Shown here: piece by piece, positions 1 through 64,000 of the stretch
How positions within the stretch are numbered: position 1 is the first letter of the stretch
Layout of the letters: every line of letters begins with the position of its first letter
NCBI GenBank assembly: GCA_016191285.1
Contig: JACPPA010000016.1
Location: 62,001-126,000, forward strand
Reading direction: 5' to 3'
DNA: 64,000 nucleotides
Source of the DNA: Gammaproteobacteria bacterium
Lineage (GTDB): Bacteria > Pseudomonadota > Gammaproteobacteria > Ga0077536
The notes under the pieces: generated by a model
The model's database searches: none
Told to the model about the DNA's origin: nothing
The model's input: the letters and a program-made list of their open reading frames with translations, nothing else
Program-made: the position numbers and the translations under genes

Positions 1-42
1 TCACGGAACGCCAAGTCCGCCACGTCAATAATGGAATAGCCA

Positions 43-546
43 ATGAATAACGCGCATCACCAAGCCGTGGAATTACCGCCCATTAGGGGTCAGGAATTTC
101 GCCGTTTGTGCGGATCCTGGGCGACCGGCGTCGCGGTATTGACGACGCATGACGATGAAGGTCGCCGTGCGGCACTGACAATGAATGCGGTGACTTCGCT
201 GTCGCTCGACCCACCTTTGATGCTGGTCTGTGTGGCCAATACTTCCGATACATTGATGGCACTACGGCAGTCTGGTGTTTTCTGTATCAACGTGCTGGCG
301 GTGGGACAAGAAGAGATCGCCGCGCGTTGCGCGGCGAAAGGTAGTGACAAGCTGGAACGTATCCCGTATCGCGTCGGGGTTACCGGTGTCCCGGTCATTG
401 AAGGAAGCCTTGTCGCGCTGGAGTGTCGCCTAATCAACGATGTGAGTGGCGGCGATCACCGTATTCTCATCGGCGAGGTGGTCTCTGGGTATGATTCGCC
501 TGGGGCGCCATTGCTCTATTTTCGCGGTAATTACGCGAGATTATAG
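43..546 (+). CDS. Flavin reductase (HpaC/flavin-reductase-like FMN-binding split barrel)
   Basis: This 167-residue protein is a typical-length flavin reductase-like domain, with the early segment FRRLCGSWATGVAVLTT, the SLSLDPPLMLVCV strand region and a C-terminal LLYFRGNYARL, all family hallmarks. Such enzymes use NAD(P)H to reduce FMN or FAD and hand the free reduced flavin to a partner monooxygenase in the cytoplasm. The first ATG with a full domain is used; no strong ribosome site is visible. Candidate partners lie in the window: the acyl-CoA-dehydrogenase-fold proteins at 2958-4223 and 46173-47378, whose relatives are two-component FMNH2-dependent monooxygenases. The pairing is inferred; the family assignment is firm. 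Confidence 0.88.
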   Translation: MNNAHHQAVELPPIRGQEFRRLCGSWATGVAVLTTHDDEGRRAALTMNAVTSLSLDPPLMLVCVANTSDTLMALRQSGVFCINVLAVGQEEIAARCAAKGSDKLERIPYRVGVTGVPVIEGSLVALECRLINDVSGGDHRILIGEVVSGYDSPGAPLLYFRGNYARL

Positions 547-623
547 TACCTATGGTCACCCGTGAAATGCGGTCGATGATGGATCACATTTTTAACTTTA
601 TTCTCCAAACTTAAGGTCCCGTA

Positions 624-1430
624 ATGACTAAGCTACCGCAGCTAACCGATTGCCGAATCGTTCTTGAAGATGGCGTCGGGACACTTACATTCGAACGCGA
701 CGATGTACGTAATGCGCTAACCAGCACAGCAATTGCCCCGGATTTATTAGGCGTACTCGAATGGGCCGCCGATGCGTCCGAAATCTCAGTGCTCATTATC
801 ACCGGGGCGGGTTCCGCTTTTTGCGCCGGTGGCAACATCAAGCAGATGCCCGAGATGGCCGATATGCCGCCACATGCGCTACAGCACAGTTATAGCGAGC
901 ACCTACAGAGGCTCCCGCGCGCAATGCAGCGCAGTGGCGTGGTACTGATCGCGGCCATTAACGGCCCGGCCATCGGCGCCGGGTGTGATCTATCGATGTT
1001 GTGCGACCTACGTATCGCAGCGACCACATCGAAGTTCTCCGAGACCTATATCAACCTCGGCCTGGTGCCGGCGCTGGGTGGGCCATGGTTGCTGCAGCGG
1101 CTGGTGGGCTTTCAGCGCGCGGCCGAACTGGTGCTGTCGGGCCGTATGTTCGACGCCAAAGAGGCGCTCGATCTCGGTCTCGTGCTGGCCGTGACCGAAC
1201 CAGCCGAGCTATTGAGTCGCGCGCGCGAATTGGCCATGAACATCGCCGCCAAGCCACCGCTCGCCGTGCGTTACGCGCGACAGCTTCTGCGCCAGGGACA
1301 GACGCAGGCGTTTGGCGAACATCTTGAACTTGCTGCCAGTTTTCAGGCCATTTGTCATAAGACCGCTGACCACCGCGAAGCCGTCAGCGCGTTCATCGAC
1401 AAACGTAAGCCGGAATTTGCAGGACGTTGA
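624..1430 (+). CDS. Enoyl-CoA hydratase/isomerase (crotonase) family protein
   Basis: A 268-residue crotonase-fold protein of usual length. The oxyanion-hole segments are visible as GAGSAFCAGGNIKQM (about residues 60-75) and NGPAIGAGCDLSMLCDLRIA (about 113-132), followed by INLGLVPALGGPWLLQRLVG. The family binds acyl-CoA thioesters and hydrates, isomerises or cleaves them, usually in beta-oxidation or ring-degradation pathways. The common glutamate after the second oxyanion glycine is replaced by Asp in GCDLS, so the exact reaction cannot be assigned. It lies 77 bases after the flavin reductase in the same direction, suggesting a catabolic operon. Confidence 0.85.
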   Translation: MTKLPQLTDCRIVLEDGVGTLTFERDDVRNALTSTAIAPDLLGVLEWAADASEISVLIITGAGSAFCAGGNIKQMPEMADMPPHALQHSYSEHLQRLPRAMQRSGVVLIAAINGPAIGAGCDLSMLCDLRIAATTSKFSETYINLGLVPALGGPWLLQRLVGFQRAAELVLSGRMFDAKEALDLGLVLAVTEPAELLSRARELAMNIAAKPPLAVRYARQLLRQGQTQAFGEHLELAASFQAICHKTADHREAVSAFIDKRKPEFAGR

Positions 1431-1617
1431 TCGAGCGACTGCGCCACTCGTCCACTCGCTAACGACGGATCTGATCTGCACGATGACGATGAGTCCCTCT
1501 GCGGTGACCGACGTGGTCAAAATCGCAGTCCGTTACAGATTCGTTGGCACCGATACAACTGATAGCCATATGGCATGTTTCCGCTGAGCGGCGCTGGCGT
1601 GCGAAACGATATCGCCT

Positions 1618-2631
1618 GTGACCTCGCGAAATAGAATAGTCGTGGGGATCGGTGTGGCAGGACCTGGGCTTCTGATTGCGGGACTCGTGGCGCTCGCGGC
1701 CTCCTGGCTCTCCGAGCACTACGGCGCGCCGGTGATGTTGTTCGCGCTATTGCTCGGCATCGCCGTCAATTTTCTATCGCAAGATCCCCGATGTCAGCCC
1801 GGCATCGAGTTCGCGTCGCGCGGCATTCTGCGTCTCGGGGTCGCATTGCTTGGGATGCGCATCACCGTCGATCAGATTCAGTCGCTCGGCGTCAATTCAC
1901 TCGCATTGACCGCGGCTGCAGTGTTGCTCACGATCTTATGCGGATGGCTGCTGGCGCGGATTCTTAAGCTTGAGACCAGTTTCGGTGTGCTTACCGGCGG
2001 TGCAGTTGCAATTTGCGGCGCGTCGGCGGCGCTGGCCATCGCCTCGGTACTGCCGCACAGCCCAACGCATGAACGCGATACTGTCGTGACCGTGGTCAGT
2101 GTGACGGCGCTCTCGACGATCGCGATGATCGTCTACCCTGTCCTGACCATCGCACTCGGTTTCGATGCCCACACTGCCGGCGTATTCCTCGGGGCGACGA
2201 TTCACGATGTCGCGCAGGTCGTGGGCGCTGGGTACAGCATTTCCAATGATGCCGGCGATGCGGCGACGATTGTAAAGCTCTTCCGGGTCGCGCTGCTGCT
2301 GCCGGTGGTGATCGTGATCGGTTTCTTGTTTCGCACCGGGCATGAGGCGGGAGCCGGTAAGGTCCGTCCCCCGATATTGCCAATGTTCCTCGTTGCCTTT
2401 GCGGTGCTGGTGGCTCTCAACTCCACAGGGTGGCTGCCGCGATCTGTCAACGCGGGATTACAGGCGGCGTCCCGCTGGTGCTTGGTTATCGCGATTGCTG
2501 CGCTCGGGACCAAGACCTCGCTGGGTGATCTAGTGCGCGTGGGATGGCGGCCCATTGCCGTCATCGTGGCGGAAACCATCATGGTCGCCCTTATCGTACT
2601 GGCGGGCCTGTTTATACTCGACAGATCGTAG
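1618..2631 (+). CDS. YeiH/UPF0324 family inner-membrane protein (putative sulfate exporter family)
   Basis: A 337-residue polytopic membrane protein with about ten hydrophobic segments. Family landmarks are GAPVMLFALLLGIAVNF near the start, GILRLGVALLGMRITVDQI (about 68-86), GGAVAICGASAALAIASVLP (about 125-145) and GATIHDVAQVVGAGYSIS (about 190-207). These match the YeiH (UPF0324) family, which is annotated as putative sulfate exporters on limited evidence. The start is a GTG at 1618; no convincing ribosome site was found, so a later start is possible. It sits between catabolic genes; a role in handling sulfur compounds would fit the DszC-like neighbour but is only inference. Confidence 0.82.
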   Translation: MTSRNRIVVGIGVAGPGLLIAGLVALAASWLSEHYGAPVMLFALLLGIAVNFLSQDPRCQPGIEFASRGILRLGVALLGMRITVDQIQSLGVNSLALTAAAVLLTILCGWLLARILKLETSFGVLTGGAVAICGASAALAIASVLPHSPTHERDTVVTVVSVTALSTIAMIVYPVLTIALGFDAHTAGVFLGATIHDVAQVVGAGYSISNDAGDAATIVKLFRVALLLPVVIVIGFLFRTGHEAGAGKVRPPILPMFLVAFAVLVALNSTGWLPRSVNAGLQAASRWCLVIAIAALGTKTSLGDLVRVGWRPIAVIVAETIMVALIVLAGLFILDRS

Positions 2632-2957
2632 GCAGGAGATGGGCTAGTCAATGGCCTCCAGCGTACGGAATGGGATGTGTGAAGCACACATTCGCGTGAG
2701 GGTGCAAGCAACACCATCGACCACCTCAATACCTGACAAGCGTGAACCCGGTCTGGTCCGGGTACTTACGAAGCTTGTGCATTTGTGCACACATAGACGC
2801 ACACTTCTTTGCGCAACCGCGGCCTTTGCAACGCATGAGCCCCCGTCGACGCTCAACATCCGGCAGAGTCCATGGTTTTATATGGCGTACGGACGTTGGC
2901 ACACAACATGCTCAGCCATAGGAAATCTGTCCGGTTCCGGATATTGAAGGAGTGACC
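2632..2957 (+). other. Intergenic region ahead of the DszC-like gene
   Basis: About 325 bases without a convincing gene. It contains a short hairpin ACCCGG-N6-CCGGGT (2746-2763) and the inverted repeat GTGCA-N4-TGCAC (2777-2790), which could serve as a terminator or operator between the two genes. No clear promoter was recognised. The downstream gene has a good AAGGAG ribosome site. Confidence 0.4.
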
Positions 2958-4223
2958 ATGAGCAATGCTGCAATCGCCAAAACCCCCGGAAAAACTGACG
3001 AGCGCGAGGTGATTCGCTTTGGGTCACCCGAATTGTGTCGGTTGGTCGATGACATCGAGCAAAGCGCTGCCGCGAGCGCCCGCGAAGGCGTCAATCCGCA
3101 TGCTGCGATTGATCTTGTCCGGCGATCCCGTCTCGGCGCAGTGCGCGTGCCACTAGAAGAAGGTGGCAGCGGCTGGAGTGTGCGCGAATTTTTTTCGATG
3201 TTCATCGATTTGGCCGAAGCCGAGCCGAATATTCCTCACATCTTGCGCGCGCATTACTGGTTCGTGGAGGAACGGTTGCGTTCGACCAATCCTGAGGAGC
3301 GTGCGCGTTGGATAGGGCGCATCGTGCGTGGCGATATTTTTGGCAATGCGGTCACCGAGTTGGGCGGCAGTGCCGCCGTCGGCGCTTACATTCTGAAAAC
3401 CCAACTTAACTCGCATGGCAACGAATTCGTTCTCAATGGCACGAAGTACTATTGCACCGGCAGTCTTTACTCAGACTGGGTGAGTGTGCTGGCCTCGACT
3501 CCTGAGGGTAAGCTGGCCTCGACCGTGATTCCGATCGACCGCGCCGGCGTCTCCTTGAAAGACGATTGGGATGGCATTGGTCAGCGCTTGACCGGTAGCG
3601 GTACTGGCGTTTTCGATAATGTGATCGTGCATGCTGACGAAGTGCTGCACCCGACCCTCGCGAAGAACGATGATGGGCAGGCGGTAGAGAACCCGACTGA
3701 ACCCTATCTCGTTGGGCAGATCTGTCAGCTTATTCTGACCGCGATCATAGTCGGGGTGTTACGCAGCGTGGTGAGTGACGCCGTCGCAATGGTGCGCAAA
3801 CGCGAGCGAACCTATACGCACGCTTGCGCCGAAACCGCAGCGGCCGACCCTCAATTGCAGGAGATCATCGGGCGCATCGCGAGCATCACCTTTGCCGCCG
3901 AAGCGGTAGTCTTGGCCGCTGCCGACGCACAGGACAAGGCCCTCGCCACGGTGGTCGATGGGGTCGCTAATCTGGAGCTCACGCATCGCGCCTCAGTGCT
4001 GGCGGCGAAGGCAAAAGTCATGATTGACGACGTCGCACCACGCGCAGCAACCTTGTTGTTCGATGTCGGCGGCTCGTCGGCAATCAAGCAAAGCGAAAAC
4101 CTGGATCGTCACTGGCGCAATATTCGTACATTGTCTTCCCATAATCCGACGCCGTATAAGGCACGCGCTATCGGCGATTATCTAGTCAACGGCAAGTTCG
4201 TCCCGCAAAACGGTTTCTTCTAG
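2958..4223 (+). CDS. Acyl-CoA dehydrogenase-fold flavoprotein, likely FMNH2-dependent monooxygenase (DszC/SfnC-like)
   Basis: About 421 residues with the acyl-CoA dehydrogenase fold: N-terminal helical region (AIDLVRRSRLGAVRVPLEEGG), a middle beta domain (FGNAVTELGGS, then LNGTKYYCTGSLYSDWV about 160-176) and a C-terminal helical bundle ending in FDVGGSSAIKQSENLDRHWRNIRTL. The DRHWRN..T.SSHNP pattern near the end is typical of dibenzothiophene monooxygenase-type proteins (DszC, SfnC) rather than true dehydrogenases. Such enzymes oxidise sulfur or aromatic compounds using reduced flavin from a separate reductase, and a suitable reductase is at 43-546. The ATG at 2958 is chosen because AAGGAG lies just upstream. 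Substrate cannot be told from sequence. Confidence 0.8.
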   Translation: MSNAAIAKTPGKTDEREVIRFGSPELCRLVDDIEQSAAASAREGVNPHAAIDLVRRSRLGAVRVPLEEGGSGWSVREFFSMFIDLAEAEPNIPHILRAHYWFVEERLRSTNPEERARWIGRIVRGDIFGNAVTELGGSAAVGAYILKTQLNSHGNEFVLNGTKYYCTGSLYSDWVSVLASTPEGKLASTVIPIDRAGVSLKDDWDGIGQRLTGSGTGVFDNVIVHADEVLHPTLAKNDDGQAVENPTEPYLVGQICQLILTAIIVGVLRSVVSDAVAMVRKRERTYTHACAETAAADPQLQEIIGRIASITFAAEAVVLAAADAQDKALATVVDGVANLELTHRASVLAAKAKVMIDDVAPRAATLLFDVGGSSAIKQSENLDRHWRNIRTLSSHNPTPYKARAIGDYLVNGKFVPQNGFF

Positions 4224-4536
4224 ACGGGATGCGCAGGCAAACGGGAGGATGAGGCCCATCAATTCCTGAGATTGTCCGAGGTAGCAGGGGTAAGCCCAAA
4301 CATAGCGCGAAAATGTCCGTCAGACCCGGGCAGGTCCAGGCATCCGTAGAAGATGTCCTCGATATACGGGTATCCATTCATATAGCAGAGCGTAGATGAA
4401 GGAAAAATAGGGCGGTTTTCCTACGCGCTCAATACCAATCTCGATTTACGACTAACTGATTTTAGATATTTCATTTCCCCGTCATCCAATGGACGGGGGA
4501 CGAAATGGCGCTCAAGGATGGAGCTGGACTCGCACA
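4224..4536 (+). other. Junction between backbone and mobile-element block
   Basis: A gene-free stretch of about 310 bases between the catabolic genes and the first gene of the ICE-type block. It is locally AT-richer (about 4380-4480) than the flanks. No tRNA gene or direct-repeat attachment site could be recognised, so the left end of the element cannot be placed exactly; it may lie here. Confidence 0.35.
4477..4498. promoter_or_regulatory. Inverted repeat upstream of the sigma-like gene (possible operator)
   Basis: A perfect inverted repeat, CCCCGTC-N8-GACGGGG, lies about 40 bases before the ATG of the sigma-like gene. There is no T-run after it, which argues against a terminator. Its position suits an operator or promoter-proximal control site for the sigma-parA-parB operon, but no protein can be assigned to it. 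Confidence 0.35.
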
Positions 4537-5091
4537 ATGGGAAATTGGGGTAACAAAAAAATAGTCGGGGAGTTCCGCCGGCGATTTCGACGTCTCGCGC
4601 GCGAAGATTTCGAAGATCTCGAGCAGGAATGCCTATTGCACTGGATCCAGGTCCGGAGAGGTTTGACGCCCGTCGGAGACGGACCGCCGGTTGCCTATAT
4701 GTCGCAGGTTCTACGTAACAAGCTCACCGATTGGGCCCGAGAGCAGGCGGCCGACAAACGGGGAAGGGAGCAGGACCTCCTCTCGCTCGACGCGTCAGTC
4801 GATGGCTCCGGGGACGGGCTCACGCTTGCGGATTTGATTGCGGACTCTGCGACGGCCGAACCGGCCGATGTGGGTGGCAGCCTTCATCACACAGAGATTG
4901 ATGTCGCGCGGGCCCTCGAACGACTGATGCCGATTCAGCGACGCCTGTGCTTGATGCTGGGCGAGGAGGGGTTGTCAGTCAAAGAGGCCGCTGAGCGGCT
5001 CCGAATTCCGCGCGCCACGCTCTATGAAGAAATTAAGCGCATTCGCCAGAGCTTGTCCGATCAGGGGCTTGCCGACTATCTGAAGGAGTAG
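4537..5091 (+). CDS. Sigma-70 family (ECF-like) RNA polymerase sigma factor in the ICE block
   Basis: A 184-residue protein from the ATG at 4537 (an in-frame start at 4489 is also possible). Region 2 is suggested by REDFEDLEQECLLHWIQVRRG and the helix YMSQVLRNKLTDWAREQAADKRG. Region 4 is a clear helix-turn-helix near the C-terminus, LSVKEAAERLRIPRATLYEEI. An acidic, serine-rich linker joins them, as in ECF-type factors. It is the first gene of the block and lies 61 bases before parA, so it probably controls the element's own partition/replication genes. Relatives of this ICE class more often start with an AlpA-type regulator, so a sigma-like factor here is unusual. Confidence 0.75.
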   Translation: MGNWGNKKIVGEFRRRFRRLAREDFEDLEQECLLHWIQVRRGLTPVGDGPPVAYMSQVLRNKLTDWAREQAADKRGREQDLLSLDASVDGSGDGLTLADLIADSATAEPADVGGSLHHTEIDVARALERLMPIQRRLCLMLGEEGLSVKEAAERLRIPRATLYEEIKRIRQSLSDQGLADYLKE

Positions 5092-5152
5092 TCCGACACT
5101 TTTTTCCTCGATTCCGTATCCCCGATCTAAGACCTGATTAGGAGTGGAATCG

Positions 5153-5998
5153 ATGATCAAATTCACTGTCGCGAGTACAAAGGGTGGCGTTGGTAAGACG
5201 ACGCTCACGGCCAACTTGGGCGCGCTACTAGCAGACTTGGGTCTGCGCGTCCTCCTCATCGACGCTGATATTCAGCCATCCCTCTCGAAATATTTCGCGC
5301 TTGGCAGTCCACGACCGTCAGCAGGGCTGACGGACGTATTGCTGAACGGCGAGATGACGCCCTCCTGCATTACGGCAACGGCAATCCCTAACCTCGATAT
5401 CGTCGTCTCTGACGATCCGGAAGGACACCTGCCCAATTGGCTACTAAATCGGATCGACCGCGGATTCCGTTTGCGACGCGCGCTCCAAGGTCCCCTGGTG
5501 ACGGAGGCATATGACTGCGTCCTCATCGACACGCAAGGCGCGATTGGCCCCGTCCAGGACGCCGCCATCCTGGCTGCGGACGTTCTAGTCTCACCCATTA
5601 CCCCGGAGATTCTCTCGGCGCGGGAATTCCGGGATGGCACGCTGGAGCTGCTAGAGCGCCTCGAACCCGGCGGCGCCTTCGGCGCGACACTCGGTCCTGT
5701 CAAGGCAATCATCTACCGACAGGACCGCACTGCCGACGCCCGGCTGATTGCGGACGGCATACGGCAGGACTTTGTCCGGCTCGAAGGTCGATTCTCGGTT
5801 CTCGACACGGTTGTGCCTCACGCCAAGGCATACAAAGAAGCTGCGACCTTGCGCATACCGGTACATCGGCACGAACGCCGGCGAGGCGGAGTTATGCCGA
5901 GTGCCTCCACTGTGATGCATCAACTCGTCTGGGAGCTCATCCCAGATCTGAAGGGCGTCTACGCCGGCGAACCGAAGCTGCGAGAGAAGGCGTCGTGA
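5153..5998 (+). CDS. parA: ParA family partition ATPase of an integrative conjugative element
   Basis: A 281-residue deviant-Walker ATPase. The P-loop TKGGVGKTTLTANLGALLAD (residues 9-28) has the signature Lys of ParA/MinD proteins, and LRVLLIDADIQPSLSKYF follows as the switch/Walker A' region; YDCVLIDTQGA (about 122-132) is Walker B. ParA drives segregation or maintenance of the excised element together with ParB. The start at 5153 is preceded by AGGAG. The stop codon overlaps the GTG of parB, so the two are translationally coupled. This is the typical order of SPI-7/PFGI-1-class elements. Confidence 0.9.
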   Translation: MIKFTVASTKGGVGKTTLTANLGALLADLGLRVLLIDADIQPSLSKYFALGSPRPSAGLTDVLLNGEMTPSCITATAIPNLDIVVSDDPEGHLPNWLLNRIDRGFRLRRALQGPLVTEAYDCVLIDTQGAIGPVQDAAILAADVLVSPITPEILSAREFRDGTLELLERLEPGGAFGATLGPVKAIIYRQDRTADARLIADGIRQDFVRLEGRFSVLDTVVPHAKAYKEAATLRIPVHRHERRRGGVMPSASTVMHQLVWELIPDLKGVYAGEPKLREKAS

Positions 5999-7356
5999 GG
6001 ACCAAACCTTCCGATGACGAGCGCCGACGGCAGGTAGCGGCGTCTCTCCAAGTGGGTAACCCGGGCAACAATGCACGCGATCTTGGCGCGCGACTCGACC
6101 TGCAGGCGGACTGCCAGATTGAACTGGCTGTGGACGAGATCCGACCGTACGAGAACAATCCACGCCGAGCGACCAACGCCAAGTTCGACGACATCAAAGA
6201 ATCGATTCGGACTGGCGGTCTTCGTAGTCCGGTGACCGTGACCCGCCGGCCGGGCGAGTCGCATTTCATTGTCGAGGCGGGCGGTAATACGCGGCTCGTC
6301 GCCCTTCAACAGCTATGGGCAGAAACCCGCGACATTCGCTATCGCAATCTCGTCGTGCTGTTTCGTCCATGGCAGTCGGAGAGTCATGTCTTAACCGCGC
6401 ATCTCATCGAAAACGAACAACGGGGTGACATGACGTTCTGGGACAAGGCCGCGGGTATCGTCGCGCTCAAGGTCCGCCTCGAAGATGAACTTGGCCATGT
6501 CTTGTCATTGCGCCCGCTTGAAGACGCGCTGTATGGCCTCGGCTTATCCGTCAACACGGCGACCCTCGCGCATTATCTCTTTGCCCTCGAACGGCTGCGC
6601 ACCCTCGGCAACGCGGTGCCAAGCTTATCCGGGCTCGACGTTAAGACGCTGCAGCCGCGGTTGAACGCATTGAAGCGCTACGCACAGTCGCGCGTGTCGA
6701 TATCGGAAGACGAGGTCTACTCGCAAGTGTTCGAGCCGGCATTTCGTCAGGTAGTCGGGCTGTACCGACGCACGCAGAGTTTCAGCGTAGCGACAACCTG
6801 TGAGGCCTGCGAGCTGGCGCTGGCTCGGCACCTCGGCGAGCCGGTAGAAAACCTTCGCGACGGATTACGACGAGATAGCCGTCGAGAGCAAGAGCGCAGC
6901 GAATCGGATGGTGCCAGTGAGCGAACCAATGCCCCTTCGGTGAGTAACGACCGGGTGATGCGCGAGGACGACTCTCCCCGGATCTTGAGTGCATCCATCG
7001 ATTCTGCGTTCCAGGCGGCGCGGAAGTTCGCAGAATCAGTCGACCTTCACGAATGCGTAGAGCAGTCTTGCGAGACGCCGGTCGGCTATCGGGTTTCGGC
7101 GCTGCCCATGGCTGAAACAGCATCTCCAGAGCGCCAACGCGCGTGGTGGCTGCTGGCCGGTGTGTGCGGCCAATTGGAACCTGACGCGCCAGTACCCGTT
7201 CCGCTGGATGGGACATTCCTGTCTTGGCTTGCAGATCCTGACGACGCCGCGTCGAGTGCTTTCTGGGCGGTGCTGACCACACTCAGGCAATCGCGCAGTT
7301 CTATCGGCGGTGTTCATGCAGCAGTCGACGCGATGTCCACAGAAGGTCAATCGTGA
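5995..7356 (+). CDS. parB: ParB family partition protein (PFGI-1-class ICE type)
   Basis: A 453-residue protein. Its N-terminal half holds the ParB/Srx nuclease-like domain: IRPYENNPRRATNAKFDDIK (about residues 49-68), TGGLRSPVTVTRRPG and FIVEAGGNTRLVALQQLW. In these proteins the domain binds nucleotide and, with a central helix-turn-helix region, clamps onto parS DNA. The C-terminal half is divergent and typical of the longer ICE-borne ParB group. It begins at a GTG that overlaps the parA stop (GTGA) and its own end overlaps the next gene, placing it in a tight operon. No parS site was recognised. Confidence 0.87.
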   Translation: MRTKPSDDERRRQVAASLQVGNPGNNARDLGARLDLQADCQIELAVDEIRPYENNPRRATNAKFDDIKESIRTGGLRSPVTVTRRPGESHFIVEAGGNTRLVALQQLWAETRDIRYRNLVVLFRPWQSESHVLTAHLIENEQRGDMTFWDKAAGIVALKVRLEDELGHVLSLRPLEDALYGLGLSVNTATLAHYLFALERLRTLGNAVPSLSGLDVKTLQPRLNALKRYAQSRVSISEDEVYSQVFEPAFRQVVGLYRRTQSFSVATTCEACELALARHLGEPVENLRDGLRRDSRREQERSESDGASERTNAPSVSNDRVMREDDSPRILSASIDSAFQAARKFAESVDLHECVEQSCETPVGYRVSALPMAETASPERQRAWWLLAGVCGQLEPDAPVPVPLDGTFLSWLADPDDAASSAFWAVLTTLRQSRSSIGGVHAAVDAMSTEGQS

Positions 7357-7898
7357 TGCTGCGCCTTCACGACGTCCAGGTACGGCTGGTGCTACTCAAC
7401 CATGTCACCGTACGGCTCGCCGAAGGCGAGGTGGACGAGCTCAACGCGGCCGGCATCGAGAATGAGCAGCTGAGCCACCTGCGGCAACTGTCGGCTCTCG
7501 ACTTGAGTCGCTTGGCTGCCATGCGTTCGCTCACTATCGGCATCGCCTTCGATAGCGCAGAGCTGAAAGCTGGCCTTCGCGCGGTCGCGCTCGCCAACGA
7601 GGCGAAGGCGCTTGAGACCTATTTCATCCGCCACGGCGCGTCTACGCAGCTCATGAGCGCGTTATTCAAAATGCGCCGCAAGCTGACTTTGAAGCGTCGC
7701 CGTGATGTTGGCGCGCGTCGTCCGGCAGGCCGGGTGGGGCTCCCGGACTATCCGTTGCGTGAACGCATCTATCGGGCCTGGCGGGAGATCACCGATCCCA
7801 TCCCGCGTGTCCGCTACTACCGCCTGCACCAGGCCTTTCCACAGCTACCCATCGCGGTATTGGAAACCGTCATTCGTGCTTTTGAGGCCGATCTATGA
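7353..7898 (+). CDS. DUF2857 family ICE protein
   Basis: A 181-residue protein with the conserved opening LVLLNHVTVRLAEGEVDELNAAGI and a basic middle (FKMRRKLTLKRRRDVG), ending in a helical RVRYYRLHQAFPQLPIAVLE region. This matches the DUF2857 family found directly after parB in SPI-7/PFGI-1-type elements. The function is unknown; the basic patch and C-terminal helices suggest DNA or replication-protein contact. It overlaps parB at its start and the following gene by an ATGA at its end. Confidence 0.78.
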   Translation: MMLRLHDVQVRLVLLNHVTVRLAEGEVDELNAAGIENEQLSHLRQLSALDLSRLAAMRSLTIGIAFDSAELKAGLRAVALANEAKALETYFIRHGASTQLMSALFKMRRKLTLKRRRDVGARRPAGRVGLPDYPLRERIYRAWREITDPIPRVRYYRLHQAFPQLPIAVLETVIRAFEADL

Positions 7899-8269
7899 AC
7901 GCTCGAACAGAAGCCCACGGCATCACAACCGATTTGCTGCTCGAAGTATTCGATATCCCAGTCAGCTTTCATCGATGTCTTGTCCCCGTCACCGGCGGCA
8001 TCACGTCCGCCTTGATGCTGTCGCAGGCTATCTGGACCACGCACGCGCTTGAGCCAGCCGCCGAGGGCTGGTTCATGCGCTCCCAGGAGAAGTGGACGGA
8101 AGAGACCGGGCTGTCTCGTTGGGAGCAGGAGACCGCGCGTCGCGCGCTGCGTCGCGCAGGCCTCCTGGAAGAGCGCCGGTTTGGTATGCCGGCAAGGCTC
8201 TGGTTTCGCGTGCGCGCCGAAGCGGTCTGGCGCGCATTACAGGTGAGCGCCGGGATGCATTGGCAGTGA
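7895..8269 (+). CDS. Single-module winged-helix-like ICE protein
   Basis: A 124-residue protein that is essentially one copy of a module seen twice more in the next gene. Shared features are an FHRCLVPVTGGITSALMLSQA helix, an aromatic W-x-MRSQEKWTEETGLSRWEQ segment, the ETARRALRRAGLLEERR helix-turn-helix-like pair, and GMPARLWFRV. This resembles winged-helix replication-initiator modules in which the second helix reads DNA. I cannot name a studied homologue. It overlaps the DUF2857 stop by ATGA and probably acts with the next protein in element replication or its control. Confidence 0.65.
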   Translation: MNARTEAHGITTDLLLEVFDIPVSFHRCLVPVTGGITSALMLSQAIWTTHALEPAAEGWFMRSQEKWTEETGLSRWEQETARRALRRAGLLEERRFGMPARLWFRVRAEAVWRALQVSAGMHWQ

Positions 8270-8287
8270 CGTTGCGCAGTGCCTGTC

Positions 8288-9760
8288 ATGGTTGAAGACT
8301 CGGACATGGCTGACCGGGCGTTTGACGCGCCGAGCGGCTTGCGTGCCACGGTCCCGCTCGCGGTGATCTGGCCGCTGCTCGGCCGCCACATCGCCTTTCA
8401 TCGACGCCTGGTGGACGTCACTACCAACGTCAAAGCGGCGCTGCTCTTATCGCAGTCTATTTACTGGACGCGCCATGGCCGGGAGATCGCCGAGAACCAG
8501 GGTTGGTTCTGGAAGACCGCCGAGCAATGGGAAAGGGAGACAGGTCTGTCAGCGAAAGAGCAGACGACTGCGCGTGATCTGCTGCGTCATTTATCGCTCG
8601 TGGAGGAGAGTCGCATGGGAATTCCAGCCCGGCTGCATTTTCGTTTGAGCTTGGACACCTTGGGGGCGCGGTTATCTGAACAGGTAGCATTGCGTCAGGG
8701 CGAACGCGACATCACCGACCGAGCCATTCTCACGCAATTGCTCGGGCCCTCTCTCGCGTATCACCGCACGCTTGCGGAGGTAGCTGGCGGTATACACGCG
8801 GGCCTCATGCTGTCACGGGCGCTGCATCTCACCCGCCAGCAGATCAAGCGCCGCATGGATGCTTGGATCTGTAATTCGGCGGCAGGTTGGCGTGATGAAA
8901 TCGGCCTGACCCGGCGCGAACAGGAAACCGCGCGGCGGTCATTGACGCGCATCGGTGTTTGGGAGGAAACCCTGAAGGGCATTCCGTCCAGCATGATGGC
9001 GCGCATTCGTCTCGACTGCTTGTTAACACTGCTAACAGAGGGCGCCTCGCCTGAGATTTTAGATCAAGGTTCGGCCCCTCAATCCTCCGGAAGTCGAGCA
9101 GACTGGGCTGCCCAAAATGGCGAAACAAGATTGCGGCAATCCCACATTCATGTTTCGCCGAAAGCGCCAAAATTGTTTAGCCAAAACCGCCATCACTGTT
9201 TCGACAAAAGCGCCATCGTTCTTATTATTAGAACTACAAAAGATCTACTACAACCACTGGACGCGTCTCAAACACCCGATGAATCTAGTGCCGGATCCGG
9301 TGGTGGTGATCTGATTTTTCCAGAGCAACTGCTACCCGATGAGCGAGTTGCCGCAGCGCAGCTTTTACGCGACTGCCAAGGTGAGGCACAAGCCCTGCTC
9401 GACGAACTGGCCGGGCGTCTCAAGGTTCGTGGCGTGCGGACCAGTCCGCTTGCGTACCTGCGCGCCCTAGTCGCCCGCGCCGTCGCTGGAAGCTTCGTCC
9501 CTGAACTCGGTCCACGCATTGCCGCGCAACGCTTGCAGCGCCTGGAAGAGGCCCGCCAACTCACCGCCGGTGCTGCGCCTGAGGAACGACTGGCCGCCGA
9601 GCAGGCATCGCCGGACTTTAAGGCTGAGATCCAGACGCATCGGGAAGTCGCTCGGCGTGAGATAGGCGACATGAAACGTCGCCTGCGCGCCGCGCAGCCC
9701 GCCGCGCCACGCCCGCCTTACCTCATCCCCGACGAGTCCGCTATCCAAGCAAAGGAGTAA
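8288..9760 (+). CDS. STY4528-like pathogenicity-island replication protein with two winged-helix-like modules
   Basis: About 490 residues from the ATG at 8288 (a GTG at 8279 and ATG at 8306 are alternatives; none has a clear ribosome site). Two copies of a roughly 100-residue module are visible: IAFHRRLVDVTTNVKAALLL ... EQTTARDLLRHLSLVEESR ... GIPARLHFRL, and LAYHRTLAEVAGGIHAGLML ... EQETARRSLTRIGVWEETL ... GIPSSMMARI. A linker and a helical, Ala/Arg/Glu-rich C-terminal domain follow (QLLPDERVAAAQLLRDC onward). The position between DUF2857 and TIGR03761 matches the STY4528 family, thought to act in replication of excised islands. Around 9150-9260 the base composition is unusually A/C-rich. 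Confidence 0.7.
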   Translation: MVEDSDMADRAFDAPSGLRATVPLAVIWPLLGRHIAFHRRLVDVTTNVKAALLLSQSIYWTRHGREIAENQGWFWKTAEQWERETGLSAKEQTTARDLLRHLSLVEESRMGIPARLHFRLSLDTLGARLSEQVALRQGERDITDRAILTQLLGPSLAYHRTLAEVAGGIHAGLMLSRALHLTRQQIKRRMDAWICNSAAGWRDEIGLTRREQETARRSLTRIGVWEETLKGIPSSMMARIRLDCLLTLLTEGASPEILDQGSAPQSSGSRADWAAQNGETRLRQSHIHVSPKAPKLFSQNRHHCFDKSAIVLIIRTTKDLLQPLDASQTPDESSAGSGGGDLIFPEQLLPDERVAAAQLLRDCQGEAQALLDELAGRLKVRGVRTSPLAYLRALVARAVAGSFVPELGPRIAAQRLQRLEEARQLTAGAAPEERLAAEQASPDFKAEIQTHREVARREIGDMKRRLRAAQPAAPRPPYLIPDESAIQAKE

Positions 9761-9763
9761 CCC

Positions 9764-10693
9764 ATGGAAACCCAAGACACCCGTTCGACTGTCACCTCGA
9801 CCATCGCACCCGCATATGCGCTCGAACCGTTGATGCCGGCCGCCAGCAACGTACCGTCCAATCCTGGATCGGATTTGGCCCCGCCGATCGCCCGGCCAGC
9901 GACGCCGAGGGTGGACCTGGGCCAACTCGCCGATGAGACACCGGACGTCATGACCCTGCACACCCGGGATGCGTACCGACTATTCGTCGGCCGCTCGGTC
10001 GACGAGGCGACTCAAGCCAGCCCTATCGTTGGCGGTCGCAAGTTTGCCGCCGTCCTGAGGTCGCTATGGCACCTGTCGGCCAACGACAACCCCTATGCCG
10101 ACTGGATTCTGATCCGCATCTATCAAAACCTGATCGAGATCCGGGCGCGGATGGCCGAGGTGATCGCAACGCGTGAGGCGGAATTCGAACGCCTTCGGCG
10201 CCGCGGCTTGAACCTGTCGGTCTTAGGCTCGCGAAGCCCACTCAGCGTCGCGCTCGGATTTCGCAGTCCCTACGGGTATGCGACGGCCGAGGCCATTGTC
10301 GAGTTCGACTACCACGTCCGCATGATCAAAACGCTGGTCATGAAAGACCGCATGAGCGATGACGACGGCCGCGCGGCGATCCGCGAGATTGGACGGGCTT
10401 TGCGTGGGCTGTTCCTTGCGCCCATTCGCTGGGAGCGCGTTTTGCTCCGCGAGGAAATGCTCCCCTTCGGCCGCCGTGATTTTCTGCCCGGCGCTGATGA
10501 TGCCGCGCGGCTACGCGTGCGTGCCGCGTTTGCCTTGTTTGGGGAAGTCCCGCGCAAGGTGTTTACCGGCGAGAAGGCGCCACGCCACTCGCAGCGTCGT
10601 GTTCTGCTGACCGAGGCCGAGCTTCGACTCCTGCAGCAGGTGTCGCTCACTCTCGCTGAGTTGCCGGAGCCGCCGGCAGGAGAATTACTGTGA
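9764..10693 (+). CDS. TIGR03761/PFL_4669 family integrating conjugative element protein
   Basis: A 309-residue protein with the conserved core ALTLHTRDAYRLF-type segment (here VMTLHTRDAYRLFVGR, about 65-80), ANDNPYADWILIRIYQNLIEI, SVALGFRSPYGYATAEAIVE and YHVRMIKTLVMKDRMSDDD. These match the family named for PFL_4669, restricted to integrating conjugative elements and of unknown function. The ATG is preceded by AAAGGAG. The end overlaps the next gene (GTGA). Its consistent position beside replication and partition genes suggests a role in element maintenance. Confidence 0.82.
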   Translation: METQDTRSTVTSTIAPAYALEPLMPAASNVPSNPGSDLAPPIARPATPRVDLGQLADETPDVMTLHTRDAYRLFVGRSVDEATQASPIVGGRKFAAVLRSLWHLSANDNPYADWILIRIYQNLIEIRARMAEVIATREAEFERLRRRGLNLSVLGSRSPLSVALGFRSPYGYATAEAIVEFDYHVRMIKTLVMKDRMSDDDGRAAIREIGRALRGLFLAPIRWERVLLREEMLPFGRRDFLPGADDAARLRVRAAFALFGEVPRKVFTGEKAPRHSQRRVLLTEAELRLLQQVSLTLAELPEPPAGELL

Positions 10694-11010
10694 GCGGCAG
10701 TAGAGACATGGCAAGGCGTCAGCCTTGCTCTGAAGAATGGCAGGTGATCTGCGCGATGACCCACGACGCCGTCCTCGCCGCCGCACGCGATGGCCGGCAG
10801 CACTTCACATTTCACGGCTTCCGCATCGAGGCGCGCCGTGTGGGCGGTGACATTGAGGCGGAGGATTTCATCGAAGTCAGGATGAGTGTCGAGGGTCTTG
10901 GCTGTCCGTCGGACTGCGCACTCATTGAAGTTGCGCGCCACCCGGTTTCGGGATCAGGATGCATCATCCACGCCCTGCAGGTGCCTTGCTATAGCACCCT
11001 GCTGAACTGA
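10690..11010 (+). CDS. Small hypothetical ICE protein
   Basis: A 106-residue protein starting at a GTG that overlaps the stop of the TIGR03761 gene, which supports it being translated. It has no recognised domain. The sequence is soluble, mildly acidic in the middle (GGDIEAEDFIEVRMSVEG) with a mixed alpha/beta look and three cysteines (CPSDC near residue 76 and a late CYS). It ends about 190 bases before the STY4534-like gene. I do not recognise a function. Confidence 0.6.
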   Translation: MSGSRDMARRQPCSEEWQVICAMTHDAVLAAARDGRQHFTFHGFRIEARRVGGDIEAEDFIEVRMSVEGLGCPSDCALIEVARHPVSGSGCIIHALQVPCYSTLLN

Positions 11011-11069
11011 TTTCTCGCTGGCTGTGTCAGCCCGATTGATGCCCGTTACGCATCGCCCGAAACCGGTCA

Positions 11070-11182
11070 GATCTCCTGAGAGCCGGTAGCCGCAAGGCTA
11101 GGAGATACAAGTTGTGTGCTTCAACCCAAGCGGGGAGTCCTATCCCCGCATGGGGCATGGTCTCCCCATTCATGTGTGTCAT
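11070..11182 (+). ncRNA. Structured 5' leader 1 (before the STY4534 gene), possible radC-type RNA motif
   Basis: Within the 188-base gap before the STY4534-like gene there is a hairpin with a GCAA tetraloop (TAGCC-GCAA-GGCTA, 11087-11100). It is followed by AACCCAAGC and two G/C hairpins: GCGGGGA with a 6-base loop (about 11130-11149) and ATGGGG-N8-CCCCAT (about 11150-11169). Nearly the same arrangement precedes the DUF932 gene and a shorter version precedes radC. Recurrence before separate genes of one element suggests a cis-acting RNA. The radC RNA motif, known from leaders of DNA-interacting genes in mobile elements, is the candidate match; the identification is from memory. Confidence 0.5.
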
Positions 11183-11198
11183 GTCATAGGAGGCCATC

Positions 11199-11639
11199 AT
11201 GGCTGAGCAAACTCAAGAAAAGGTGCAACCGTCCTTCTTCAACCTGTTCGTCGAAGGTATTGGTTATCTCAATCGTGTGCGCGTCGTCAAACCGAAGAAA
11301 GGTCAGGAATTCCTGGCCTGTACCGTCGCCGCCATGCGTGGCAGCGACAGTGACGTGTGCTACACGAAGTTCGACTGTCGCGTCAGCGGCGCCGATGCCC
11401 AGGAAATCGTCAGGCAATTGCAAGATGATGTCGCGGCCGACAAGACCGTGATTATTGGCTTCCGTATTGCTGACATCTATGCCGAGACCTTCACCTTCGA
11501 GAAGGGTGACAGAAAAGGGCAGACCGGCGTCAGCATCAAGGGTCGTCTGTTGCGCATCAAGTTCGCCAAAGTCAATGGCGTAGCGATCGATGTGCCGCAG
11601 CCAGAGCGCTCACCTGAGCGCGAAAGCGCGGTGGCCTGA
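11199..11639 (+). CDS. STY4534 family ICE replication protein (DUF3577)
   Basis: A 146-residue protein with the family core FFNLFVEGIGYLNRVRVVK, LACTVAAMRGSDSDVCYTKFDCRVSG and a C-terminal GVSIKGRLLRIKFAKVNG. It matches the STY4534/DUF3577 family, consistently found in SPI-7-type elements; the strand pattern resembles single-strand-binding (OB-like) proteins. The ATG follows a strong ATAGGAGG ribosome site. A structured leader precedes it, pointing to control separate from the parA operon. Confidence 0.83.
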   Translation: MAEQTQEKVQPSFFNLFVEGIGYLNRVRVVKPKKGQEFLACTVAAMRGSDSDVCYTKFDCRVSGADAQEIVRQLQDDVAADKTVIIGFRIADIYAETFTFEKGDRKGQTGVSIKGRLLRIKFAKVNGVAIDVPQPERSPERESAVA

Positions 11640-11661
11640 GTACGCGATACCCGTCGTCATT

Positions 11662-11716
11662 CCATCCCCTGGGGAGTCCTCTCCCCAGGGGAGGAACTCC
11701 CCTTCTTCTTGGAAAG
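11662..11716 (+). ncRNA. Structured 5' leader 2 (before radC)
   Basis: The short gap before radC carries CCTGGGGA-N6-TCCCCAGG, a perfect 8-bp stem whose loop GTCCTC nearly equals the GTCCTA loop of leader 1. A second G/C hairpin, GGGG-N7-CCCC, follows at once. It lacks the GCAA-loop hairpin of leaders 1 and 3. The shared paired-hairpin layout supports the view that these are copies of one regulatory element. Confidence 0.45.
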
Positions 11717-11726
11717 GGAGACAGTC

Positions 11727-12320
11727 ATGAGTCCTTGTCTGAAATCGATGTCAGATGCCGATTTGCTCGGCATGCTGGTCGGTCGTCGTAATGCAGCGCA
11801 GTTGTTGCGGGAAGCCGGCGGCAGTCTGTGTGAGATTCTGAGAGAAGCGGAAGTGAGCGAAGCGGTTCGGCCCCAAGCCGTCGTTAAGCTCGATGCCGCG
11901 AAAGAGTTGATAAGGCGCTCGCTGGCCGAATCGATGCGTCATCGCGACGCGCTCGAATCGGTTGCAGCGGTGCGTGATTACCTGCGACTGACCATTGGTC
12001 GGCGTGAGCAGGAAGTCTTCATGGCGCTATTTCTCGATAACAAGCATCGAGTCATCGCGCCGGAGGAGTTGTTCCGCGGCACCTTGAGCCAGGCGATCGT
12101 CTACCCCCGTGAGGTGGTGAAACGCTCCATGGCTCTTAACGCCGCAGCTGTCATCTTCGCGCATAACCACCCATCGGGAGTCGCCGAACCCAGTGTTGCC
12201 GACCAAGCCATCACCCGGGCGCTACGAAACGCCCTGGAGTTGCTCGATGTTCGTGTGCTCGACCATCTGGTCATTGCCGGCAACGAGGTGGTGTCGTTTG
12301 CCGAGCAGGGTCTGTTGTAG
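11727..12320 (+). CDS. radC: RadC family JAB/MPN-domain protein (element-borne)
   Basis: A 197-residue RadC-like protein. The JAMM metal site is intact: a Glu in EVFMALFLDNKHRVI, then AVIFAHNHPSGVAEPSVADQ with HxH, Ser and Asp, followed by LDHLVIAGNEVVSFAEQGLL. The N-terminal region is shorter than that of chromosomal RadC, as usual for copies on mobile elements. The true role is unsettled; a metal-dependent hydrolase or DNA-linked function is assumed. The ATG at 11727 follows AAAGGGAG. A paired-hairpin leader lies just upstream. Confidence 0.88.
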   Translation: MSPCLKSMSDADLLGMLVGRRNAAQLLREAGGSLCEILREAEVSEAVRPQAVVKLDAAKELIRRSLAESMRHRDALESVAAVRDYLRLTIGRREQEVFMALFLDNKHRVIAPEELFRGTLSQAIVYPREVVKRSMALNAAAVIFAHNHPSGVAEPSVADQAITRALRNALELLDVRVLDHLVIAGNEVVSFAEQGLL

Positions 12321-12373
12321 TTAATCGCAGTGATGTCTGAAGGGTAGTCCTTCCGACCGCATTGCCAGTGTCA

Positions 12374-12478
12374 CTGCGGAGCAATCCGCGTCATCCATCG
12401 GGACCGAGTTTTCTCGGTCTGATTTCTGTAACCCAAGCGGGGATGTGCGTCCCCGTGTTCGGGCATGCCATCTCCGCA
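12374..12478 (+). ncRNA. Structured 5' leader 3 (before the DUF932 gene)
   Basis: The 178-base gap before the DUF932 gene contains GCGGA-GCAA-TCCGC (12376-12389), a perfect GACCGAG-TTTT-CTCGGTC hairpin (about 12400-12420), the string AACCCAAGC, and CGGGGA-N6-TCCCCG (about 12438-12455). A weaker hairpin with a CATGCCAT loop follows, comparable to CATGGTCT in leader 1. The order GCAA hairpin, AACCCAAGC, two G/C hairpins is the same as in leader 1. Confidence 0.5.
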
Positions 12479-12498
12479 TTTTCATTGGAGTAACCACT

Positions 12499-13563
12499 AT
12501 GAAAAGCGGACGTTCTCTCGTAAACCTGGCTCAGGAACTCGAGCGCCAGCTTGCTCGCAAGCAGGATCTCGTTGTTCCATCCTCCCTACTGCAATGCCGT
12601 ACCGATGAGGGCGGCAATCTCAAGATGCTCGTCGAGGCCCGTTCGGGCGAAGTTGAATACGGCGTCAACAGCCTCGCGCGACATCAGCTCGCCGACAAGC
12701 TCAAGATCCCATTCGCCTACTTCGAACGGATGCGTCATGACCAGCCGGCATTGCTGGACAGTAACGTCAATACCTGGCTGCGGACAGACGGCGACCGCCG
12801 CATGATCCGCACCTTGGACGGCACCGTGCGTGCCGTGTTGTCCGACAGATATCGGCGGCTCGATAACTTCGACCTGGCCGAGAATGTGTTGCCGATCTTG
12901 CATCGCCTCGAAGGTGCACGTTTCGAATCAGTCGAACTGACCGAGACGAAGATGTATCTGAAGGTCGTGACGCCCCGCGTCGAGTACGAAGTCGCCCCTG
13001 GCGATATCGTGCAGGCAGGCATTGTCATTTCCAACTCGGAAGTCGGCTGCGGCACCCTGTCGGTGCAGCCGCTCATCTTCCGCCTGGTATGTCGGAACGG
13101 GCTCATCGCGCCGGACCGTGCCTTGCGCAAAACCCACGTCGGGCGAGCGCTTCAGTCAGACGACGAGTCGGTCAACGTCTACAGGGATGACACCCTGGCT
13201 GCCGATGACCGAGCGTTCTTCCTGAAGGTCCGAGATGTGGTGGAAGCCGCACTCTCCGAGGCGACGTTCAGACAGGTCGCGCTCAAGTTTCAGAAGACCC
13301 GTGAGATCCCACTGACTGGCGATCCAGTGAAGACGGTCGAAGTGCTGGCCAACCGCTACACGCTCAATGAAACCGAGCGTACCGGCGTGTTGCGACACCT
13401 CATCGTCGAAGGAGATCTCTCCGCTTACGGTCTCGTCAACGCGGTCACGCACTACTCGCAGGAGGTCGAGGACTACGACCGTGCGACCGAGTTCGAGGCG
13501 CTGGGCGGCCGGCTGATCGATCTACCCGCCAAGGACTGGAAGGAATTGGCGCAAGCCGCCTGA
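12499..13563 (+). CDS. DUF932 (plasmid/phage LGT) family protein
   Basis: A 354-residue protein with the DUF932 pattern: an early ESVNSLA-type segment (here YGVNSLARHQLADKLKIPFAYF), LRTDGDRRMIRTLDGTVRAVLSDRYRRLDNFD, GIVISNSEVGCGTLSVQPLIFRLVCRNGLI and a late LANRYTLNETERTGVL. The family is common on plasmids, phages and ICEs; its function is unknown, though anti-restriction or replication roles have been suggested. The start at 12499 follows TTGGAGTAA. It is the last gene of the rightward block and is followed by a terminator. Confidence 0.82.
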   Translation: MKSGRSLVNLAQELERQLARKQDLVVPSSLLQCRTDEGGNLKMLVEARSGEVEYGVNSLARHQLADKLKIPFAYFERMRHDQPALLDSNVNTWLRTDGDRRMIRTLDGTVRAVLSDRYRRLDNFDLAENVLPILHRLEGARFESVELTETKMYLKVVTPRVEYEVAPGDIVQAGIVISNSEVGCGTLSVQPLIFRLVCRNGLIAPDRALRKTHVGRALQSDDESVNVYRDDTLAADDRAFFLKVRDVVEAALSEATFRQVALKFQKTREIPLTGDPVKTVEVLANRYTLNETERTGVLRHLIVEGDLSAYGLVNAVTHYSQEVEDYDRATEFEALGGRLIDLPAKDWKELAQAA

Positions 13564-13633
13564 AAGTCGTTAGACAGCGCGTCGAAAGGCTGGCCTTGAA
13601 GACCACTGTCCCTGACAACTGACTCCCTCCTTC

Positions 13634-13671
13634 GCCCGGTACAACCTCGCGGTTGCCCGGGCATTTTTTTG
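13634..13671 (+). terminator. Rho-independent terminator after the DUF932 gene
   Basis: A long G/C hairpin (GCCCGG ... CAACC-TCGC-GGTTG ... CCCGGGC) is followed immediately by a run of seven T. It lies between the rightward block and the convergent recombinase gene, the expected place for a transcription stop. Confidence 0.75.
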
Positions 13672-13720
13672 TCTGTCAGCAGTGCTGACGACTTGGTCGC
13701 GGCCGATGATCGGTGGCGGA

Positions 13721-14587
13721 CTATCGTCCGAGGTAAAGCGCAGTAATTTGTTCGCGATCGTGGCCCAGCTCTGCGCTGATGGTCAGACGCGCCTGATGGT
13801 CGGACTCGCGCTGCGCCGGCGTCAATTCTTTGGAGTGCGGCCCACCGGCAGCCGGGGCCGACCAGCCGGTGAGTTCGCGGTATTGGGTTTGTGCGTACTG
13901 GTGGCGATGACCGTGGGCGCGGTTTATTCCAGCGGTCGCGCATTGATGCTCGAAGCGCCGGAGTTGCTCGACGTAGGTTTGCCCTGCCGGGATTAAGCTG
14001 CCCCTGCCGGCGAGTGCCTTGGCGGCATCGACGACCTGGCGTTGTTCGTCGTTACGAATTGGGATCTCGCGAGCGCGTCCACCCTTCGTCCATGTGTCCT
14101 TCAGTGCGAGGCAGTTGCCGCGATCGGCCCACACCGGACAGATCTTGATGGACTCCGCGCGCCGCAGACCAAATGCCGCTTGCAAGCGCAGGGACATCTG
14201 GGTGTAGGCATCAGTGACTTTCGCGAGTTCGACGGAGACCAATTCGCGAGCCTTGCTGACGTTGGTGACGTATTGGCGTTTTCCGATCCCGTAATGGTCG
14301 TTGTCGCGGGCGAGCACATTCTGTTTGCCGATTTTCTCGGCCCACCATCGGAGCTCTGCCATGCGATTCTTGATGGTGCCAATCGTTAGGCCCTCTGCCT
14401 TCCAGCGCTCGACCAGCGCATCCACATGCTTGGGCTTGAGGCTTGCTGCTGCCATATGCCGGTAGCCCAACTCATGGAGTTGGGTGGCGACCAGGGCGAG
14501 CAGGCGCTCGCGATCACGCTGTGTCGCATAACTGCCGTCGCGATTGCGCCGACAGATCTGCTTCAGTTCGTAGTTAAGGTCTCGCAT
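13721..14587 (-). CDS. Tyrosine recombinase/integrase (Integrase_1 family)
   Basis: A 288-residue recombinase convergent with the ICE block. The N-terminal SAM-like DNA-binding part includes LKPKHVDALVERWKAEGLTIG and KNRMAELRWWAEKIGK. The catalytic part shows AAFGLRRAESIKI (first Arg), GHRHQYAQTQY (His/Arg box) and the end AELGHDREQITALYLGR with the catalytic Tyr. This matches the Integrase_1 (PF12835) group found in ICE modules, which may serve an internal resolution or integration step. It starts at an ATG after 14,587 with no gene upstream. A different integrase lies at 32.4-33.6 kb, so this one may not mark an element end. Confidence 0.83.
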   Translation of the reverse strand: MRDLNYELKQICRRNRDGSYATQRDRERLLALVATQLHELGYRHMAAASLKPKHVDALVERWKAEGLTIGTIKNRMAELRWWAEKIGKQNVLARDNDHYGIGKRQYVTNVSKARELVSVELAKVTDAYTQMSLRLQAAFGLRRAESIKICPVWADRGNCLALKDTWTKGGRAREIPIRNDEQRQVVDAAKALAGRGSLIPAGQTYVEQLRRFEHQCATAGINRAHGHRHQYAQTQYRELTGWSAPAAGGPHSKELTPAQRESDHQARLTISAELGHDREQITALYLGR

Positions 14588-16257
14588 TCGCGTCTGTTGC
14601 CCCTCGGCGTTGTCTGCGTCGTTGTCGTTGGTGTATGTCAGTTCTGGTAAGTGTTTCTGTCCGTCCCGAACGCCTGGGCGTTGCGGGAACTACGAGGGAC
14701 ACGGGACACCACTCCCGTTTCGTGCCGAGTTTTCCGGTTGCCGCCGCGGCACGCGGCATTGGCGTCGATGGCGCTTCCTGTGAGAAGTCTTTCCATCGAG
14801 GTGAGCCATTGACCCGAGGCTCTGGGGTGCGCCGGGTAGACGCGATGGCTGAGGGGACCCGCATAGAGCGGGAGAGGGCAGACCGTGTTGCGTGGTCTGA
14901 GATAACGACGTGCCGGAGAGTCCGTCACGTGGGGTTGTCACCTGCGACAGATCCCGATATGCGCGGATGCGCTGGGGCAGAGTGCGCGTCGTCACTACTG
15001 GCTGGCGCCGCGTAGTGACGACACGGTTGGCGCAGGGATGCTGGTGCAGGACGCGGGCAAAGTTGCAGCAGAGGCGTTTCGGCTGATGCCGCTACGCTCT
15101 CGCATACTCGACTGGGGCAGGACAGGCGCTTCCTGTCCGAAGCCTGACGCGTATCTCCAAGCCTTTCGGCCGCCGGGTTTCAGGAGATGAGGCCGGCGTT
15201 CGCGCCCACGGATGTGGGCAGGGGCGATGCGTGTCGGGCATCAGCCGGGCTGGCTCAGCCAGCGTAGTCGGGAATGATGCTGCGCCAACGTATTCCTGAC
15301 CGCAACTGCAGTAGTCGAGTGCGGCAGGGGCAATACTAAAATGAAGGGTCGTCCAGATCGTCAGCATTGCTGACGGCACGATGAGCGTCGGTCGAAGCAG
15401 GCGGCTTACCCACCGCCGCGCAAATCTTGCGTATGAGGCGCCGATCGCGCGGCCGTGGATAAGCGCGATCCGCCGATAGGGGCTATGGAGTCAGGTCGCT
15501 CTCCTCGTCGTGCCGGTCGCGGCGCGTTCCGTTCACATGGGCCCAGAATGCCAACTTGCGTTCGTGGCGGGGGCGGATCTCGGCCTCGAATTTCTCGTGC
15601 GACGGCAGGGGCAGCCCGACCCCACTGCCCGCGACTTTCCCAAGTCGGGCCCAGTAGGGCGCCGCGTGCCCGTACCGAAACTTAAAGTGCACCCCCCGAA
15701 TCCGCCTGATTGTCCTTCGCGAACAAGCAGATCCAGGACATATAGCCCCGCGAGCACCGCTACGAGTGCATGGAGCCGATCTATACCGGACCGTGCGCGC
15801 GCATCCCGCTGCGCGGCAATCCTCGAGTTCGATAAGGTGAGACTCGGCGCGGAAATCAATTATATTCCGTATATGTATTTTGAGACCTTTAACTGATTGA
15901 TCTAGCGAGCCATTGTCTGGTTGTTTTCGCGAGGGATTTCCCTAAACCGGAACTAGATACTCGAGACCACCGTGATATTGAGTCCACAACTCCCTCGACC
16001 CCAAGGAGTTTTCGGTTGAGTTCGGATAGGAATCGGCGCCACCTTACTGCTGGGCCTGCCGGAGGATAAGTCCGGTCCCCCTGTGTTTGTGTACTATCAC
16101 GTGAAGGCGTTTGGGGAGCGCCGCTTCAAGCCCGTTGGCTGCCCGGCGGTCAATCCAAACGACGACGGCGCGGTTACAGCTCTCCGGCGAAGGAATCGAC
16201 ATCGGGGGGTACCATGGTCCGGAATGCGACTAATAACATTTCGTCTGCAGGCACGGC
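14588..16257. other. 1.67-kb gene-poor region between the recombinase and the helicase operon
   Basis: No open frame here looks like a real protein; the candidates on both strands are low-complexity shadows rich in Arg and Ser. Several short inverted repeats are visible, e.g. GCCCAC-GGAT-GTGGGC near 15209-15224, CGTCAG-CATT-like CTGACG near 15360-15375 and GGACAG...CTGTCC near 15117-15140. The segment from about 15840 to 15920 is AT-rich, unlike its neighbours. It probably holds the promoter of the helicase operon and decayed element DNA, but nothing can be named. Confidence 0.4.
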
Positions 16258-19200
16258 GTGAAGCTTGAAGAGCTGCAACACAACGCGTCAGTGCGCGGCA
16301 TCCTGCCCGATGGGTTAGTGGCAGTAGTCAGCGTCCAGTGGTACGGCTCGGAGGCGCTGGAGCTGACCTACAAGACGTCGTCCGGTAAGGTCGCTAATGA
16401 GTTGCTCTACCGCCACGACGAACCACGCCTTGAGATAGTTGAACAGGGCCGCCCCTGGAGTTTCGACGGAGATGGCGCCTTATTCCGCTTGGTCTCCGAA
16501 GCTCAACGTATTCGGCTTGCTCACCTATTCGACCCAGTGCTGGCCGTGCACACGTCCGTTGTGGAACCACTCCCGCACCAAATCACTGCTGTATACGAGT
16601 CCATGTTGCCGCGGCAGCCGCTGCGTTTCCTGCTCGCCGACGACCCCGGCGCCGGCAAGACAATCATGGCGGGACTGCTCATCAAGGAGTTGATTGCCCG
16701 TGGCGACCTGCAGCGTTGCCTCATCGTCTGCCCAGGAAGCTTGGCTGAGCAGTGGCAGGATGAACTCTTCCGTCGATTCCATCTGCCTTTCGAGATCCTG
16801 ACCAATGACAAGCTGGAAGCAGCCCGCACTGGCAACTGGTTTCTGGAAACGAATCTCATCATCGCTCGACTCGACAAGCTCTCACGCAACGAAGAAGTGC
16901 AGCAGAAACTTCAGGCGCCGGATTGCCGCTGGGACCTCGTCGTGTGTGACGAAGCGCACAAGATGTCAGCTACCGTATTCGGCGGTGAAACCAAATACAC
17001 CAAGCGCTACAAGCTCGGACAGTTGCTCTCGACGCTGACACGACACTTCCTGCTCATGACTGCCACGCCGCACAACGGCAAGGAAGCCGACTTCCAGCTT
17101 TTTATGGCGCTGCTCGACGGTGACCGATTCGAGGGTCGCTATAGGGATGGTGTCCATACGGCGGATGTCTCCGACCTCATGCGCCGCATGGTGAAAGAAA
17201 GCCTGCTCAAGTTCGATGGCACTCCGCTGTTTCCCGAGCGGATTGCCTACACGGTTCCCTACAAACTGTCGGAGGCGGAAGCCTATCTCTACAAGATAGT
17301 CACCGACTATGTGCGCGAAGAATTCAACCGCGCCGAGGCCCTGGAAAATGACAAGCGGGCCGGCACCGTGGGCTTTGCGTTAACTATCCTGCAACGGCGG
17401 CTGGCGTCTTCGCCGGAGGCCATCTACCAATCGCTACGGCGCCGCCGCGAACGACTTGAAAGCCGTTTGCGCGAACTCGAAGTGCTGCAGCGTGGGGGCC
17501 AGGTCGCTCCGATTCTTCTGCCCACGGCTCCGGCTCTCGACAGTGATGATGTCGAGGATCTTGAAGAAGCCCCCGACAACGAAGTAGAAGCCGCTGAGGA
17601 AGAGATCCTCGATCAGGCGACGGCCGCGCGCTCCATCGCCGAGTTGCGCATTGAGATTGAGACGCTCAAAGCACTGGAAGCCAATGCGTTGGCGGTACGT
17701 CGCAGCGGCACCGATACCAAGTGGCGAGAACTGGCGAGCTTGTTGAGTGAAATCTTTACGCCGACGGGACTGGCCAATAGCCCCGCCGCCGGCGATCGTG
17801 TCGCCGAGCCCGATGCACCTTATGGGCCCGGCAGGATCCCGCCACCAAAGGCCTCACCCCACCAGAAGCTCGTCATCTTCACCGAGCACCGCGACACCTT
17901 GAATTATCTGGAACAGCGCGTGACCACGCTACTTGGGCGCAAAGACGCCGTGGTCCTCATTCACGGCGGCATTGGCCGCGAAGAACGCTTGAAGATACAG
18001 GAGTCCTTCAGGCATGACCCCGAAGTCCAGGTGCTTTTGGCTACAGACGCTGCAGGGGAGGGCATCAACCTGCAGCGCGCACACCTGATGGTCAACTATG
18101 ACTTGCCCTGGAACCCAAATCGGATCGAACAGCGCTTTGGCCGCATCCACCGTATCGGCCAGACCGAGGTCTGCCATCTGTGGAATCTGGTGGCTGAGGA
18201 AACTCGCGAGGGCGATGTCTATCGCAAGCTGCTGGAAAAGCTCGAACAGGCACGACAGGCGCTGGGTGGCCAGGTGTTCGATGTACTCGGCAGACTCCAA
18301 TTTGAAGGAAAATCTCTGCGCGAACTGTTGATCGAAGCTGTCCGATACGGCGAACGGCCGGAGGTCCAGGCGTTCCTCAGTACCGTGCTCGATACTGCGC
18401 TTGACCGCAGTCACTTGCAGACGTTGCTTGACGAACGGGCGCTGGCCCACGACGCCATGGACGCGAGTAAAGTGCAGCGCATCCGGGCAGACATGGAACG
18501 CGCTGACGCCCGTCGGTTGCAACCTCACTACATCGAATCGTTTTTTCACGAAGCTTTCAAAATTCTCGGCGGCAACGCCAAGCAAAGAGAAGCGCGCCGC
18601 TACGAAATCACCCACGTCCCGGCGCCGGTGCGCAATCGTGACCGGCTTATTGGTATCGGTGAACCCGTGCTCCCGCGCTATGAGCGCATCGCCTTCGACA
18701 AGGCCCTCGTTGCCCCCCAGGGTCAGCCGTTGGCCGCGTTCGTCTGCCCTGGCCACCCGTTGCTCGATTCCGTCATTGATCTCACGTTGGAGCGGAACCG
18801 TGACCTCCTGAAGCGCGGCACGGTATTGGTGGACGAGCGTGATACGGGCACTTCGCCGCGCGTGCTGTTCTATTTGGATCATGCTATCCAGGATGCTGGT
18901 GTTACTCGCGCAGGTGACCGCCGTGTCGTCTCCAAGCGCATGCTCTACGTTGAGATGGAGTCGACCGGCACCGTTCGCCATGTTCAGTACGCGCCGTATC
19001 TCGACTATCGTCCCTTGGCAGCCGGTGAGCCCACCAGCGATACCATCCTGGACCGAACCGAGTGCCAGTGGACCAACCGCGACCTGGAACACAAGGCGCA
19101 GAGTTACGCCATCGCTGACGTCGTCCCCGAACACCTTGCCGAAGTGCGCGGCCGCAGAGTGGAACTCGTCGCGAAGACTGAATCTGCGGTGAAGGATCGA

Positions 19201-19854
19201 CTCACCAAAGAAATTAACTATTGGGATCACCGCGCCGAAGAACTCAAACTCCAGGAACAGGCCGGTAAACCCAACGCCAAGCTCAATTCAGATGAAGCAC
19301 GTAAACGCGCCGACCTTCTGCAGGGCAGGCTGCAAAAGCGACTGGAAGACTTGAAGCTCGAAGCCCAGCTATCACCGTTGCCGCCCGTGGTCCTCGGCGG
19401 CTTACTGGTAGTGCCAATCGGCTTGCTCAAAGCGATGGCGGGGCAGGTAGCAGGCGCGCCTGCGGCACCAGTCGACACTCAGGCCAGCGCTGCCTGTGCG
19501 CGTGCCATCGTCATGGACATCGAGCGCAGCTTGGGCTTTGAGCCGGTCGACCGAGAATTCGAGAAGCTCGGCTATGACATCGAGAGCCGGATCCCGGGCA
19601 GCGGCAAGCTTCGTTTCGTCGAAGTCAAAGGCCGCGTTTCGAGCGCGCCCACCATCACCGTGACACGCAACGAGATTCTCTATTCGCTGAACAAGCCCGA
19701 GGACTTCATCCTCGCGATTGTTGAATTCCTCGATGACAGGGCACATCGGGTGCATTACTTGCGCGAGCCGTTCCAGCGTGAACCCGACTTCGGAGTCACG
19801 AGTGTGAACTACGATTTCGCCGAACTACTGCAGAGGGCCGGGAAGCCGAGGTGA
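16258..19854 (+). CDS. SNF2-type DEAH helicase, DrmD-like, with C-terminal DUF3883
   Basis: A 1,198-residue helicase. Its opening ASVRGILPDGLVAVVSVQW is the hallmark start of DrmD-like helicases of DISARM. Walker A is DDPGAGKTIMAG (about 127-138), DEAH box CDEAHK (about 229-234), LLMTATPHNG (about 265-274), and motif VI QRFGRIHRIGQ (about 624-634). An acidic insert (about 435-465) separates the two RecA lobes. The C-terminal end carries DUF3883 (GSGKLRFVEVKGR, about 1110-1125). It starts at a GTG and its stop overlaps the next gene (GTGA). It likely translocates on DNA for a defence complex. DISARM partners drmA, drmB and drmC are absent, so this is not a standard DISARM locus. Confidence 0.85.
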   Translation: MKLEELQHNASVRGILPDGLVAVVSVQWYGSEALELTYKTSSGKVANELLYRHDEPRLEIVEQGRPWSFDGDGALFRLVSEAQRIRLAHLFDPVLAVHTSVVEPLPHQITAVYESMLPRQPLRFLLADDPGAGKTIMAGLLIKELIARGDLQRCLIVCPGSLAEQWQDELFRRFHLPFEILTNDKLEAARTGNWFLETNLIIARLDKLSRNEEVQQKLQAPDCRWDLVVCDEAHKMSATVFGGETKYTKRYKLGQLLSTLTRHFLLMTATPHNGKEADFQLFMALLDGDRFEGRYRDGVHTADVSDLMRRMVKESLLKFDGTPLFPERIAYTVPYKLSEAEAYLYKIVTDYVREEFNRAEALENDKRAGTVGFALTILQRRLASSPEAIYQSLRRRRERLESRLRELEVLQRGGQVAPILLPTAPALDSDDVEDLEEAPDNEVEAAEEEILDQATAARSIAELRIEIETLKALEANALAVRRSGTDTKWRELASLLSEIFTPTGLANSPAAGDRVAEPDAPYGPGRIPPPKASPHQKLVIFTEHRDTLNYLEQRVTTLLGRKDAVVLIHGGIGREERLKIQESFRHDPEVQVLLATDAAGEGINLQRAHLMVNYDLPWNPNRIEQRFGRIHRIGQTEVCHLWNLVAEETREGDVYRKLLEKLEQARQALGGQVFDVLGRLQFEGKSLRELLIEAVRYGERPEVQAFLSTVLDTALDRSHLQTLLDERALAHDAMDASKVQRIRADMERADARRLQPHYIESFFHEAFKILGGNAKQREARRYEITHVPAPVRNRDRLIGIGEPVLPRYERIAFDKALVAPQGQPLAAFVCPGHPLLDSVIDLTLERNRDLLKRGTVLVDERDTGTSPRVLFYLDHAIQDAGVTRAGDRRVVSKRMLYVEMESTGTVRHVQYAPYLDYRPLAAGEPTSDTILDRTECQWTNRDLEHKAQSYAIADVVPEHLAEVRGRRVELVAKTESAVKDRLTKEINYWDHRAEELKLQEQAGKPNAKLNSDEARKRADLLQGRLQKRLEDLKLEAQLSPLPPVVLGGLLVVPIGLLKAMAGQVAGAPAAPVDTQASAACARAIVMDIERSLGFEPVDREFEKLGYDIESRIPGSGKLRFVEVKGRVSSAPTITVTRNEILYSLNKPEDFILAIVEFLDDRAHRVHYLREPFQREPDFGVTSVNYDFAELLQRAGKPR

Positions 19855-22800
19855 ACCAGCACCCAGCATATTTCGAGCGCATTCGCCAAAGGGCTGCGCA
19901 GCGTTGGGAGCAACTGGAACAGGACCCGGAACTCGCCGGCCCTTGGCATCAGCTCTTCAAGCAGGTGCAAAGCCCGCGGCACATCCTCTCTGAACTGCTC
20001 CAGAACGCTGACGATGCCGGAGCGACAGAAGCTTCTATTCACATCGAGGATCAGGTCTTCACGTTCGAGCACGACGGAGAGGACTTTTCGGAAGAACACT
20101 TCGCGTCGCTCTGCCGCTTTGGATACTCCAACAAGCGATCTTTGCATACGATCGGATTTCGTGGTGTGGGATTCAAGAGCGTCTTTAGCCTTGGAGACCA
20201 GGTCGAGCTCATTACGCCATCTCTTTCCATCTGTTTTCACGGGCGACGTTTTACGGAGCCCAAATGGCTGCCGACGCCGGCAGACACAAGGGGGCGAACG
20301 CGCGTTCGTGTAAAGATCAGCGATCAGCACCGACAGCGAGAGGTCGAGAAGAACCTCGAAGATTGGGTTAAGAGTCCTGTCTCCCTGCTGTTCTTCAAGA
20401 ACATCCGCCGCGTGCGAATTGGGGAACGGGAGGTCCATTGGGGCAGCCGCGGTCCAGGCCCCATTCCCGAAAGCGAATGGATGGCTCTCTCTGAGCATGA
20501 AGAAGAGGCGTGTCTTCTGATCCGATCCGAAGCAGAGGCATTTCTCGAGGAGGCACTGGCGGAGATCCGACAGGAGCGGATGCTCGGCACCGAGGAGGAT
20601 GGAGAGTTTCCTCCGTGCACAGTTGAGATCGTGCACGGTGCGAAGGGACGGCTCTACGTAGTTCTCCCAACAGGTGTAGAAACAGAACTGCCATTCGCCT
20701 GCAATGCGCCTTTCATTCAGGATCCAGCGCGCCTCAAAATCAAAGACCCTGAAACATCTCCCACGAACCGATGGTTGCTAAAGCGCGCCGGGAAACTTGT
20801 CGCATCCGCAATGTTGGATTGGCTAAACCGAGCGGCGACCTCACCTGCCGATCGCGCAGGCGCGTACGGCCTGTTTCCAGACATTGACCGCGAATGCAGT
20901 TCGCTGGAGGGCGTGTGCGGCACGATCGTTGAAGAAACCTTTGCCGAGGCAATTGACGGGAAGAACCTTCTCCTCACCGAGGACGGGCAACTTACCCCCG
21001 CGAAGCGGAGCGTCATCATTTCGACGCCGATTCTTGATGTCTGGGCGCCGGAACAGGCGGCAGTACTCTTGGATGAGGAAGGCAGACCGCCCCTTTGCCA
21101 GTATGTCGAAGCGGGCGATCGGAAGAAGCTTCTGGAATGGGGGATCGTCGACGAAATAGATAAGCAGAAGTTGATTGGCATTCTCCAGCAGAACCGTCTT
21201 CCCAAGCCAAACACCTGGCGTCAACTGTTGAATTTATGGACTTACGTTGCTCCGGAGATCACTGGCTTTCGTTATTACAAGAGCGCTAAGAACATTCGGA
21301 TCGTGCCGGTTCAAGGCAGGGACGTGCTTTATGCAGCAAGCGAGGTAGTGCGCCTCGGCGAGAAAAAGCTTTTGCAATCAGAAGACGATTGGGAGTTTTT
21401 GGCAAAGTACCTTATCGTCCTCAATCATAACTGGCCGCGCTTTCTCGCAGAACAGCGTCGAGCAGCGTCGGAGGAAAAGCCGTCCATAGATAAGGAATCT
21501 GTGGAAGGAGCATACGCCGTTCTGGAGGAGATCGGCCTCCACGACACCAGCGATGTCAGCAAGGTCATCGATCAAGTGGCAGCGGAATTCTTCTCTCAGG
21601 AAAGCATCAGCCTTCAAGAGTGTATCCAACTTGCGCAGATCGCAGCGAAGCTTGGAGCGCATGTCGGCGAAGCGTTCCGCTACGTCGCCAGGGACCGGCA
21701 CGTAAGGTCTGCTGATTCGGGTATCCTCTTCGACGAAAACGGAGCGCTTGAAGAACTGCTTCCTGAAGAGCAACGCGAAACGCAACTTCTGCATCCGGCC
21801 TATTCTGAGGCCTTCAAGTCGTGCTCAGAGGAAGAGTGGCTGAGGTGGGTAGCCTCCGGCTCCTCCGGACTGCTTACTTTCATCCCCTTCGCACAGAAGC
21901 GCGTTAGCGTCTATGGCAAGTGGCAGATCGAGCAGGAAGCGCGCAAACGTGGTCTACAAGGTGACCTGTCGTATCCGTATAAGAGCCGTCGATTCGTAGT
22001 CGAGGACTGGGACTTCGAAGAGATTTGTTGGCAGCATTGGGAGACATCGGCTACTGAGGATGAACGCCTGTGGGTCAAGCTCGCCGAACGCATTTCGGCG
22101 CAGCGGGAAGCGTATTGGGCCCGCGCCAAGACCGCTCGGCTTCTCCAGGTGGCGACGACCGGCAACACAAAGTCGATGACGTTCGCCCCGTTGCTGCCAT
22201 CATGGGCGCTCCGGCTGCGAGAACAGCCCTGCCTTCCCGATACCCGCGGCATCCACCGGAAGCCCGACGAACTTTTGCGTCGCACACCCGAGACCGAGTC
22301 ACTCATGGACGTGGAGCTGTTCGTTCACGGCCGCTTGGATCGTGAGGCCACACGCCCGCTGCTTGATCTTCTTGGGGTTCGAAGCACACCGACCGGGCCA
22401 GATCGCCTTCTCGATTGCTTGCGGGCTTTGGCGAAAGCGGAGAAGCCGCCGGTCCACGAGGTGGAGAAGTGGTATCGCCGCCTCGACCAGATGATGGAGA
22501 CCTGCTCGACTACCGATTTACAGAAGATCAAACAGGCATTCCGGTCGGAAAAGCTCATCTTGGCGCAGGATGGCATCTGGACAATGGCCACCGCCGTGTT
22601 TCTATCGTCTGACGATGAAGACGTGCCTGACGCCGCGGTGATTAGGCCCTCGGTCAGTGAGTTGGCGCTCTGGCGGAAAATCGACGTTGCTGGGCGGCCC
22701 ACCGCGGATCTCGCCATTGAGTGGATGAAGGCACTGCCATCGAGAAAGACATTGTCCCAGGAAGACGCACGCCGAGTGCGCGCGCTGCTGGTGCGGCACC

Positions 22801-24077
22801 CTATCCGGATCTGGGAGGAATGCAAACACTGGATCAACTTGGCCGGTGAGTGGGCGCCGGTGGATGACCTCGACTACGCGCTCACGATGCAGTCGCTTAT
22901 CCTTTGGCGCCACCTTCACCAGTGGGTGAAGCAGAAGACTGCGGACCTACAGCGTTTACCCGCCGAATCAACCAGCAATCCGCCATTCTTGAAATTGCCT
23001 CCGCTGTCCGCTCATGTTGAAGAACGGTTTCAGAAGAACCCCATCTTCACCGGGCCGCCGGTGAGAAAGGAATGGCTCCATATCTTCGGCGCTGAGCTGC
23101 GCCGGGTCGAGCTCGATGCCGACGAAGAAACCCTGCGGGTGCGCACGCTCGCAGAATCACTCGCCGAGACCGACTGGATTGAAACGCCAGGGCTCGAAAT
23201 CATTCCCTATATCGGTGGTACGCCGGCAGGGACGCCACGGCAGGCTGATGTGGTCTGGCTCGACCATGTTCTCTATGTCAAGCTTCTTGCAAGAGCGAAG
23301 TTAGCCCGACGGGTGCCCGAAGAGATCGGCAAAGCCTTTGCCCGACCGGACATCAAGGCTGCGCTGGACTACAGCTTCGAGCGGTCTCCTGAGGACATTC
23401 GGGAGTATCTCGAGGAGAACTTCAAGCTCGCCCCCCCCGCGGTCATTTCGGCCGAGCCGGTCGATGCCGCCGGTGTCGAAGACGCAGGCCAATCTTGTAC
23501 ACGTGCTGGAGCCGAGGACGCGGAGGACGTTGTCGAGGCATTGCCCTCCAGCAAAACTGAGGAGAAGTTGCCGACAGAAGTCGAACTCGCATTCAGCCCT
23601 GACGAGCCAGTTGGCGATGCCGAGGAAAAACAGCCCGTCATAGACGACATCAACACTCCAGAACCTCGTCCGCGCCTGGTGCCGAAGCCCGCCAGGCCCA
23701 GCATCATGGAGCGCTTCGCCAAGGCGCAGGGATTCAGGAAAGCCAGCGAGGATCGGTTCTTTCATGAGAACGGGAGCTCGGTCAGCAAGGCGAGCGGCGC
23801 GCGTTTCCCGTGGGAGCACCGCACCGCCGCCGGCGATCTCGTGCGCTACTACTGGCCGAAGGACCACTGCCTTGAGCGCGAGCCACTGCAGCTTGAGGCC
23901 GATGTCTGGAGCTTGATTGAGCAGCACCCGGAAACCTACGCGCTCATTCTTTCAGACATTGAGGGTGAACCGGTTGAAGTCACGGGCGCCCGCCTGCGTG
24001 GAATGCGCGAAGAAGGCAAAGTTACACTTTTCCCAGCAAGTTACCGACTCGTGTATGACCATGACCGCCACACATAA
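19851..24077 (+). CDS. Very large sacsin/NOV-type GHKL ATPase domain protein
   Basis: A 1,408-residue protein. The N-terminal GHKL ATP-binding fold shows ILSELLQNADDAGATEA (about 44-60; N box), FEHDGEDFSEEHFASLCRFG (about 75-94; G1) and IGFRGVGFKSVFSLGD (about 101-116; G2), the pattern of sacsin and NOV proteins. The long middle is helical without named domains, an acidic Pro/Glu-rich linker lies at about 1200-1290, and a DUF3883-like end contains YALILSDIEGEPVEV. It overlaps the helicase by 4 bases and the methylase by about 23, so the three are co-translated. The family is seen in defence loci, where an ATP-switched scaffold or sensor role is assumed. Function here is inferred. Confidence 0.8.
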   Translation: MNQHPAYFERIRQRAAQRWEQLEQDPELAGPWHQLFKQVQSPRHILSELLQNADDAGATEASIHIEDQVFTFEHDGEDFSEEHFASLCRFGYSNKRSLHTIGFRGVGFKSVFSLGDQVELITPSLSICFHGRRFTEPKWLPTPADTRGRTRVRVKISDQHRQREVEKNLEDWVKSPVSLLFFKNIRRVRIGEREVHWGSRGPGPIPESEWMALSEHEEEACLLIRSEAEAFLEEALAEIRQERMLGTEEDGEFPPCTVEIVHGAKGRLYVVLPTGVETELPFACNAPFIQDPARLKIKDPETSPTNRWLLKRAGKLVASAMLDWLNRAATSPADRAGAYGLFPDIDRECSSLEGVCGTIVEETFAEAIDGKNLLLTEDGQLTPAKRSVIISTPILDVWAPEQAAVLLDEEGRPPLCQYVEAGDRKKLLEWGIVDEIDKQKLIGILQQNRLPKPNTWRQLLNLWTYVAPEITGFRYYKSAKNIRIVPVQGRDVLYAASEVVRLGEKKLLQSEDDWEFLAKYLIVLNHNWPRFLAEQRRAASEEKPSIDKESVEGAYAVLEEIGLHDTSDVSKVIDQVAAEFFSQESISLQECIQLAQIAAKLGAHVGEAFRYVARDRHVRSADSGILFDENGALEELLPEEQRETQLLHPAYSEAFKSCSEEEWLRWVASGSSGLLTFIPFAQKRVSVYGKWQIEQEARKRGLQGDLSYPYKSRRFVVEDWDFEEICWQHWETSATEDERLWVKLAERISAQREAYWARAKTARLLQVATTGNTKSMTFAPLLPSWALRLREQPCLPDTRGIHRKPDELLRRTPETESLMDVELFVHGRLDREATRPLLDLLGVRSTPTGPDRLLDCLRALAKAEKPPVHEVEKWYRRLDQMMETCSTTDLQKIKQAFRSEKLILAQDGIWTMATAVFLSSDDEDVPDAAVIRPSVSELALWRKIDVAGRPTADLAIEWMKALPSRKTLSQEDARRVRALLVRHPIRIWEECKHWINLAGEWAPVDDLDYALTMQSLILWRHLHQWVKQKTADLQRLPAESTSNPPFLKLPPLSAHVEERFQKNPIFTGPPVRKEWLHIFGAELRRVELDADEETLRVRTLAESLAETDWIETPGLEIIPYIGGTPAGTPRQADVVWLDHVLYVKLLARAKLARRVPEEIGKAFARPDIKAALDYSFERSPEDIREYLEENFKLAPPAVISAEPVDAAGVEDAGQSCTRAGAEDAEDVVEALPSSKTEEKLPTEVELAFSPDEPVGDAEEKQPVIDDINTPEPRPRLVPKPARPSIMERFAKAQGFRKASEDRFFHENGSSVSKASGARFPWEHRTAAGDLVRYYWPKDHCLEREPLQLEADVWSLIEQHPETYALILSDIEGEPVEVTGARLRGMREEGKVTLFPASYRLVYDHDRHT

Positions 24078-27000
24078 GAAGAAACTCATCGAAGTCGCCC
24101 TCCCGCTAGACGCCATCAACAAGGCCTGTGCGCGGGAGAAGTCCATCCGCCACGGCCACCCAAGCACGCTACATCTATGGTGGGCGCGGCGGCCGCTGGC
24201 GGCAGCGCGAGCGGTGATCTTCGCGCAGATGGTGGACGATCCGTCGGCCTACGTGGACACGCTGCGCGCGGACCCGAAGCTCAAGCGCAGGGCCGAGAGC
24301 ACGCTCAAGGCCCGCTTGAAGCTGTGGGAAGAGGCCCGCGAGCTCGCCCGCAAGGCCAAGGGCACCAACCTCGTCGTGCCGGAGCCCGGACCGCAGCCGA
24401 CGCTGGACGACATGCTGTCCGACATCGAGCGGCAACGCCTCTTCCGCATCATCGAGGACCTGGTGCTATGGGAGAACACCACTAATGAGGCGGTGCTGCA
24501 GGCGGCGAGGGACGAAATCTGGCAGAGCTGGCGGCGCGCATGTGCCGAGAACGTCGACCACCCACGAGCGAAGGAATTGTTCGAGCGTAAGAAGTTACCC
24601 GCCTTCCACGACCCGTTTGCTGGGGGCGGCGCGCTTCCTCTGGAGGCCCAGCGATTGGGGCTTGAGAGCTACGCCAGCGACCTTAACCCGGTCGCCGTAC
24701 TGATCAACAAGGCGATGATCGAGATCCCGCCGAAGTTTGCGGGGCTTGCCCCCGTGAATCCCAAGTCGCGCCAGGACGAGAACTTGTTCGCGCGGGAATG
24801 GAAGGGCGCGCAGGGCCTCGCCGATGACGTGCGCTTCTATGGTCAGTGGATGCGCGACGAGGCCGAGAAGCGAATTGGCCATCTTTATCCGAGGATAAAA
24901 ATTACTGCAAAGATCGCGGAGGCGCGGCCGGACTTGATCCCGTATATCGATCGGGAGCTCACAGTTATCGCCTGGATCTGGGCACGTACCGTGAAGAGTC
25001 CGAACCCCGCCTTTGCGCAGGTCGAAGTGCCGCTTGCGTCGACATTCATGCTCTCGACCAAGCCCGGCAGGGAAGCGTTTGTCGAACCAGTGATCGAGAA
25101 AGGCAGCTATCACTTCACAGTGAAGATGGGAAAGCCCAAGGATGTGAACAAGGCAAAGAGAGGCACAAAGCTTTCGAGGGGCGCAAACTTTGAGTGCCTA
25201 ATTTCCGGGATGCCGATCACGGGCGACTACATCAAAGCAGAGGGCAAAGGCGGACGCATGGGCGAGCGCCTGATTGCGATCGTCGCTGAGGGTGACCGGG
25301 AACGGGTGTTTCTCGCGCCCTTGCCGGAGCATGAGGCGTTGGCGCGCAATGTCACGCCAGAGTGGAAGCCGGAAGGTTCATTTGTAGAAGATGCGCGAGC
25401 ATTTACGCCGTGCATCTACGGCATAAAAGAGTGGCAGCATCTTTTCACTGGCCGCCAACTGGTCGCGCTTACAACCTTGTCAGATCTAGTGAAGGGAGCG
25501 CGCGAGCGGGTGCAGCGCGACGCAGTCGTCAGCGCCCTTCCCGTCGACGGTTTGTCACTAAAAGATGGCGGCACTGGCATAACAGCTTACGCTGACGCAG
25601 TAGCAGTGTACCTGTCGTTCGCGGTAGACCGAGTCGTTGATCGTCACACGCGCATCGCGACCTGGGATTCAAGCCCATCGAAACTTCAACTTAGGAACAC
25701 TTTCGCGCGGCAGGCGATCCCGATGACGTGGGACTTTGGGGAAGGTAATCCTTTCTGTATGTCATCCGGCACTTGGACGCCGAGCGTTGAGTGGGTCTCG
25801 AAGGCTATCGACTTCTTACCAGCGAGGGGACTGGGTACGGCAACGCAAGCTGAAGCGTCATCACAGGCTATTTCGTGCGATCGCGTCATCTCTACCGATC
25901 CACCCTACTACGACAATGTCCCCTACGCTGATCTATCTGACTTTTTCTATGTATGGCTGCGCCACTCGCTAAAGCCGGTTCTACCCGATCTATTCGCCAC
26001 GCTTGCGGTACCCAAAACAGAAGAACTGGTTGCGGTTGCGTACCGTCACGATAGCAAGGCGAGTGCTGAAGCGTTTTTTCTTAATGGGATGACGAGAGCA
26101 ATGCACCGTCTCGCCGAGCAGTCGCATCCTGCTTTCCCAGTCACAATCTATTATGCGTTCAAGCAAGCTGAGAATGATGACGCCGAAGGTACCGCCAGCA
26201 CAGGCTGGGAGACTTTTCTTGACGCAGTGATCCGTGCTGGCTTTGCCACCACTGGCACTTGGCCAATGCGCACGGAACTTGGTAATCGCATGCGCGGAAT
26301 GGCGTCCAATGCTCTCGCTTCCAGCATCGTCTTAGTCTGTCGCAGGCGTGCACCTGACGCCGCCACTGCCACGCGTCGCGAATTTGTCGCTGCGCTGAAG
26401 GGTGAATTGTCATTGGCACTCTCTCATCTGCAGCACGGCAACATCGCGCCAGTTGACCTCGCGCAGGCTGCCATCGGCCCAGGCATGGCGATCTTCACTC
26501 GTTACACTGAAGTGCTCGATGCCGGAGGTAAGCCGGTCAGTGTGCGTGAGGCGCTTTCGCTAATTAACCAAACCCTAGACGAGGCGTTGGCCGAACAGGA
26601 GGGCGATTTCGACGCCGATAGCCGTTGGGCGCTGACGTGGTTCGAGCAGTCGGGCTTCGCCGAGGGTGAGTACGGAGTGGCCGAACAACTCAGCAAATCG
26701 AAGAACACTAGTGTCGCCGGAATGGTCGAGGCCGGCATCCTCGAATCGAAGCGCGGCAAGGTGCGCCTGCTCGCGCCCGCGGACCTGCCGGCCGACTGGG
26801 ACCCAGCGATTGATCCACGCCTCACTGCCTGGGAGATCGTTCACCATCTGATCCGTGTGCTCGAAAGTGGCGGCGAAGGCGCGGCGGGCGAGCTCGTCGT
26901 AAAGCTGGGCGCCAGGGCTGAAATCGGCCGCGAATTGGCCTATCGCCTATACACACTCTGCGAGCGCAAAAAGCGCGCTGCTGAGGCGCTCGCTTACAAC

Positions 27001-27096
27001 GCCCTCGTGCAGAGCTGGCCCGAAATAGTCCGCCTGGCACGAGAGCGTGCGAGCGCGCAGCCCAGTCAAGGCGGTCTATTCGATACGGAGGAGTAG
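24055..27096 (+). CDS. DUF1156-containing DNA methyltransferase (DPPY motif)
   Basis: About 1,013 residues from the ATG at 24055 (24061 also possible). The DUF1156 N-terminus is clear: IEVALPLDAINKACAREKSI followed by HPSTLHLWWARRPLAAARA. The SAM-binding motif is HDPFAGGGALPLEAQRLG (about 184-201) and the catalytic motif is STDPPYYDNVPYADLSDFFY (about 612-631), as in N6-adenine or N4-cytosine methylases. A C-terminal segment of about 250 residues follows without a named fold. It overlaps the sacsin-like gene. In a defence operon it would mark host DNA as self; the base and sequence methylated cannot be read from the protein. Confidence 0.87.
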   Translation: MTMTATHKKKLIEVALPLDAINKACAREKSIRHGHPSTLHLWWARRPLAAARAVIFAQMVDDPSAYVDTLRADPKLKRRAESTLKARLKLWEEARELARKAKGTNLVVPEPGPQPTLDDMLSDIERQRLFRIIEDLVLWENTTNEAVLQAARDEIWQSWRRACAENVDHPRAKELFERKKLPAFHDPFAGGGALPLEAQRLGLESYASDLNPVAVLINKAMIEIPPKFAGLAPVNPKSRQDENLFAREWKGAQGLADDVRFYGQWMRDEAEKRIGHLYPRIKITAKIAEARPDLIPYIDRELTVIAWIWARTVKSPNPAFAQVEVPLASTFMLSTKPGREAFVEPVIEKGSYHFTVKMGKPKDVNKAKRGTKLSRGANFECLISGMPITGDYIKAEGKGGRMGERLIAIVAEGDRERVFLAPLPEHEALARNVTPEWKPEGSFVEDARAFTPCIYGIKEWQHLFTGRQLVALTTLSDLVKGARERVQRDAVVSALPVDGLSLKDGGTGITAYADAVAVYLSFAVDRVVDRHTRIATWDSSPSKLQLRNTFARQAIPMTWDFGEGNPFCMSSGTWTPSVEWVSKAIDFLPARGLGTATQAEASSQAISCDRVISTDPPYYDNVPYADLSDFFYVWLRHSLKPVLPDLFATLAVPKTEELVAVAYRHDSKASAEAFFLNGMTRAMHRLAEQSHPAFPVTIYYAFKQAENDDAEGTASTGWETFLDAVIRAGFATTGTWPMRTELGNRMRGMASNALASSIVLVCRRRAPDAATATRREFVAALKGELSLALSHLQHGNIAPVDLAQAAIGPGMAIFTRYTEVLDAGGKPVSVREALSLINQTLDEALAEQEGDFDADSRWALTWFEQSGFAEGEYGVAEQLSKSKNTSVAGMVEAGILESKRGKVRLLAPADLPADWDPAIDPRLTAWEIVHHLIRVLESGGEGAAGELVVKLGARAEIGRELAYRLYTLCERKKRAAEALAYNALVQSWPEIVRLARERASAQPSQGGLFDTEE

Positions 27097-27226
27097 CCCG
27101 TGGCCATCACGTTCGAGGAACGCATCGCTTTAGTCGACCCAATAAGTTCGCGAGAACCTCGAGAAGACCGCAGAGGCGCCCGGGTCGGCGACGCCTGATG
27201 GAACCCAAGGGTGAGGGGACTCGAAA

Positions 27227-27793
27227 TTGATCGTCGGTAGCTGCTTTGGTGGCGATGACGGTGAATATCTGGCTTCGATCCAGCATGGAGTGTACGGCCA
27301 AGCAATTCAGATTATGGTATCGACGTGCAATCGCTACGCAGCCTTCGCCAAGGGCGTACTGGATGACATTAGCAAGGCCTTGCTGGATTACATTAACCAC
27401 CGCCGCTGGGGCAACATCTACAGGTGTGATCACCGCGCGCTCCAGGATGCTCATGATCTTCTCGCCGCAGTCTGGCGCTTTCGATACGATTCTCGTCAGG
27501 GGGCGCTGACGTTTGGAGACATTGAGTCACCCAAGGCAGCCGAATTCCCCTAGCTCGATTGGCTCCGCAATGAAGTCTCCAATTGGATCGACCGACCCTA
27601 CTTGGTTCGATCGGTGCAGGTGATCTTGGTGAACCAGAACAAATTTACCGGCTATTTGGCTGAGTCCAAGTTGTGCGTCGACATCATGCACTGTTTCCCC
27701 GATGTCCCTTGGACAAGGGGTCGGTACGACGCTCACACAAAAAGACTTGCGGACTTCATGGAAACCCTCAGGAACGCAGCAAACGAGAAGTAA
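27227..27793 (+). pseudogene. Broken small gene between the methylase and the DUF499 ATPase (in-frame TAG)
   Basis: A single reading frame of 188 codons is interrupted only by an amber TAG at 27551-27553. Before it the frame encodes EYLASIQHGVYGQAIQIMVS and RALQDAHDLLAAVWRFRYDS; after it, LDWLRNEVSNWIDRPYLVRS and LAESKLCVDIMHCFPDVPW, ending RLADFMETLRNAANEK just before the DUF499 start. The only start is a weak TTG. A 33-codon GTG frame (27100-27198) with a GGAGGAG ribosome site precedes it in another frame and may be the detached N-terminus. I do not recognise the family. It looks like a decayed cassette gene, though readthrough or sequencing error cannot be excluded. Confidence 0.55.
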
Positions 27794-27796
27794 CGC

Positions 27797-30700
27797 ATGG
27801 CCATTACAAACCAGGAGCGGATCGGCAAGGCGATGGAACTGCTTCGAGCAGGGCTTGCGCCCTTCGTCGAGCGTGAGTTCAGGAGCCAACACCAACAGAA
27901 AGCACCCGAAGAGGCGCGCCGTTACTTCGGCGATGATCGGACGATTGGCAAAAAGCCGATTGAAGAGTGGGACGTGGCTGCGCTGCTCAAATTGATGTGG
28001 GAGGCGTGGAACGAGATCTTTGGGCGAACTCTCGGCCGCGCCGAGCGATCGCTGGTGCAAGAGTTGCGCGACTGCCGCAACAAGTGGGCGCACCAGGAAC
28101 CGTTCTCAAGCGACGACGCCGACCGTGCGCTCGATTCAATGGCGCGGCTGCTCACAGCAGTCTCGGCGCCACAGTCGGACGAGGTCGGCAAGATGAAAAT
28201 GGAGCTGCGCCGGCTCACCTTCGACGAACAGGTTCGCAGCGAAAAGCGCAAGGCCGGCGGCTCGTTGATCGAGGTAACCGGGACCGGCACGCTTAAGCCC
28301 TGGCGCGAAGTAGTCACACCTCATGCGGACGTTGCGAGCGGGCGCTACCAGCAGGCGGAGTTCGCCGCTGATCTCTGGCAGGTGCACTTGGGCGAAGGAT
28401 CGGACGAGTACAAAAAGCCCCAGGAGTTTTACCGCCGAACCTTTCTTACGGAGAGCTTGAAGCAACTGCTAGTAGGCGGCGTACAACGCATCTCGGGTAA
28501 GGGCGGCGACCCGGTGATCCAACTCCAGACCAACTTTGGCGGCGGCAAGACGCACTCCATGCTGGCGCTCTACCATCTGTTTTCAGGGGTGAATGCCAGC
28601 GAGTTGGTGGGAGTCGACGCGGTGTTAGCTGATGCGGGGATGATGAGCCTGCCCACGGCCAAATGCGTGGTGCTGGTGGGCAACAAGATCTCGCCTGGTA
28701 ATCCCATCACCAAAGCTGATGGCACAGTGGTGCGCACATTGTGGGGCGAGTTGGCCTGGCAGCTTGGCGGTAAGGCAGCGTATGCGCGCATCAAGGATGA
28801 CGATGAGAACGCCACCAACCCAGGCGACGTGCTACGTGAGCTATTCAAGGAATACGGGCCTTGCCTGATCCTGATCGATGAGTGGGTTGCGTATGCTCGT
28901 CAGCTTCATGACCAGAGCGACCTGCCGGCGGGCGGCTTCGAGACCCAGTTCACCTTCGCCCAGGCACTGACCGAGTCGGCCAAGCTCGCCGGAAACTGCA
29001 TGCTGGTGATCTCGCTGCCTGCGTCGGACACGTCGGGCTCACCCCATACGCGAGCGGACGATGTGGAGGTGGGCGGTATCCGCGGGCGCGAGGCGCTCGA
29101 CCGACTGCGCAACGTGGTCGGGCGAGTGGAATCATCATGGCGTCCGGCCACAGCGGAAGAGGGATTCGAGATCGTGCGGCGGCGGCTGTTCGAGCCGCTC
29201 GCAGGGCAAGAATCATTCAAGCAGCGCGACGTCACCGCCCGCGCCTTTGCAGACCTTTATCACGCGCAGAGCGCGGAGTTCCCGCCCGAGTGTAAGGGGG
29301 GTGATTACGAGAAGCGCATCCAGGCCGCCTACCCCATTCACCCAGAGATTTTCGACCGGCTTTACACCGATTGGTCGACGTTGGTGAAATTCCAACGCAC
29401 GCGCGGTGTGCTGCGCCTGATGGCAGCGGTGATCCACAGTCTATGGGAGAAGGGTGACCGCAATCCGCTGATCCTGCCGTCCACAGTGCCAATCGACGAC
29501 CCGCGTGTGCAGTCCGAGCTGACGCGCTACCTCTCCGACAACTGGGCGCCAATCATTGAGAAGGACGTGGACGGGCCGAACTCGCTGCCGCTCAAGATAG
29601 ATGCCGAGCAACCCAACCTTGGCAAGCTGCATGCGACGCGGCGCGTTGCACGCACAATCTATCTGGGGTCGGCTCCGACGGCGACAGCAGCGCATCGCGG
29701 GCTCGAGGACCGTCGCGTGAAGCTCGGTTGCGTGATGCCGGGCGAATCGCCTGCGGTGTTCGGTGACGCGTTACGAAGGTTGGGGGCGGCCGCAACCTAC
29801 CTTTATCAGGATGGCCCGCGATTCTGGTACGCAACGCAACCGACGGTCACCAAGCTCGCCGAGGATCGCGCCGAGCAGCTCAAGCGCGACACCGATAAGG
29901 TGGCGCAGGATTTGGATGATCGGTTGCGGGCTGATCTGCGGAAGGCCGGTGACTTCGCGCGCATCCATCCCCTGCCGCGCTCGGGTGCCGACGTTCCTGA
30001 CGACCTCGATGCACGGTTGGTGGTATTGCCCGCAGAGCATCCCTACAGCAAGGAGACTGGCAATGCGGCCGAAACCATGGCGCGGGCCATTCTTGAGTCG
30101 CGCGGCAATACCCCGCGCTTGTACCGCAACACGCTGGTCTTCCTCGCCGCAGACAAGGTGCGCTTGCAAGACCTGGACGAGGCTGTGCGAAAATTTCTGG
30201 CATGGGAGTCAATTCTGGCCGAGAGAGTGGCACTCAATCTCGATCCGCACCAGGTGAAACAGGCCGAAACGCAATTGCAGGCTGCGGATGGCGCGGTGAC
30301 GGCGCGATTACCCGAGACCTACCAGTGGTTGTTAGTGCCGGAACAAGTTAATCCGCAGGCAGCGATCACTTGGCAGTCAATTCGACTTTCGGGTAGCGAC
30401 CCGTTGGCGGTGCGGGCGAGCAAGAAGTTGCGCAGCGAGGAATTCTTGGTCGCCGCGCTCGGCTCGACTATTTTGCGTAAGCACCTCGACAACGTTCCGC
30501 TCTGGCGGGGCGAGAACGTTGCAATCAAGCAGCTCGTCGAAGACTTCGCGCGCTACCTTTACCTGCCGAGGCTCGCAGGGCCCGATGTGCTGGTCAACGC
30601 CTGCCGCGACGGGGTGGCCTTGCTGACTTGGCAGTCAGATACCTTCGCTTATGCGGAAAGTTTCGATGATGCGGCGGACAGGTATCGCGGTTTACGCACA

Positions 30701-31123
30701 GGGCAGCTGGTAAACCTTTCATCCTATGACTCAGGTGTGCTGGTTAACGCTGAGGTTGCGCGACGACAGAGCGATACGGAAGTCCCGCCTTCCGCGCCGC
30801 CAGGGACATCTCCCCTGGCTCAGCCTGGCCAGTCCCCTAAACCCGACGACATTGGAACTACGGCAACGGCGCTGAAGCCTACCTCGCTTCCGCGACGCTT
30901 TCATGGGGTAGTGACTCTCGATACCGCTCGTGTCGGCCGCGATGCCGGCAGGATTGCTGAAGAAGTAATCGCGCATCTCGCCGGGTTGGTTGGGGCCGAT
31001 GTGACAGTGACGCTGGAAATCCATGCTGATGTTCCGTCTGGAGCCTCTGATACTGTAGTCCGCACCGTGACAGAGAATTGCAGGACGCTTAAGTTTTCTG
31101 ACCACGGGTTTGAGTCAGAGTGA
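27797..31123 (+). CDS. DUF499 family AAA-type ATPase
   Basis: A 1,108-residue ATPase. Residues 1-110 form a helical Swt1/HEPN-like region (LVQELRDCRNKWAHQEPFSSDDA). The ATPase core begins at about 170; Walker A is LQTNFGGGKTHSMLALYHLF (about 240-259) and Walker B is CLILIDEWVAYARQL (about 355-369), both diagnostic for DUF499. The C-terminal part is less conserved and has a Pro-rich linker near 990-1030. DUF499 ATPases recur beside DUF1156 methylases in defence loci. The RNCRNKWAH-type motif (here RDCRNKWAHQ) resembles HEPN/Swt1 RNase-linked segments, so an RNA-cleaving activity is possible but unproven. The ATG at 27797 follows the broken gene by three bases. Confidence 0.85.
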   Translation: MAITNQERIGKAMELLRAGLAPFVEREFRSQHQQKAPEEARRYFGDDRTIGKKPIEEWDVAALLKLMWEAWNEIFGRTLGRAERSLVQELRDCRNKWAHQEPFSSDDADRALDSMARLLTAVSAPQSDEVGKMKMELRRLTFDEQVRSEKRKAGGSLIEVTGTGTLKPWREVVTPHADVASGRYQQAEFAADLWQVHLGEGSDEYKKPQEFYRRTFLTESLKQLLVGGVQRISGKGGDPVIQLQTNFGGGKTHSMLALYHLFSGVNASELVGVDAVLADAGMMSLPTAKCVVLVGNKISPGNPITKADGTVVRTLWGELAWQLGGKAAYARIKDDDENATNPGDVLRELFKEYGPCLILIDEWVAYARQLHDQSDLPAGGFETQFTFAQALTESAKLAGNCMLVISLPASDTSGSPHTRADDVEVGGIRGREALDRLRNVVGRVESSWRPATAEEGFEIVRRRLFEPLAGQESFKQRDVTARAFADLYHAQSAEFPPECKGGDYEKRIQAAYPIHPEIFDRLYTDWSTLVKFQRTRGVLRLMAAVIHSLWEKGDRNPLILPSTVPIDDPRVQSELTRYLSDNWAPIIEKDVDGPNSLPLKIDAEQPNLGKLHATRRVARTIYLGSAPTATAAHRGLEDRRVKLGCVMPGESPAVFGDALRRLGAAATYLYQDGPRFWYATQPTVTKLAEDRAEQLKRDTDKVAQDLDDRLRADLRKAGDFARIHPLPRSGADVPDDLDARLVVLPAEHPYSKETGNAAETMARAILESRGNTPRLYRNTLVFLAADKVRLQDLDEAVRKFLAWESILAERVALNLDPHQVKQAETQLQAADGAVTARLPETYQWLLVPEQVNPQAAITWQSIRLSGSDPLAVRASKKLRSEEFLVAALGSTILRKHLDNVPLWRGENVAIKQLVEDFARYLYLPRLAGPDVLVNACRDGVALLTWQSDTFAYAESFDDAADRYRGLRTGQLVNLSSYDSGVLVNAEVARRQSDTEVPPSAPPGTSPLAQPGQSPKPDDIGTTATALKPTSLPRRFHGVVTLDTARVGRDAGRIAEEVIAHLAGLVGADVTVTLEIHADVPSGASDTVVRTVTENCRTLKFSDHGFESE

Positions 31124-31144
31124 CTACCTTTCGGGGCGCTACAG

Positions 31145-31306
31145 GTGGTCAACCATGAGCTCGATGCGCGCATTCGAGTGGCGGCTATTGAGCATCTGCG
31201 AATGCAGGGCGAAATCTGCAATCACAATTGCTCGACTTACACCAAATCGGGATTCGTTTTCCGAGGGAAACGCCTACCTTCTGATATCTATTTAGGGAAC
31301 GTCTGA
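31145..31306 (+). pseudogene. Truncated N-terminus of an HNH-type endonuclease gene
   Basis: Twenty-one bases after the DUF499 stop, a GTG opens a frame encoding VVNHELDARIRVAAIEHLRM and, after a short variable stretch, KSGFVFRGKRLPSD. This is the opening pattern of many HNH restriction-type endonucleases (HELDARIR...AA...L, then GF.F.G.R.P). The expected continuation and the HNH domain are missing: similarity stops at about 31275 and the frame runs into the IS5-family element, where TGA ends it at 31306. The former nuclease gene of the operon was therefore cut off. The match is from memory of the family, not from a search. Confidence 0.55.
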
Positions 31307-32453
31307 ACAAGTAGCGAATATAAGCATTGATGTCGTCCTTCGCGCTGGAATTGAGTGAAAAGTCGCGAGAACGCGTCGCTTATCGCCCCTCGCATGGTTG
31401 TTTCCAACCAGCGAGGCGCACACCAGACCGATCTAGCCTACAACGCGCGCAGCAAGCGCCGCCGCATGATGTACAAGTTCGTCAGCGCACAAGTCACGAA
31501 TAGCCGGTGCGCGTTCTTCTCCAAGCCCCGATAGCGTGTCTTCGCAAAGCCGAACACCCGCTTGATGACCAGGAACAGATGTTCGACCTTGGCCCGAACA
31601 CTCGACTTGGTCTTGTTCTTCGCCCGCTCGACCTCATCGACCACGCCCTTGCGACGATAGCGCCGGTGGGTCATGTCCAAGGCATTCGGCGCACACCGAC
31701 TGATGACCTCGCCCTGGCCTTGATAGGCCGAGTCGCCCCACACCCGTGTCTCCTCGCCATGCAGCAAATCGGGCAGACAAGTCGCATCGTGCACGTTGGC
31801 CGCTGTCGCGGCGACCGAATGAATAACCTTGGTCCGGCTATCGACGCCGATATGCGCCTTCATACCGAAGAACCACTGATTGCCCTTCTTCGTTTGATGC
31901 ATGTCAGGGTCACGCGTGCGGTCTTTGTTCTTGGTCGATGGCGGAGCGCTGATGATCGAGGCATCGACTATCGTGCCCTTGCCAATCTCGATGCCGTGGG
32001 TCTCAAGATAATCATGCACGCGCTGAAAGAGCTTCTTGCCGAGTTTGTTCCGCTCCAGAAGGTGGCGAAACCGGCATACCGTGGTCTCGTCGGGGGCCGC
32101 CATCTGACCGAGGTCGAGGCCGATGAAGCGGCGCATCGACACCGAATCGTACAGCGCATCTTCGACCGCCGGATCTGACAGGTTGAACCACTGCTGCAGA
32201 AAATAGATGCGCAGCATCATTTCGAGCTCTTTGGGCGGGCGCCCGTCGCCAGCCTTGGGATACTTCGGCGCAACCAGCGCGCACAACTCGGTCCATGGCA
32301 CGATGCGGTCCATCTCGTCGAGAAACTTCTCCCGTCGCGTCGTCTTCGCGTACTTTTCAAAGCCCGTGCCCAACGTCAGTTGCTTGCTCATCGCCTACCT
32401 CACCGTCGTCCGAACAACTGCATGATCAGATCGGGCACTTATGCAGAAGTTCC
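31296..32453 (-). mobile_element. IS5-family insertion sequence, 1,158 bp, with TTAG target duplication
   Basis: The ends are imperfect inverted repeats: left GGAACGTCTGAACAAGT and, read on the other strand, right GGAACTTCTGCATAAGT (13 of 17 identical). The element is flanked on both sides by the tetranucleotide TTAG (31292-31295 and 32454-32457), which fits the YTAR duplications made by IS5-group elements. It carries one complete transposase gene on the minus strand and lies at the very 3' end of the P4-type integrase gene. Confidence 0.85.
31438..32391 (-). CDS. IS5-family transposase (DDE)
   Basis: A complete 317-residue transposase beginning MSKQLTLGTGFEKYAKTTRR. DDE residues are visible as GTIVDASIISAP (first Asp), VWGDSAYQGQGE (second Asp) and the Y-R-E-like region SSVRAKVEHLFLVIKRVFGF with the Glu, then TRYRGLEKN. 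The N-terminal FLQQWFNLSDPAVEDALYDS region is typical of the IS5 group. It cuts and pastes its own element. No frameshift or stop is seen, so it may be active. Confidence 0.93.
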   Translation of the reverse strand: MSKQLTLGTGFEKYAKTTRREKFLDEMDRIVPWTELCALVAPKYPKAGDGRPPKELEMMLRIYFLQQWFNLSDPAVEDALYDSVSMRRFIGLDLGQMAAPDETTVCRFRHLLERNKLGKKLFQRVHDYLETHGIEIGKGTIVDASIISAPPSTKNKDRTRDPDMHQTKKGNQWFFGMKAHIGVDSRTKVIHSVAATAANVHDATCLPDLLHGEETRVWGDSAYQGQGEVISRCAPNALDMTHRRYRRKGVVDEVERAKNKTKSSVRAKVEHLFLVIKRVFGFAKTRYRGLEKNAHRLFVTCALTNLYIMRRRLLRAL

Positions 32454-33625
32454 TTAGATGTCGAAAACACAGCCCAGGCCGCCATAAGGTCGGCTCGCTT
32501 GTTGAATAAATCTGTCCGGTTGTACGCGGCTTCCGCTTTATTCTTGATTGTATGCGCCAGCGCGGCCTCGCAGACATCACTAGGAAAGTTGGTACATTCG
32601 GCAGCCCAATCGCGAAACGATGATCGGAAGCCATGAACGGTGATGTCTTTTCCTAATCGGCGCACGGCCATGAGGAATGTCATATTCGATAGCGGCTTTT
32701 GGGGTTTGATGCCCGGAAATACGAACTGATTCTCGGTCGACAATTTCTTTGCTTGTTTGAGTATCTCGACACTGCGCGGAGATAGGGGCACACGGTGCTC
32801 ACGCTTGGCTTTCATGCGGCTGGCTGGGATTGTCCATAGCGCTGCTTCCAGGTCGAACTCACTCCACTGGGCCGCAAGAATTTCATTGGTTCGGGTCGCA
32901 GTCAGGATTAGCAACTCGAAAGCGAGGCGCGCTGACTCGGTAGCATCGGATTTCCGCAACAGTCGAATGAATGCAGGAACGTCGGCATAGGCTAACGCTG
33001 CATGATGTTCGGCGCGGATTGTTTGTCTGGGTAGTACTTTCGTCAATCCGTCGCAAGGGTTGTCGCCAGGGCGGAAGCCCAATGCCTTGCACCAATCGAA
33101 GACCATTTTGATCCGCTGGCGGACCCGTTTCGCGGTTTCGGGCTTGTCCTGCCAAATCGCGAGAAGCGCAGCTTTTACGTCATTGGTATCCACTCCGTCG
33201 ACACGTTTATTGCCGAAGATCGGGAATGCGTATTCGGTGAGGGTGTTTATCCACTGCGCTGCATGTTTCGGGTTCTTCCAACTGCCCGAGTGTTCAGCGT
33301 GGACTTTCTTAGCGGCTTCCTCGAAAGTCGGGATTTCAATCACGGCCTTACGGCGTTCGGCTAGTGGATCGCCGCCGCTGCGGGCTAACTTCCGCATTTG
33401 CGCGGTGAGTTCACGTGCCTCTGCCAAGGTCACGAGACTGATGCCCCCCAGGCCAATGTCGCAACGTTTGCCTTTGATAACTGTTCTAAGAACCCAGCGC
33501 TTGGCGCCGGACGGATCCACTACTACGTAGAGGCCATTGCCGTCGGCGTAGCGCCCCGGCGTTGCGAGCGCCCGGATTGCTACCGCGGTGAGCGCCTTTG
33601 AAGGATGCTTGCCTTTGGTAGCCAT
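32426..33625 (-). CDS. P4-type tyrosine integrase with its last codons supplied by the IS element
   Basis: About 399 residues from the ATG at 33625 (MATKGKHPSKALTAVAIRAL matches family starts; an upstream ATG at 33679 is also in frame). The N-terminal DUF4102-like domain shows GRYADGNGLYVVVDPSGAKR. The catalytic set is present: ATRTNEILAAQW (Arg), TVHGFRSSFRDWAAE (HxxR) and ALAHTIKNKAEAAYNRTD (His, Tyr). The final residues KELLHKCPI come from the IS end; without the insertion the frame would read STSK then TAG, so the core enzyme is intact. These integrases usually insert at tRNA 3' ends, and a tRNA-Ser-like end lies about 150 bases upstream of the start. Confidence 0.87.
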   Translation of the reverse strand: MATKGKHPSKALTAVAIRALATPGRYADGNGLYVVVDPSGAKRWVLRTVIKGKRCDIGLGGISLVTLAEARELTAQMRKLARSGGDPLAERRKAVIEIPTFEEAAKKVHAEHSGSWKNPKHAAQWINTLTEYAFPIFGNKRVDGVDTNDVKAALLAIWQDKPETAKRVRQRIKMVFDWCKALGFRPGDNPCDGLTKVLPRQTIRAEHHAALAYADVPAFIRLLRKSDATESARLAFELLILTATRTNEILAAQWSEFDLEAALWTIPASRMKAKREHRVPLSPRSVEILKQAKKLSTENQFVFPGIKPQKPLSNMTFLMAVRRLGKDITVHGFRSSFRDWAAECTNFPSDVCEAALAHTIKNKAEAAYNRTDLFNKRADLMAAWAVFSTSKELLHKCPI

Positions 33626-33772
33626 TCGAATATCCCACATCCCGTACCACATAATATGTGGGATGGCAGTGGATTTCAATGGAAGTCTCTGGGAGAGAGA
33701 ATCACATAACTATATGTAAATAAAAAACAAAACGGATTTTATCGGATGGCGTTGGACCCTGCAAATACGGAC

Positions 33773-33840
33773 TCTCTCTCCGCCAGATCAAAAAGAAAGG
33801 CCCCACGTGGGGCCTTTCTTTTTGATCTGGCGGAGAGAGA
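33773..33840. repeat. Perfect 68-bp palindrome containing a tRNA-Ser 3' end: probable attachment site
   Basis: Positions 33773-33806 are exactly the reverse complement of 33807-33840, with no unpaired centre. Each arm starts TCTCTCTCCGCCA, identical to the 3' acceptor end of many bacterial tRNA-Ser genes including CCA, then GATC and an A-rich G/C hairpin half. No tRNA body (anticodon or T arm) exists on either side. P4-type integrases recombine at tRNA 3' ends, and such an integrase gene starts about 150 bases away, so this is probably an att remnant or junction. Its head-to-head symmetry is unusual. Confidence 0.65.
33790..33823. terminator. Bidirectional terminator at the palindrome centre
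   Basis: The centre of the palindrome reads as A5-G-AAA-GGCCCCAC paired with its complement ending in T5. A G/C-rich stem flanked by A-run and T-run is a rho-independent terminator on both strands. Such a terminator is expected just after a tRNA-Ser gene, and here it separates the integrase from hsdM. Confidence 0.6.
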
Positions 33841-34009
33841 AATGCAGGTTCCCACCAAACCAAAGGTAGTGGACAGGCTGTGTCAGAATGCATTTCATCG
33901 TCTGCGGTTTAACTCAAACGCTGAGAACTGCCAGTGTGGCTGATCATCCTAGCTGCACGTGAGATTTCCCGGTGGCGATCGCCCGCTATGAATCGATGAC
34001 ATTTATCGA

Positions 34010-36352
34010 GTGCAACCCATAGTGGATCAGGCAACCCACAACAAGATCGTCTCTTTCATTTGGGGCATCGCCGACGATGTGCTGCGCGATCTCTTCAAGC
34101 GCGGCAAGTACCCGGACGTGATCTTGCCCCTGTGCGTTATCCGGCGCATGGACGCAGTGCTCGAGCCGACCAAGCAGCAAGTGCTCGATACCAAGAAGAT
34201 GCTCGATACGGCCCTCATTACCGCGCAGCGCGCGGCGCTCTGTGACGCCGCGGGTCAAGCCTTCTACAACACCTCGAGGTTCACCCTGCGCGATCTCAAA
34301 TCGCGCGGCAGCCAGCAGCAACTCCTCGCCGATTTCGAGGACTATTTGAACGGCTTTTCGCCGAATGTTCAGGACATCCTCGAGAACTTCAAGTTTCGCA
34401 ATCAGCTGCAAACGCTGTCCAAGGCCGACGCCATCGGCACGCTGATCAACAGATTCCTAGCGCCCGACATCGACCTCTCTCCCGCCGGCATCGACAATCA
34501 CGCGATGGGTACGGTCTTCGAAGAGTTGGTCCGCAAGTTCAACGAGGACAACAACGAAGAAGCGGGCGAGCACTGGACGCCACGCGACGCGGTGCGCCTA
34601 ATGGCGAACCTGGTGTTCCTGCCCATCGATTCTGAGATCAAGTCCGGCACCTACTTGCTTTACGACTGCGCCTGCGGCACGGGCGGCATGCTCACCGTGG
34701 CGGAGGAAACACTCGCGACGATCGCCGCGAAACGCAATCAGCAAGTGAAGTGTCTGCTCTACGGCCAGGAGATCAACCCCGAGACCTATGCCGTCTGCAA
34801 GGCCGACATGTTGCTGAAAGGCGAGGGCGAGAGCGCCGATCACATCGTCGGCGGCGCGGAATGGTCCACGCTTGCGCACGACGCATTCCCGGCGCAGGAG
34901 TTCGACTTCATGCTCGCTAATCCACCTTACGGCAAGAGCTGGAAGAAGGATCTCGAGGATATGGGCGGCAAGGACGGGATGCGCGACCCGCGCTTCAAGG
35001 TGATGCACAAGGGCGAAGAACTTTCGCTTGTCACGCGCTCCAGCGACGGCCAGATGCTCTTTCTCGCCAACATGGCGGCGAAGATGAACGCCAAGTCCGC
35101 CCTCGGCAGCCGCATCGCCGAGGTTCACAATGGCAGCTCGCTTTTTACCGGCGATGCCGGCCAGGGTGAGAGCAATATTAGGCGCTGGCTGATCGAGAAC
35201 GACTGGCTCGAGGCCATCGTCGCCCTGCCCCTCAACCTCTTTTACAACACCGGCATCGCTACCTACATTTGGGTGCTGTCGAACAAGAAACCTACGCATC
35301 GGCAAGGTCAGGTGCAGCTCATCGATGCGACGCAGTGGTTCAAACCGCTGCGCAAAAACCTGGGCAAGAAAAACTGCGAGCTCGCGCCTGAGGACATCGA
35401 TCGCATCAGCCAAAGTTTTCTCGAATTCAAGGAAACTCCCGAGTCGAAAATTTTCCCCAACGCCGCCTTCGGCTACTGGAAGGTTACCGTCGAACGCCCG
35501 CTGCGCCTGCACAGTCAGTTGACCCTCAAGGCCATCGAGACCTTGCGCTTCGCCGCGGGGGATGACGATCTGCGCGCTGCGTTGTATGAGGAGTTTGGCG
35601 ACGAGTTGTTCAACAATTTCTCGAAGGTCGCTGCCATGTTGGAGAAGCACCTTGCCGCTTGGGGCAGTGATGAAGAAGAGGGTGACGACGAAGATGGCGG
35701 CACGAAGAAAGGACTACCGGAGAAGAAAAAAAAGAAACTGCTCGACCCGAAGACCTGGGAACGCGACGGTCGTCTGGTCGAAGTCGCTTTGATGCTGCGC
35801 GAGGTGCTAGGTGACGTGCTCTTCGAGGATCACAATGTCTTCTGCGACCGCGTAGATGTTGCGCTCAAGACGGCCGGCATCAAACTCCCCGCCGCCGACC
35901 TCAAGCAAATCCTCAAAGCCGTGAGCTGGCGCATCGAGACCGCGTCGCCCGTCATCGCCAAGGCGCACAAGCCCGGCAAAGCCAAGGCCGATCCGCTGCG
36001 CGGCTTGTTCTCCCTCGCCCCCATCGGGGGAGAGGGTTGGGGTGAGGGGGCAAGGGCCAAGGAAGCCATCGTCGAATACGAACCCGATTCTGATCTGCGC
36101 GACACCGAGCAGGTGCCGCTGCTGGAAGAGGGCGGCATCGAAGCCTTCATCCGCCGCGAGGTGTTGCCCTACACGCCGGATGCGTGGATCAAGGAAGACG
36201 CCACCAAGATTGGCTATGAGGTGAGCTTCACCCGGCACTTCTACCAGCCGCAACCGCTGCGGACTCTTGAAGAAATCAGCGCCGACATTCTCGCCATCGA
36301 GAAAGAGGCCGAGGGGCTGCTGGATGGGCTGCTTAAAGGGGGGCCATCGTGA
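34010..36352 (+). CDS. hsdM: Type I restriction-modification methyltransferase subunit
   Basis: A 780-residue HsdM beginning at a GTG (MQPIVDQATHNKIVSFIWGI). The N-terminal helical domain is followed by the SAM motif LYDCACGTGGMLTVAEETL (about 217-235) and the catalytic NPPYGKSW (about 303-310), typical of N6-adenine methylation. A lysine- and acid-rich low-complexity stretch lies at about 550-585. A copy of a genomic G-rich repeat is inserted in frame at about residues 668-681 (SLAPIGGEGWGEGA). HsdM needs HsdS for specificity; neither hsdS nor hsdR is present here. It overlaps the DUF1016 gene by four bases. Confidence 0.92.
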   Translation: MQPIVDQATHNKIVSFIWGIADDVLRDLFKRGKYPDVILPLCVIRRMDAVLEPTKQQVLDTKKMLDTALITAQRAALCDAAGQAFYNTSRFTLRDLKSRGSQQQLLADFEDYLNGFSPNVQDILENFKFRNQLQTLSKADAIGTLINRFLAPDIDLSPAGIDNHAMGTVFEELVRKFNEDNNEEAGEHWTPRDAVRLMANLVFLPIDSEIKSGTYLLYDCACGTGGMLTVAEETLATIAAKRNQQVKCLLYGQEINPETYAVCKADMLLKGEGESADHIVGGAEWSTLAHDAFPAQEFDFMLANPPYGKSWKKDLEDMGGKDGMRDPRFKVMHKGEELSLVTRSSDGQMLFLANMAAKMNAKSALGSRIAEVHNGSSLFTGDAGQGESNIRRWLIENDWLEAIVALPLNLFYNTGIATYIWVLSNKKPTHRQGQVQLIDATQWFKPLRKNLGKKNCELAPEDIDRISQSFLEFKETPESKIFPNAAFGYWKVTVERPLRLHSQLTLKAIETLRFAAGDDDLRAALYEEFGDELFNNFSKVAAMLEKHLAAWGSDEEEGDDEDGGTKKGLPEKKKKKLLDPKTWERDGRLVEVALMLREVLGDVLFEDHNVFCDRVDVALKTAGIKLPAADLKQILKAVSWRIETASPVIAKAHKPGKAKADPLRGLFSLAPIGGEGWGEGARAKEAIVEYEPDSDLRDTEQVPLLEEGGIEAFIRREVLPYTPDAWIKEDATKIGYEVSFTRHFYQPQPLRTLEEISADILAIEKEAEGLLDGLLKGGPS
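36011..36052 (+). repeat. G-rich dispersed repeat inserted in frame inside hsdM
   Basis: The 22 bases at 36028-36049 match an intergenic copy at 49250-49271 with one mismatch (GAGAGGGTTGGGG versus GAGAGGGCTGGGG). Preceding bases form an inverted repeat CGCCCCCATCGGGGG. Related HsdM proteins, as remembered, pass directly from the DPLRGLF-like segment to VEYEPDSDLRDTEQ, so this looks like a repeat insertion that kept the frame. Confidence 0.6.
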
Positions 36353-37680
36353 AGAAGAAAGCCAATCCTTCACCCAAAAAACCCCGGCACTCCGTGCTGC
36401 CGCCAGTGGGGCGCGAAAAACTTAACCCGGGCGCCGAGATAGAACCGCCCGCGCTCGTGGATGCGGCGGGCCTCCTCTCGGACTTGCGCAGCCTCATACA
36501 GTCCGCACGCCAGCGGATTGCGACAGTCGCCAACTCCACCCAGACGTTGTTGTATTGGTATGTGGGGCGGCGCCTCTTGAATGAGAATCTTCAAGGCGGG
36601 AGGGCCGCGTACGGAAAACAAATTCTCGTGACTGTGTCACGAGAATTGACAGCGGAGTTCGGCCAGGCGTTCACCCTCCGCGCGTTGTATCGCGCCATTC
36701 AATTCTCTCAATGCTTCTCCAATCAAGAAATTGTGTCGACACTGTCGACACAATTGAGCTGGAGCCACTTCATCGAGTTGCTGCCGATCAAGGACCCACT
36801 GGCCCGCGATTTCTACGCCGAAATGTGCCGCATCGAGCGTTGGGATGTGCGCACCTTGCGACTGAAGATCGGCGGCATGTTGTTCCAGCGCACCGCGCTT
36901 TCCAGAAAACCGGATGCCGTTATCTCGGCGGAGATCGCCAAGCTCCGGGACGGGCAGCTAACCCCTGACCTCGTCTTTCGCGATCCGTACTTTCTCGACC
37001 TGCTGGGACTCACAGGAGCCTATAGCGAACGCGATCTGGAGAGCGCCATCCTGCGCGAGATCGAAGGCGTCCTGCTGGAGCTGGGTACTGGCTTTACCTT
37101 CGTCGCCCGACAAAAGCGCATGAGCGTCGGCAAGGACGATTTTCATCTCGACTTGCTCTTCTTCCACCGCCACCTCCGCCGGCTGATTGCCGTCGAATTG
37201 AAGCTGGAATCTTTCCAGCCCGCGCATGTTGGCCAGATGGAGCTATACCTGCGGTGGCTGGACAAACACGAACGCGCGCGTGGCGAGGAAGCTCCGATCG
37301 GACTCATCCTGTGCGCCGCCGCCGATGCCGAGCAGGTGGAGCTGCTTGAGCTCGATGCCAAATCCATCCGCGTCAGCGAATACCTCACGGAGCTGCCGCC
37401 GTTGCCGCTGCTCTGCGCCCGGCTGCACCAGGCGATAGAACATGCGCGGGAGAACGCCGCCCGTCGCTTTGCATGTAGAACACCGCGTCCATCCGGACCT
37501 TGCCATCGACCTTGGCATGCAAGTCTTCGCTGGCCATTTTATTGCGGGCCGCGACGGCGAGCTCTGCAGCCGGGTGCTCGCGAAACTTTTCGACGATTAG
37601 CTTGTAGATCGTGTCGGCCTCCGTGCGGTGCGCGCCGCCCAGCTGCGTCAGGCATTGCGCAAGACCGAGCTGAACATTGA
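36349..37680 (+). CDS. DUF1016 (YhcG-like) PD-(D/E)XK nuclease domain protein with a foreign C-terminal tail
   Basis: The first ~373 residues are a DUF1016 protein. The N-terminal DUF1016_N domain includes SARQRIATVANSTQTLLYWY, VGRRLLNENLQGGRAAYGKQ and LSWSHFIELLPIKDPLARDF. The nuclease-like core holds HLDLLFFHRHLRRLIAVELK with the D and ExK residues. After ARENAARR (about 37468) the frame continues for 70 residues that are simply the antisense of the TPR gene; this tail is not part of the family. Homologues often stand between hsdM and hsdS. The gene has been joined here to unrelated DNA, losing at most a few native residues. Activity could persist. Confidence 0.82.
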   Translation: MKKKANPSPKKPRHSVLPPVGREKLNPGAEIEPPALVDAAGLLSDLRSLIQSARQRIATVANSTQTLLYWYVGRRLLNENLQGGRAAYGKQILVTVSRELTAEFGQAFTLRALYRAIQFSQCFSNQEIVSTLSTQLSWSHFIELLPIKDPLARDFYAEMCRIERWDVRTLRLKIGGMLFQRTALSRKPDAVISAEIAKLRDGQLTPDLVFRDPYFLDLLGLTGAYSERDLESAILREIEGVLLELGTGFTFVARQKRMSVGKDDFHLDLLFFHRHLRRLIAVELKLESFQPAHVGQMELYLRWLDKHERARGEEAPIGLILCAAADAEQVELLELDAKSIRVSEYLTELPPLPLLCARLHQAIEHARENAARRFACRTPRPSGPCHRPWHASLRWPFYCGPRRRALQPGARETFRRLACRSCRPPCGARRPAASGIAQDRAEH

Positions 37681-38278
37681 GGTCCTGCGGCATCAGTGAC
37701 GCAGCTTGTCGAAAGAGCGGAAGGGCATCTTGCAACTTCCCGATTTTAGTTAGAACAACGGCAAGGTTGCGTTTCGCGTAGGCATTGTGCGGTTCCTGTC
37801 GAATGGCGTTACGAAGTACCGCCTCGGCTTCGTCGAGGCGGTACAGTCGCACATAAGCCACGCCAAGGCCGACCAGGCCCGAGACGTAATTCGGATCAAG
37901 CGCAATACATTTTTCGAGCGGGGCAACGGATTCGTCAATCCGTCCAAGCTCGGAGAGGCAGATCCCCAGGTTGTATTCGATATCCGCGTCATCAATCATG
38001 CCGGACAGGGCTTCGAGGATTGGTAGCGCGTCCTCTAGAAACCCATGTTTGAGCAACCCCAGCACGTAATCCTTAGGCTCGATCCCGTGCTCAGGCACGG
38101 CCACCACTCGGATGAATTGGTTATCGACGGTCATGATCGCGGCCCAGCCGCGCCCGGCATACTCCAACGCATAGCGCGTAATCAGCGCCTGGTCGAAGCT
38201 CTCGGTACCACGCAATGGGAGTCCGGTCACATCAATATCGTCGATCGGCTTCTGATATATTTCTGGTGCCTGTGTCAT
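37385..38278 (-). CDS. Tetratricopeptide-repeat protein with recombined 3' end
   Basis: A 297-residue frame. At least four TPR-like units are visible (VLGLLKHGFLEDALPILEAL; IEYNLGICLSELGRIDESVA; YVSGLVGLGVAYVRLYRLDE; NAYAKRNLAVVLTKIGKLQD). The native sequence ends near VRMDAVFYMQ (about 37472), and the last ~28 residues are antisense of the DUF1016 gene. So both convergent genes were cut at the same point, between about 37466 and 37472. TPR domains bind proteins; no partner is known. It is divergent from the 38320 gene with only 41 bases between them. Confidence 0.78.
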   Translation of the reverse strand: MTQAPEIYQKPIDDIDVTGLPLRGTESFDQALITRYALEYAGRGWAAIMTVDNQFIRVVAVPEHGIEPKDYVLGLLKHGFLEDALPILEALSGMIDDADIEYNLGICLSELGRIDESVAPLEKCIALDPNYVSGLVGLGVAYVRLYRLDEAEAVLRNAIRQEPHNAYAKRNLAVVLTKIGKLQDALPLFRQAASLMPQDLNVQLGLAQCLTQLGGAHRTEADTIYKLIVEKFREHPAAELAVAARNKMASEDLHAKVDGKVRMDAVFYMQSDGRRSPAHVLSPGAAGRRAAATAAAP

Positions 38279-38319
38279 GGTTTATTTTACCAGTTTGCCT
38301 TCTCTTACTGGACCTTGTG

Positions 38320-38697
38320 ATGCCGACGACTCGCTACTCGCCCGCCAAAGAGCAACAAATTATCGTGGTGTGCGATGCTGCCGCGGTCTCCGCTGGAGAC
38401 ATCTCGCAAGTGCTTTTGTCGCTCCAGCGCTTGACCCAGAATCGCGCATCCGCGCTAAGCGCTGAAGGCGCGGTAACGTTGATATTTCACGGCTACGATG
38501 ATGATTCGCGCGAACTTGAGGCCATCCCGGAAGTCCGCGAATGGTTCGCGACGTTATTCAGGGCTTGGCCGTATTGGTCATTCTTCGCCAACTGCACCGA
38601 TCAGACCGTTGCGCTCGTAATCTCCCTGTTGCATCCTGGCGAGCAGGTGCAAGGGGGAGGAGCCCGGTATGGTCAGTTGGTCTTTCGAGATCGATGA
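38320..38697 (+). CDS. Small hypothetical protein, possibly chlororespiratory-reduction-6-like
   Basis: A 125-residue protein from the ATG at 38320. The segment VTLIFHGYDDDSRELEAIPE followed by VREWFATLFRAWPYWSFFAN recalls proteins annotated as chlororespiratory reduction 6 domain-containing (GYDDDPREL..IPEVR...PYW). The bacterial role of that domain is unknown. It overlaps the next small gene by 29 bases and is divergent from the TPR gene, whose relatives often sit beside such proteins. The similarity is from memory and moderate. Confidence 0.6.
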   Translation: MPTTRYSPAKEQQIIVVCDAAAVSAGDISQVLLSLQRLTQNRASALSAEGAVTLIFHGYDDDSRELEAIPEVREWFATLFRAWPYWSFFANCTDQTVALVISLLHPGEQVQGGGARYGQLVFRDR

Positions 38698-38827
38698 ATT
38701 GAGTCCGCTGCTCCTCAAGATGTTCGGTTTCCAAAACGAGTTGATTGAATCGTTGGATCTCGGTGAGGACGTGAACGTACGGTCGTCGGCGGACTTCATT
38801 GAGGCGGTTCAGGCGTTCTTGAACTGA
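38669..38827 (+). CDS. Short acidic hypothetical protein (52 residues)
   Basis: A short frame, MVSWSFEIDELSPLLLKMFG to EAVQAFLN, overlaps the end of the previous gene by 29 bases. It has a strong ribosome site (AAGGGGGAGGAG) six to seven bases before the ATG, which supports real translation. The product is acidic and helical with no recognised domain. The coupling suggests it works with the preceding protein. Confidence 0.5.
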   Translation: MVSWSFEIDELSPLLLKMFGFQNELIESLDLGEDVNVRSSADFIEAVQAFLN

Positions 38828-39172
38828 GGAATAGTGTGCACCGGGGTTTTCAAGACTGTTGTGGGCTCAAGGTATTCCTTGCCGCATATCGACAGCTTCG
38901 GCGAACTAATCACGTACTGCTGCAGACGGGCTGCCACGAGCATACCGATCTGTACCGCTGTGTCGGTCCGTCCCGGAGCACGACGTTATAATCTGGCCCC
39001 GCGTTTAAGTCGCTGTTGCGTTGTTCGCCTTCCACGAAGCGAGAATTCAGTCGCGCCGGTTCACGACGATCACTTGGACACGTCCCTTCGGCCATATAAG
39101 CCTGGTTGCGAACCATGCAATGCACACCATACTGGTGTAATGTGGTGCATCCGACGTTCGAGGGACGCAACG
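38828..39172 (+). other. Gene-free stretch ahead of the RHH-methyltransferase operon
   Basis: About 345 bases with no convincing gene. Only weak shadow frames occur. Its right end carries the nested inverted repeat described separately, so it probably holds the promoter of the RHH and methyltransferase genes. Base composition is mixed and no phage or IS end was recognised. Confidence 0.4.
39120..39150. promoter_or_regulatory. Nested inverted repeat, likely operator of the RHH regulator
   Basis: ACACCA-TAC-TGGTGT (39124-39138) is a perfect inverted repeat nested inside ATGCAC...GTGCAT (39120-39125 and 39145-39150). It ends 22 bases before the ATG of a ribbon-helix-helix protein. Such proteins bind short symmetric repeats and often control their own operons, so autoregulation of the methyltransferase operon is a reasonable inference. 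Confidence 0.45.
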
Positions 39173-39382
39173 ATGAGCTTCAAGAAGATGAGCTCCAAGA
39201 AGAAAACGGTTAAGGCCGACCCCGCGTCGACGTTTCGTACCTCAATTAGTTTTCCGGCCGAGCTCTACCGTACACTTGAGGCACTTGCAAAGCAGAAAAA
39301 AGTATCTGTCGCATGGATTGTTCGTGACGCGGCGGAGACGTACATACGCGAATGGCGGCCAGCGCCTGAGCGAAAAGGATAA
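39173..39382 (+). CDS. Ribbon-helix-helix (CopG-like) DNA-binding protein
   Basis: A 69-residue basic protein. After a Lys-rich N-terminus comes FRTSISFPAELYRTLEALAK then KKVSVAWIVRDAAETYIREW, the strand-helix-helix pattern of ribbon-helix-helix repressors. It lies three bases before the DNA methyltransferase gene and just after a symmetric repeat. It probably acts as a controller protein of this modification gene, similar in logic to C proteins of restriction-modification systems, though the fold differs. Confidence 0.75.
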   Translation: MSFKKMSSKKKTVKADPASTFRTSISFPAELYRTLEALAKQKKVSVAWIVRDAAETYIREWRPAPERKG

Positions 39383-39385
39383 GAG

Positions 39386-40615
39386 ATGGGAAATCTCGAC
39401 AAGCCGAACGCGAAGAAGAGTGCTTTAGCAATTGGTTCTCGGCGCGCAGCATCTCTACTGATCGAAGCTGCCGGCGATACGTCTCCCGTTGCAGGTTTTA
39501 CACATAATTTTTACCGATACCCGGCAAGGTTCTCGCCTAAGCTCGTGCGAGCGGCGATCGAGATTTTTACGCAACCTGGCGATTTGATCCTCGATCCGTT
39601 TGTTGGCGGGGGTACAACCCTCGTCGAAGCGTTAGCACTTGGAAGACACGCTATCGGAACTGATATCAGCTCCCTTGCGACATTTGTCAGCGAAGTAAAG
39701 ACGACTCTTTACACGGAACAGGAGCTCAACACTCTCATCAAATGGATCCGACGGGTGCGGGAAGGGATTAATATCTGGAGCCCTGCGCACGTTAATGCCA
39801 AGTATGAGGCGGCCGGCTATATGCGGCACCTCAACTCAGCAGCAACTTGGCGGCTCGGAAAGGGGATTGCACAGGTCTTGGCCAGCGCCAAACGATTGTC
39901 CACGCCCCAACTCGAAGCGTTTGCGCGATGCGCTGTACTGCGAACTGCGCAATGGGCACTCGATGGCCGTAAGAAGCTACCTTCAATTGATGGTTTCCGC
40001 GATGCCTTAATGTCGAACACGGTGGATATGATCGACGGCGCGCGCGAGTTGCGTAAAGCCGTAAGTGCTGCGGCTGAGAGGCCACCGGTGATCCGTTGCC
40101 TGAACCGGAGCACAAGCGGTTTAGAAACGGAGAAGCTGGTGACGACGGGACGTAAGCCGCGGCTTGTCATCACATCGCCGCCATATCCCGGCGTTCATGT
40201 GCTTTACCACCGGTGGCAAGTGGACGGGCGCAAGGAAACGCCGGCACCCTTCTGGATTGCAAATCGACTCGACGGCGACGGTGCGGCTTACTATACGATG
40301 GGTGATCGTGGTGGCACCGAGCTCAACAAGTATTTTGCTAGCCTCCGTGCGTCGCTCCAGTCAATTGCCGCTTTATGCACCCACGAGACGATGGTTATTC
40401 AAGTAGTGGCATTTTCCGAGCCGTCATGGATGCTCTCACGATATCTGTCGGTGGCGGACGATGTTGGTCTACGCGAACGTTTCTTGCCGCAACTCAGCAA
40501 TGTCGGGGATAGAAGGTTGTGGCGTACAGTGCCGAATCGCAAGTGGTACGCGGACCAACGAGGTGAAACGAACGGTAGCCAAGAGGTCGTGCTGTTTCAT
40601 CGTTTGAAATCATAG
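39386..40615 (+). CDS. DNA methyltransferase (TSPPY type)
   Basis: A 409-residue methylase. The SAM motif is LILDPFVGGGTTLVEALALG (about 67-86) and the catalytic motif is LVITSPPYPGVHVLYHRWQV (about 257-276); the SPPY form is common in N4-cytosine and some N6-adenine enzymes. The order motif I before motif IV and the HNFYRYPARFSPKLVRAAIE opening fit beta-type solitary or type II-like methylases. It is co-transcribed with the RHH gene and its last bases overlap the end of a convergent large GHKL ATPase gene. Specificity unknown. Confidence 0.85.
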   Translation: MGNLDKPNAKKSALAIGSRRAASLLIEAAGDTSPVAGFTHNFYRYPARFSPKLVRAAIEIFTQPGDLILDPFVGGGTTLVEALALGRHAIGTDISSLATFVSEVKTTLYTEQELNTLIKWIRRVREGINIWSPAHVNAKYEAAGYMRHLNSAATWRLGKGIAQVLASAKRLSTPQLEAFARCAVLRTAQWALDGRKKLPSIDGFRDALMSNTVDMIDGARELRKAVSAAAERPPVIRCLNRSTSGLETEKLVTTGRKPRLVITSPPYPGVHVLYHRWQVDGRKETPAPFWIANRLDGDGAAYYTMGDRGGTELNKYFASLRASLQSIAALCTHETMVIQVVAFSEPSWMLSRYLSVADDVGLRERFLPQLSNVGDRRLWRTVPNRKWYADQRGETNGSQEVVLFHRLKS

Positions 40616-43174
40616 AGCGGCTGCAGCTCCCTCGCCCCCTTCGCTGTATTCGGCCATGCCAACTAAGTCACTTTGATCGAGGTCATCCTCGCCTAGATCT
40701 CCAAGAGTCTGAATCATGGGGAGCAAGACCGGGGCAACTGCGCGGCTCAACAACCGCACATTATCCTGAAGACTGGCTTCGGCGTCTTTGTCCGCATCGC
40801 TTTTAGGTGCCGGATGCCTTTTCATTTGGTGCTGGTCATGAATAAGAGCCAAACCGATCAGCACTGCGCCAACTTCGAATTGCTTAAGCAACACGGCAGT
40901 ATTAGCTTTGCTCGCCTTGAGTTCAGTTTGTAGCGAAATGTTTTCCTCATTCAGATAGAACGTATATTCAGTTTGCTGCTTGCCATTTACCTCGTCTGAA
41001 TCTTCGAATAAATCGAGGCACCCGAAATCGTCGTTGAAATGCTCACGCCATTTAAGGTCTGTTCTCGTAAGTCGGATTACTTTCGGTAGTGCAATACCCC
41101 CACGACCGTCTGGCGTAGGACCCGGCTTCTCCCCGGGAGAGTTCGGTTTTACGGATGGTCCAGCGGGTTTCCCAATCTGGGCGGCAGCTACTTGGAGAAC
41201 AAACGTGTTCTTAAAAGACCGCTGCATTACGTCATCTTCAACTATCGCGTCGTAGGTCAGCAGCTCGCCAGGATTTACATTAGCAGGCAGATCAAACGAG
41301 AGAGACGCCCGACCACGCACGAGATTAGGGCCGTTAAATGAAAGAATGGGTTCCGAGCCATCTTTCACCCTACGACTAAAAATAAAACTTCCGGGATCAT
41401 ACTTACGCGTGAAATAGGTATCTTCAGCGTCTGTCGTGAATGTTATTCGGCACCGTTGCTCGAGATGAGCGAAACGTTTAAGTACAAATTCGGGCTCTTT
41501 ACCCGTAAAGTGAAAAAAAGTGGGATGTGAGTGGAGTGTCGGCGGCATCGGGTCGGGCTGGACACTTTCAGGTTTGAAAGGTGTTGATAGACGTTCTCCC
41601 TTAGCAAATAATTTCGCCAGCGTAGGTGAGCTCTTCAATATGTGCTTAAGTACTGACTCGAGCGGCTTGTTGTCACTGAGCTGTTCAGATAAGTCCTGCT
41701 GTGCTCGTCGGTTACGCAGTTCGCGCAGCCCTGGGTGGTCGTGTAGCGCCTCTTCGAGATTACGTTCAAGTTCCGTGAAGAGGGGCGATTCCTCGGCGAC
41801 GCGATCTCGACTACTCATGAACAGATCGTCCCGCTCATTAGCATCGAGAGACGAGCAGTCGACGACTACCAATAAATCCCTCGCCAATCGTTGCAGACCG
41901 ACCCGCTTCCTAGCAAAGATGGAGGCCTTAATGTCTGCGTGAGCTTGGCCATTTACCGTGAAGATAACCCCTTCATTCGAGCGATAAGTTGCGCCTCGGC
42001 CTGGTTTGAACGCGAAAACTCGCGCTATTAGCTGTCGACCGCGGATCGTGATGGGCATGCTAATAGGTGGCGCGTCCTCAAGGTTGTCGCTCTTTTGTAA
42101 ACGAGCGAATAGCCCGCTCATCGTTGTGGTCTGCTCTGATGCCCCTTTTTCACCGACTCCATGGGCACGTTTGCGGCACTCATGCATGCGAATGGGAAGC
42201 GCCGGATCTGGCAGCAGCAAGTCGAGTTTATACAACAGCCCGTCGCGACGAATGATATTACCGGTGCTCTTTAACTGGTAGGCGTAGAGCTTCATTAACG
42301 TCCCCCATTCGACAGCACGTTGGTATGCGTCGTCCCCTTTGGGGAACAATGGCATCGAAGGAGCCATAAAGTGGAGCACTTCCCCGTTACGCGGATTCTC
42401 GCTGGCCCCCAAAGGTGCAAGATACGTCAACACTGGAATCTTACTGTTTGCAGTCGCTTCTTCGCGGCGAACGATTGTGAATCCCCAGTGCTCGTCGGTT
42501 ATATTCTTTGGGTAGGAATGAGACACACTGGCCGCCCCAATTAATTTGGGGTGGCGCCTTGATACGACGAGTTGAAGCTTATTGATTCCACAGTGTCGGA
42601 TAGCACCGCTGCCGCCCTGGCAGAACTTCCCTTGAACGAAGGCTACAGACGCTTTATTCCGCTTACCAAGCGAAACAAAAGTGGAGGGAAACGCCGACGG
42701 TGTATGTCCTTCACCAAGGTCCGCAATATTGACCGAGGGCTTGGTATGCGACGTCGAACCCGGCGCTTCCGTCGTGAAGATTGAAATGTTCTCAGCAGTC
42801 TGAGTGCGAAAACTAGTAGACCAATCCTCAACGCGGCCCCCGGATGTGGTCAGTTTTTCGTGATTCTCAATGAACCTAGCAACTGCGGCACGGATGGATG
42901 GTGGAGCCTCGGGGCTTTCAGGGTCAATTCCGGCAAGCAGGCATTTCAGTGTGAGAACGGCATCAATCGAATTGATGGCCTTTTCATTGAGGGCAAAGTC
43001 CGCTCGTCCCTGTTGTCCACCTGCCTGGGACCAATTAAGCTGGTTGTTGCCGTAGTAGCGCCAACATTTGGGATCGTCCCAATATTCGGCTTTTCTGAGA
43101 ATCGTTATTACGTCGGCTTCGGCGTCTGCATGGATCAATTGTTCGCAAAGCTCTTGGGCGGCATCCGTTGGCAT
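40610..43174 (-). CDS. Large GHKL (MORC/MutL-like) ATPase, probable restriction-type partner of the methyltransferase
   Basis: An 854-residue protein. The GHKL boxes are DFALNEKAINSIDA (59-72; N box), NIADLGEGHTP (149-159; G1) and GKFCQGGSGAIRHCG (182-196; G2). A following domain has TVNGQAHADIKASIFARKRV and LLVVVDCSSLDANERDDLFM, like the S5-type transducer segment of MutL/MORC proteins; the C-terminal half has no named domain. MORC-like GHKL ATPases are described in restriction-modification-like operons. The ATG follows AAGGGG. It is convergent with the methyltransferase and overlaps its end by six bases, and follows an 87-residue gene. A nuclease domain was not found, so the mechanism is open. 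Confidence 0.72.
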   Translation of the reverse strand: MPTDAAQELCEQLIHADAEADVITILRKAEYWDDPKCWRYYGNNQLNWSQAGGQQGRADFALNEKAINSIDAVLTLKCLLAGIDPESPEAPPSIRAAVARFIENHEKLTTSGGRVEDWSTSFRTQTAENISIFTTEAPGSTSHTKPSVNIADLGEGHTPSAFPSTFVSLGKRNKASVAFVQGKFCQGGSGAIRHCGINKLQLVVSRRHPKLIGAASVSHSYPKNITDEHWGFTIVRREEATANSKIPVLTYLAPLGASENPRNGEVLHFMAPSMPLFPKGDDAYQRAVEWGTLMKLYAYQLKSTGNIIRRDGLLYKLDLLLPDPALPIRMHECRKRAHGVGEKGASEQTTTMSGLFARLQKSDNLEDAPPISMPITIRGRQLIARVFAFKPGRGATYRSNEGVIFTVNGQAHADIKASIFARKRVGLQRLARDLLVVVDCSSLDANERDDLFMSSRDRVAEESPLFTELERNLEEALHDHPGLRELRNRRAQQDLSEQLSDNKPLESVLKHILKSSPTLAKLFAKGERLSTPFKPESVQPDPMPPTLHSHPTFFHFTGKEPEFVLKRFAHLEQRCRITFTTDAEDTYFTRKYDPGSFIFSRRVKDGSEPILSFNGPNLVRGRASLSFDLPANVNPGELLTYDAIVEDDVMQRSFKNTFVLQVAAAQIGKPAGPSVKPNSPGEKPGPTPDGRGGIALPKVIRLTRTDLKWREHFNDDFGCLDLFEDSDEVNGKQQTEYTFYLNEENISLQTELKASKANTAVLLKQFEVGAVLIGLALIHDQHQMKRHPAPKSDADKDAEASLQDNVRLLSRAVAPVLLPMIQTLGDLGEDDLDQSDLVGMAEYSEGGEGAAAAL

Positions 43175-43200
43175 CGAATTCCCCTTGTTATGGGTTGTAG

Positions 43201-43464
43201 TTAGAGCTTGAAGTCCACGGTGATCCGACTGCCCTGCTCTGTCATGCGCGCCTTCAGCGCCTCAATCTCTTTGGTCAGTGCGGAGACTATTTTTCTCACG
43301 TCATTATCTTCGTACTGGTAATGCGATCGGTTCCCAAGCTTGCCGATGACGCGTATAGCTTTAATCGCATTAACAGTCCTGCTTTCGGCCAATTTAACGA
43401 ATTTGTGACGTTTCTCTGGAGATAAGTTTTTCGCTGTTTCGCGCTTTTTTAGGACGACATCCAT
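43201..43464 (-). CDS. Small basic protein upstream of the GHKL ATPase
   Basis: An 87-residue protein, Lys/Arg-rich, with the segment KLAESRTVNAIKAIRVIGKL followed by NRSHYQYEDNDVRKIVSALT and a coiled-coil-like tail. Similar short proteins (NAIKAIR.IG.L.NR..Y.Y...DV.KI) occur just before large ATP-binding proteins in putative defence loci, from memory. It lies 26 bases before the ATPase gene on the same strand, so they form an operon. No function is known; it could be a regulator or complex subunit. Confidence 0.65.
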   Translation of the reverse strand: MDVVLKKRETAKNLSPEKRHKFVKLAESRTVNAIKAIRVIGKLGNRSHYQYEDNDVRKIVSALTKEIEALKARMTEQGSRITVDFKL

Positions 43465-44014
43465 TAGTAATATTCCACTTTATTGATGGTATTTATAATC
43501 GATATAACATGAAATATTTATACTCGTCAATTATAAATAATTAAAATCTCTATATTATGAGATTTAAAATCTAGTAATTTAGTGTTCTAAATTACTGCTA
43601 ATTGTCGCTTATAGTCGAATTAAAGCCAAAAAAAAGTGTGTTTAATCGAAGATGAGACCTCGAAAGAGAGCGAATTGCGGGAACCGTCGAATTGCTTCGG
43701 AATTATTAAAAGGCGGGAGAAAGCAGCGGATAGCCACAGAACGAAGAAAACCCGGCTTCGCTTAAGACTGCAGGAGCCACAATCGTGGCGGAACCCATGG
43801 CGCAGAAACTCACACTCCCAGCGCTCTCCCGGGCGAAACGCGTCCAATAGGAGTCTGAAGGCCCATTGTCTGAAATAGGCAACTCTCGCGCGAGATGGCG
43901 CCTAAGTGAAACCCCGAGCAGCTTTCCTTGGGCACCGCACTTGTTCTTGAACAAATGTTTGTGTCGTTTTAATCGCGCTTAGCTTGTGCGGGTTTGCCCT
44001 GCTAGGGCCGATTA
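43465..44014. other. AT-rich promoter region and right margin of the accessory DNA
   Basis: The first ~150 bases (43480-43640) are strongly AT-rich (repeated ATTATAAATA-like and TAATTAAAAT-like strings), in sharp contrast to the surrounding GC-rich DNA. This probably holds the promoter of the 87-residue gene and ATPase. The rest (43650-44014) has only shadow frames. No inverted or direct repeat marking an element end was recognised. Confidence 0.45.
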
Positions 44015-44517
44015 TCATTCCTTGTAAGTCTGCTCGCCGAGGTAGTCTTTCTTACCAACCTCGACGCTATTGTGGCGCAGGATGGCGTACGCGGTAGTCA
44101 CGTGAAAATAGAAATTCAGCATCACATGATCGAGCAGAAACTCTTCCCCTTCCAGCGCGGCTGCGTGATCCGTCGTTCCGCGGCATCCGCGAAATACGCT
44201 TTCGAGAAAGCGTCGAGCTACGTAATTACACGTTGAAGGGACATCCTGATTTCGACCAGACTCTGCTCGGTGTCAGGACGACTCGGCGTCTCTTGCTCTT
44301 TATCGGCAAGCCTGGCGGCACCTAGGTTGGCGGCATCGCAGGCGACCTGCTCCTGGCGGATGAAGTCGAACTGATTGGGCGTCAATCGTGCCTGTAACAG
44401 CACTTCGATCTCGAATTTCATTGTTTCGGCATGCACCGCCGCTTTGTCAAGGATTCCTCGCAGGTTCCTGAGCATGTTGCCGAACTGCGTAACAATCATC
44501 TGATGGATCATCTGCAT
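44015..44517 (-). pseudogene. DUF1993 family pseudogene
   Basis: The opening MIVTQFGNMLRNLRGILDKA, LLQARLTPNQFDFIRQEQVA and CDAANLGAARLADKE match the DUF1993 family. At about 44218 an in-frame TAG interrupts VIT-stop-LDAFSKAYFADAAERRIT, and then the frame shifts near 44165-44175 so the end reads EGEEFLLDHVMLNFYFHVTT and YAILRHNSVEVGKKDYLGEQ in another frame. One stop and one frameshift make it a decayed gene; both could also be sequencing errors. DUF1993 proteins are cytoplasmic, of unknown function. Confidence 0.75.
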
Positions 44518-44630
44518 TTCTCGATTGTATTAATGCGAAAGCGCCCGACGATCTGCGCTCTCCGATTGTTGCGAGGCGGAGAGGACCAAGTATGATTCGA
44601 CGGCCCCTTAAGGATTGTACGTAACCGCCT

Positions 44631-45413
44631 ATGCATGTGGTCTCAAGCGAGAACATTCAGTGGAAGTCGCTGGTGAACGAATCTGGCAACGGGCGGCTTG
44701 GCCTGTATATCGGCATGCCCGGTACGTATCACGTGGGTCCGCAGGCATTTCTGGTGCAGGTGTTGGATCCCGGCGGGCGAATCCGGCCGCATTTCCACGA
44801 TGTCGACCAGTTTCAGGTAGTAGTTGAAGGCGACGGCGCGATCGGCAAGCAGCCGCTGCATCCGGTCACCGCGCAATATGCTGACGCCTATACACCTTAC
44901 GGTCCCATCGTTGCCAAGGATCACGGCCTCTCGTTCTTTACCTTGCGACAATGTGCCAGCAGCGGATTGTTCGTCATGCCGGGGTCCAAATCGAAAATGC
45001 CGGGCCGTGCAGGGCGTAACCTGGCGGCGAGGTTTGTCACCGGCGAAATTCCACCCGTTGGCAGCGAGGTTATCCGTGTCGCGCTCGCCGAAGCCGATGA
45101 TGGCTTGCGGATCATCGGTCTGCGGCTTGCCGCCAATCAAAAGGCGACAGCGATGCCCCCACAAGCCGGTGGGCAGTACCTGCTCGTCTGCGGCGGCGCA
45201 TTGATTCATGAAGGACTACGGTTGCCGCCACACTCTTTGCTGTATGTGGAAGCGGGTGAAGCAACGCCGGTGTTACAAGCGGGTCCGCTAGGCGCCGAAG
45301 TGCTGATTATGCAGTTTCCAAAGCCTAGCGCACGACCCGGCTCCGATCCGCACGTGCTCGCACGCCGCGCCGCCACCGACTACGTTCTGCCCTCTACTAT
45401 TCGAATCGAATAG
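44631..45413 (+). CDS. Cupin-fold protein
   Basis: A 260-residue protein with two cupin-like halves. The first has AFLVQVLDPGGRIRPHFHDV followed by DQFQVVVEGDGAIGKQP, giving metal-binding His/His/Asp-Gln candidates; the second has QAGGQYLLVCGGALIHEGLR and LLYVEAGEATPVLQ but lacks a clear metal set. Cupins of this layout include small dioxygenases and sugar-binding proteins. No substrate can be named. It is the first intact backbone gene after the accessory region and leads toward a CPBP protease gene. Confidence 0.7.
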   Translation: MHVVSSENIQWKSLVNESGNGRLGLYIGMPGTYHVGPQAFLVQVLDPGGRIRPHFHDVDQFQVVVEGDGAIGKQPLHPVTAQYADAYTPYGPIVAKDHGLSFFTLRQCASSGLFVMPGSKSKMPGRAGRNLAARFVTGEIPPVGSEVIRVALAEADDGLRIIGLRLAANQKATAMPPQAGGQYLLVCGGALIHEGLRLPPHSLLYVEAGEATPVLQAGPLGAEVLIMQFPKPSARPGSDPHVLARRAATDYVLPSTIRIE

Positions 45414-45462
45414 TGCTGCCGATATTAAACGGCGTCGCGAGCGGTGGCCTGAGCTGGCCGCT

Positions 45463-46149
45463 ATGATGCCGAAACTAGAAGCCGACCGGCCATTATCAAC
45501 AACGTCTGCCTACCTCGTCCCGATGGCGATCTTTGTCGGCGCCACCGCACTCGAAGGATTATTCCCGTCGCCTTGGTATCCGATTGCGTACACGCTAAAA
45601 ATTGCACTCGCCACACTGGCGACCGTTTACTGCGCGCGCCGTTGGCGTCACGAAATCACACTCGACATCCGCATGCTGGGTTACGGACTCGTTGCCGGGT
45701 TATTGAGCTTCATGATCTGGGTTGGCGTCGATCCCTACACACCGCATTTCAGCGTGCTGGGCACCCGCGCGGGATTTAATCCGTTCGACGAAATTGCTAG
45801 TCCGGCATGGCGTGCCGCGTTTATCGTCGTCCGCTTGGGCGGGCTTGCCTTGCTGGTCCCGATTATCGAAGAAGTGTTCTGGCGCTCGTTTCTATTGCGC
45901 TATGTCACCAACGCCGCGCACTGGCAGACCTTGCCACTAGCGGCGTTCTCGGCGCGTGCCGTCGGCGTCGTCGCCGTGTGTTTCGCGCTGGTCCATCCGG
46001 AGTGGTTAGTCGCACTCCTCTTCGCGCTTACGATGGCACTCCTTTTACGAATCACGCAAAGTCTGTTCTGCTGCATCGTTGCGCATGCCACGACCAATCT
46101 CGCGCTCGGTGTCTTCGTATTGACCACTGGTAACTGGCAATACTGGTAA
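45463..46149 (+). CDS. CPBP family (CAAX protease-like) intramembrane protein
   Basis: A 228-residue membrane protein with about six to seven hydrophobic segments. The motif PIIEEVFWRSFLLRYV (about 128-143) supplies the Glu-Glu and Arg of CPBP/Abi proteases, VCFALVHPEWLVALLFA the first His, and CIVAHATTNLALGVF the last His. It resembles proteins annotated as CAAX prenyl protease-related. It would sit in the inner membrane; its substrate is unknown. Confidence 0.82.
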   Translation: MMPKLEADRPLSTTSAYLVPMAIFVGATALEGLFPSPWYPIAYTLKIALATLATVYCARRWRHEITLDIRMLGYGLVAGLLSFMIWVGVDPYTPHFSVLGTRAGFNPFDEIASPAWRAAFIVVRLGGLALLVPIIEEVFWRSFLLRYVTNAAHWQTLPLAAFSARAVGVVAVCFALVHPEWLVALLFALTMALLLRITQSLFCCIVAHATTNLALGVFVLTTGNWQYW

Positions 46150-46172
46150 ACATCGGCGCACCGATTTAATCG

Positions 46173-47378
46173 TCAAAGAAAAGCCTGCGGATGCGCGTGA
46201 CCGGTCAATAGCGACCCGTACAGTGCCAAGTTCGCTTCATGGCCTAAGAAGCCATGACAATTAATCGCGAGAATATCTTGATACGCAGTCTGCAACGGAT
46301 GGTCGGGCTGCAAAACGCCGCCGCCCGCCTGTAGAAAAAGCGCCTGCACCGCGTGCAGACATTCCCGCACCGCGTAACTCGTTTCCAGATTAATTTTCGC
46401 CGACGCCGCTGGCGTGAGTGATTCCCCGGCTTCGGCCGCCACGCGGATGGTTTCGCCAGCGTGATCAAGGAGCAATTCAGCACTGGCGATCTGCATTTCA
46501 GCGGTGGCGATGACGGCGTGCGCGGCGGCGGCGTCGACTTTGGCCACACCCGGTAAGGGATACGTGCCGGCCGCGCCCTTGCTCCGCAGATTGTCGACAA
46601 ACCAAGCCAGTGCAAAGCGCGCGGCGCCCAATGCGGGGCCCGCGAGATTCAACACCAACATCGGCACGAACGCCGCCCGATACAAAGCGCCGGGATTGAT
46701 CTTCGCACCGGGCGTGCGATAAGCGGTTGCATCGCCATACGACAAGAAGCGATGCGCGGGCACTTCAAGATTATCGGCGACCAAACTGATGCTGCCGGTT
46801 GCGCGCAAACCAGACACCTGCCAGTCGTCAATCTCACTGAGCACATTGCCCGGCACCAAACAGCATCCGGCATCGACGACTTCACCCGCCGAATTTTTGA
46901 CTAAGATGCCAAGCAATGCCCACTCACGCGCCGCGGCACCCGAGCAAAAGGTGAACCGGCCGCGCTCAATAAAATAGCCGTCACGCGTTTTGAGTGCTGA
47001 ATTTTTGCTGGGATTAAGCGACGCGCAAACTATCGGATCCGGATTCGTCGCAAACACTTCACTTTGCGCGCGCTCGGTCATCAGCGCGATCACCCAGTTA
47101 TGAATTTGATAAATCGCGAGTACCCACGCACTCGCCGGACACGCTTCCGCGACCCGCGCCACCAATGGCAGTACCGCGTGCATCGATAATTCAAAACCAC
47201 CGAAACGCCGCGGATTGTAGACGCGGTAAAGTCCCGCCGCGCGCATCGTGTCGATCGTCGGCGCCGGAATTTGGCGATCTACTCGCGCTTGCGCTGCGCG
47301 ATCTTTGATTTTGGCTTGAAGATTAGTAATCGCCCCATTCAAATCGGCGATCGATTGGATTGAAGTTAGCGCGGTCAT
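46173..47378 (-). CDS. Acyl-CoA dehydrogenase-fold flavin-dependent monooxygenase (HsaA/HpaH-like)
   Basis: A 401-residue protein. It begins with the helical domain PTIDTMRAAGLYRVYNPRRF, then GGFELSMHAVLPLVARVAEA and CPASAWVLAIYQIHNWVIAL, then GRFTFCSGAAAREWALLGIL, and ends in a helical bundle with LQAGGGVLQPDHPLQTAYQD. The CPASAWV and FCSGA(A)..EW patterns are typical of group D flavin monooxygenases such as HsaA and 4-hydroxyphenylacetate hydroxylase C2. These hydroxylate aromatics using reduced flavin from a partner reductase. The reductase at 43-546 is of the right type. The substrate may be a phenolic or steroid ring; this is inferred. Confidence 0.82.
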   Translation of the reverse strand: MTALTSIQSIADLNGAITNLQAKIKDRAAQARVDRQIPAPTIDTMRAAGLYRVYNPRRFGGFELSMHAVLPLVARVAEACPASAWVLAIYQIHNWVIALMTERAQSEVFATNPDPIVCASLNPSKNSALKTRDGYFIERGRFTFCSGAAAREWALLGILVKNSAGEVVDAGCCLVPGNVLSEIDDWQVSGLRATGSISLVADNLEVPAHRFLSYGDATAYRTPGAKINPGALYRAAFVPMLVLNLAGPALGAARFALAWFVDNLRSKGAAGTYPLPGVAKVDAAAAHAVIATAEMQIASAELLLDHAGETIRVAAEAGESLTPAASAKINLETSYAVRECLHAVQALFLQAGGGVLQPDHPLQTAYQDILAINCHGFLGHEANLALYGSLLTGHAHPQAFL

Positions 47379-47716
47379 TGATACGCTTCCGATGGTGGGC
47401 GCGTGCGAATGTTAAGGGGAACGACCGCGCTTGTATCTAGTGTCCTGAGCCGAATGATTCATAAATCGACGCTCGGATTTTGTGGGAGCGGCTTTAGCCG
47501 CGAATGATCCTTGATAAAGATTCGAAGCTCAAAGCGGCTCCCACATGGCGAGGCGGTACAGCACTTTCAACCGCTGTTCGAAAGTCCTTGGATTTTGCAG
47601 TGAATTTCCGATCAAACTCTTCTTGTGTTTAAGGTCTCCTTAAGAAGCACTGCTTAAGGTGTGCGCCATCGACGGTGGCCAAGCCCCGTCATCAACGAAC
47701 AATCGAGAGGTGCGTA
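47379..47716. other. Intergenic region with REP-like repeat before the DegP-type gene
   Basis: About 340 bases with no gene, between divergent monooxygenase and protease genes. It contains the REP-like inverted repeat listed separately and a shorter inverted repeat CTTAAG-N9-CTTAAG (near 47638-47658). Promoters for both neighbours are expected here, but no convincing consensus was recognised. Confidence 0.4.
47481..47545. repeat. REP-like inverted repeat
   Basis: TGTGGGAGCGGCTTTAGCCG at 47481 is followed, after a short gap, by GATTCGAAGCTCAAAGCGGC and TCCCACA. The same right half recurs at 53480-53504 and 53750-53772. Such TGTGGGAGCGGCTTTAGCCG elements are typical extragenic palindromes of pseudomonad- and xanthomonad-like genomes. 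Confidence 0.7.
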
Positions 47717-49192
47717 ATGAACCATAAGAAAGCCATTTCCATCGCCATTGCCGTCGGCGTGCTCGGCATGGCAGGAACCTATTACCAACGCGAACTGAGT
47801 CCGGTGGCAGTGGCGACTGCTGAACCCACTGTCGCCGTGGCGAATCCGCGCATGGCGTTGCCAGATTTCACCGACTTGGTCACCCAGACCTCGCCGGCCG
47901 TGGTCAGTGTGCGCGTCACGCACATGGTGCCGACCAAATTCCAAGGTGGCGGACCGCGCGGATTTGATGGCGATGATCCGATGTCGGAACTGTTCAAGCG
48001 CTTTGGTGCGCCGCGCGGTTGGCGACGGCAGGGTCCGGGTCAAGGCGAAGGTGACGGACCGATCGCGCGCGGCGAAGGCTCAGGCTTCATTATCACCCCG
48101 GACGGTTACATCATGACCAACGCGCATGTAGTTGCCGAGGCTGACGAAGTTCAAGTCCAACTCGCCGACAAACGTGAACTCAAGGCGAAAGTGATCGGTG
48201 TCGATCCGACCAGCGATGTGGCGGTGATCAAGATCGCGGCCACCGGTCTGCCAACGTTGAAAATCGGCAGTCCGGATAACCTCAAGGTCGGCGAATGGGT
48301 CATCGCGATCGGGTCGCCGTTTGGTTTCGATCACACGGTGAGCGCCGGCGTGGTGAGCGCCAAGATGCGTGCACTTCCAGACGGCGGCAATGTGCCGTTT
48401 ATCCAAACCGATGTCGCGATCAATCCCGGTAACTCGGGGGGGCCGTTGATCAATCTGCGCGGCGAAGTGGTGGGCATGAATGCCCAGATCTACAGCAATA
48501 GTGGTGGTTACATGGGGCTGTCGTTTGCCATCCCGATTGATCTGGCCATGAACATCCAAACTCAGCTCGTGCAGCACGGCAAGGTCACGCGCGGACGGCT
48601 CGGGGTGATGGTGCAGACCATCGACCAGCAACTCGCCGATTCGTTTGGCTTGAAGAAACCGGAAGGCGCACTGGTCAGCGAAGTCCAACCCGACGCGCCA
48701 GCGGCCAAAGCCGGGATTCGCGCCGGCGATGTCATCCTGACCGTGGACGGCACACCGATCGACGACTCCGCTGCGTTGTCACGCCTAATCACCGGCAAGA
48801 CGCCGGGCGCCACGGTCGACATCCGTTTAATCCGGAACGGCAAGACCGAAGAGATTAAAGTTGCGTTAGGTGAAATGGATGGCGGCCCGACTGTCGCGAG
48901 TAACGAGCAAGGTCCGAGTAGTGGCGCAGGACGATTGGGTGCCGTGGTCCGGCCTCTCGATGAAGACGCCAAGCGTGAACTTGGCGCCGACCACGGTGTG
49001 GTGGTAGAACAATCCGGCGGCGCGGCGGCCAAAGCCGGGATCCGCGCTGGGGATGTCATCCTCTCAGTGAATACCAAGCCGGTGAAAAGTCCCGAACAAT
49101 TGCGGAGTCTGCTCGACCAGGCGCCGGATCATGTCGCACTGTTGGTGCGCCGTGACAACAACGAAATCTTTGTGCCGGTGAAACTCGGCTGA
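47717..49192 (+). CDS. DegP/DegQ (MucD-like) periplasmic serine protease
   Basis: A 491-residue Do-family protease from the ATG at 47717. It has a signal-anchor-like N-terminus (KKAISIAIAVGVLGMAGTYY). The catalytic triad is visible: His in YIMTNAHVVAEADEV (about 135), Asp in VDPTSDVAVIKI (about 167) and Ser in VAINPGNSGGPLINLRGE (about 239). Two PDZ domains follow, each with AAKAGIRAGDVIL (about 335 and 445). It degrades or refolds misfolded envelope proteins in the periplasm. Length and layout are normal. Confidence 0.93.
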   Translation: MNHKKAISIAIAVGVLGMAGTYYQRELSPVAVATAEPTVAVANPRMALPDFTDLVTQTSPAVVSVRVTHMVPTKFQGGGPRGFDGDDPMSELFKRFGAPRGWRRQGPGQGEGDGPIARGEGSGFIITPDGYIMTNAHVVAEADEVQVQLADKRELKAKVIGVDPTSDVAVIKIAATGLPTLKIGSPDNLKVGEWVIAIGSPFGFDHTVSAGVVSAKMRALPDGGNVPFIQTDVAINPGNSGGPLINLRGEVVGMNAQIYSNSGGYMGLSFAIPIDLAMNIQTQLVQHGKVTRGRLGVMVQTIDQQLADSFGLKKPEGALVSEVQPDAPAAKAGIRAGDVILTVDGTPIDDSAALSRLITGKTPGATVDIRLIRNGKTEEIKVALGEMDGGPTVASNEQGPSSGAGRLGAVVRPLDEDAKRELGADHGVVVEQSGGAAAKAGIRAGDVILSVNTKPVKSPEQLRSLLDQAPDHVALLVRRDNNEIFVPVKLG

Positions 49193-49231
49193 TCCACGGC
49201 TGCCTCAAGAAGAACGTTGGCGAAGTAGTTG

Positions 49232-49276
49232 CCCCCCCTCTCCCCTTGCGGGAGAGGGCTGGGGTGAGGGGAAAAA
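49232..49276. repeat. G/C-rich dispersed intergenic repeat
   Basis: CCCCTCTCCCCTTGCGGGAG followed by AGGGCTGGGGTGAGGGG forms an imperfect hairpin just after the degP-type gene. A near copy lies inside hsdM (36011-36052), and a partial reverse form occurs near 60400-60422. Such elements are scattered in many Proteobacteria genomes. Confidence 0.6.
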
Positions 49277-49414
49277 CATCGGCGATGTGACATCGCGCCC
49301 CGCATACCCTAACCCTCTACGGCGCGCGGAGAGGGGACGAATGGCCTCGTCGTTTAGACGCCTAATCTGCTATGCTGCGGCGCAGTAGCTCCCGCGTCGT
49401 TCAGTCGAAACTTC

Positions 49415-50941
49415 ATGCATCGCCGTTCATTTCTTGCTTCCCTCATTAGTTCAGGTTTGGTCCCGACCCTGTGGAGCGAGGTCACTAGCGCCGCCCCACC
49501 GTTGGCCGAACCCCAACCCTTCAGCGTCAAGCTTCTGCAAGACCGGGCACGGCAATCAGCCACTCGCGCCTATGCGCCAGCCACGACTGCACTTCCGGCG
49601 GCTTTGAAGGACCTCACCTACGATCAGTATCGCGACATTCGATTTAAACCGTCCGAGGCGCTGTGGCTGGATCACGCGCCGTTTTCAGTTCAGTTGTTCC
49701 ATCGCGGATTCTTTTATGAATCGCCTGTGCAAGTGTTCGAAGTGGCGAATAATCAGGCGCGCGAATTGCGTTACAGCGCTGCGTTGTTCGATTTCGGCGC
49801 CAACGCCGTGAATGCTGAAAAATTTAGTCCGACCCTCGGTTTTGGCGGGCTGCGCCTGCACACCGCGCTGAATAGAAAGGGTGTGCTGGACGAGTTGATT
49901 ACGTTTTTGGGCGCGAGTTATTTTCGCGCGGTCGGCCGCGGCATGAATTACGGCTTGTCGGCGCGTGGTTTAGCGATCGCGACGGGCGACGAGAAGGGCG
50001 AAGAGTTTCCGCGCTTCCCGGAATTTTATTTGGAGCGTCCGACAGGAGCGCATGCCGTGATGGTGCATGCCGTGCTCGATAGTCCGAGTCTCACCGGCGT
50101 GTATTCGTTTACGATTCGGCCGGGCGCAGCGACGATCATCGACGTTATCGCGTCGCTCTATGCGCGGCGCGACGTGGACAAGATTGGTATCGCGCCGCTG
50201 ACCAGCATGTTCTATTTCGCCGCGAACGATCGCGCGACCGTCGACGACTTCCGACCCGAGGTCCACGACTCCGACGGGCTGATGATCTGGAATGGCAACG
50301 GCGAATGGATCTGGCGTCCGCTGGTCAACCCCTTGCGTCTGCGCATGAGCACGTTTCTCGATCGCAATCCGCGTGGCTTCGGTCTTATGCAGCGCAACCG
50401 TGACTTCAATGACTACCAAGATCTCGAAGCGCACTATGAAACTCGTCCCAGCGTCTGGGTCGAGCCAGTCGGCGAGTGGGGTGAAGGCGGTGTCATGCTG
50501 GTGGAAATCCCCACTGCCGAGGAGGTAAACGACAACATAGTGGCTTTTTGGCGGCCGAAAGCCCCGCTGGCGGCGGGCGCCGAATGGCACGGCGCGTATC
50601 GACTGCATTGGTGCCGCGAGCTCGATATCACGGCGAATCGCCTGGCTAGCACATTATCGACGCGCGTTGGCCACGGCGCCGCCAAGGGCGCGCGGAAATT
50701 CGTCGTCGAGTTCGCCGGCGACACGCTGCCCAAAAACACCGATCCGAGCATCAATCCGCTGGTCACCACGTCACGCGGTGAGATCAAAAATATCGTGACC
50801 CTCTTCAATGAGGTCACGGCCCGTTGGCGGGTGGTGTTTGAACTGGTGCCCGAAGGCGACGATCCGATCGAGCTCCGCTGCCTTCTAACCCGCGACGATC
50901 ATCCGCTAACCGAATCCTGGTCCTACCAATGGACCGAATAA
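49415..50941 (+). CDS. opgD: Periplasmic glucan biosynthesis protein (OpgD/OpgG family)
   Basis: A 508-residue protein. The N-terminus MHRRSFLASLISSGL has the RR-x-FL pattern of a Tat signal, more like OpgD than OpgG. The MdoG domain begins around residue 60 (LTYDQYRDIRFKPSEALWLD), with FGGLRLHTALNRKGVLDELI, FLGASYFRAVGRGMNYGLSA and YETRPSVWVEPVGEWGEGGV, all family signatures. Members shape the linear backbone of osmoregulated periplasmic glucans. It is followed after 10 bases by the glucosyltransferase gene, giving a normal opg operon. Confidence 0.9.
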   Translation: MHRRSFLASLISSGLVPTLWSEVTSAAPPLAEPQPFSVKLLQDRARQSATRAYAPATTALPAALKDLTYDQYRDIRFKPSEALWLDHAPFSVQLFHRGFFYESPVQVFEVANNQARELRYSAALFDFGANAVNAEKFSPTLGFGGLRLHTALNRKGVLDELITFLGASYFRAVGRGMNYGLSARGLAIATGDEKGEEFPRFPEFYLERPTGAHAVMVHAVLDSPSLTGVYSFTIRPGAATIIDVIASLYARRDVDKIGIAPLTSMFYFAANDRATVDDFRPEVHDSDGLMIWNGNGEWIWRPLVNPLRLRMSTFLDRNPRGFGLMQRNRDFNDYQDLEAHYETRPSVWVEPVGEWGEGGVMLVEIPTAEEVNDNIVAFWRPKAPLAAGAEWHGAYRLHWCRELDITANRLASTLSTRVGHGAAKGARKFVVEFAGDTLPKNTDPSINPLVTTSRGEIKNIVTLFNEVTARWRVVFELVPEGDDPIELRCLLTRDDHPLTESWSYQWTE

Positions 50942-50951
50942 TGCACTTCCG

Positions 50952-53447
50952 ATGTCGGCGATGAGTGTAAGCGGGGAGGAAACTCGTACGCTCGATGACA
51001 TCGAGCGCGAAACGCGTACCGCCGAGCGCAATCGCGGCCGCGTCGAAGAATCCATCCGGCATTACTTCGGCGCGCTGGCGTATACGCGTGGCGACGCTCT
51101 TGAGCGCTTGGTCGTGCTAGTGATGTCGAAGCTCCCGCCAACGGCGTCGCCGGGACACGCCGTCGCCGCCGCGCGCGGTTTGTTGGATAGCTGGCTCCGC
51201 AAATTAACCGTCGCCCGGCTGTTCGGGCAAACGGTTACGCTGGAGATGTGTCGCGCGGCGTTGATTACAATCGATGTCGGTCGGCACTGGCCCGATGCTT
51301 TATTAACCGACCATCCCCCTGCTGAATTCATCACGGCTTTTCACGATGCTCTGCCGCTTGCGTTGCCAGTAGAACGCGGATTACCGATGCCGGCGCAATC
51401 TTTCAAGGCATGGGAGGGCGCTCGGCGCAGGCCGCCGTCGCAGTCGCGTACACAGTGGCGCCGCGCCGCGGTCTTTGGCCTAACGCTCGCGACCACAGCG
51501 GTTGCGACCTACACCATGGCGCGGGTTTTTTCGCCCGGTGGTATTTCCGCGATCGAATACGGTTTGATGGTGTTGTTCGTGCTTAATTTTTTCTGGATTG
51601 CGTTGACGATGTGGACTGGCGTGCTCGGCCTTGTCGCGCGCGTCAGCGGTCGCTCGCCGGAGGGATTGCGTTGGCCAGATGATACGGTCGAATTGCCGCG
51701 CACGGCGGTGTTGATTCCGGCCTATAACGAAGATCCGGTGCGCATTTTTTCCGCGGTCACCGCGATCTACAAATCCCTGCGCGCCACCGGCCAACTCGCG
51801 GCGTTCGATTTTTTTGTACTCAGTGATTCGACGCAAGCCTCGGCCTGGGTTGCCGAAGAAATCCTGTGGGATCAGACGCGGCGTCGCTTGCGCGCGACCG
51901 GACGTCTATTTTATCGGCGACGGTTTGACAACACCGCGCGCAAGGCGGGCAATATCGCCGAATTTTGCGCGCGCTGGGGCGGTCACTACGAAGCGATGCT
52001 GGTGCTCGACGCCGACAGCTTGATGGAAGGTGAAACCATCGTGCAGATGGTGCGTGTGATGGGCGCGAATCCACACGTAGGACTGCTGCAAACCATTCCG
52101 CAATTGATCAATAAAAACACCTTCTTCGCGCGCGCGCAGCAGTTCGCGGGTCGTGTCTATGGCCCGGTGTTGGCGAGCGGCTTGGCCGAATGGTATGGCG
52201 CGGATGCGAACTACTGGGGTCACAACGCGCTGATCCGCGTGCGGGCGTTCGCGGATCACGCGGGGATGCCCATCATCGCCGGCCGGCCGCCGTTCGGCGG
52301 CCATATCTTGAGCCACGATTTTGTCGAAGCCGCGCTGATGCGCCGCGCGGGTTGGGGCGTGTATTTACTGCCGCAGCTCGGCGGTAGTTTCGAAGAGTCG
52401 CCGCCGTCGCTGATCGATCACGCGCAACGCGATCGGCGGTGGTGTCAGGGCAATCTGCAACATATGGCAGTGATCGGCGCGGCTGGTTTGCATCCGTTGA
52501 GCCGTTTTCATCTGGCGACTGGGATCATGTCCTACCTTGCGTCGCCCCTGTGGCTGGGATTTATTGTCGTCGGCATTCTGGCCGCGTTGCAGTCGAAGTT
52601 CGAATTGCCGCAATATTTCTTTCCGAACCGTACGCCGTATCCGGTGTGGTATGTGATCGATCCGGAACTCGCGATCACGCTGTTTGGCGTCACGTTGGCC
52701 GTGCTGTTGGCGCCTAAATTGTTGGGTTGGCTCGCGGTGGCGCTGCGTCCGCCGGAAGCCGCCCGTTTTGGCGGACGCGCTCGTGCGTTCGTGAATGTAT
52801 TGCTCGAGACCTTGTATTCGGCGCTGATCGCACCGGTACAGATGTTATTTCAAAGCCGGTTTGTCTTTGATGTGCTACTCGGTCGTGACAGTGGCTGGAA
52901 AGCGCAGACCCGCGACGAACACGGGCTGACGTTCGTGGAAGCTTGGCAGCGTCATAAGCACCATTGTACGGCCGGCGCCGTGCTGGCGGTCGCGGCTTAC
53001 GCGGTGAACCCTTCACTGCTAGCGTGGATGACACCGGCGCTCGCCGGCATGGTGCTGGCCGCCCCCGTGTCTTACTACGGTTCGCGACTCAATATTGGTC
53101 TGGCCGCGAAAGCGCGGCGCTGGCTGTTGATCCCGGAGGAAGTGCAGGAGCCGGAAATCTTGCGTCGCGCGGTGAAGGCCGCCGCGCAGATGCCATCGGT
53201 TCCTGACACGGGATTGACCGCCGTCGTGCACGACAATCGCATCGGCAACCTACATCTCGCGCTGCTCTCGCAATACGCGCCGGTGCAGGCTTCCGACACC
53301 ATGGCGATTGCCCACTATCGCGCGCACAACCTAGCGCGCCGCGAATCGCTCGACGACGCCTTCGATCAACGTCTGCAAGCCGGCGCGCTCGCCGATCGCC
53401 AAACCGTGCGCAAATTGCGCCGCGAGCGGGGCAAGTTTCGCGAGTAG
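50952..53447 (+). CDS. opgH: Glucans biosynthesis glucosyltransferase H
   Basis: An 831-residue inner-membrane GT2 enzyme. After a cytoplasmic N-terminus and two membrane helices (about 175-215) comes the catalytic domain: TAVLIPAYNEDPVRIFSAVT (about 252-271), AMLVLDADSLMEGETIVQMV (with the DxD-like metal site) and the processivity motif QRDRRWCQGNLQH (about 495-507). More membrane helices follow. It polymerises UDP-glucose into the beta-glucan backbone and exports it. The order opgD-opgH and length are typical. Confidence 0.93.
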   Translation: MSAMSVSGEETRTLDDIERETRTAERNRGRVEESIRHYFGALAYTRGDALERLVVLVMSKLPPTASPGHAVAAARGLLDSWLRKLTVARLFGQTVTLEMCRAALITIDVGRHWPDALLTDHPPAEFITAFHDALPLALPVERGLPMPAQSFKAWEGARRRPPSQSRTQWRRAAVFGLTLATTAVATYTMARVFSPGGISAIEYGLMVLFVLNFFWIALTMWTGVLGLVARVSGRSPEGLRWPDDTVELPRTAVLIPAYNEDPVRIFSAVTAIYKSLRATGQLAAFDFFVLSDSTQASAWVAEEILWDQTRRRLRATGRLFYRRRFDNTARKAGNIAEFCARWGGHYEAMLVLDADSLMEGETIVQMVRVMGANPHVGLLQTIPQLINKNTFFARAQQFAGRVYGPVLASGLAEWYGADANYWGHNALIRVRAFADHAGMPIIAGRPPFGGHILSHDFVEAALMRRAGWGVYLLPQLGGSFEESPPSLIDHAQRDRRWCQGNLQHMAVIGAAGLHPLSRFHLATGIMSYLASPLWLGFIVVGILAALQSKFELPQYFFPNRTPYPVWYVIDPELAITLFGVTLAVLLAPKLLGWLAVALRPPEAARFGGRARAFVNVLLETLYSALIAPVQMLFQSRFVFDVLLGRDSGWKAQTRDEHGLTFVEAWQRHKHHCTAGAVLAVAAYAVNPSLLAWMTPALAGMVLAAPVSYYGSRLNIGLAAKARRWLLIPEEVQEPEILRRAVKAAAQMPSVPDTGLTAVVHDNRIGNLHLALLSQYAPVQASDTMAIAHYRAHNLARRESLDDAFDQRLQAGALADRQTVRKLRRERGKFRE

Positions 53448-53479
53448 GCAACTGTCCGCCCGGGCTAAGCCTTGCAAGA

Positions 53480-53504
53480 TTCGAAGCTCAAAGCGGCTCC
53501 CACA
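53480..53504. repeat. REP-like element, half copy
   Basis: GATTCGAAGCTCAAAGCGGC plus TCCCACAA repeats the right half of the element at 47481-47545. The left half is missing here. Confidence 0.6.
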
Positions 53505-53523
53505 AAGCAGCAAATTGGGGAGC

Positions 53524-53670
53524 CTCTGAATAAGTCCATCCTGGACTTATTCAGAGTACGGGAAGCAAAAAGTATGATTTTTGCTTCCCTTCATTTTCAA
53601 TGGTTGGCAACCATCGAAAATGGCGGCACCTCCCTGTGTCGCGGGAAGCTCTGCCTTTTGCAGAGCTTCC
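53524..53670. repeat. Chain of four strong hairpins
   Basis: Four hairpins follow each other closely: a perfect 14-bp stem (53524-53537 with 53543-53556), a perfect 12-bp stem (53560-53571 with 53578-53589), a 7-bp outer plus 6-bp inner stem (53592-53622), and a perfect 11-bp stem (53644-53654 with 53660-53670). No protein is encoded. It may be a composite palindromic repeat, a terminator cluster or a structured RNA. Confidence 0.7.
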
Positions 53671-53697
53671 TTAGCTTCAACTTGGGATCAATATCCG

Positions 53698-53774
53698 GTG
53701 GGAGCGGATTTATCCGCGAATCTTTCAAACTCAAGCGCCTGTTAAAGATTCGAAGCTCAAAGCGGCTCCCACAA
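53698..53774. repeat. REP-like inverted repeat, diverged left half
   Basis: GTGGGAGCGGATTTATCCGC begins a left half that differs from the 47481 copy by a few bases. After about 30 bases the right half GATTCGAAGCTCAAAGCGGC-TCCCACA follows, identical to the other copies. It ends a few bases before the mprF stop codon. Confidence 0.65.
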
Positions 53775-53783
53775 AAGCAGTCG

Positions 53784-56360
53784 TTATTTGGTAATGATGC
53801 CGCTGACGCCGCCCGCGATCAGCGCCGCGACATCCATCATCACGCGCACCGGCGTAAAGCCGGGGCGTGAAACCAAATACCGCGGTTCCCATATCGGATC
53901 GAATTTTTCCTTGAATTGACGCAAGCCCTGGAAGTTGTAGAAGCGCTCGCCTTCGGCGTAGATCAAATGCCCGAAGCGATGCCACCACGGCGCGAGCGGA
54001 TGCTGTTCGAGACCGGAGAAGGGCGCCATGCCGAGTGTGAAGCGGGCGTAGCCTTGCGCTTTAAAATGCAATAATAATTGCACGAACAAATACAGCATCG
54101 TCGCGTTCGGTACCTGCGTGACATGGCGCATTAAATCGATGGACGCTTCGCCGCCCGGCGCGACTTCCATGATGCTGGCAAAAGCCACCAGCCGTGACTG
54201 CTGACGAACCACGGCCACCTCGCCGCGCGCCAGGTATCGCGGATCGAATGCACCCAGAGAAAAGCGTTTCTCGCGCGTTTGCTTCGCCGTCAGCCACTCG
54301 TTCGACACGATCCGCAGGTCGTCGATGTGCGCGGCAACCGCCGTGCGCGCCACGATTTCGAAGGTCAGCCCATCGCGCTCGGCGCGGGCCGTGGTTTGGC
54401 GCAATGTTTTACGCTGGCCGCCGTCGAGGCTGAACGCCCGGAGGTCAACCACCGCTTCGTCGCCCAGCTTGTACGGCGTTAGTCCCATATCGACGTAAAT
54501 CGGCAAATTCGCCGGTCGCGTTTTATAAAACGCGACCCGCCCGCCATGGGCGTCGGCCAATTCGCGGAAGCGCCACGCCAATTCTTCAACCGTACTGTCG
54601 GAGCCCACGGGATCGCTCATTGCAATCCAACTTGCGCCGCGCACGCCATACATCACATAACCCGGCGCCTCCTCGGCAAACAGCAACTGCTTGTCGCCCA
54701 TCAAGGCGAGCCAGGCGTCGCTGTAAGGGTGGGCGCGCGCAATGATTTCGACTCGGTCGAGTTCAGTAGCGGTCGGCAACATCCCGACGATTGGCGGTGG
54801 CTTTAGCAGTCGCCAGATTCCCCATAAAAAAATCGCCGCCGCGCCGCCGACGGCGGCGCGTAACGCGCGCGAGGCTTCGTTGTCGAACGCGAATTGCCAC
54901 CACAGTTCGTGCGAGTAGCCGACATGCTTGTACGAAAACGCGAGGAGGACATACATCCCAGCCAGGGCGCCCAAGATTCCGCAAATACCGACCGCCGATA
55001 ACGGCGCATTCACCAGCGCGGTTTGCCGATAGAAGCGGCGACGAGTGAGCCATAAAAAAACAGCAAACGCGCCGAGCAGTATCGCTTCTTCGATATCGAG
55101 GCCCTTGAATACGGCACTCACACAGCCGACGAGAGCGAGCACCAGCGCCAGGACCCACGCGCCGTTGAATTTATGACGCAGGCCGTGCGCGATCACGATT
55201 AGGCCGCCACCGACGGCGGCGGCCACCAGATTCGAGGTTTCGACGATCGCGAGCGGCAGCACATTCGCAAGCAGCGCGAGCCGGTGCGAAAGCGCAGGCG
55301 TCGCCGCCGACCACAACATCACACAGCCGCTTAAGAAACTGAGCAGGCTGGTGCTTAGCGGCGCGAGGGCGCCGCCGACGCGCATCACGCCGCGCGCGGT
55401 GGTCGCGATTTTGCCGAGACCGGCGGTTGCTTCGCGGATACCCAGCGCGCTCGCGGCGAGCACAAAGGGCAGCAGGTAGTAGATGACGCGATAACCGAGC
55501 AACGCCGCGCCCAAATTGGCGGCCGGCACCGATGGCGACAAGGCAACCAACATGACGGCCTCGAAGACCCCGACTCCGCCCGGCACATGACTCGCCACAC
55601 CCGCGATCGCGGCGGCGGTGTAGAGGCCCATGAACGCGATAAACCCAATGTCGCCCGGCGGTAGTAAGGCGTACAGCACGGCGCCAGAAAAAACCATGTC
55701 GACTACTGAAATCGCGAGTTGCTGCAGGGCTAGGCCACCGGCCGGCAAGCGCAGGCGTAGTACGCCGATCGAAATTGGCGTTGTACGGAGTAAGCAGGCG
55801 ACGACGAACGCCACACAGCTGGTTAGAAAAAGCCCCCCCAGCGTGCGCAAAAGCGTGGGGGCGAGATTGACGACCAGCGCAATTTGCGCGGGCGCCAACA
55901 AGACCGAGAACGCGCCGATGGCGCTGACGCCGAGGCCGAAGGCGAGGGCGCTGAAGGCCGTGATTTGCGCGATCTCGGCGCCATCGAGGCCGTGATTAGC
56001 ATACAGCCGATAGCGCACCGAACCGCCGCTCAGCAGGCTTAGGCCCGCGGTGTTCGAAATTGCGTAGCCGCACATTGCGGTCAGCGCCACCTGGCGATAC
56101 GGGATACGCTTGCCAAGGTAGGTGAGCGCCGACCAATCGTAGCCGGTCAATGTCACATAACTCGCCGCCGTCGCGAACAACGCTGACGCTAGCTGAGTGC
56201 GGGTAAGCGCGCGCAATGCTTGGCGCAGTTGGTGATAGTTGAACTCGGCCAAGGCGTGATGAATGGCCACGGCCGCGAGCACAAAGATCGCCAAAATGAT
56301 CGTCGGGGCAACAAAGGCACGCCAACGCGCGACGGGAGAAGCCGGGTCAAGCTCGTTCAT
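53784..56360 (-). CDS. mprF: Bifunctional lysylphosphatidylglycerol flippase/synthetase
   Basis: An 858-residue MprF. The N-terminal part has many membrane helices (IILAIFVLAAVAIHHALAEF onward) and the flippase signatures GYAISNTAGLSLLSGGSVRY (about 94-113) and SHVPGGVGVFEAVML. The C-terminal DUF2156 synthetase domain (about 540-858) shows GQRKTLRQTTARAERDGLTF, a VVRQQSRLVAFASIMEVAPG segment and MYLFVQLLLHFKAQGYARFT-like end regions. It adds lysine from Lys-tRNA to phosphatidylglycerol and flips it outward, lowering surface charge. It overlaps the AcvB-type gene upstream by ATGA. Confidence 0.92.
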   Translation of the reverse strand: MNELDPASPVARWRAFVAPTIILAIFVLAAVAIHHALAEFNYHQLRQALRALTRTQLASALFATAASYVTLTGYDWSALTYLGKRIPYRQVALTAMCGYAISNTAGLSLLSGGSVRYRLYANHGLDGAEIAQITAFSALAFGLGVSAIGAFSVLLAPAQIALVVNLAPTLLRTLGGLFLTSCVAFVVACLLRTTPISIGVLRLRLPAGGLALQQLAISVVDMVFSGAVLYALLPPGDIGFIAFMGLYTAAAIAGVASHVPGGVGVFEAVMLVALSPSVPAANLGAALLGYRVIYYLLPFVLAASALGIREATAGLGKIATTARGVMRVGGALAPLSTSLLSFLSGCVMLWSAATPALSHRLALLANVLPLAIVETSNLVAAAVGGGLIVIAHGLRHKFNGAWVLALVLALVGCVSAVFKGLDIEEAILLGAFAVFLWLTRRRFYRQTALVNAPLSAVGICGILGALAGMYVLLAFSYKHVGYSHELWWQFAFDNEASRALRAAVGGAAAIFLWGIWRLLKPPPIVGMLPTATELDRVEIIARAHPYSDAWLALMGDKQLLFAEEAPGYVMYGVRGASWIAMSDPVGSDSTVEELAWRFRELADAHGGRVAFYKTRPANLPIYVDMGLTPYKLGDEAVVDLRAFSLDGGQRKTLRQTTARAERDGLTFEIVARTAVAAHIDDLRIVSNEWLTAKQTREKRFSLGAFDPRYLARGEVAVVRQQSRLVAFASIMEVAPGGEASIDLMRHVTQVPNATMLYLFVQLLLHFKAQGYARFTLGMAPFSGLEQHPLAPWWHRFGHLIYAEGERFYNFQGLRQFKEKFDPIWEPRYLVSRPGFTPVRVMMDVAALIAGGVSGIITK

Positions 56361-57775
56361 GATTTCCCTAGATGCCGCAGGATTAGCGCGGCCAGTCCAA
56401 TGTAGTCGTCGTCAAAATGATGATCGCCCGCATGTCTTATCGTTGTGCCCGACGCCGGTAGCAGGGGGCATTGGGCGTCTTCGTCGTCCGTCCCTTCGAC
56501 ACACAACAGGCGCACGTCGCTCAGTTTCGCGATCTCGGGCGATGTCGGCAGGGTGCTTGTCGGGTCTTTCCCCATCCACTCGCTCAAATGGAACTCGAAG
56601 GAAGCTTGTGATGACAGGCCGAGAAATGCCGCCAGTACTACTTGCTCGCGCAACGCCTTGGGCAAACGCGCCACCAAAAACGGTAATACATCGGCGCCGA
56701 ACGAATAGCCGATCAGCGCCACTCGCGCGGTGGATAGTGCGCCACTGTAATGGGTGATGACGCGGGCAAGATCGGCCGCGGCTTCGTCCGGCGACCGCGT
56801 TTGCCAATAATAACTGAGCGAGTCCCAACCAATCACTCGGATCCCATGCGCCGCGAGTTCGTGGGACACCGCTTTGTCGAGCTCGGCCCAGCCGCCATCG
56901 CCCGATAAAAAGATTGCCAGCGTGTCGTTGCCGGTGGTGGCCGCTGGCACGTCGATCAGCGGCAAATTATTGACTTCACTGGCCACCGCCCCTTGCCGCC
57001 CGCGACTCGGATCGAGCCATTGAATCAACGCGACGAATTCCGGCGCTTCGAGCGCGGCGCCATGCACGTTGGTGACTCGCGCGTCGGCGACCTGGTGGGC
57101 GAACGCTTGGGCTAGCACGTGGCAGGTGGAGCCGAGCGGTAGAAACGCATACCACGGCGTGCCGAGCCGCGCGAGTGGCTGGAAAGTGCGCCCGTGCAAC
57201 GCGGGCGGCGCCGCGCCACAGCTTGGCCACGCGAGTTCGGCGCGCGGGCACAGTTCACCGGTAAGTAACGCATGAAATGTCTTCGGAGTATTCGCCAAGG
57301 CGTATGCGAGCGCGGTGGTGGCGCCGTCGGCGACGAGCACGGGTCGCGCGTCGGCGGCGAGTCCGTGCTGGGCCCCAAGCGTCATCGCCAAGCGCGCGAG
57401 TGCCGCTGCCGGCGCCTTACATTCGGCAGAGTGCTGGGCGAGCCACGCTTGCCAGTGTTCGGCGTTGAGCACCACGGTGAGATAGTCCTCGTCGGTAAGC
57501 CGTCGCGCGAGAGGATTATGTTTCGGCGTTGGCAGGGCGCTGGACAACACCAATGCGAGCCCTTTTGGCGACTCCTCGGGTACATGAACTTCGTAGCGCG
57601 AAAATGCCCCAAGATCCGCGTTCGACGCCGCACTGACCGTCGGGGCGCACAGCATCATCACGAGTCCGTAAGGCAGCGTCATCCGGCGGCGCGTCGCTCT
57701 ACGCGGCGAGGTTAATGCACTAGCGTTCGGCGCTCGCAGGCCGAACGAGGTTTCGTTGTGGGGCAAAAAAGCCAT
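56357..57775 (-). CDS. acvB: AcvB/VirJ family periplasmic serine hydrolase
   Basis: A 472-residue protein with two alpha/beta-hydrolase-like halves. The C-terminal half shows AIFLSGDGGWAELDKAVSHE, WDSLSYYWQTRSPDEAAADL, the nucleophile elbow IGYSFGADVLPFLVARLPKA and the late RHAGDHHFDDDYIGLA with the His. This matches AcvB/VirJ. In other bacteria AcvB is co-transcribed with the mprF homologue lpiA and hydrolyses lysyl-phosphatidylglycerol, and here the two overlap by four bases. The start at 57775 gives an Arg-rich leader; a later ATG at 57682 (MTLPYGLVMMLCAPTVSA) would give a clean signal peptide. Confidence 0.87.
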   Translation of the reverse strand: MAFLPHNETSFGLRAPNASALTSPRRATRRRMTLPYGLVMMLCAPTVSAASNADLGAFSRYEVHVPEESPKGLALVLSSALPTPKHNPLARRLTDEDYLTVVLNAEHWQAWLAQHSAECKAPAAALARLAMTLGAQHGLAADARPVLVADGATTALAYALANTPKTFHALLTGELCPRAELAWPSCGAAPPALHGRTFQPLARLGTPWYAFLPLGSTCHVLAQAFAHQVADARVTNVHGAALEAPEFVALIQWLDPSRGRQGAVASEVNNLPLIDVPAATTGNDTLAIFLSGDGGWAELDKAVSHELAAHGIRVIGWDSLSYYWQTRSPDEAAADLARVITHYSGALSTARVALIGYSFGADVLPFLVARLPKALREQVVLAAFLGLSSQASFEFHLSEWMGKDPTSTLPTSPEIAKLSDVRLLCVEGTDDEDAQCPLLPASGTTIRHAGDHHFDDDYIGLAALILRHLGKS

Positions 57776-57892
57776 GACGATCTCGACGTGAGAAACGGAT
57801 CCTAGGCAGTGTAACTTAATACCACATTAAGACTGACAAGCAGGTGTGTACGCGCTAGGCTAGAACCTGCCCTGAATTCAGGATTGACGCCG

Positions 57893-58756
57893 ATGAATCC
57901 CACGGTTGAAACGACGCTTACTCAGACCGTTCTCGAACGCTTCGCCGGATGCCCCGATGCGCGTTTCAAAACCATCATGAATTCGCTGGTCACGCATTTA
58001 CATGCGTTCGTGCGCGACGTGCGCCTGACCGACGACGAGTGGATGCAAGCCATTCAATATCTGACGGCGGTTGGTAAGAAATGCACTGACACCCGGCAGG
58101 AATTCATTCTGCATTCCGACTTATTAGGGGTGTCGAGTTTAGTGCTCGAAATCAATCATCCACCGCACGCGGCGTCACTCGAATCCGCGGTGCTGGGCCC
58201 GTTTTATCTCGAAGACGCGCCGGCGCGGCCGCTCGGCGCGGATTTAACGGACGGCATGCCGGGCGAGCCGGCGTTTTATTCCGGCTGCGTCACCGACACC
58301 GCAGGGCGGCCGATCGCGGGCGCGACGCTCGATATCTGGTCGGCGGACGGCGCCGGTTTCTACGACGTGCAGTTACCGGGGCCGCTGGTAAAACGGGGCC
58401 GCGGCAAGATCATGACCGATGCCGATGGCCGTTATTGGTTTCGTTCGGTGAAGCCGGCGGATTACCCGGTGCCGACCGACGGCCCTGGTGGCGTGATGTT
58501 GCAGAAGCTCGGACGCACGCCGGATCGGCCGGGCCATTTGCATTTGATCGTCGCGGCGCCTGGCTACACGGCGGTGGTCACGCAGATCTTTGTCGCCGAC
58601 AGTAAATTTCTCGATAACGACGCGGTTTTTGGCGTTAAGAAATCATTGGCGGCGAAATTCGAGCGCCATGCGCCGGGTCGTGCGCCAAATGGCGAGCAGA
58701 TGAATGTGCCGTATTGCACGGTTCAATTCGACATGCGCTTACTGGCCGCGGCGTGA
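57893..58756 (+). CDS. Intradiol ring-cleavage dioxygenase (catechol/hydroxyquinol 1,2-dioxygenase type)
   Basis: A 287-residue enzyme from the ATG at 57893. The N-terminal helical dioxygenase_N region includes RLTDDEWMQAIQYLTAVGKK and CTDTRQEFILHSDLLGVSSL. The core has the ferric-iron region SGCVTDTAGRPIAGATLDIW, YPVPTDGPGGVM (Tyr) and RPGHLHLIVAAPGYTAVVTQ with two His ligands. It cleaves catechol- or hydroxyquinol-like rings between the hydroxyls, giving muconate-type products. The start of the next gene overlaps its stop (GTGA). The precise substrate cannot be told. Confidence 0.88.
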   Translation: MNPTVETTLTQTVLERFAGCPDARFKTIMNSLVTHLHAFVRDVRLTDDEWMQAIQYLTAVGKKCTDTRQEFILHSDLLGVSSLVLEINHPPHAASLESAVLGPFYLEDAPARPLGADLTDGMPGEPAFYSGCVTDTAGRPIAGATLDIWSADGAGFYDVQLPGPLVKRGRGKIMTDADGRYWFRSVKPADYPVPTDGPGGVMLQKLGRTPDRPGHLHLIVAAPGYTAVVTQIFVADSKFLDNDAVFGVKKSLAAKFERHAPGRAPNGEQMNVPYCTVQFDMRLLAAA

Positions 58757-60390
58757 ATGCCGAGCACGCGTTATCGCCAGCAGCCGTTTTAGCGCGCTAT
58801 CCCGCGCACATCGACACGCTGCCGTCGCTGTTCGCCACGCGAGTGGCGAGCGTTCCGCACGCACCGTCGCTGCGTTTCGACGCGCGCGAGTACACTTACG
58901 CCGAACTCGATCTAGCGAGTAGCCGTTTCGCCGAAGTGCTCCGGCGGCACGGTACGCGCCCGGGACAACTGGTCGCGTGCATCGCCGAGAGTAGCGATCT
59001 GATGGTGGTGGCCTTTCTCGCCTGCGCCAAGCTCGGCGCGGTGTTCGTGCCCACCAACCCCGCGTTGACCGCGCGCGAGTTGTCGTTCGTCCTTGGGCAT
59101 TCGAAACCCGCGATCGTCCTGAGCTCGGCGCGCAACAGCGCGCGTTTGCCGGCGCTCGCCGACGCGCTGGAAACGCGCCCGGCGATTTTGACGCTGGAAA
59201 CCTATGGGCTGCTCGCGACAAGTACCCAGAACGTGTTGACGCAACTTGCCGCGCACGCGCAAGACGAGCTTGACGAGCTGCCCCCGATCACGCCAAACAT
59301 GCCGTTAGTGGTGGTCTATACCTCGGGCACCACGGGACACCCGAAAGGCGTGGTGCACAGCCATCGTAATTACGTGTGGGCTGCCGAGGCCTTCGTTGAA
59401 CGCATGCATTTGCAGCCCACTGAACGATTGCTCACGGTGCTGCCATTTTTCCACATCAATGCCTTGTTTTATTCGTTGGGCGGCGCACTGGCGGCGGGTG
59501 CGATGTTGATCACGGCCGATGGATTTAGTGCCTCGCGTTTTTGGGATTTCGCGACCGCAGTCGGGGCAACGCAATTTAATACCCTGGCGGCGGTGGGCAG
59601 CATCCTAAGTAAACGCCCGCGCACCGAGTTCAATCCACGGCATCGCCTGCGCAAGATTTATGGCGGACCGATCAGCGCCGAGGTCGATACGGTTTTTCGC
59701 GAGGAATTTGGCGTGCCAGCGTTGATTGAAGGCTATGGCATGTCCGAGATCCCGGGCGCTTGCAATAATCCGTTCGATGGTCCGCACAAACTCGGCAGTA
59801 TTGGCGTGCCGGCGCGACATCCGCGGCTGCCGATGCCGTTTGTCGCGATGCGGGTGCAAGATGACAGCGGTCGCGAACTCAGCGATGGCGAAGTCGGAGA
59901 ACTCGCGGTAAAAACACCGATTGCGTTTCAAGGCTACCTGCACGACACCGCGCAAACCGCCGCGGCGTTTCGCGACGGCTGGTTTTTAACGGGCGATTTG
60001 GTCAGACGCGATAGTCAAGGTTATTTTTATTTCATCGCGCGCAAAAAAGACATTATTCGCGTGCGCGGCGAGAATGTGGCCGGCGCCGAACTCGATCGAA
60101 TCTTGGGCAATCATCCGGGAATTGCCGAAGCCGCGACGATTGGCGTGCCTTCGGAGTTGGGCGATGAAGATATCTTAGCGGTGCTCGTCGCGAACGACGG
60201 AGCGCTGGAGATCGCTGATTTAATGATATGGTGCGGCGCGCAACTGGCAGCGATCAAAATCCCGCGCTACTGGGTGTGGGTGGATGAGTTACCGCATACC
60301 CCGTCGCATCGGGTGGCGAAACATTTTTTGAAGGCGGATAAAACTTTGCTGACGCGCGCGTTTGATCGTAACGCCAAGCACGGCGGATAG
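58753..60390 (+). CDS. AMP-dependent acyl-CoA synthetase/ligase
   Basis: A 545-residue ANL enzyme from a GTG that overlaps the dioxygenase stop. Motifs: VVYTSGTTGHPKGVVHSHRN (about 188-207; P-loop), LIEGYGMSEIPGACNNPF, GWFLTGDLVRRDSQGYFYFI (the TGD) and ARKKDIIRVRGENVAGAELD (hinge), all intact. It resembles the CaiC/cyclohexanecarboxylate-CoA ligase group. It activates a carboxylic acid with ATP and CoA. Coupling to the dioxygenase suggests that the acid is part of the same degradation route. Confidence 0.9.
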   Translation: MNAEHALSPAAVLARYPAHIDTLPSLFATRVASVPHAPSLRFDAREYTYAELDLASSRFAEVLRRHGTRPGQLVACIAESSDLMVVAFLACAKLGAVFVPTNPALTARELSFVLGHSKPAIVLSSARNSARLPALADALETRPAILTLETYGLLATSTQNVLTQLAAHAQDELDELPPITPNMPLVVVYTSGTTGHPKGVVHSHRNYVWAAEAFVERMHLQPTERLLTVLPFFHINALFYSLGGALAAGAMLITADGFSASRFWDFATAVGATQFNTLAAVGSILSKRPRTEFNPRHRLRKIYGGPISAEVDTVFREEFGVPALIEGYGMSEIPGACNNPFDGPHKLGSIGVPARHPRLPMPFVAMRVQDDSGRELSDGEVGELAVKTPIAFQGYLHDTAQTAAAFRDGWFLTGDLVRRDSQGYFYFIARKKDIIRVRGENVAGAELDRILGNHPGIAEAATIGVPSELGDEDILAVLVANDGALEIADLMIWCGAQLAAIKIPRYWVWVDELPHTPSHRVAKHFLKADKTLLTRAFDRNAKHGG

Positions 60391-61320
60391 TTTCGCGCCT
60401 TCCCCCTTCCCCTAGCCCTCTCCCAAAGCTATCTCTTGTCCTGATTTTTACAGCAGCGGTAGCGGCCGCATGCCAACTGCCGTCATGCCGGCGAATGCCG
60501 GAATCCAGTACGGTTTCGCGGCGCCATCGCGCGTGAAAAAATCTCTCAAGAATTGGCAACGTCAGTGGAAGCTGGACCTGATTGAGCGCACGAACCCGCG
60601 TTGGGAAGCCCGGTATTCGGGGTTGCTCTAAGGTCGTCTGGATTCCGGCAGTCGCCGGAATGAGGGTGGGGGGGTTACGCTAAGGCCCTGTGGATTCCGG
60701 CATGCGCCGGAATGACGGTGGTGGGGTTACGCTAAGGCCCTGTGGATTCCGGCATGCGCCGGAATGACGGTGGGGGGGTTACGCTAAGGCCCTGTGGATT
60801 CCGGCATGCGCCGGAATGACGGTGGGAGGTTGCGTTAAGGCCCTGTGGATTCCGGCATGCGCCGGAATGACGGTGGGAGGTTGCGTTAAGGTCCTGTGGA
60901 TTCCGGCAGTCGCCGGAATGACGGTGGTGGGGTTGCGCTAAGGCCCTGTGGATTCCGGCAGTCGCCGGAATGACGTGTGCGGAGTCGGACGTTACGGCGA
61001 CAACTCCGGTCTCGCGCCGTCATCCCGGAATTCGCGCAGCGAATATCCGGGATCCAGTCAGATCAGGCGTCCGCGCACGACGCGGACCTCATTTCTTCAC
61101 TGGATTCCGGCGTGCGCCGGAATGACGATGGGGTTGCACAGGGTACTTCGATGGATAAAGGCGAATAGGAGTCAGCCCGCAAGGGGAGAGCGGACTGGAA
61201 GGTGACGGTCGAAGCGGCGTCGTACGACGAACTCTCCTCGACCGGGGCGAGGGCCGAGGTCAGGGGTGGATTTATTAAGCACAACGAGGCTTGTTCATAC
61301 CGCATTGGAAGCGACGCTAT
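60391..61320. other. 930-bp repeat-rich gene-free region
   Basis: No credible gene is present. The first part has a remnant of the dispersed CCCTAGCCCTCTCCC repeat (about 60404-60422). Then come single copies of the GGAATCC...GGATTCC type palindrome, the 52-bp tandem array (60639-60976), a related but different palindrome (CATCCCGGAATTCGCGCAGC, about 61020-61055) and another single copy at 61098-61130. It separates the convergent ligase and GntR genes. Confidence 0.6.
60639..60976. repeat. Tandem array of seven 51-52-bp units around a REP-type palindrome
   Basis: Units start at 60639, 60691, 60743, 60795, 60846, 60897 and 60949. Each contains ATTCCGGC-ATGC or AGTC-GCCGGAAT (a perfect palindromic core), then GACGGTGG(T/G)GGGGTTACGC and TAAGGCCCTGTGG. 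The fixed 51-52 period and near identity mean local tandem duplication of one palindromic unit. It is too regular for CRISPR because the intervening bases are repeated too. Confidence 0.9.
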
Positions 61321-62001
61321 CTACGCAGTGACCGCCGCGATAATGGCTTCCAGGCGTTCGGCGGTGGCCTGGATATGGGCCGCGATGGCCGCGCAGGCAG
61401 CTTGCGTGTCGCGCGCCAGCGTTTTTTCCATGATCACGCGGTGTTCTCGTGGAATATCGCGCGCTGAACTGACGGCGACCGTCGACAGGCTGCGGTAGCG
61501 CTTATGCTGATCGAACAGGTTATTGCGGAACTGCAGCAGGCGTGGCGATGGGCAGGCCGCGACGAGCGCGTCGTGAAAGGCCGCGTTGCGTTCTTCCCAG
61601 TTCGAAAAATTTGCCGCCCCGTGCTCGACTTTGGATAAGCGGTGAAAGGCGCCAACGATGCCGGCTTCCCACGCGTCGTCACCGACGGCAATGCTGTCGC
61701 GTAAGGCTTCGGCCTCAAACATGATGCGTAAGCGTGTGACGTCGCGCAAATCGGCGACTGAGATCGGTGCCACCCGAAAGCCACGTTGGCCGGTAAGCGA
61801 GACAAAGCCATCCGCGACCAGCCGATTCAGCGCTTCGCGTAGCGGTGAAGCGCCAATCGCATAGCGCCCGCGCAGGTCGTGGATTCCGAGCTTGGCGCCG
61901 GCGGTTAATTTGCCGGCGAGGAGATCGGCGCGCAGCCGGTCATAGGCCGCATCTGACAACGTCACCGTACGTGGTTCGCCGCCGTTATCGAGACCGGCCA
62001 T
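61321..62001 (-). CDS. GntR family transcriptional regulator (FadR-type, FCD domain)
   Basis: A 226-residue regulator. The winged helix is LSDAAYDRLRADLLAGKLTA then RYAIGASPLREALNRLVADG (recognition helix) and FVSLTGQRGFRVAPISVAD. The FCD ligand domain follows, with RLIMFEAEALRDS-type and ERNAAFHDALVAACPSPRLL helices. It is divergent from the aldehyde dehydrogenase gene, with a 238-base gap holding an inverted repeat, so it probably controls that catabolic operon in response to a pathway acid. Confidence 0.88.
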   Translation of the reverse strand: MAGLDNGGEPRTVTLSDAAYDRLRADLLAGKLTAGAKLGIHDLRGRYAIGASPLREALNRLVADGFVSLTGQRGFRVAPISVADLRDVTRLRIMFEAEALRDSIAVGDDAWEAGIVGAFHRLSKVEHGAANFSNWEERNAAFHDALVAACPSPRLLQFRNNLFDQHKRYRSLSTVAVSSARDIPREHRVIMEKTLARDTQAACAAIAAHIQATAERLEAIIAAVTA

Positions 62002-62106
62002 GTCAAAGCTTTCGGAAGTTCGGTAAGTTGCAATGCGACATAGTGAAGTCGCACCCTAGCGGATTCGCCAATAGCCGTATACCCAACGGCGCCAGATGAG
62101 TTGATT

Positions 62107-62129
62107 TCGACATACAATCAGAATGTCGA
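62107..62129. promoter_or_regulatory. Inverted repeat in the divergent control region, possible GntR operator
   Basis: TCGACAT-N9-ATGTCGA is a perfect 7-bp-arm inverted repeat in the gap between the GntR gene and the dehydrogenase gene, 111 bases before the dehydrogenase ATG. FCD-type GntR proteins bind short symmetric sites in such gaps. Assignment is positional only. Confidence 0.4.
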
Positions 62130-62239
62130 TTTTTTTATTGCTTGTCGATCAGTAGAGACTATAAGATTTCAGGCGCTGGGAATAATAATGCGCTTTAGCG
62201 GGCTTGCGCGTGCTCAATCTTTAATCGAAGGGTCATCTT

Positions 62240-63739
62240 ATGTCGCAAGAAGCTGCACTCAAAGCCATGCCCGCGCTCAAGCGCGAGGTCATGCATTTCA
62301 TTAACGGACACTACGTCCGGTCGGCAAACGGCAAGACCTTTGCCGACATCAGTCCGGTCGACGGCACGCAGATCGCGACGGTACACGAAGCCGGCAAGGC
62401 CGAAGTCGACGCTGCGGTCGCCGCGGCGCGCGCCGCGCTGAGTGGTCCCTGGGGCAAAATGACGGTCCCGGACCGGACCGCGCTGTTGCACAAGCTCGCT
62501 GACTGTATCCAAAAACGTTTTGATGAATTCGTCGAAGCCGAGTGTCTCGACACCGGCAAACCGTATGGCGATTGCAGCCATATCGATATTCCACGCGGCG
62601 CCGCCAATTTTCGCGTGTTCGCCGATATCGTCAAGAATGTTCCAACCGAAGCGTTCACGATGCACGCGCCCGATGGCGCGAATGTGCTGAATTATTCGTT
62701 GCGGGTGCCAAAGGGCGTGGTGGCGGTGGTGTGTCCGTGGAATTTGCCGCTGATGCTGATGACCTGGAAGGTCGGCCCGGCGCTCGCCTGCGGTAATACC
62801 GTGGTGGTCAAACCGTCCGAGGAGACGCCGCTGACGACCTCATTGCTCGGCGAAGTGATGAACGAAGCCGGGATCCCGCCCGGGGTCTACAACGTGATCA
62901 ATGGCTTCGGCCCGGATTCAGCGGGGGCGTTCCTAACCGAGCACCCGGACGTGGACGCGATAACCTTCACCGGCGAGACACGCACCGGCGAAGCCATCAT
63001 GCGCGCCGCGTCAAAGGGCTTGCGCGCGGTGTCCTTCGAACTCGGCGGCAAGAATCCCGCGCTGGTGTTCGCCGACTGCGATCTCGATTTCGCGATCGCG
63101 ACCACCATCCGCTCCACCTTCGTCAATTGTGGCCAGGTATGTCTGGGCACCGAACGCATTTATGTCGAACGCGCATTGTTTCCGGTCTTCGTGCAAAAGC
63201 TGAAGGAAGCGGCCGAGAAACTCAAAATCGGCCCGCCCAAGGAGCCCGGCGTGACGCTCGGGCCATTGATCAGCCAAGAGCATCGCGCGAAGGTGATGCG
63301 TTACTACAAGCTCGCAGTTGAGGAAGGGGCGACGGTGGTGACTGGCGGAGGTGTCCCGATTATGCCCGACGCGCTCAAACACGGCGCGTGGGTGCAACCG
63401 ACGATCTGGACCGGCCTGCCGCCTTCGGCACGCACCAATCGTGAAGAGATCTTCGGACCCTGTTGTCATATCGCCCCTTTCGATAGCGAAGACGAAGTGA
63501 TCCGGATCGCCAACGACACGCCGTATGGACTGACGAGCGTGGTATGGACGCGAGATCTCGCACGGGCGCATCGCGTGGCGGCGCAATTACAATCCGGGAT
63601 CACCTGGGTCAATAGCTGGTTTCTGCGCGATCTACGCACGCCGTTCGGCGGCATGAAACACTCGGGCATCGGTCGCGAAGGGGGCGTGCACTCGCTAGAG
63701 TTCTACACCGAATTACGCAACATCTGCATCAGGTACTGA
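62240..63739 (+). CDS. Aldehyde dehydrogenase, 2-hydroxymuconic semialdehyde dehydrogenase type
   Basis: A 499-residue NAD(P)-dependent dehydrogenase. Landmarks are FINGHYVRSANGKTFADISP near the N-terminus, VVCPWNLPLMLMTWKVGPAL (about 159-178), the active-site Glu in SFELGGKNPALVF (about 261-273), the catalytic Cys in TFVNCGQVCLGTERIYVERA (about 294-313) and GGMKHSGIGREGGVHSLEFY at the end. The ISPVDG and CDL-DFAIATTIRS-like segments fit the DmpC/XylG group acting on meta-cleavage products. The next gene is a hydratase of the same route, two bases downstream. Exact substrate inferred. Confidence 0.88.
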   Translation: MSQEAALKAMPALKREVMHFINGHYVRSANGKTFADISPVDGTQIATVHEAGKAEVDAAVAAARAALSGPWGKMTVPDRTALLHKLADCIQKRFDEFVEAECLDTGKPYGDCSHIDIPRGAANFRVFADIVKNVPTEAFTMHAPDGANVLNYSLRVPKGVVAVVCPWNLPLMLMTWKVGPALACGNTVVVKPSEETPLTTSLLGEVMNEAGIPPGVYNVINGFGPDSAGAFLTEHPDVDAITFTGETRTGEAIMRAASKGLRAVSFELGGKNPALVFADCDLDFAIATTIRSTFVNCGQVCLGTERIYVERALFPVFVQKLKEAAEKLKIGPPKEPGVTLGPLISQEHRAKVMRYYKLAVEEGATVVTGGGVPIMPDALKHGAWVQPTIWTGLPPSARTNREEIFGPCCHIAPFDSEDEVIRIANDTPYGLTSVVWTRDLARAHRVAAQLQSGITWVNSWFLRDLRTPFGGMKHSGIGREGGVHSLEFYTELRNICIRY

Positions 63740-63740
63740 C

Positions 63741-64000
63741 ATGGTCGATACTGCCACGCTCGATCGCTACAGCGACGAACTCTATCAGGCGCTCCGCCAA
63801 CGCGCGGTTGTCGCGCCACTTACCGAGCGTACCCCCGAACTCACCCAAGACGACGCTTATCAAATCTCGCTGGGGATCCTGAAACGGCGCGAAGCCGATG
63901 GCGAGCGCGTGGTCGGCAAAAAAATTGGCGCGACCAGCCGCGCGGTACAGGACATGCTCAAGGTCAATCAACCGGATTTCGGATTCCTGACCGATCGCAT
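63741..64000 (+). CDS. 2-keto-4-pentenoate hydratase/4-oxalocrotonate decarboxylase family (partial, cut by window end)
   Basis: The first ~86 residues of a gene that runs past the window. DDAYQISLGILKRREADGER, VVGKKIGATSRAVQDMLKVN and QPDFGFLTDR match the shared N-terminus of 2-hydroxypentadienoate hydratase (DmpE/XylJ) and 4-oxalocrotonate decarboxylase (DmpH/XylI). The FGFLTD end slightly favours the decarboxylase, but the two cannot be separated on this part. The ATG lies two bases after the dehydrogenase stop, so both belong to one meta-cleavage operon. Confidence 0.85.
   Translation, partial: MVDTATLDRYSDELYQALRQRAVVAPLTERTPELTQDDAYQISLGILKRREADGERVVGKKIGATSRAVQDMLKVNQPDFGFLTDR

Follow-up and report, generated by a model that had tools for sequence, protein, structure and literature searches.

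A perfect 68-bp palindrome at positions 33773-33840 of the 64-kb stretch of gammaproteobacterial DNA analysed here (the window) very probably once followed a tRNA-Ser(GCT) gene as its native downstream DNA and is now stranded at the distal end (attR) of a genomic island, orphaned because an element with a P4-type integrase inserted at the tRNA 3' end. An orphan tRNA-tail palindrome of this kind would be a readable scar, showing where an island has its distal end and which tRNA gene was entered.

The palindrome and the tRNA-Ser genes of its genome

The two arms of the palindrome (33773-33806 and 33807-33840) are 34 nt each, 100% complementary and 0 nt apart, as an earlier sequence-only reading of the window had described, and each contains 13 nt of a tRNA-Ser tail followed by half of a terminator-like hairpin, the whole running from tRNA-Ser 3' tail through terminator to inverted tail. 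The runner-up among zero-spacer palindromes on the same contig (C40, 342 kb) has arms of only 12 nt, so the 68-bp palindrome is not a product of chance. Its position, C40:95773-95840, is remote from either end of the contig, and the genome contains a single copy of it. Its RNA hairpin has an ACGU loop, and the absence of a spacer thus means merely a loop that is self-complementary by accident. ARAGORN detected zero tRNAs in the window and likewise zero across all of C40, in agreement with the earlier observation that no tRNA body is present on either side. The features of the region are as follows.

32426..33679, minus strand: P4-type tyrosine integrase gene (open reading frame and domains; a relative in genome G018 is 98% identical in amino acids)
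33645..33652, plus strand: TACCACAT, part of an inverted repeat upstream of the integrase gene (from sequence; function putative)
33765..33771, plus strand: ATACGGA, putative element-side half-site of the crossover core, corresponding to GGCGGA- or CCGGA-type half-sites in related elements (eight element ends compared)
33772..33785, plus strand: attR core, 14 nt, equal to the tRNA-Ser(GCT) 3' end (tail comparison), with a probable division, based on eight element ends, into a 7-nt overlap CTCTCTC (33772-33778) and a half-site TCCGCCA (33779-33785)
33773..33840, no strand: perfect 68-bp palindrome of tRNA-Ser tail, terminator and inverted tail (arm comparison, single genome copy)
33786..33827, no strand: palindromic terminator-like sequence with A-tract, GC stem with ACGT loop, and T-tract (sequence, fold and native counterparts)
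33828..33840, minus strand: inverted tRNA-Ser tail, 13 nt, which opens an RtT-like repeat in relatives (relatives compared)

The genome of the window (G000) harbors four tRNA-Ser genes, namely GCT on contig C14, GGA on C47, TGA on C53 and CGA on C50. The 13-nt tail of the palindrome has the sequence of the 3' end of tRNA-Ser(GCT) (C14:6393-6483), which bears out the earlier claim that the arms carry tRNA-Ser 3' ends, and the direct repeat common to this gene and the window is, as a correction of the 13-nt tail, 14 nt long (33772-33785). Identity with the window site extends over 12 nt in GGA and 10 nt each in TGA and CGA. The GGA gene on C47 was ruled out as the partner, given its 12 nt against 14 nt, and a different integrase follows it. 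The intact tRNA-Ser(GCT) thus shares the tail, as the earlier reading required of a tRNA-Ser gene elsewhere in the genome, yet it lacks a terminator: AT-rich, island-like DNA follows its CCA. Its 5' neighbors, as read from the sequence, appear to be lysC and csrA, preceded at greater distance by alaS and recA. Since the tail repeats the end of tRNA-Ser(GCT) and the C14 copy is without a terminator, 33772-33785 can be read as the distal attachment site (attR), the remainder of the palindrome presumably being displaced native DNA.

Native counterparts at intact tRNA genes also support the earlier assignment of the centre, with its A-tract, GC stem and T-tract, as terminator sequence. Downstream of tRNA-Ser(CGA) on C50, the native order begins with a terminator-like hairpin and continues with an inverted tail of 7 nt, an RtT-like unit and a direct tail. 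In the same genome, tRNA-Glu(TTC) precedes a palindromic, terminator-like hairpin and then 7 nt of its own tail in inverted orientation.

The element end and the two putative ends of the island

The integrase contains Arm-DNA-bind_3, Phage_int_M and Phage_integrase domains above cut-off, and its gene starts ~93 bp from the palindrome and reads away from it. Before insertion, the locus would have consisted of tRNA-Ser, CCA, a palindromic terminator, an inverted copy of the tail and sometimes an RtT-like repeat. The integrase would then have recombined attP with the last 14 tRNA bases (the 7-nt overlap CTCTCTC plus TCCGCCA), keeping the whole tRNA at one island end and displacing a copy of the tail, the old terminator and the inverted tail to the other, beside the integrase gene. 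Excision would rejoin CGCCA to GATCAAAAAG. The octamer TACCACAT is possibly an arm-type integrase site, as it resembles sites beside tRNA-Ser(GCT) on C14.

Displaced tRNA fragments are a standard trace of genomic islands, according to PMC4383910 and PMC9897764. As in the P4-type tRNA islands described in the Islander paper (PMC4383910), which have a regenerated tRNA at one end, a displaced 3' fragment at the other and the integrase beside the attachment site, the window combines integrase domains, an adjacent attachment site and a displaced tRNA 3' fragment. In contrast to the islands of that account, the fragment in the window is just 14 nt long and lies within a perfect palindrome, and the integrase is at the distal end. 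The palindromic setting of the displaced fragment is explained by the host terminator, which mirrors the tRNA tail.

The same element end occurs before other terminators in two further genomes. In G018, the DNA is 96% identical to window positions 32454-33824 and agrees closely as far as the tail; past the tail, the hairpins of the two genomes differ and are merely similar, and an inverted tail and a full RtT-like unit follow in G018. In G024, a third distinct terminator lies beyond the same element end, and to the right of the inverted tail come ordinary-looking genes, among which the RtT model R1 (described below) finds no RtT at the corresponding locus, L161. This locus (CAMCBY010000124.1) was treated as the same contig as G024:C124, the junction sequence matching; its record is titled Klebsiella pneumoniae, yet G024 belongs to the window's own family, and the label looks wrong. 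The junction in each genome repeats the tail of its own tRNA-Ser, over 14 nt of GCT in the window, 18 nt of CGA in G018 and 23 nt of GCT in G024, the repeat in the window thus being shorter than in the other two. The tRNA-Ser(CGA) of G018, like the tRNA-Ser(GCT) of G000, is without a terminator after CCA. The G018 attR also has 16 nt in common with its own tRNA-Ser(GGA), whose palindrome is intact.

Further elements with such an integrase end at a tail and terminator in G014 and G003. When eight element ends are placed side by side, a CGGA-type half-site and a TCCGCCA half-site are common to all, and a 7-nt overlap fits the spacing in seven of them, the spacing being longer in locus L176; the strand-exchange points are putative. 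A palindromic terminator was entered by 7/8, the exception being G013, whose related integrase ends at a tail that lacks a palindrome. The tail joined by the element is the direct one in the element ends examined. The earlier proposal that the neighboring P4-type integrase uses a tRNA end as its crossover region therefore agrees with the element boundary at the tail and the tail repeats in three genomes. In a genome of the same genus, locus L053 carries at 1452-1709, beside an integrase, a pair of 89-nt direct repeats separated by 169 bp; at the end of each stand a tRNA-Ser tail and half of a terminator.

The candidate island ends sit on separate contigs, C14 with tRNA-Ser(GCT) and C40 with the palindrome, and these may carry the two ends of one island or of an island tandem. 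No second copy of the tail (<=2 mismatches) was found at a plausible place on C40, and a location of the other island end on this contig was rejected on that ground. The genes flanking the palindrome are split over different contigs in relatives of the genus. Catabolic genes are present among ten proteins tested from the 62-kb part of C40 that precedes the window; 6/10 gave strong NCBIfam matches, and none of these six belongs to a mobile-element family. With the tRNA and the palindrome on different contigs and chromosome-like genes to the left, a single island between the two would have to be of very large size unless the chromosome has been rearranged, so tRNA-Ser(GCT) would be parted from its terminator by a rearrangement or by a large island of composite nature. 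A query of plasmid and phage collections with positions 33640-34012 returned zero matches.

tRNA-Ser palindromes in other bacteria and competing explanations

A search of 369 genomes of the class with the pattern tail-N25..55-inverted tail found 8 sites in 7 genomes, with an intact tRNA-Ser at one side of 7/8; only the site in the window is without one. Named genomes yielded at least 118 stretches with the pattern, a lower bound from a non-random sample in which some loci come from one genome, and a viral collection yielded 3. Such palindromes are thus not unusual in related bacteria, contrary to the earlier statement that so stable a structure is normally selected against. Among the matches listed, 106/121 sites abut exactly one tRNA-Ser (50 GCT, 39 GGA, 16 TGA and 1 CGA), 0/121 abut two and 15/121 abut none. 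A palindromic terminator with a mirror tail directly 3' of tRNA-Ser genes therefore appears mostly ordinary in many proteobacteria. The 15 tRNA-less sites among the matches listed include four cut by the locus edge (L114, L136, L137 and L157), L161, which starts 91 bp after the contig start, L125 inside an RtT-like array, L160, which is unlike the rest, and L210, L227 and L229, which carry the tRNA 3' part only (L227 and L229 being viral contigs).

A window-type integrase stands beside 2/15 orphan palindromes, at 37 bp in L176 and 155 bp in L216 with the same geometry, vs 0/106 tRNA-bearing sites, among the matches listed; the screen used three queries, with the C20 integrase left out, and reached as far as the fetched locus, up to ~13 kb.

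An alternative scenario, which we consider unlikely, is a double attachment site, in which two elements inserted in opposite directions into both inverted tails and left the palindrome between them. Both sides do look foreign, with an integrative conjugative element (ICE) and Hma defence genes on the left, and a type I methylase, DUF1016 and lower GC near 39-45 kb on the right. The right flank beyond the palindrome matches 0/36 family genomes, and the missing RtT body and foreign-looking DNA to ~44 kb make a second insertion there possible. However, the fetched DNA beyond the inverted tail of the 106 tRNA-bearing sites holds no integrase of this type, G024 equally lacks an RtT in this place and continues into ordinary-looking genes, and no tail copy with <=2 mismatches is present on the right-hand side near the window. 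The result at the 106 sites, together with the joining of elements to the direct tail, argues against the earlier suggestion of a symmetric site for insertion in either direction. As to a junction of two elements, also suggested earlier, neither an integrase nor a tRNA-Ser tail was found to the right, though that side looks foreign.

Local replication template switching at the terminator hairpin, with no involvement of the integrase, is very improbable as the source of the orphan palindrome. Perfect stems are common among the matches listed (48/121 sites with a loop <=8, and one zero-loop palindrome in 121), and the inverted tail tracks its own tRNA, running on into the mirror of the tRNA T arm in L054, L076 and L164. 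This process would account for inverted tails, but not for the missing tRNA or the element boundary at the tail, and it is weakened by the element end common to G018 and G024. The least credible alternative is an assembly artefact (fold-back or false join), since although palindromes are hard for assemblers and the genome consists of 60 contigs, the palindrome lies 95 kb inside its contig and the same arrangement, with other terminators, stands beside related integrases in separately assembled genomes. Against the stranding of native tRNA-Ser(GCT) downstream DNA at an island end count the split contigs, the lack of an RtT body in the window, the G013 end without a palindrome, a null result of the terminator consensus scan, the 16-nt match to GGA in G018 and the short 14-nt repeat.

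The mirror tail, the terminator and RtT-like repeats

The RNA of the palindrome folds with -64.5 kcal/mol (z -14), and the A-tract, GC hairpin and T run are visible by eye; the hairpin may stop transcription in both directions. The consensus scan found 0 terminators at the palindrome, which counts against a simple terminator reading; the probable cause of this null result is a stem that includes both the A-tract and the T-tract. Bidirectional intrinsic terminators likewise have an A-tract, GC hairpin and T-tract, but the stem in the window also takes in the 3' end of the mature tRNA and the mirror copy of that end.

The mirror tail matches its own tRNA. Among 30 tRNA-Ser(GCT) loci chosen by tRNA alone (including that of the window's genome), 5 are followed by >=8 nt of an inverted copy of their own tail; the full set of 73 distinct tRNAs in this test also gave 5, vs 0/74 upstream and 3/1104 with swapped tails. 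No description of a mirror tail that follows its own tRNA was found in searches of the literature on RtT and tRNA tail palindromes, and this is the part without a description found, the palindrome being otherwise of known kinds.

The inverted tail often opens an RtT-like repeat, and a strict-pattern motif was counted at 33/106 sites among the matches listed. Beyond the inverted tail of the window's palindrome, no RtT body is detected by R1 (-1.1 bits, E 1.1), a home-made sequence-only model of 23 sequences for which RNAalifold gave no pairs; its hits in L043, L058 and L231 arise by construction, because all three are among the 23. In E. coli, RtT repeats are liberated from the transcripts of tRNA operons. 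Their presence in such operons is described in PMC4986893, which cites Bosl and Kersten 1991. Like RtT (RF00391), the repeats here are units downstream of tRNA genes; the units here have the inverted tail of their tRNA first and its direct tail last. In contrast to RtT, two resembling units in L091 score 30.5-33.7, below the gathering score of 45, and the window retains the inverted tail alone. RF00391 matched 0/25 genomes, including that of the window, with a positive E. coli control, and Rfam at gathering score gave 0 matches in window positions 20000-50000.

The extension into the T-arm mirror suggests that inverted tails may have arisen when the 3' half of the tRNA was copied by fold-back. 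Terminators of tRNA-Ser genes with a mirror tail are widespread, and a mirror tail that follows its own tRNA bears on the origin of RtT repeats. For one G018 tRNA-Ser(GCT) transcript, the predicted minimum loses the cloverleaf when the inverted tail is included, and the cloverleaf forms without it; this prediction concerns one sequence and ignores folding order. It motivates the idea, unlikely on the evidence, that the mirror tail is a retained functional part of tRNA-Ser genes: on read-through, the long hairpin would capture the tRNA 3' end and block tRNA folding, so that tRNA would come only from properly terminated transcripts. If true, RtT repeats would have been elaborated from a copy of the 3' half of the tRNA made by fold-back.

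Elsewhere in the window, a PFGI-1-like ICE remnant lies at 4489-14587, with ICE_PFGI_1_parB and PFL_4669 family proteins above cut-off, RadC and a second integrase at 13721-14587. A complete Hma-like anti-phage system occupies 16258-31123, where the models for HmaA helicase, HmaB methylase and HmaC ATPase match near full length, and a 1408-aa open reading frame between HmaA and HmaB matches none of the PHROGs. At 34010-37680, a type I methylase gene is directly followed by a DUF1016/YhcG nuclease (PDC-S02) gene, and 60619-61133 contains ~8 tandem copies of a 52-bp unit with an inverted repeat (TGGATTCCGGC...GCCGGAATGA).

Follow-up and report, generated by a model that had tools for sequence, protein, structure and literature searches.

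A predicted DNA amino-methyltransferase (MTase) and a GHKL ATPase, encoded tail to tail in the 64,000-nucleotide stretch of DNA analysed here (the window), recur as neighbours in nine other loci. We give a probability of roughly one half to the reading of the locus as a paraMORC-type defence unit resembling restriction-modification, in which the ATPase together with an 87-aa cofactor would be the discriminating effector and the nuclease would be supplied in trans. Finding the two genes paired in distantly related bacteria points to an uncharacterised defence system telling self from foreign DNA, a function that we infer from sequence. In favour of this reading are the recurrence of the pair, its presence at all three occurrences of the MTase type in 339 genomes, an ATPase tree whose groups follow modification chemistry, and the position of the small protein, which directly precedes a GHKL gene at 24 of the 26 loci tabulated. 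The setting is also that of a defence island (HMA genes, HsdM, a YhcG nuclease and an integrase share the window), and some loci where the small protein stands with other GHKL ATPases encode type II nucleases or Vsr.

An earlier sequence-only reading of this DNA had proposed four open reading frames, all of which are present where it placed them, and a six-base overlap between the two large genes, which is exact:

39173-39382, + strand: RHH (CopG-like) protein, 69 aa (Pfam RHH_1, E=5.3e-8)
39386-40615, + strand: predicted DNA amino-methyltransferase, 409 aa (Pfam N6_N4_Mtase, E=4e-16)
40610-43174, - strand: GHKL ATPase (P0003), 854 aa (conserved N, G1 and G2 boxes; fold; HATPase_c_3 in the L018 family member)
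43201-43464, - strand: 87-aa protein (homologs just upstream of GHKL genes)
40610-40615: tail-to-tail overlap of the MTase and ATPase 3' ends, 6 bases (read directly from the sequence)

The end of the 87-aa reading frame and the start of the ATPase are 26 bases apart. A promoter and terminator scan of the locus returned no more than background, and an empty-site search within the genus never found both flanks together.

Recurrence of the methyltransferase-ATPase pair

In the nine other loci the MTases are 39-57% identical, and eight of the nine are convergent (L013, L029, L014, L023, L026, L027, L074 and L034), with L016 the one co-directional case. The sequence-only reading had named failure of the two genes to co-occur elsewhere as the result that would refute it, and it is clear that they do co-occur. 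ATPases that are 30-55% identical retain the same convergent MTase neighbour, so the linkage exceeds chance; at E<=1e-40, the 339 genomes of the class contain this MTase type at three places, one of them in the window, and the ATPase adjoins it at all three. The several other defence genes in the window would be in keeping with two chance neighbours within a defence island, but eight other loci, spread over several families and viral contigs, have this pair in tail-to-tail order as well, which refutes chance adjacency, and we leave that explanation a negligible share of the probability. What is kept is the order and not the overlap, which had been read as a device: across the nine convergent loci including the window, the 3' ends range from a 95-base overlap to a 5-base gap.

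Several observations count against a defence unit. MTase and ATPase distances showed no significant co-variation in a mirror-tree comparison of nine loci (r=0.17, p=0.14), with r=0.07 for the seven full-length loci and r=-0.06 when L034 was added. The L034 ATPase is divergent, the MTase of L036 stands with no ATPase in view, and no modification gene was seen near the ATPase relatives L011, L012, L018, L024 and L075. At L034 (8178-11404) the same MTase type and the small protein accompany an ATPase that is about 23% identical, split over two reading frames and placed outside the clade, which suggests a swapped or split effector. The MTase relative of L036 (4009-5181, viral contig) is likely a phage orphan MTase. 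On another viral contig (L013, 9888-11917), SIR2-like and TIR-like reading frames, Thoeris-like by eye, lie directly beside the module. A scan of the genome-contig collection gave a single ATPase relative (L007, 82% identity), on a contig that stops before any MTase could show, and the phage collection held no ATPase relative.

The RHH gene and the putative operator

The sequence-only reading had counted the RHH gene as a member of the unit. It precedes the MTase gene in the window and in L023, that is, in two of the nine convergent loci (window included), and is absent from that position in the seven others. Since it recurs in just one of the eight other convergent loci, the core comprises three genes, and the RHH protein is an optional accessory ahead of the MTase gene. 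The palindromes upstream of the RHH gene that could serve as an operator, ACACCA-TAC-TGGTGT and ATGCAC...GTGCAT, were no better than 300 shuffles (fraction 0.61) and were set aside. The regions upstream of the RHH gene and of the 87-aa gene have no word of at least 9 bases in common. The suggested two-transcript module of modification and attack therefore holds as a modification/effector module of the paraMORC kind, with MTase and ATPase co-occurring in distant genomes, while the balance of protection and activity that was ascribed to convergent overlap or an RHH operator is unsupported, as overlap length is variable and the palindromes stay at shuffle level.

An RHH regulator ahead of the MTase, in a unit without a nuclease, would also fit a host gene-regulation pair, with an orphan MTase and an ATPase shaping expression instead of serving defence. 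The scattered presence in the class (9 of 369 genomes) and the occurrence in viral contigs and defence-island settings speak against such a role, which we consider very unlikely.

The methyltransferase and the ATPase

The MTase carries DPFVGGGTT at residues 70-78 and TSPPY at 263-267, and its best PDB profile matches are the DNA cytosine-N4 methyltransferases 8s9n/8s9m, in the motif-I region only. From these motifs it is probably a DNA amino-methyltransferase acting on N4 of cytosine or N6 of adenine. PADLOC recognised it merely as a generic type II MTase, and through the N6_N4_Mtase match (4e-16) the locus has the DNA MTase of a type II restriction-modification system.

All three GHKL boxes that had been claimed for the ATPase are present (N box E64/N68/D71, G1 D152-x-G154-x-G156 and G2 Q181-G182...G187) and conserved among its relatives, which come from plasmids, viral contigs and genomes and align along most of its length. 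A Pfam scan of P0003 gave no match, while the family member in L018 matches HATPase_c_3 (E=2.7e-5); PADLOC has no family for the ATPase or the RHH protein. The one NCBIfam match, to the BbrUII/HgiDII family (NF050001), is sub-threshold (12.8 bits where the cut-off is 550; E=0.031) and sits at the end of the transducer. Judged by these scans, the ATPase belongs to an unnamed family that is modelled in none of the scanned libraries.

The predicted structure, with a mean pLDDT of only 68.6, places GHKL and transducer domains at about residues 1-440, a helical region at 445-540, an Ig-like domain at 554-663 and a helical tail at 698-823. In fold searches this model matched topoisomerase VI-B in the PDB at 1.6e-7, MORC2 at 1.7e-4 and also gyrase B, while Hsp90-type N-domains reached Z 12.5, and these matches indicate an S5/transducer domain following the GHKL domain. 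When the C-terminal 314 residues were folded separately, they formed a helical tail and a domain that is Ig-like, with a best match of Z 8.4 (rmsd 3.1 over 93 aligned residues); the PDB and VIA lists for this model contain Ig domains over model residues 9-126 and no nuclease row, with residues 698-823 barely covered.

Conserved polar positions past residue 445 are few (R456, D582, R590, E728, N742 and an acidic column at 744) and do not look like a nuclease site in the family alignment. The motif scan of family members found no conserved MutL endonuclease motif, MORC S5 motif or E-D-ExK, the MORC S5 motif GhXhhpXXRhl being without a match in any of 10 members. The earlier statement that the ATPase has no recognised nuclease thus stands for the family scans, the motif scan and the fold search (the last scarcely reaching 698-823). 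No cognate restriction nuclease was recognised in the unit or in the ATPase C-terminus, and this counts against a defence unit.

Two rival explanations bear directly on this result. In the first, the ATPase would itself be a nuclease with an unrecognised C-terminal active site, and the locus a plain type II-like restriction-modification system. The BbrUII/HgiDII family is a precedent for GHKL restriction enzymes, its member L047 has a C-terminal region that is PD-(D/E)XK-like by eye, and D582 and R590 are invariant in the ATPase family; yet there is no conserved acidic cluster past residue 445, no nuclease family matches, and the C-terminal fold resembles Ig domains only (again with 698-823 barely covered). 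This seems to us improbable. In the second, which is the main rival, the ATPase would act without cleavage, trapping or compacting unmarked DNA as eukaryotic MORC does and so blocking its expression or replication. Such a clamp fits the fold matches to MORC2 and topoisomerase VI-B, and also the loci of the amino-MTase clade that were read, where no nuclease gene was noticed adjoining the pair. A nuclease could nevertheless act in trans, Vsr is found near the C5-clade relatives L019 and L076, and type II nucleases are frequent at PDC-M33 loci that share the small protein, so that we rate a non-cleaving clamp as possible though on balance unlikely.

The 87-aa protein

In the 24 of 26 tabulated loci mentioned above (window included), the gap between the 87-aa homolog and the GHKL gene is -4 to 44 bases. 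The homologs precede this ATPase family, PDC-M33A-like proteins, a sacsin-like GHKL group and one 800-aa GHKL-like protein, where the GHKL status of the latter three was assigned from box motifs read by eye and a sub-threshold sacsin match (0.00035). On these assignments, at least three distinct GHKL families have a member of the 87-aa family encoded immediately in front of them. An hhalign comparison of the ATPase with PDC-M33A (E=0.12) and with the sacsin-like group did not unite them. Several of the PDC-M33A-like loci with the small protein have a C5 MTase, Vsr or type II nucleases close by.

The association has exceptions: in two further loci, L046 and L071, the small protein lacks an adjoining GHKL gene, and in L043 a C5 MTase gene lies between the two. 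The small protein is missing from the amino-MTase clade members L014, L015 and L074, with other reading frames in its place upstream of the ATPase (L014 4403-5062, 219 aa; L015 4876-5997, 373 aa; L074 8350-8751, PIN-like by eye). Pfam, NCBIfam and PADLOC have no entry for the 87-aa family; no match in a PDB profile search came in under 0.77, and PHROGs gave one weak match (0.006).

ATPase clades and modification chemistry

In the maximum-likelihood ATPase tree, the amino-MTase loci form one clade (support 100/100) of 11 rows, including L007 and L015, whose contigs are cut off. Of the four rows in a second clade (100/100), three have a C5 MTase neighbour (L025, L019 and L076), accompanied by Vsr in L019 and L076, and neither gene was seen at L024. 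The third (100/99) has four rows: L008, L009 and L010 adjoin Ssp-type genes, and L017 has DndB upstream; PADLOC matched SspB and SspC beside L008. Neighbours of these four relatives at phosphorothioation loci are also annotated as PAPS reductase and DUF4007. The tree offers leads, from sequence, that the ATPase clade goes with modification chemistry (genes for amino-methylation, C5-methylation or phosphorothioation); since the sample is small and was collected by similarity, these groupings are leads and not rates.

Vsr beside the C5-clade relatives L019 and L076 also raises the reading of a MutL-like repair accessory, limiting mutation at methylated sites instead of attacking foreign DNA. Phosphorothioate poses no deamination problem, so the relatives at Ssp loci argue against it, and no Vsr was noticed there or in the amino-MTase clade. 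We therefore see little chance that repair is the function of the locus.

Comparison with known systems

GHKL families of the paraMORC type occur in restriction-modification loci (Iyer et al. 2008, PMC2292703). As in the passages of that paper drawn on here, the ATPase has N-terminal GHKL boxes followed by an S5/transducer domain, a DNA methylase in its neighbourhood and a sporadic presence in distant bacteria. In contrast to the paraMORC proteins described in those passages, P0003 has no Pfam match and carries an Ig-like domain, and the unit has no MORC S5 motif, RE fold, helicase or nuclease gene; an 87-aa partner is not mentioned in those passages. They do report that MORC neighbourhoods mostly, though not always, include a helicase or nuclease gene, and here an HMA helicase and the YhcG nuclease lie further off in other operons. 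The TIR domain that paraMORC4 has in the chain or next gene was found neither in P0003 or P0004 nor among the four genes. The C-terminal RE-fold nuclease (E-D-ExK) of paraMORC3, BbrUII-HgiDII and GHKL-Shedu is likewise absent, with no DUF4263-type Pfam match.

BbrUII/HgiDII systems share a GHKL ATPase with a DNA MTase close by, but their C-terminal nuclease pattern is not seen here and the ATPase scores far below the NF050001 cut-off. In the PADLOC candidate PDC-M33, the same small protein precedes a GHKL-like protein A, and a C5 MTase is present too, frequently along with Vsr or a type II nuclease; the system differs in its extra proteins B and C, in the C5 instead of amino-MTase, and in a profile not alignable with this ATPase, and P0003 has no PADLOC match to PDC-M33A. 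Ssp/Dnd phosphorothioation loci have homologous GHKL ATPases (~27% identity) beside Ssp genes or DndB, whereas sulfur-modification genes replace the MTase and no 87-aa protein was seen there. VcSduA (GHKL-Shedu, paraMORC3) is an anti-phage GHKL ATPase that requires ATP hydrolysis and is described as a single-protein system, unlike the present unit in having a DUF4263 nuclease in the same chain (PMC12137116). A literature search with partial coverage and no sequence search turned up neither the ATPase family nor the small protein, so novelty is unproven.

Proposed mechanism

For the defence unit, we propose that the MTase, given its motifs, would mark host DNA at a sequence motif, while the GHKL ATPase, in a putative complex with the 87-aa protein as cofactor, would be the effector side. 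From its fold similarity to topoisomerase VI-B, gyrase B and MORC2, the ATPase may be an ATP-gated dimeric clamp, which would sense and load on unmarked DNA. Once loaded, the clamp could license this DNA for destruction by a nuclease from another locus, in the way that MutL works with MutH.

A more general version, which we hold to be doubtful, is a self/non-self module in which a nuclease-free GHKL clamp and a shared small cofactor would act on unmarked DNA, with the mark (amino-methyl, 5-methyl or phosphorothioate) differing by clade and the small protein serving as a cofactor common to several defensive GHKL ATPases that are not otherwise related. If true, one effector family would stand behind three DNA-marking chemistries. 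It would also draw attention to a small protein that lies outside the scanned curated libraries and recurs before several GHKL defence ATPases, and whether a nuclease-less GHKL clamp restricts DNA bears on the action of MORC-type proteins, bacterial and eukaryotic, on foreign DNA.

Surroundings in the window

An HMA defence system (HmaA, HmaB and HmaC by PADLOC) occupies 16258-31123; between HmaA and HmaB lies a further, TmtA-like gene (19851-24077) for a sacsin/HATPase GHKL protein of 1408 aa. At 34010-37680 a gene for an HsdM-like MTase (Type I) precedes one for a YhcG/DUF1016 PD-(D/E)XK nuclease, and no HsdR or HsdS was noticed among the long reading frames. Between the HMA genes and the HsdM gene, a DDE transposase lies beside a tyrosine integrase (31438-33679).
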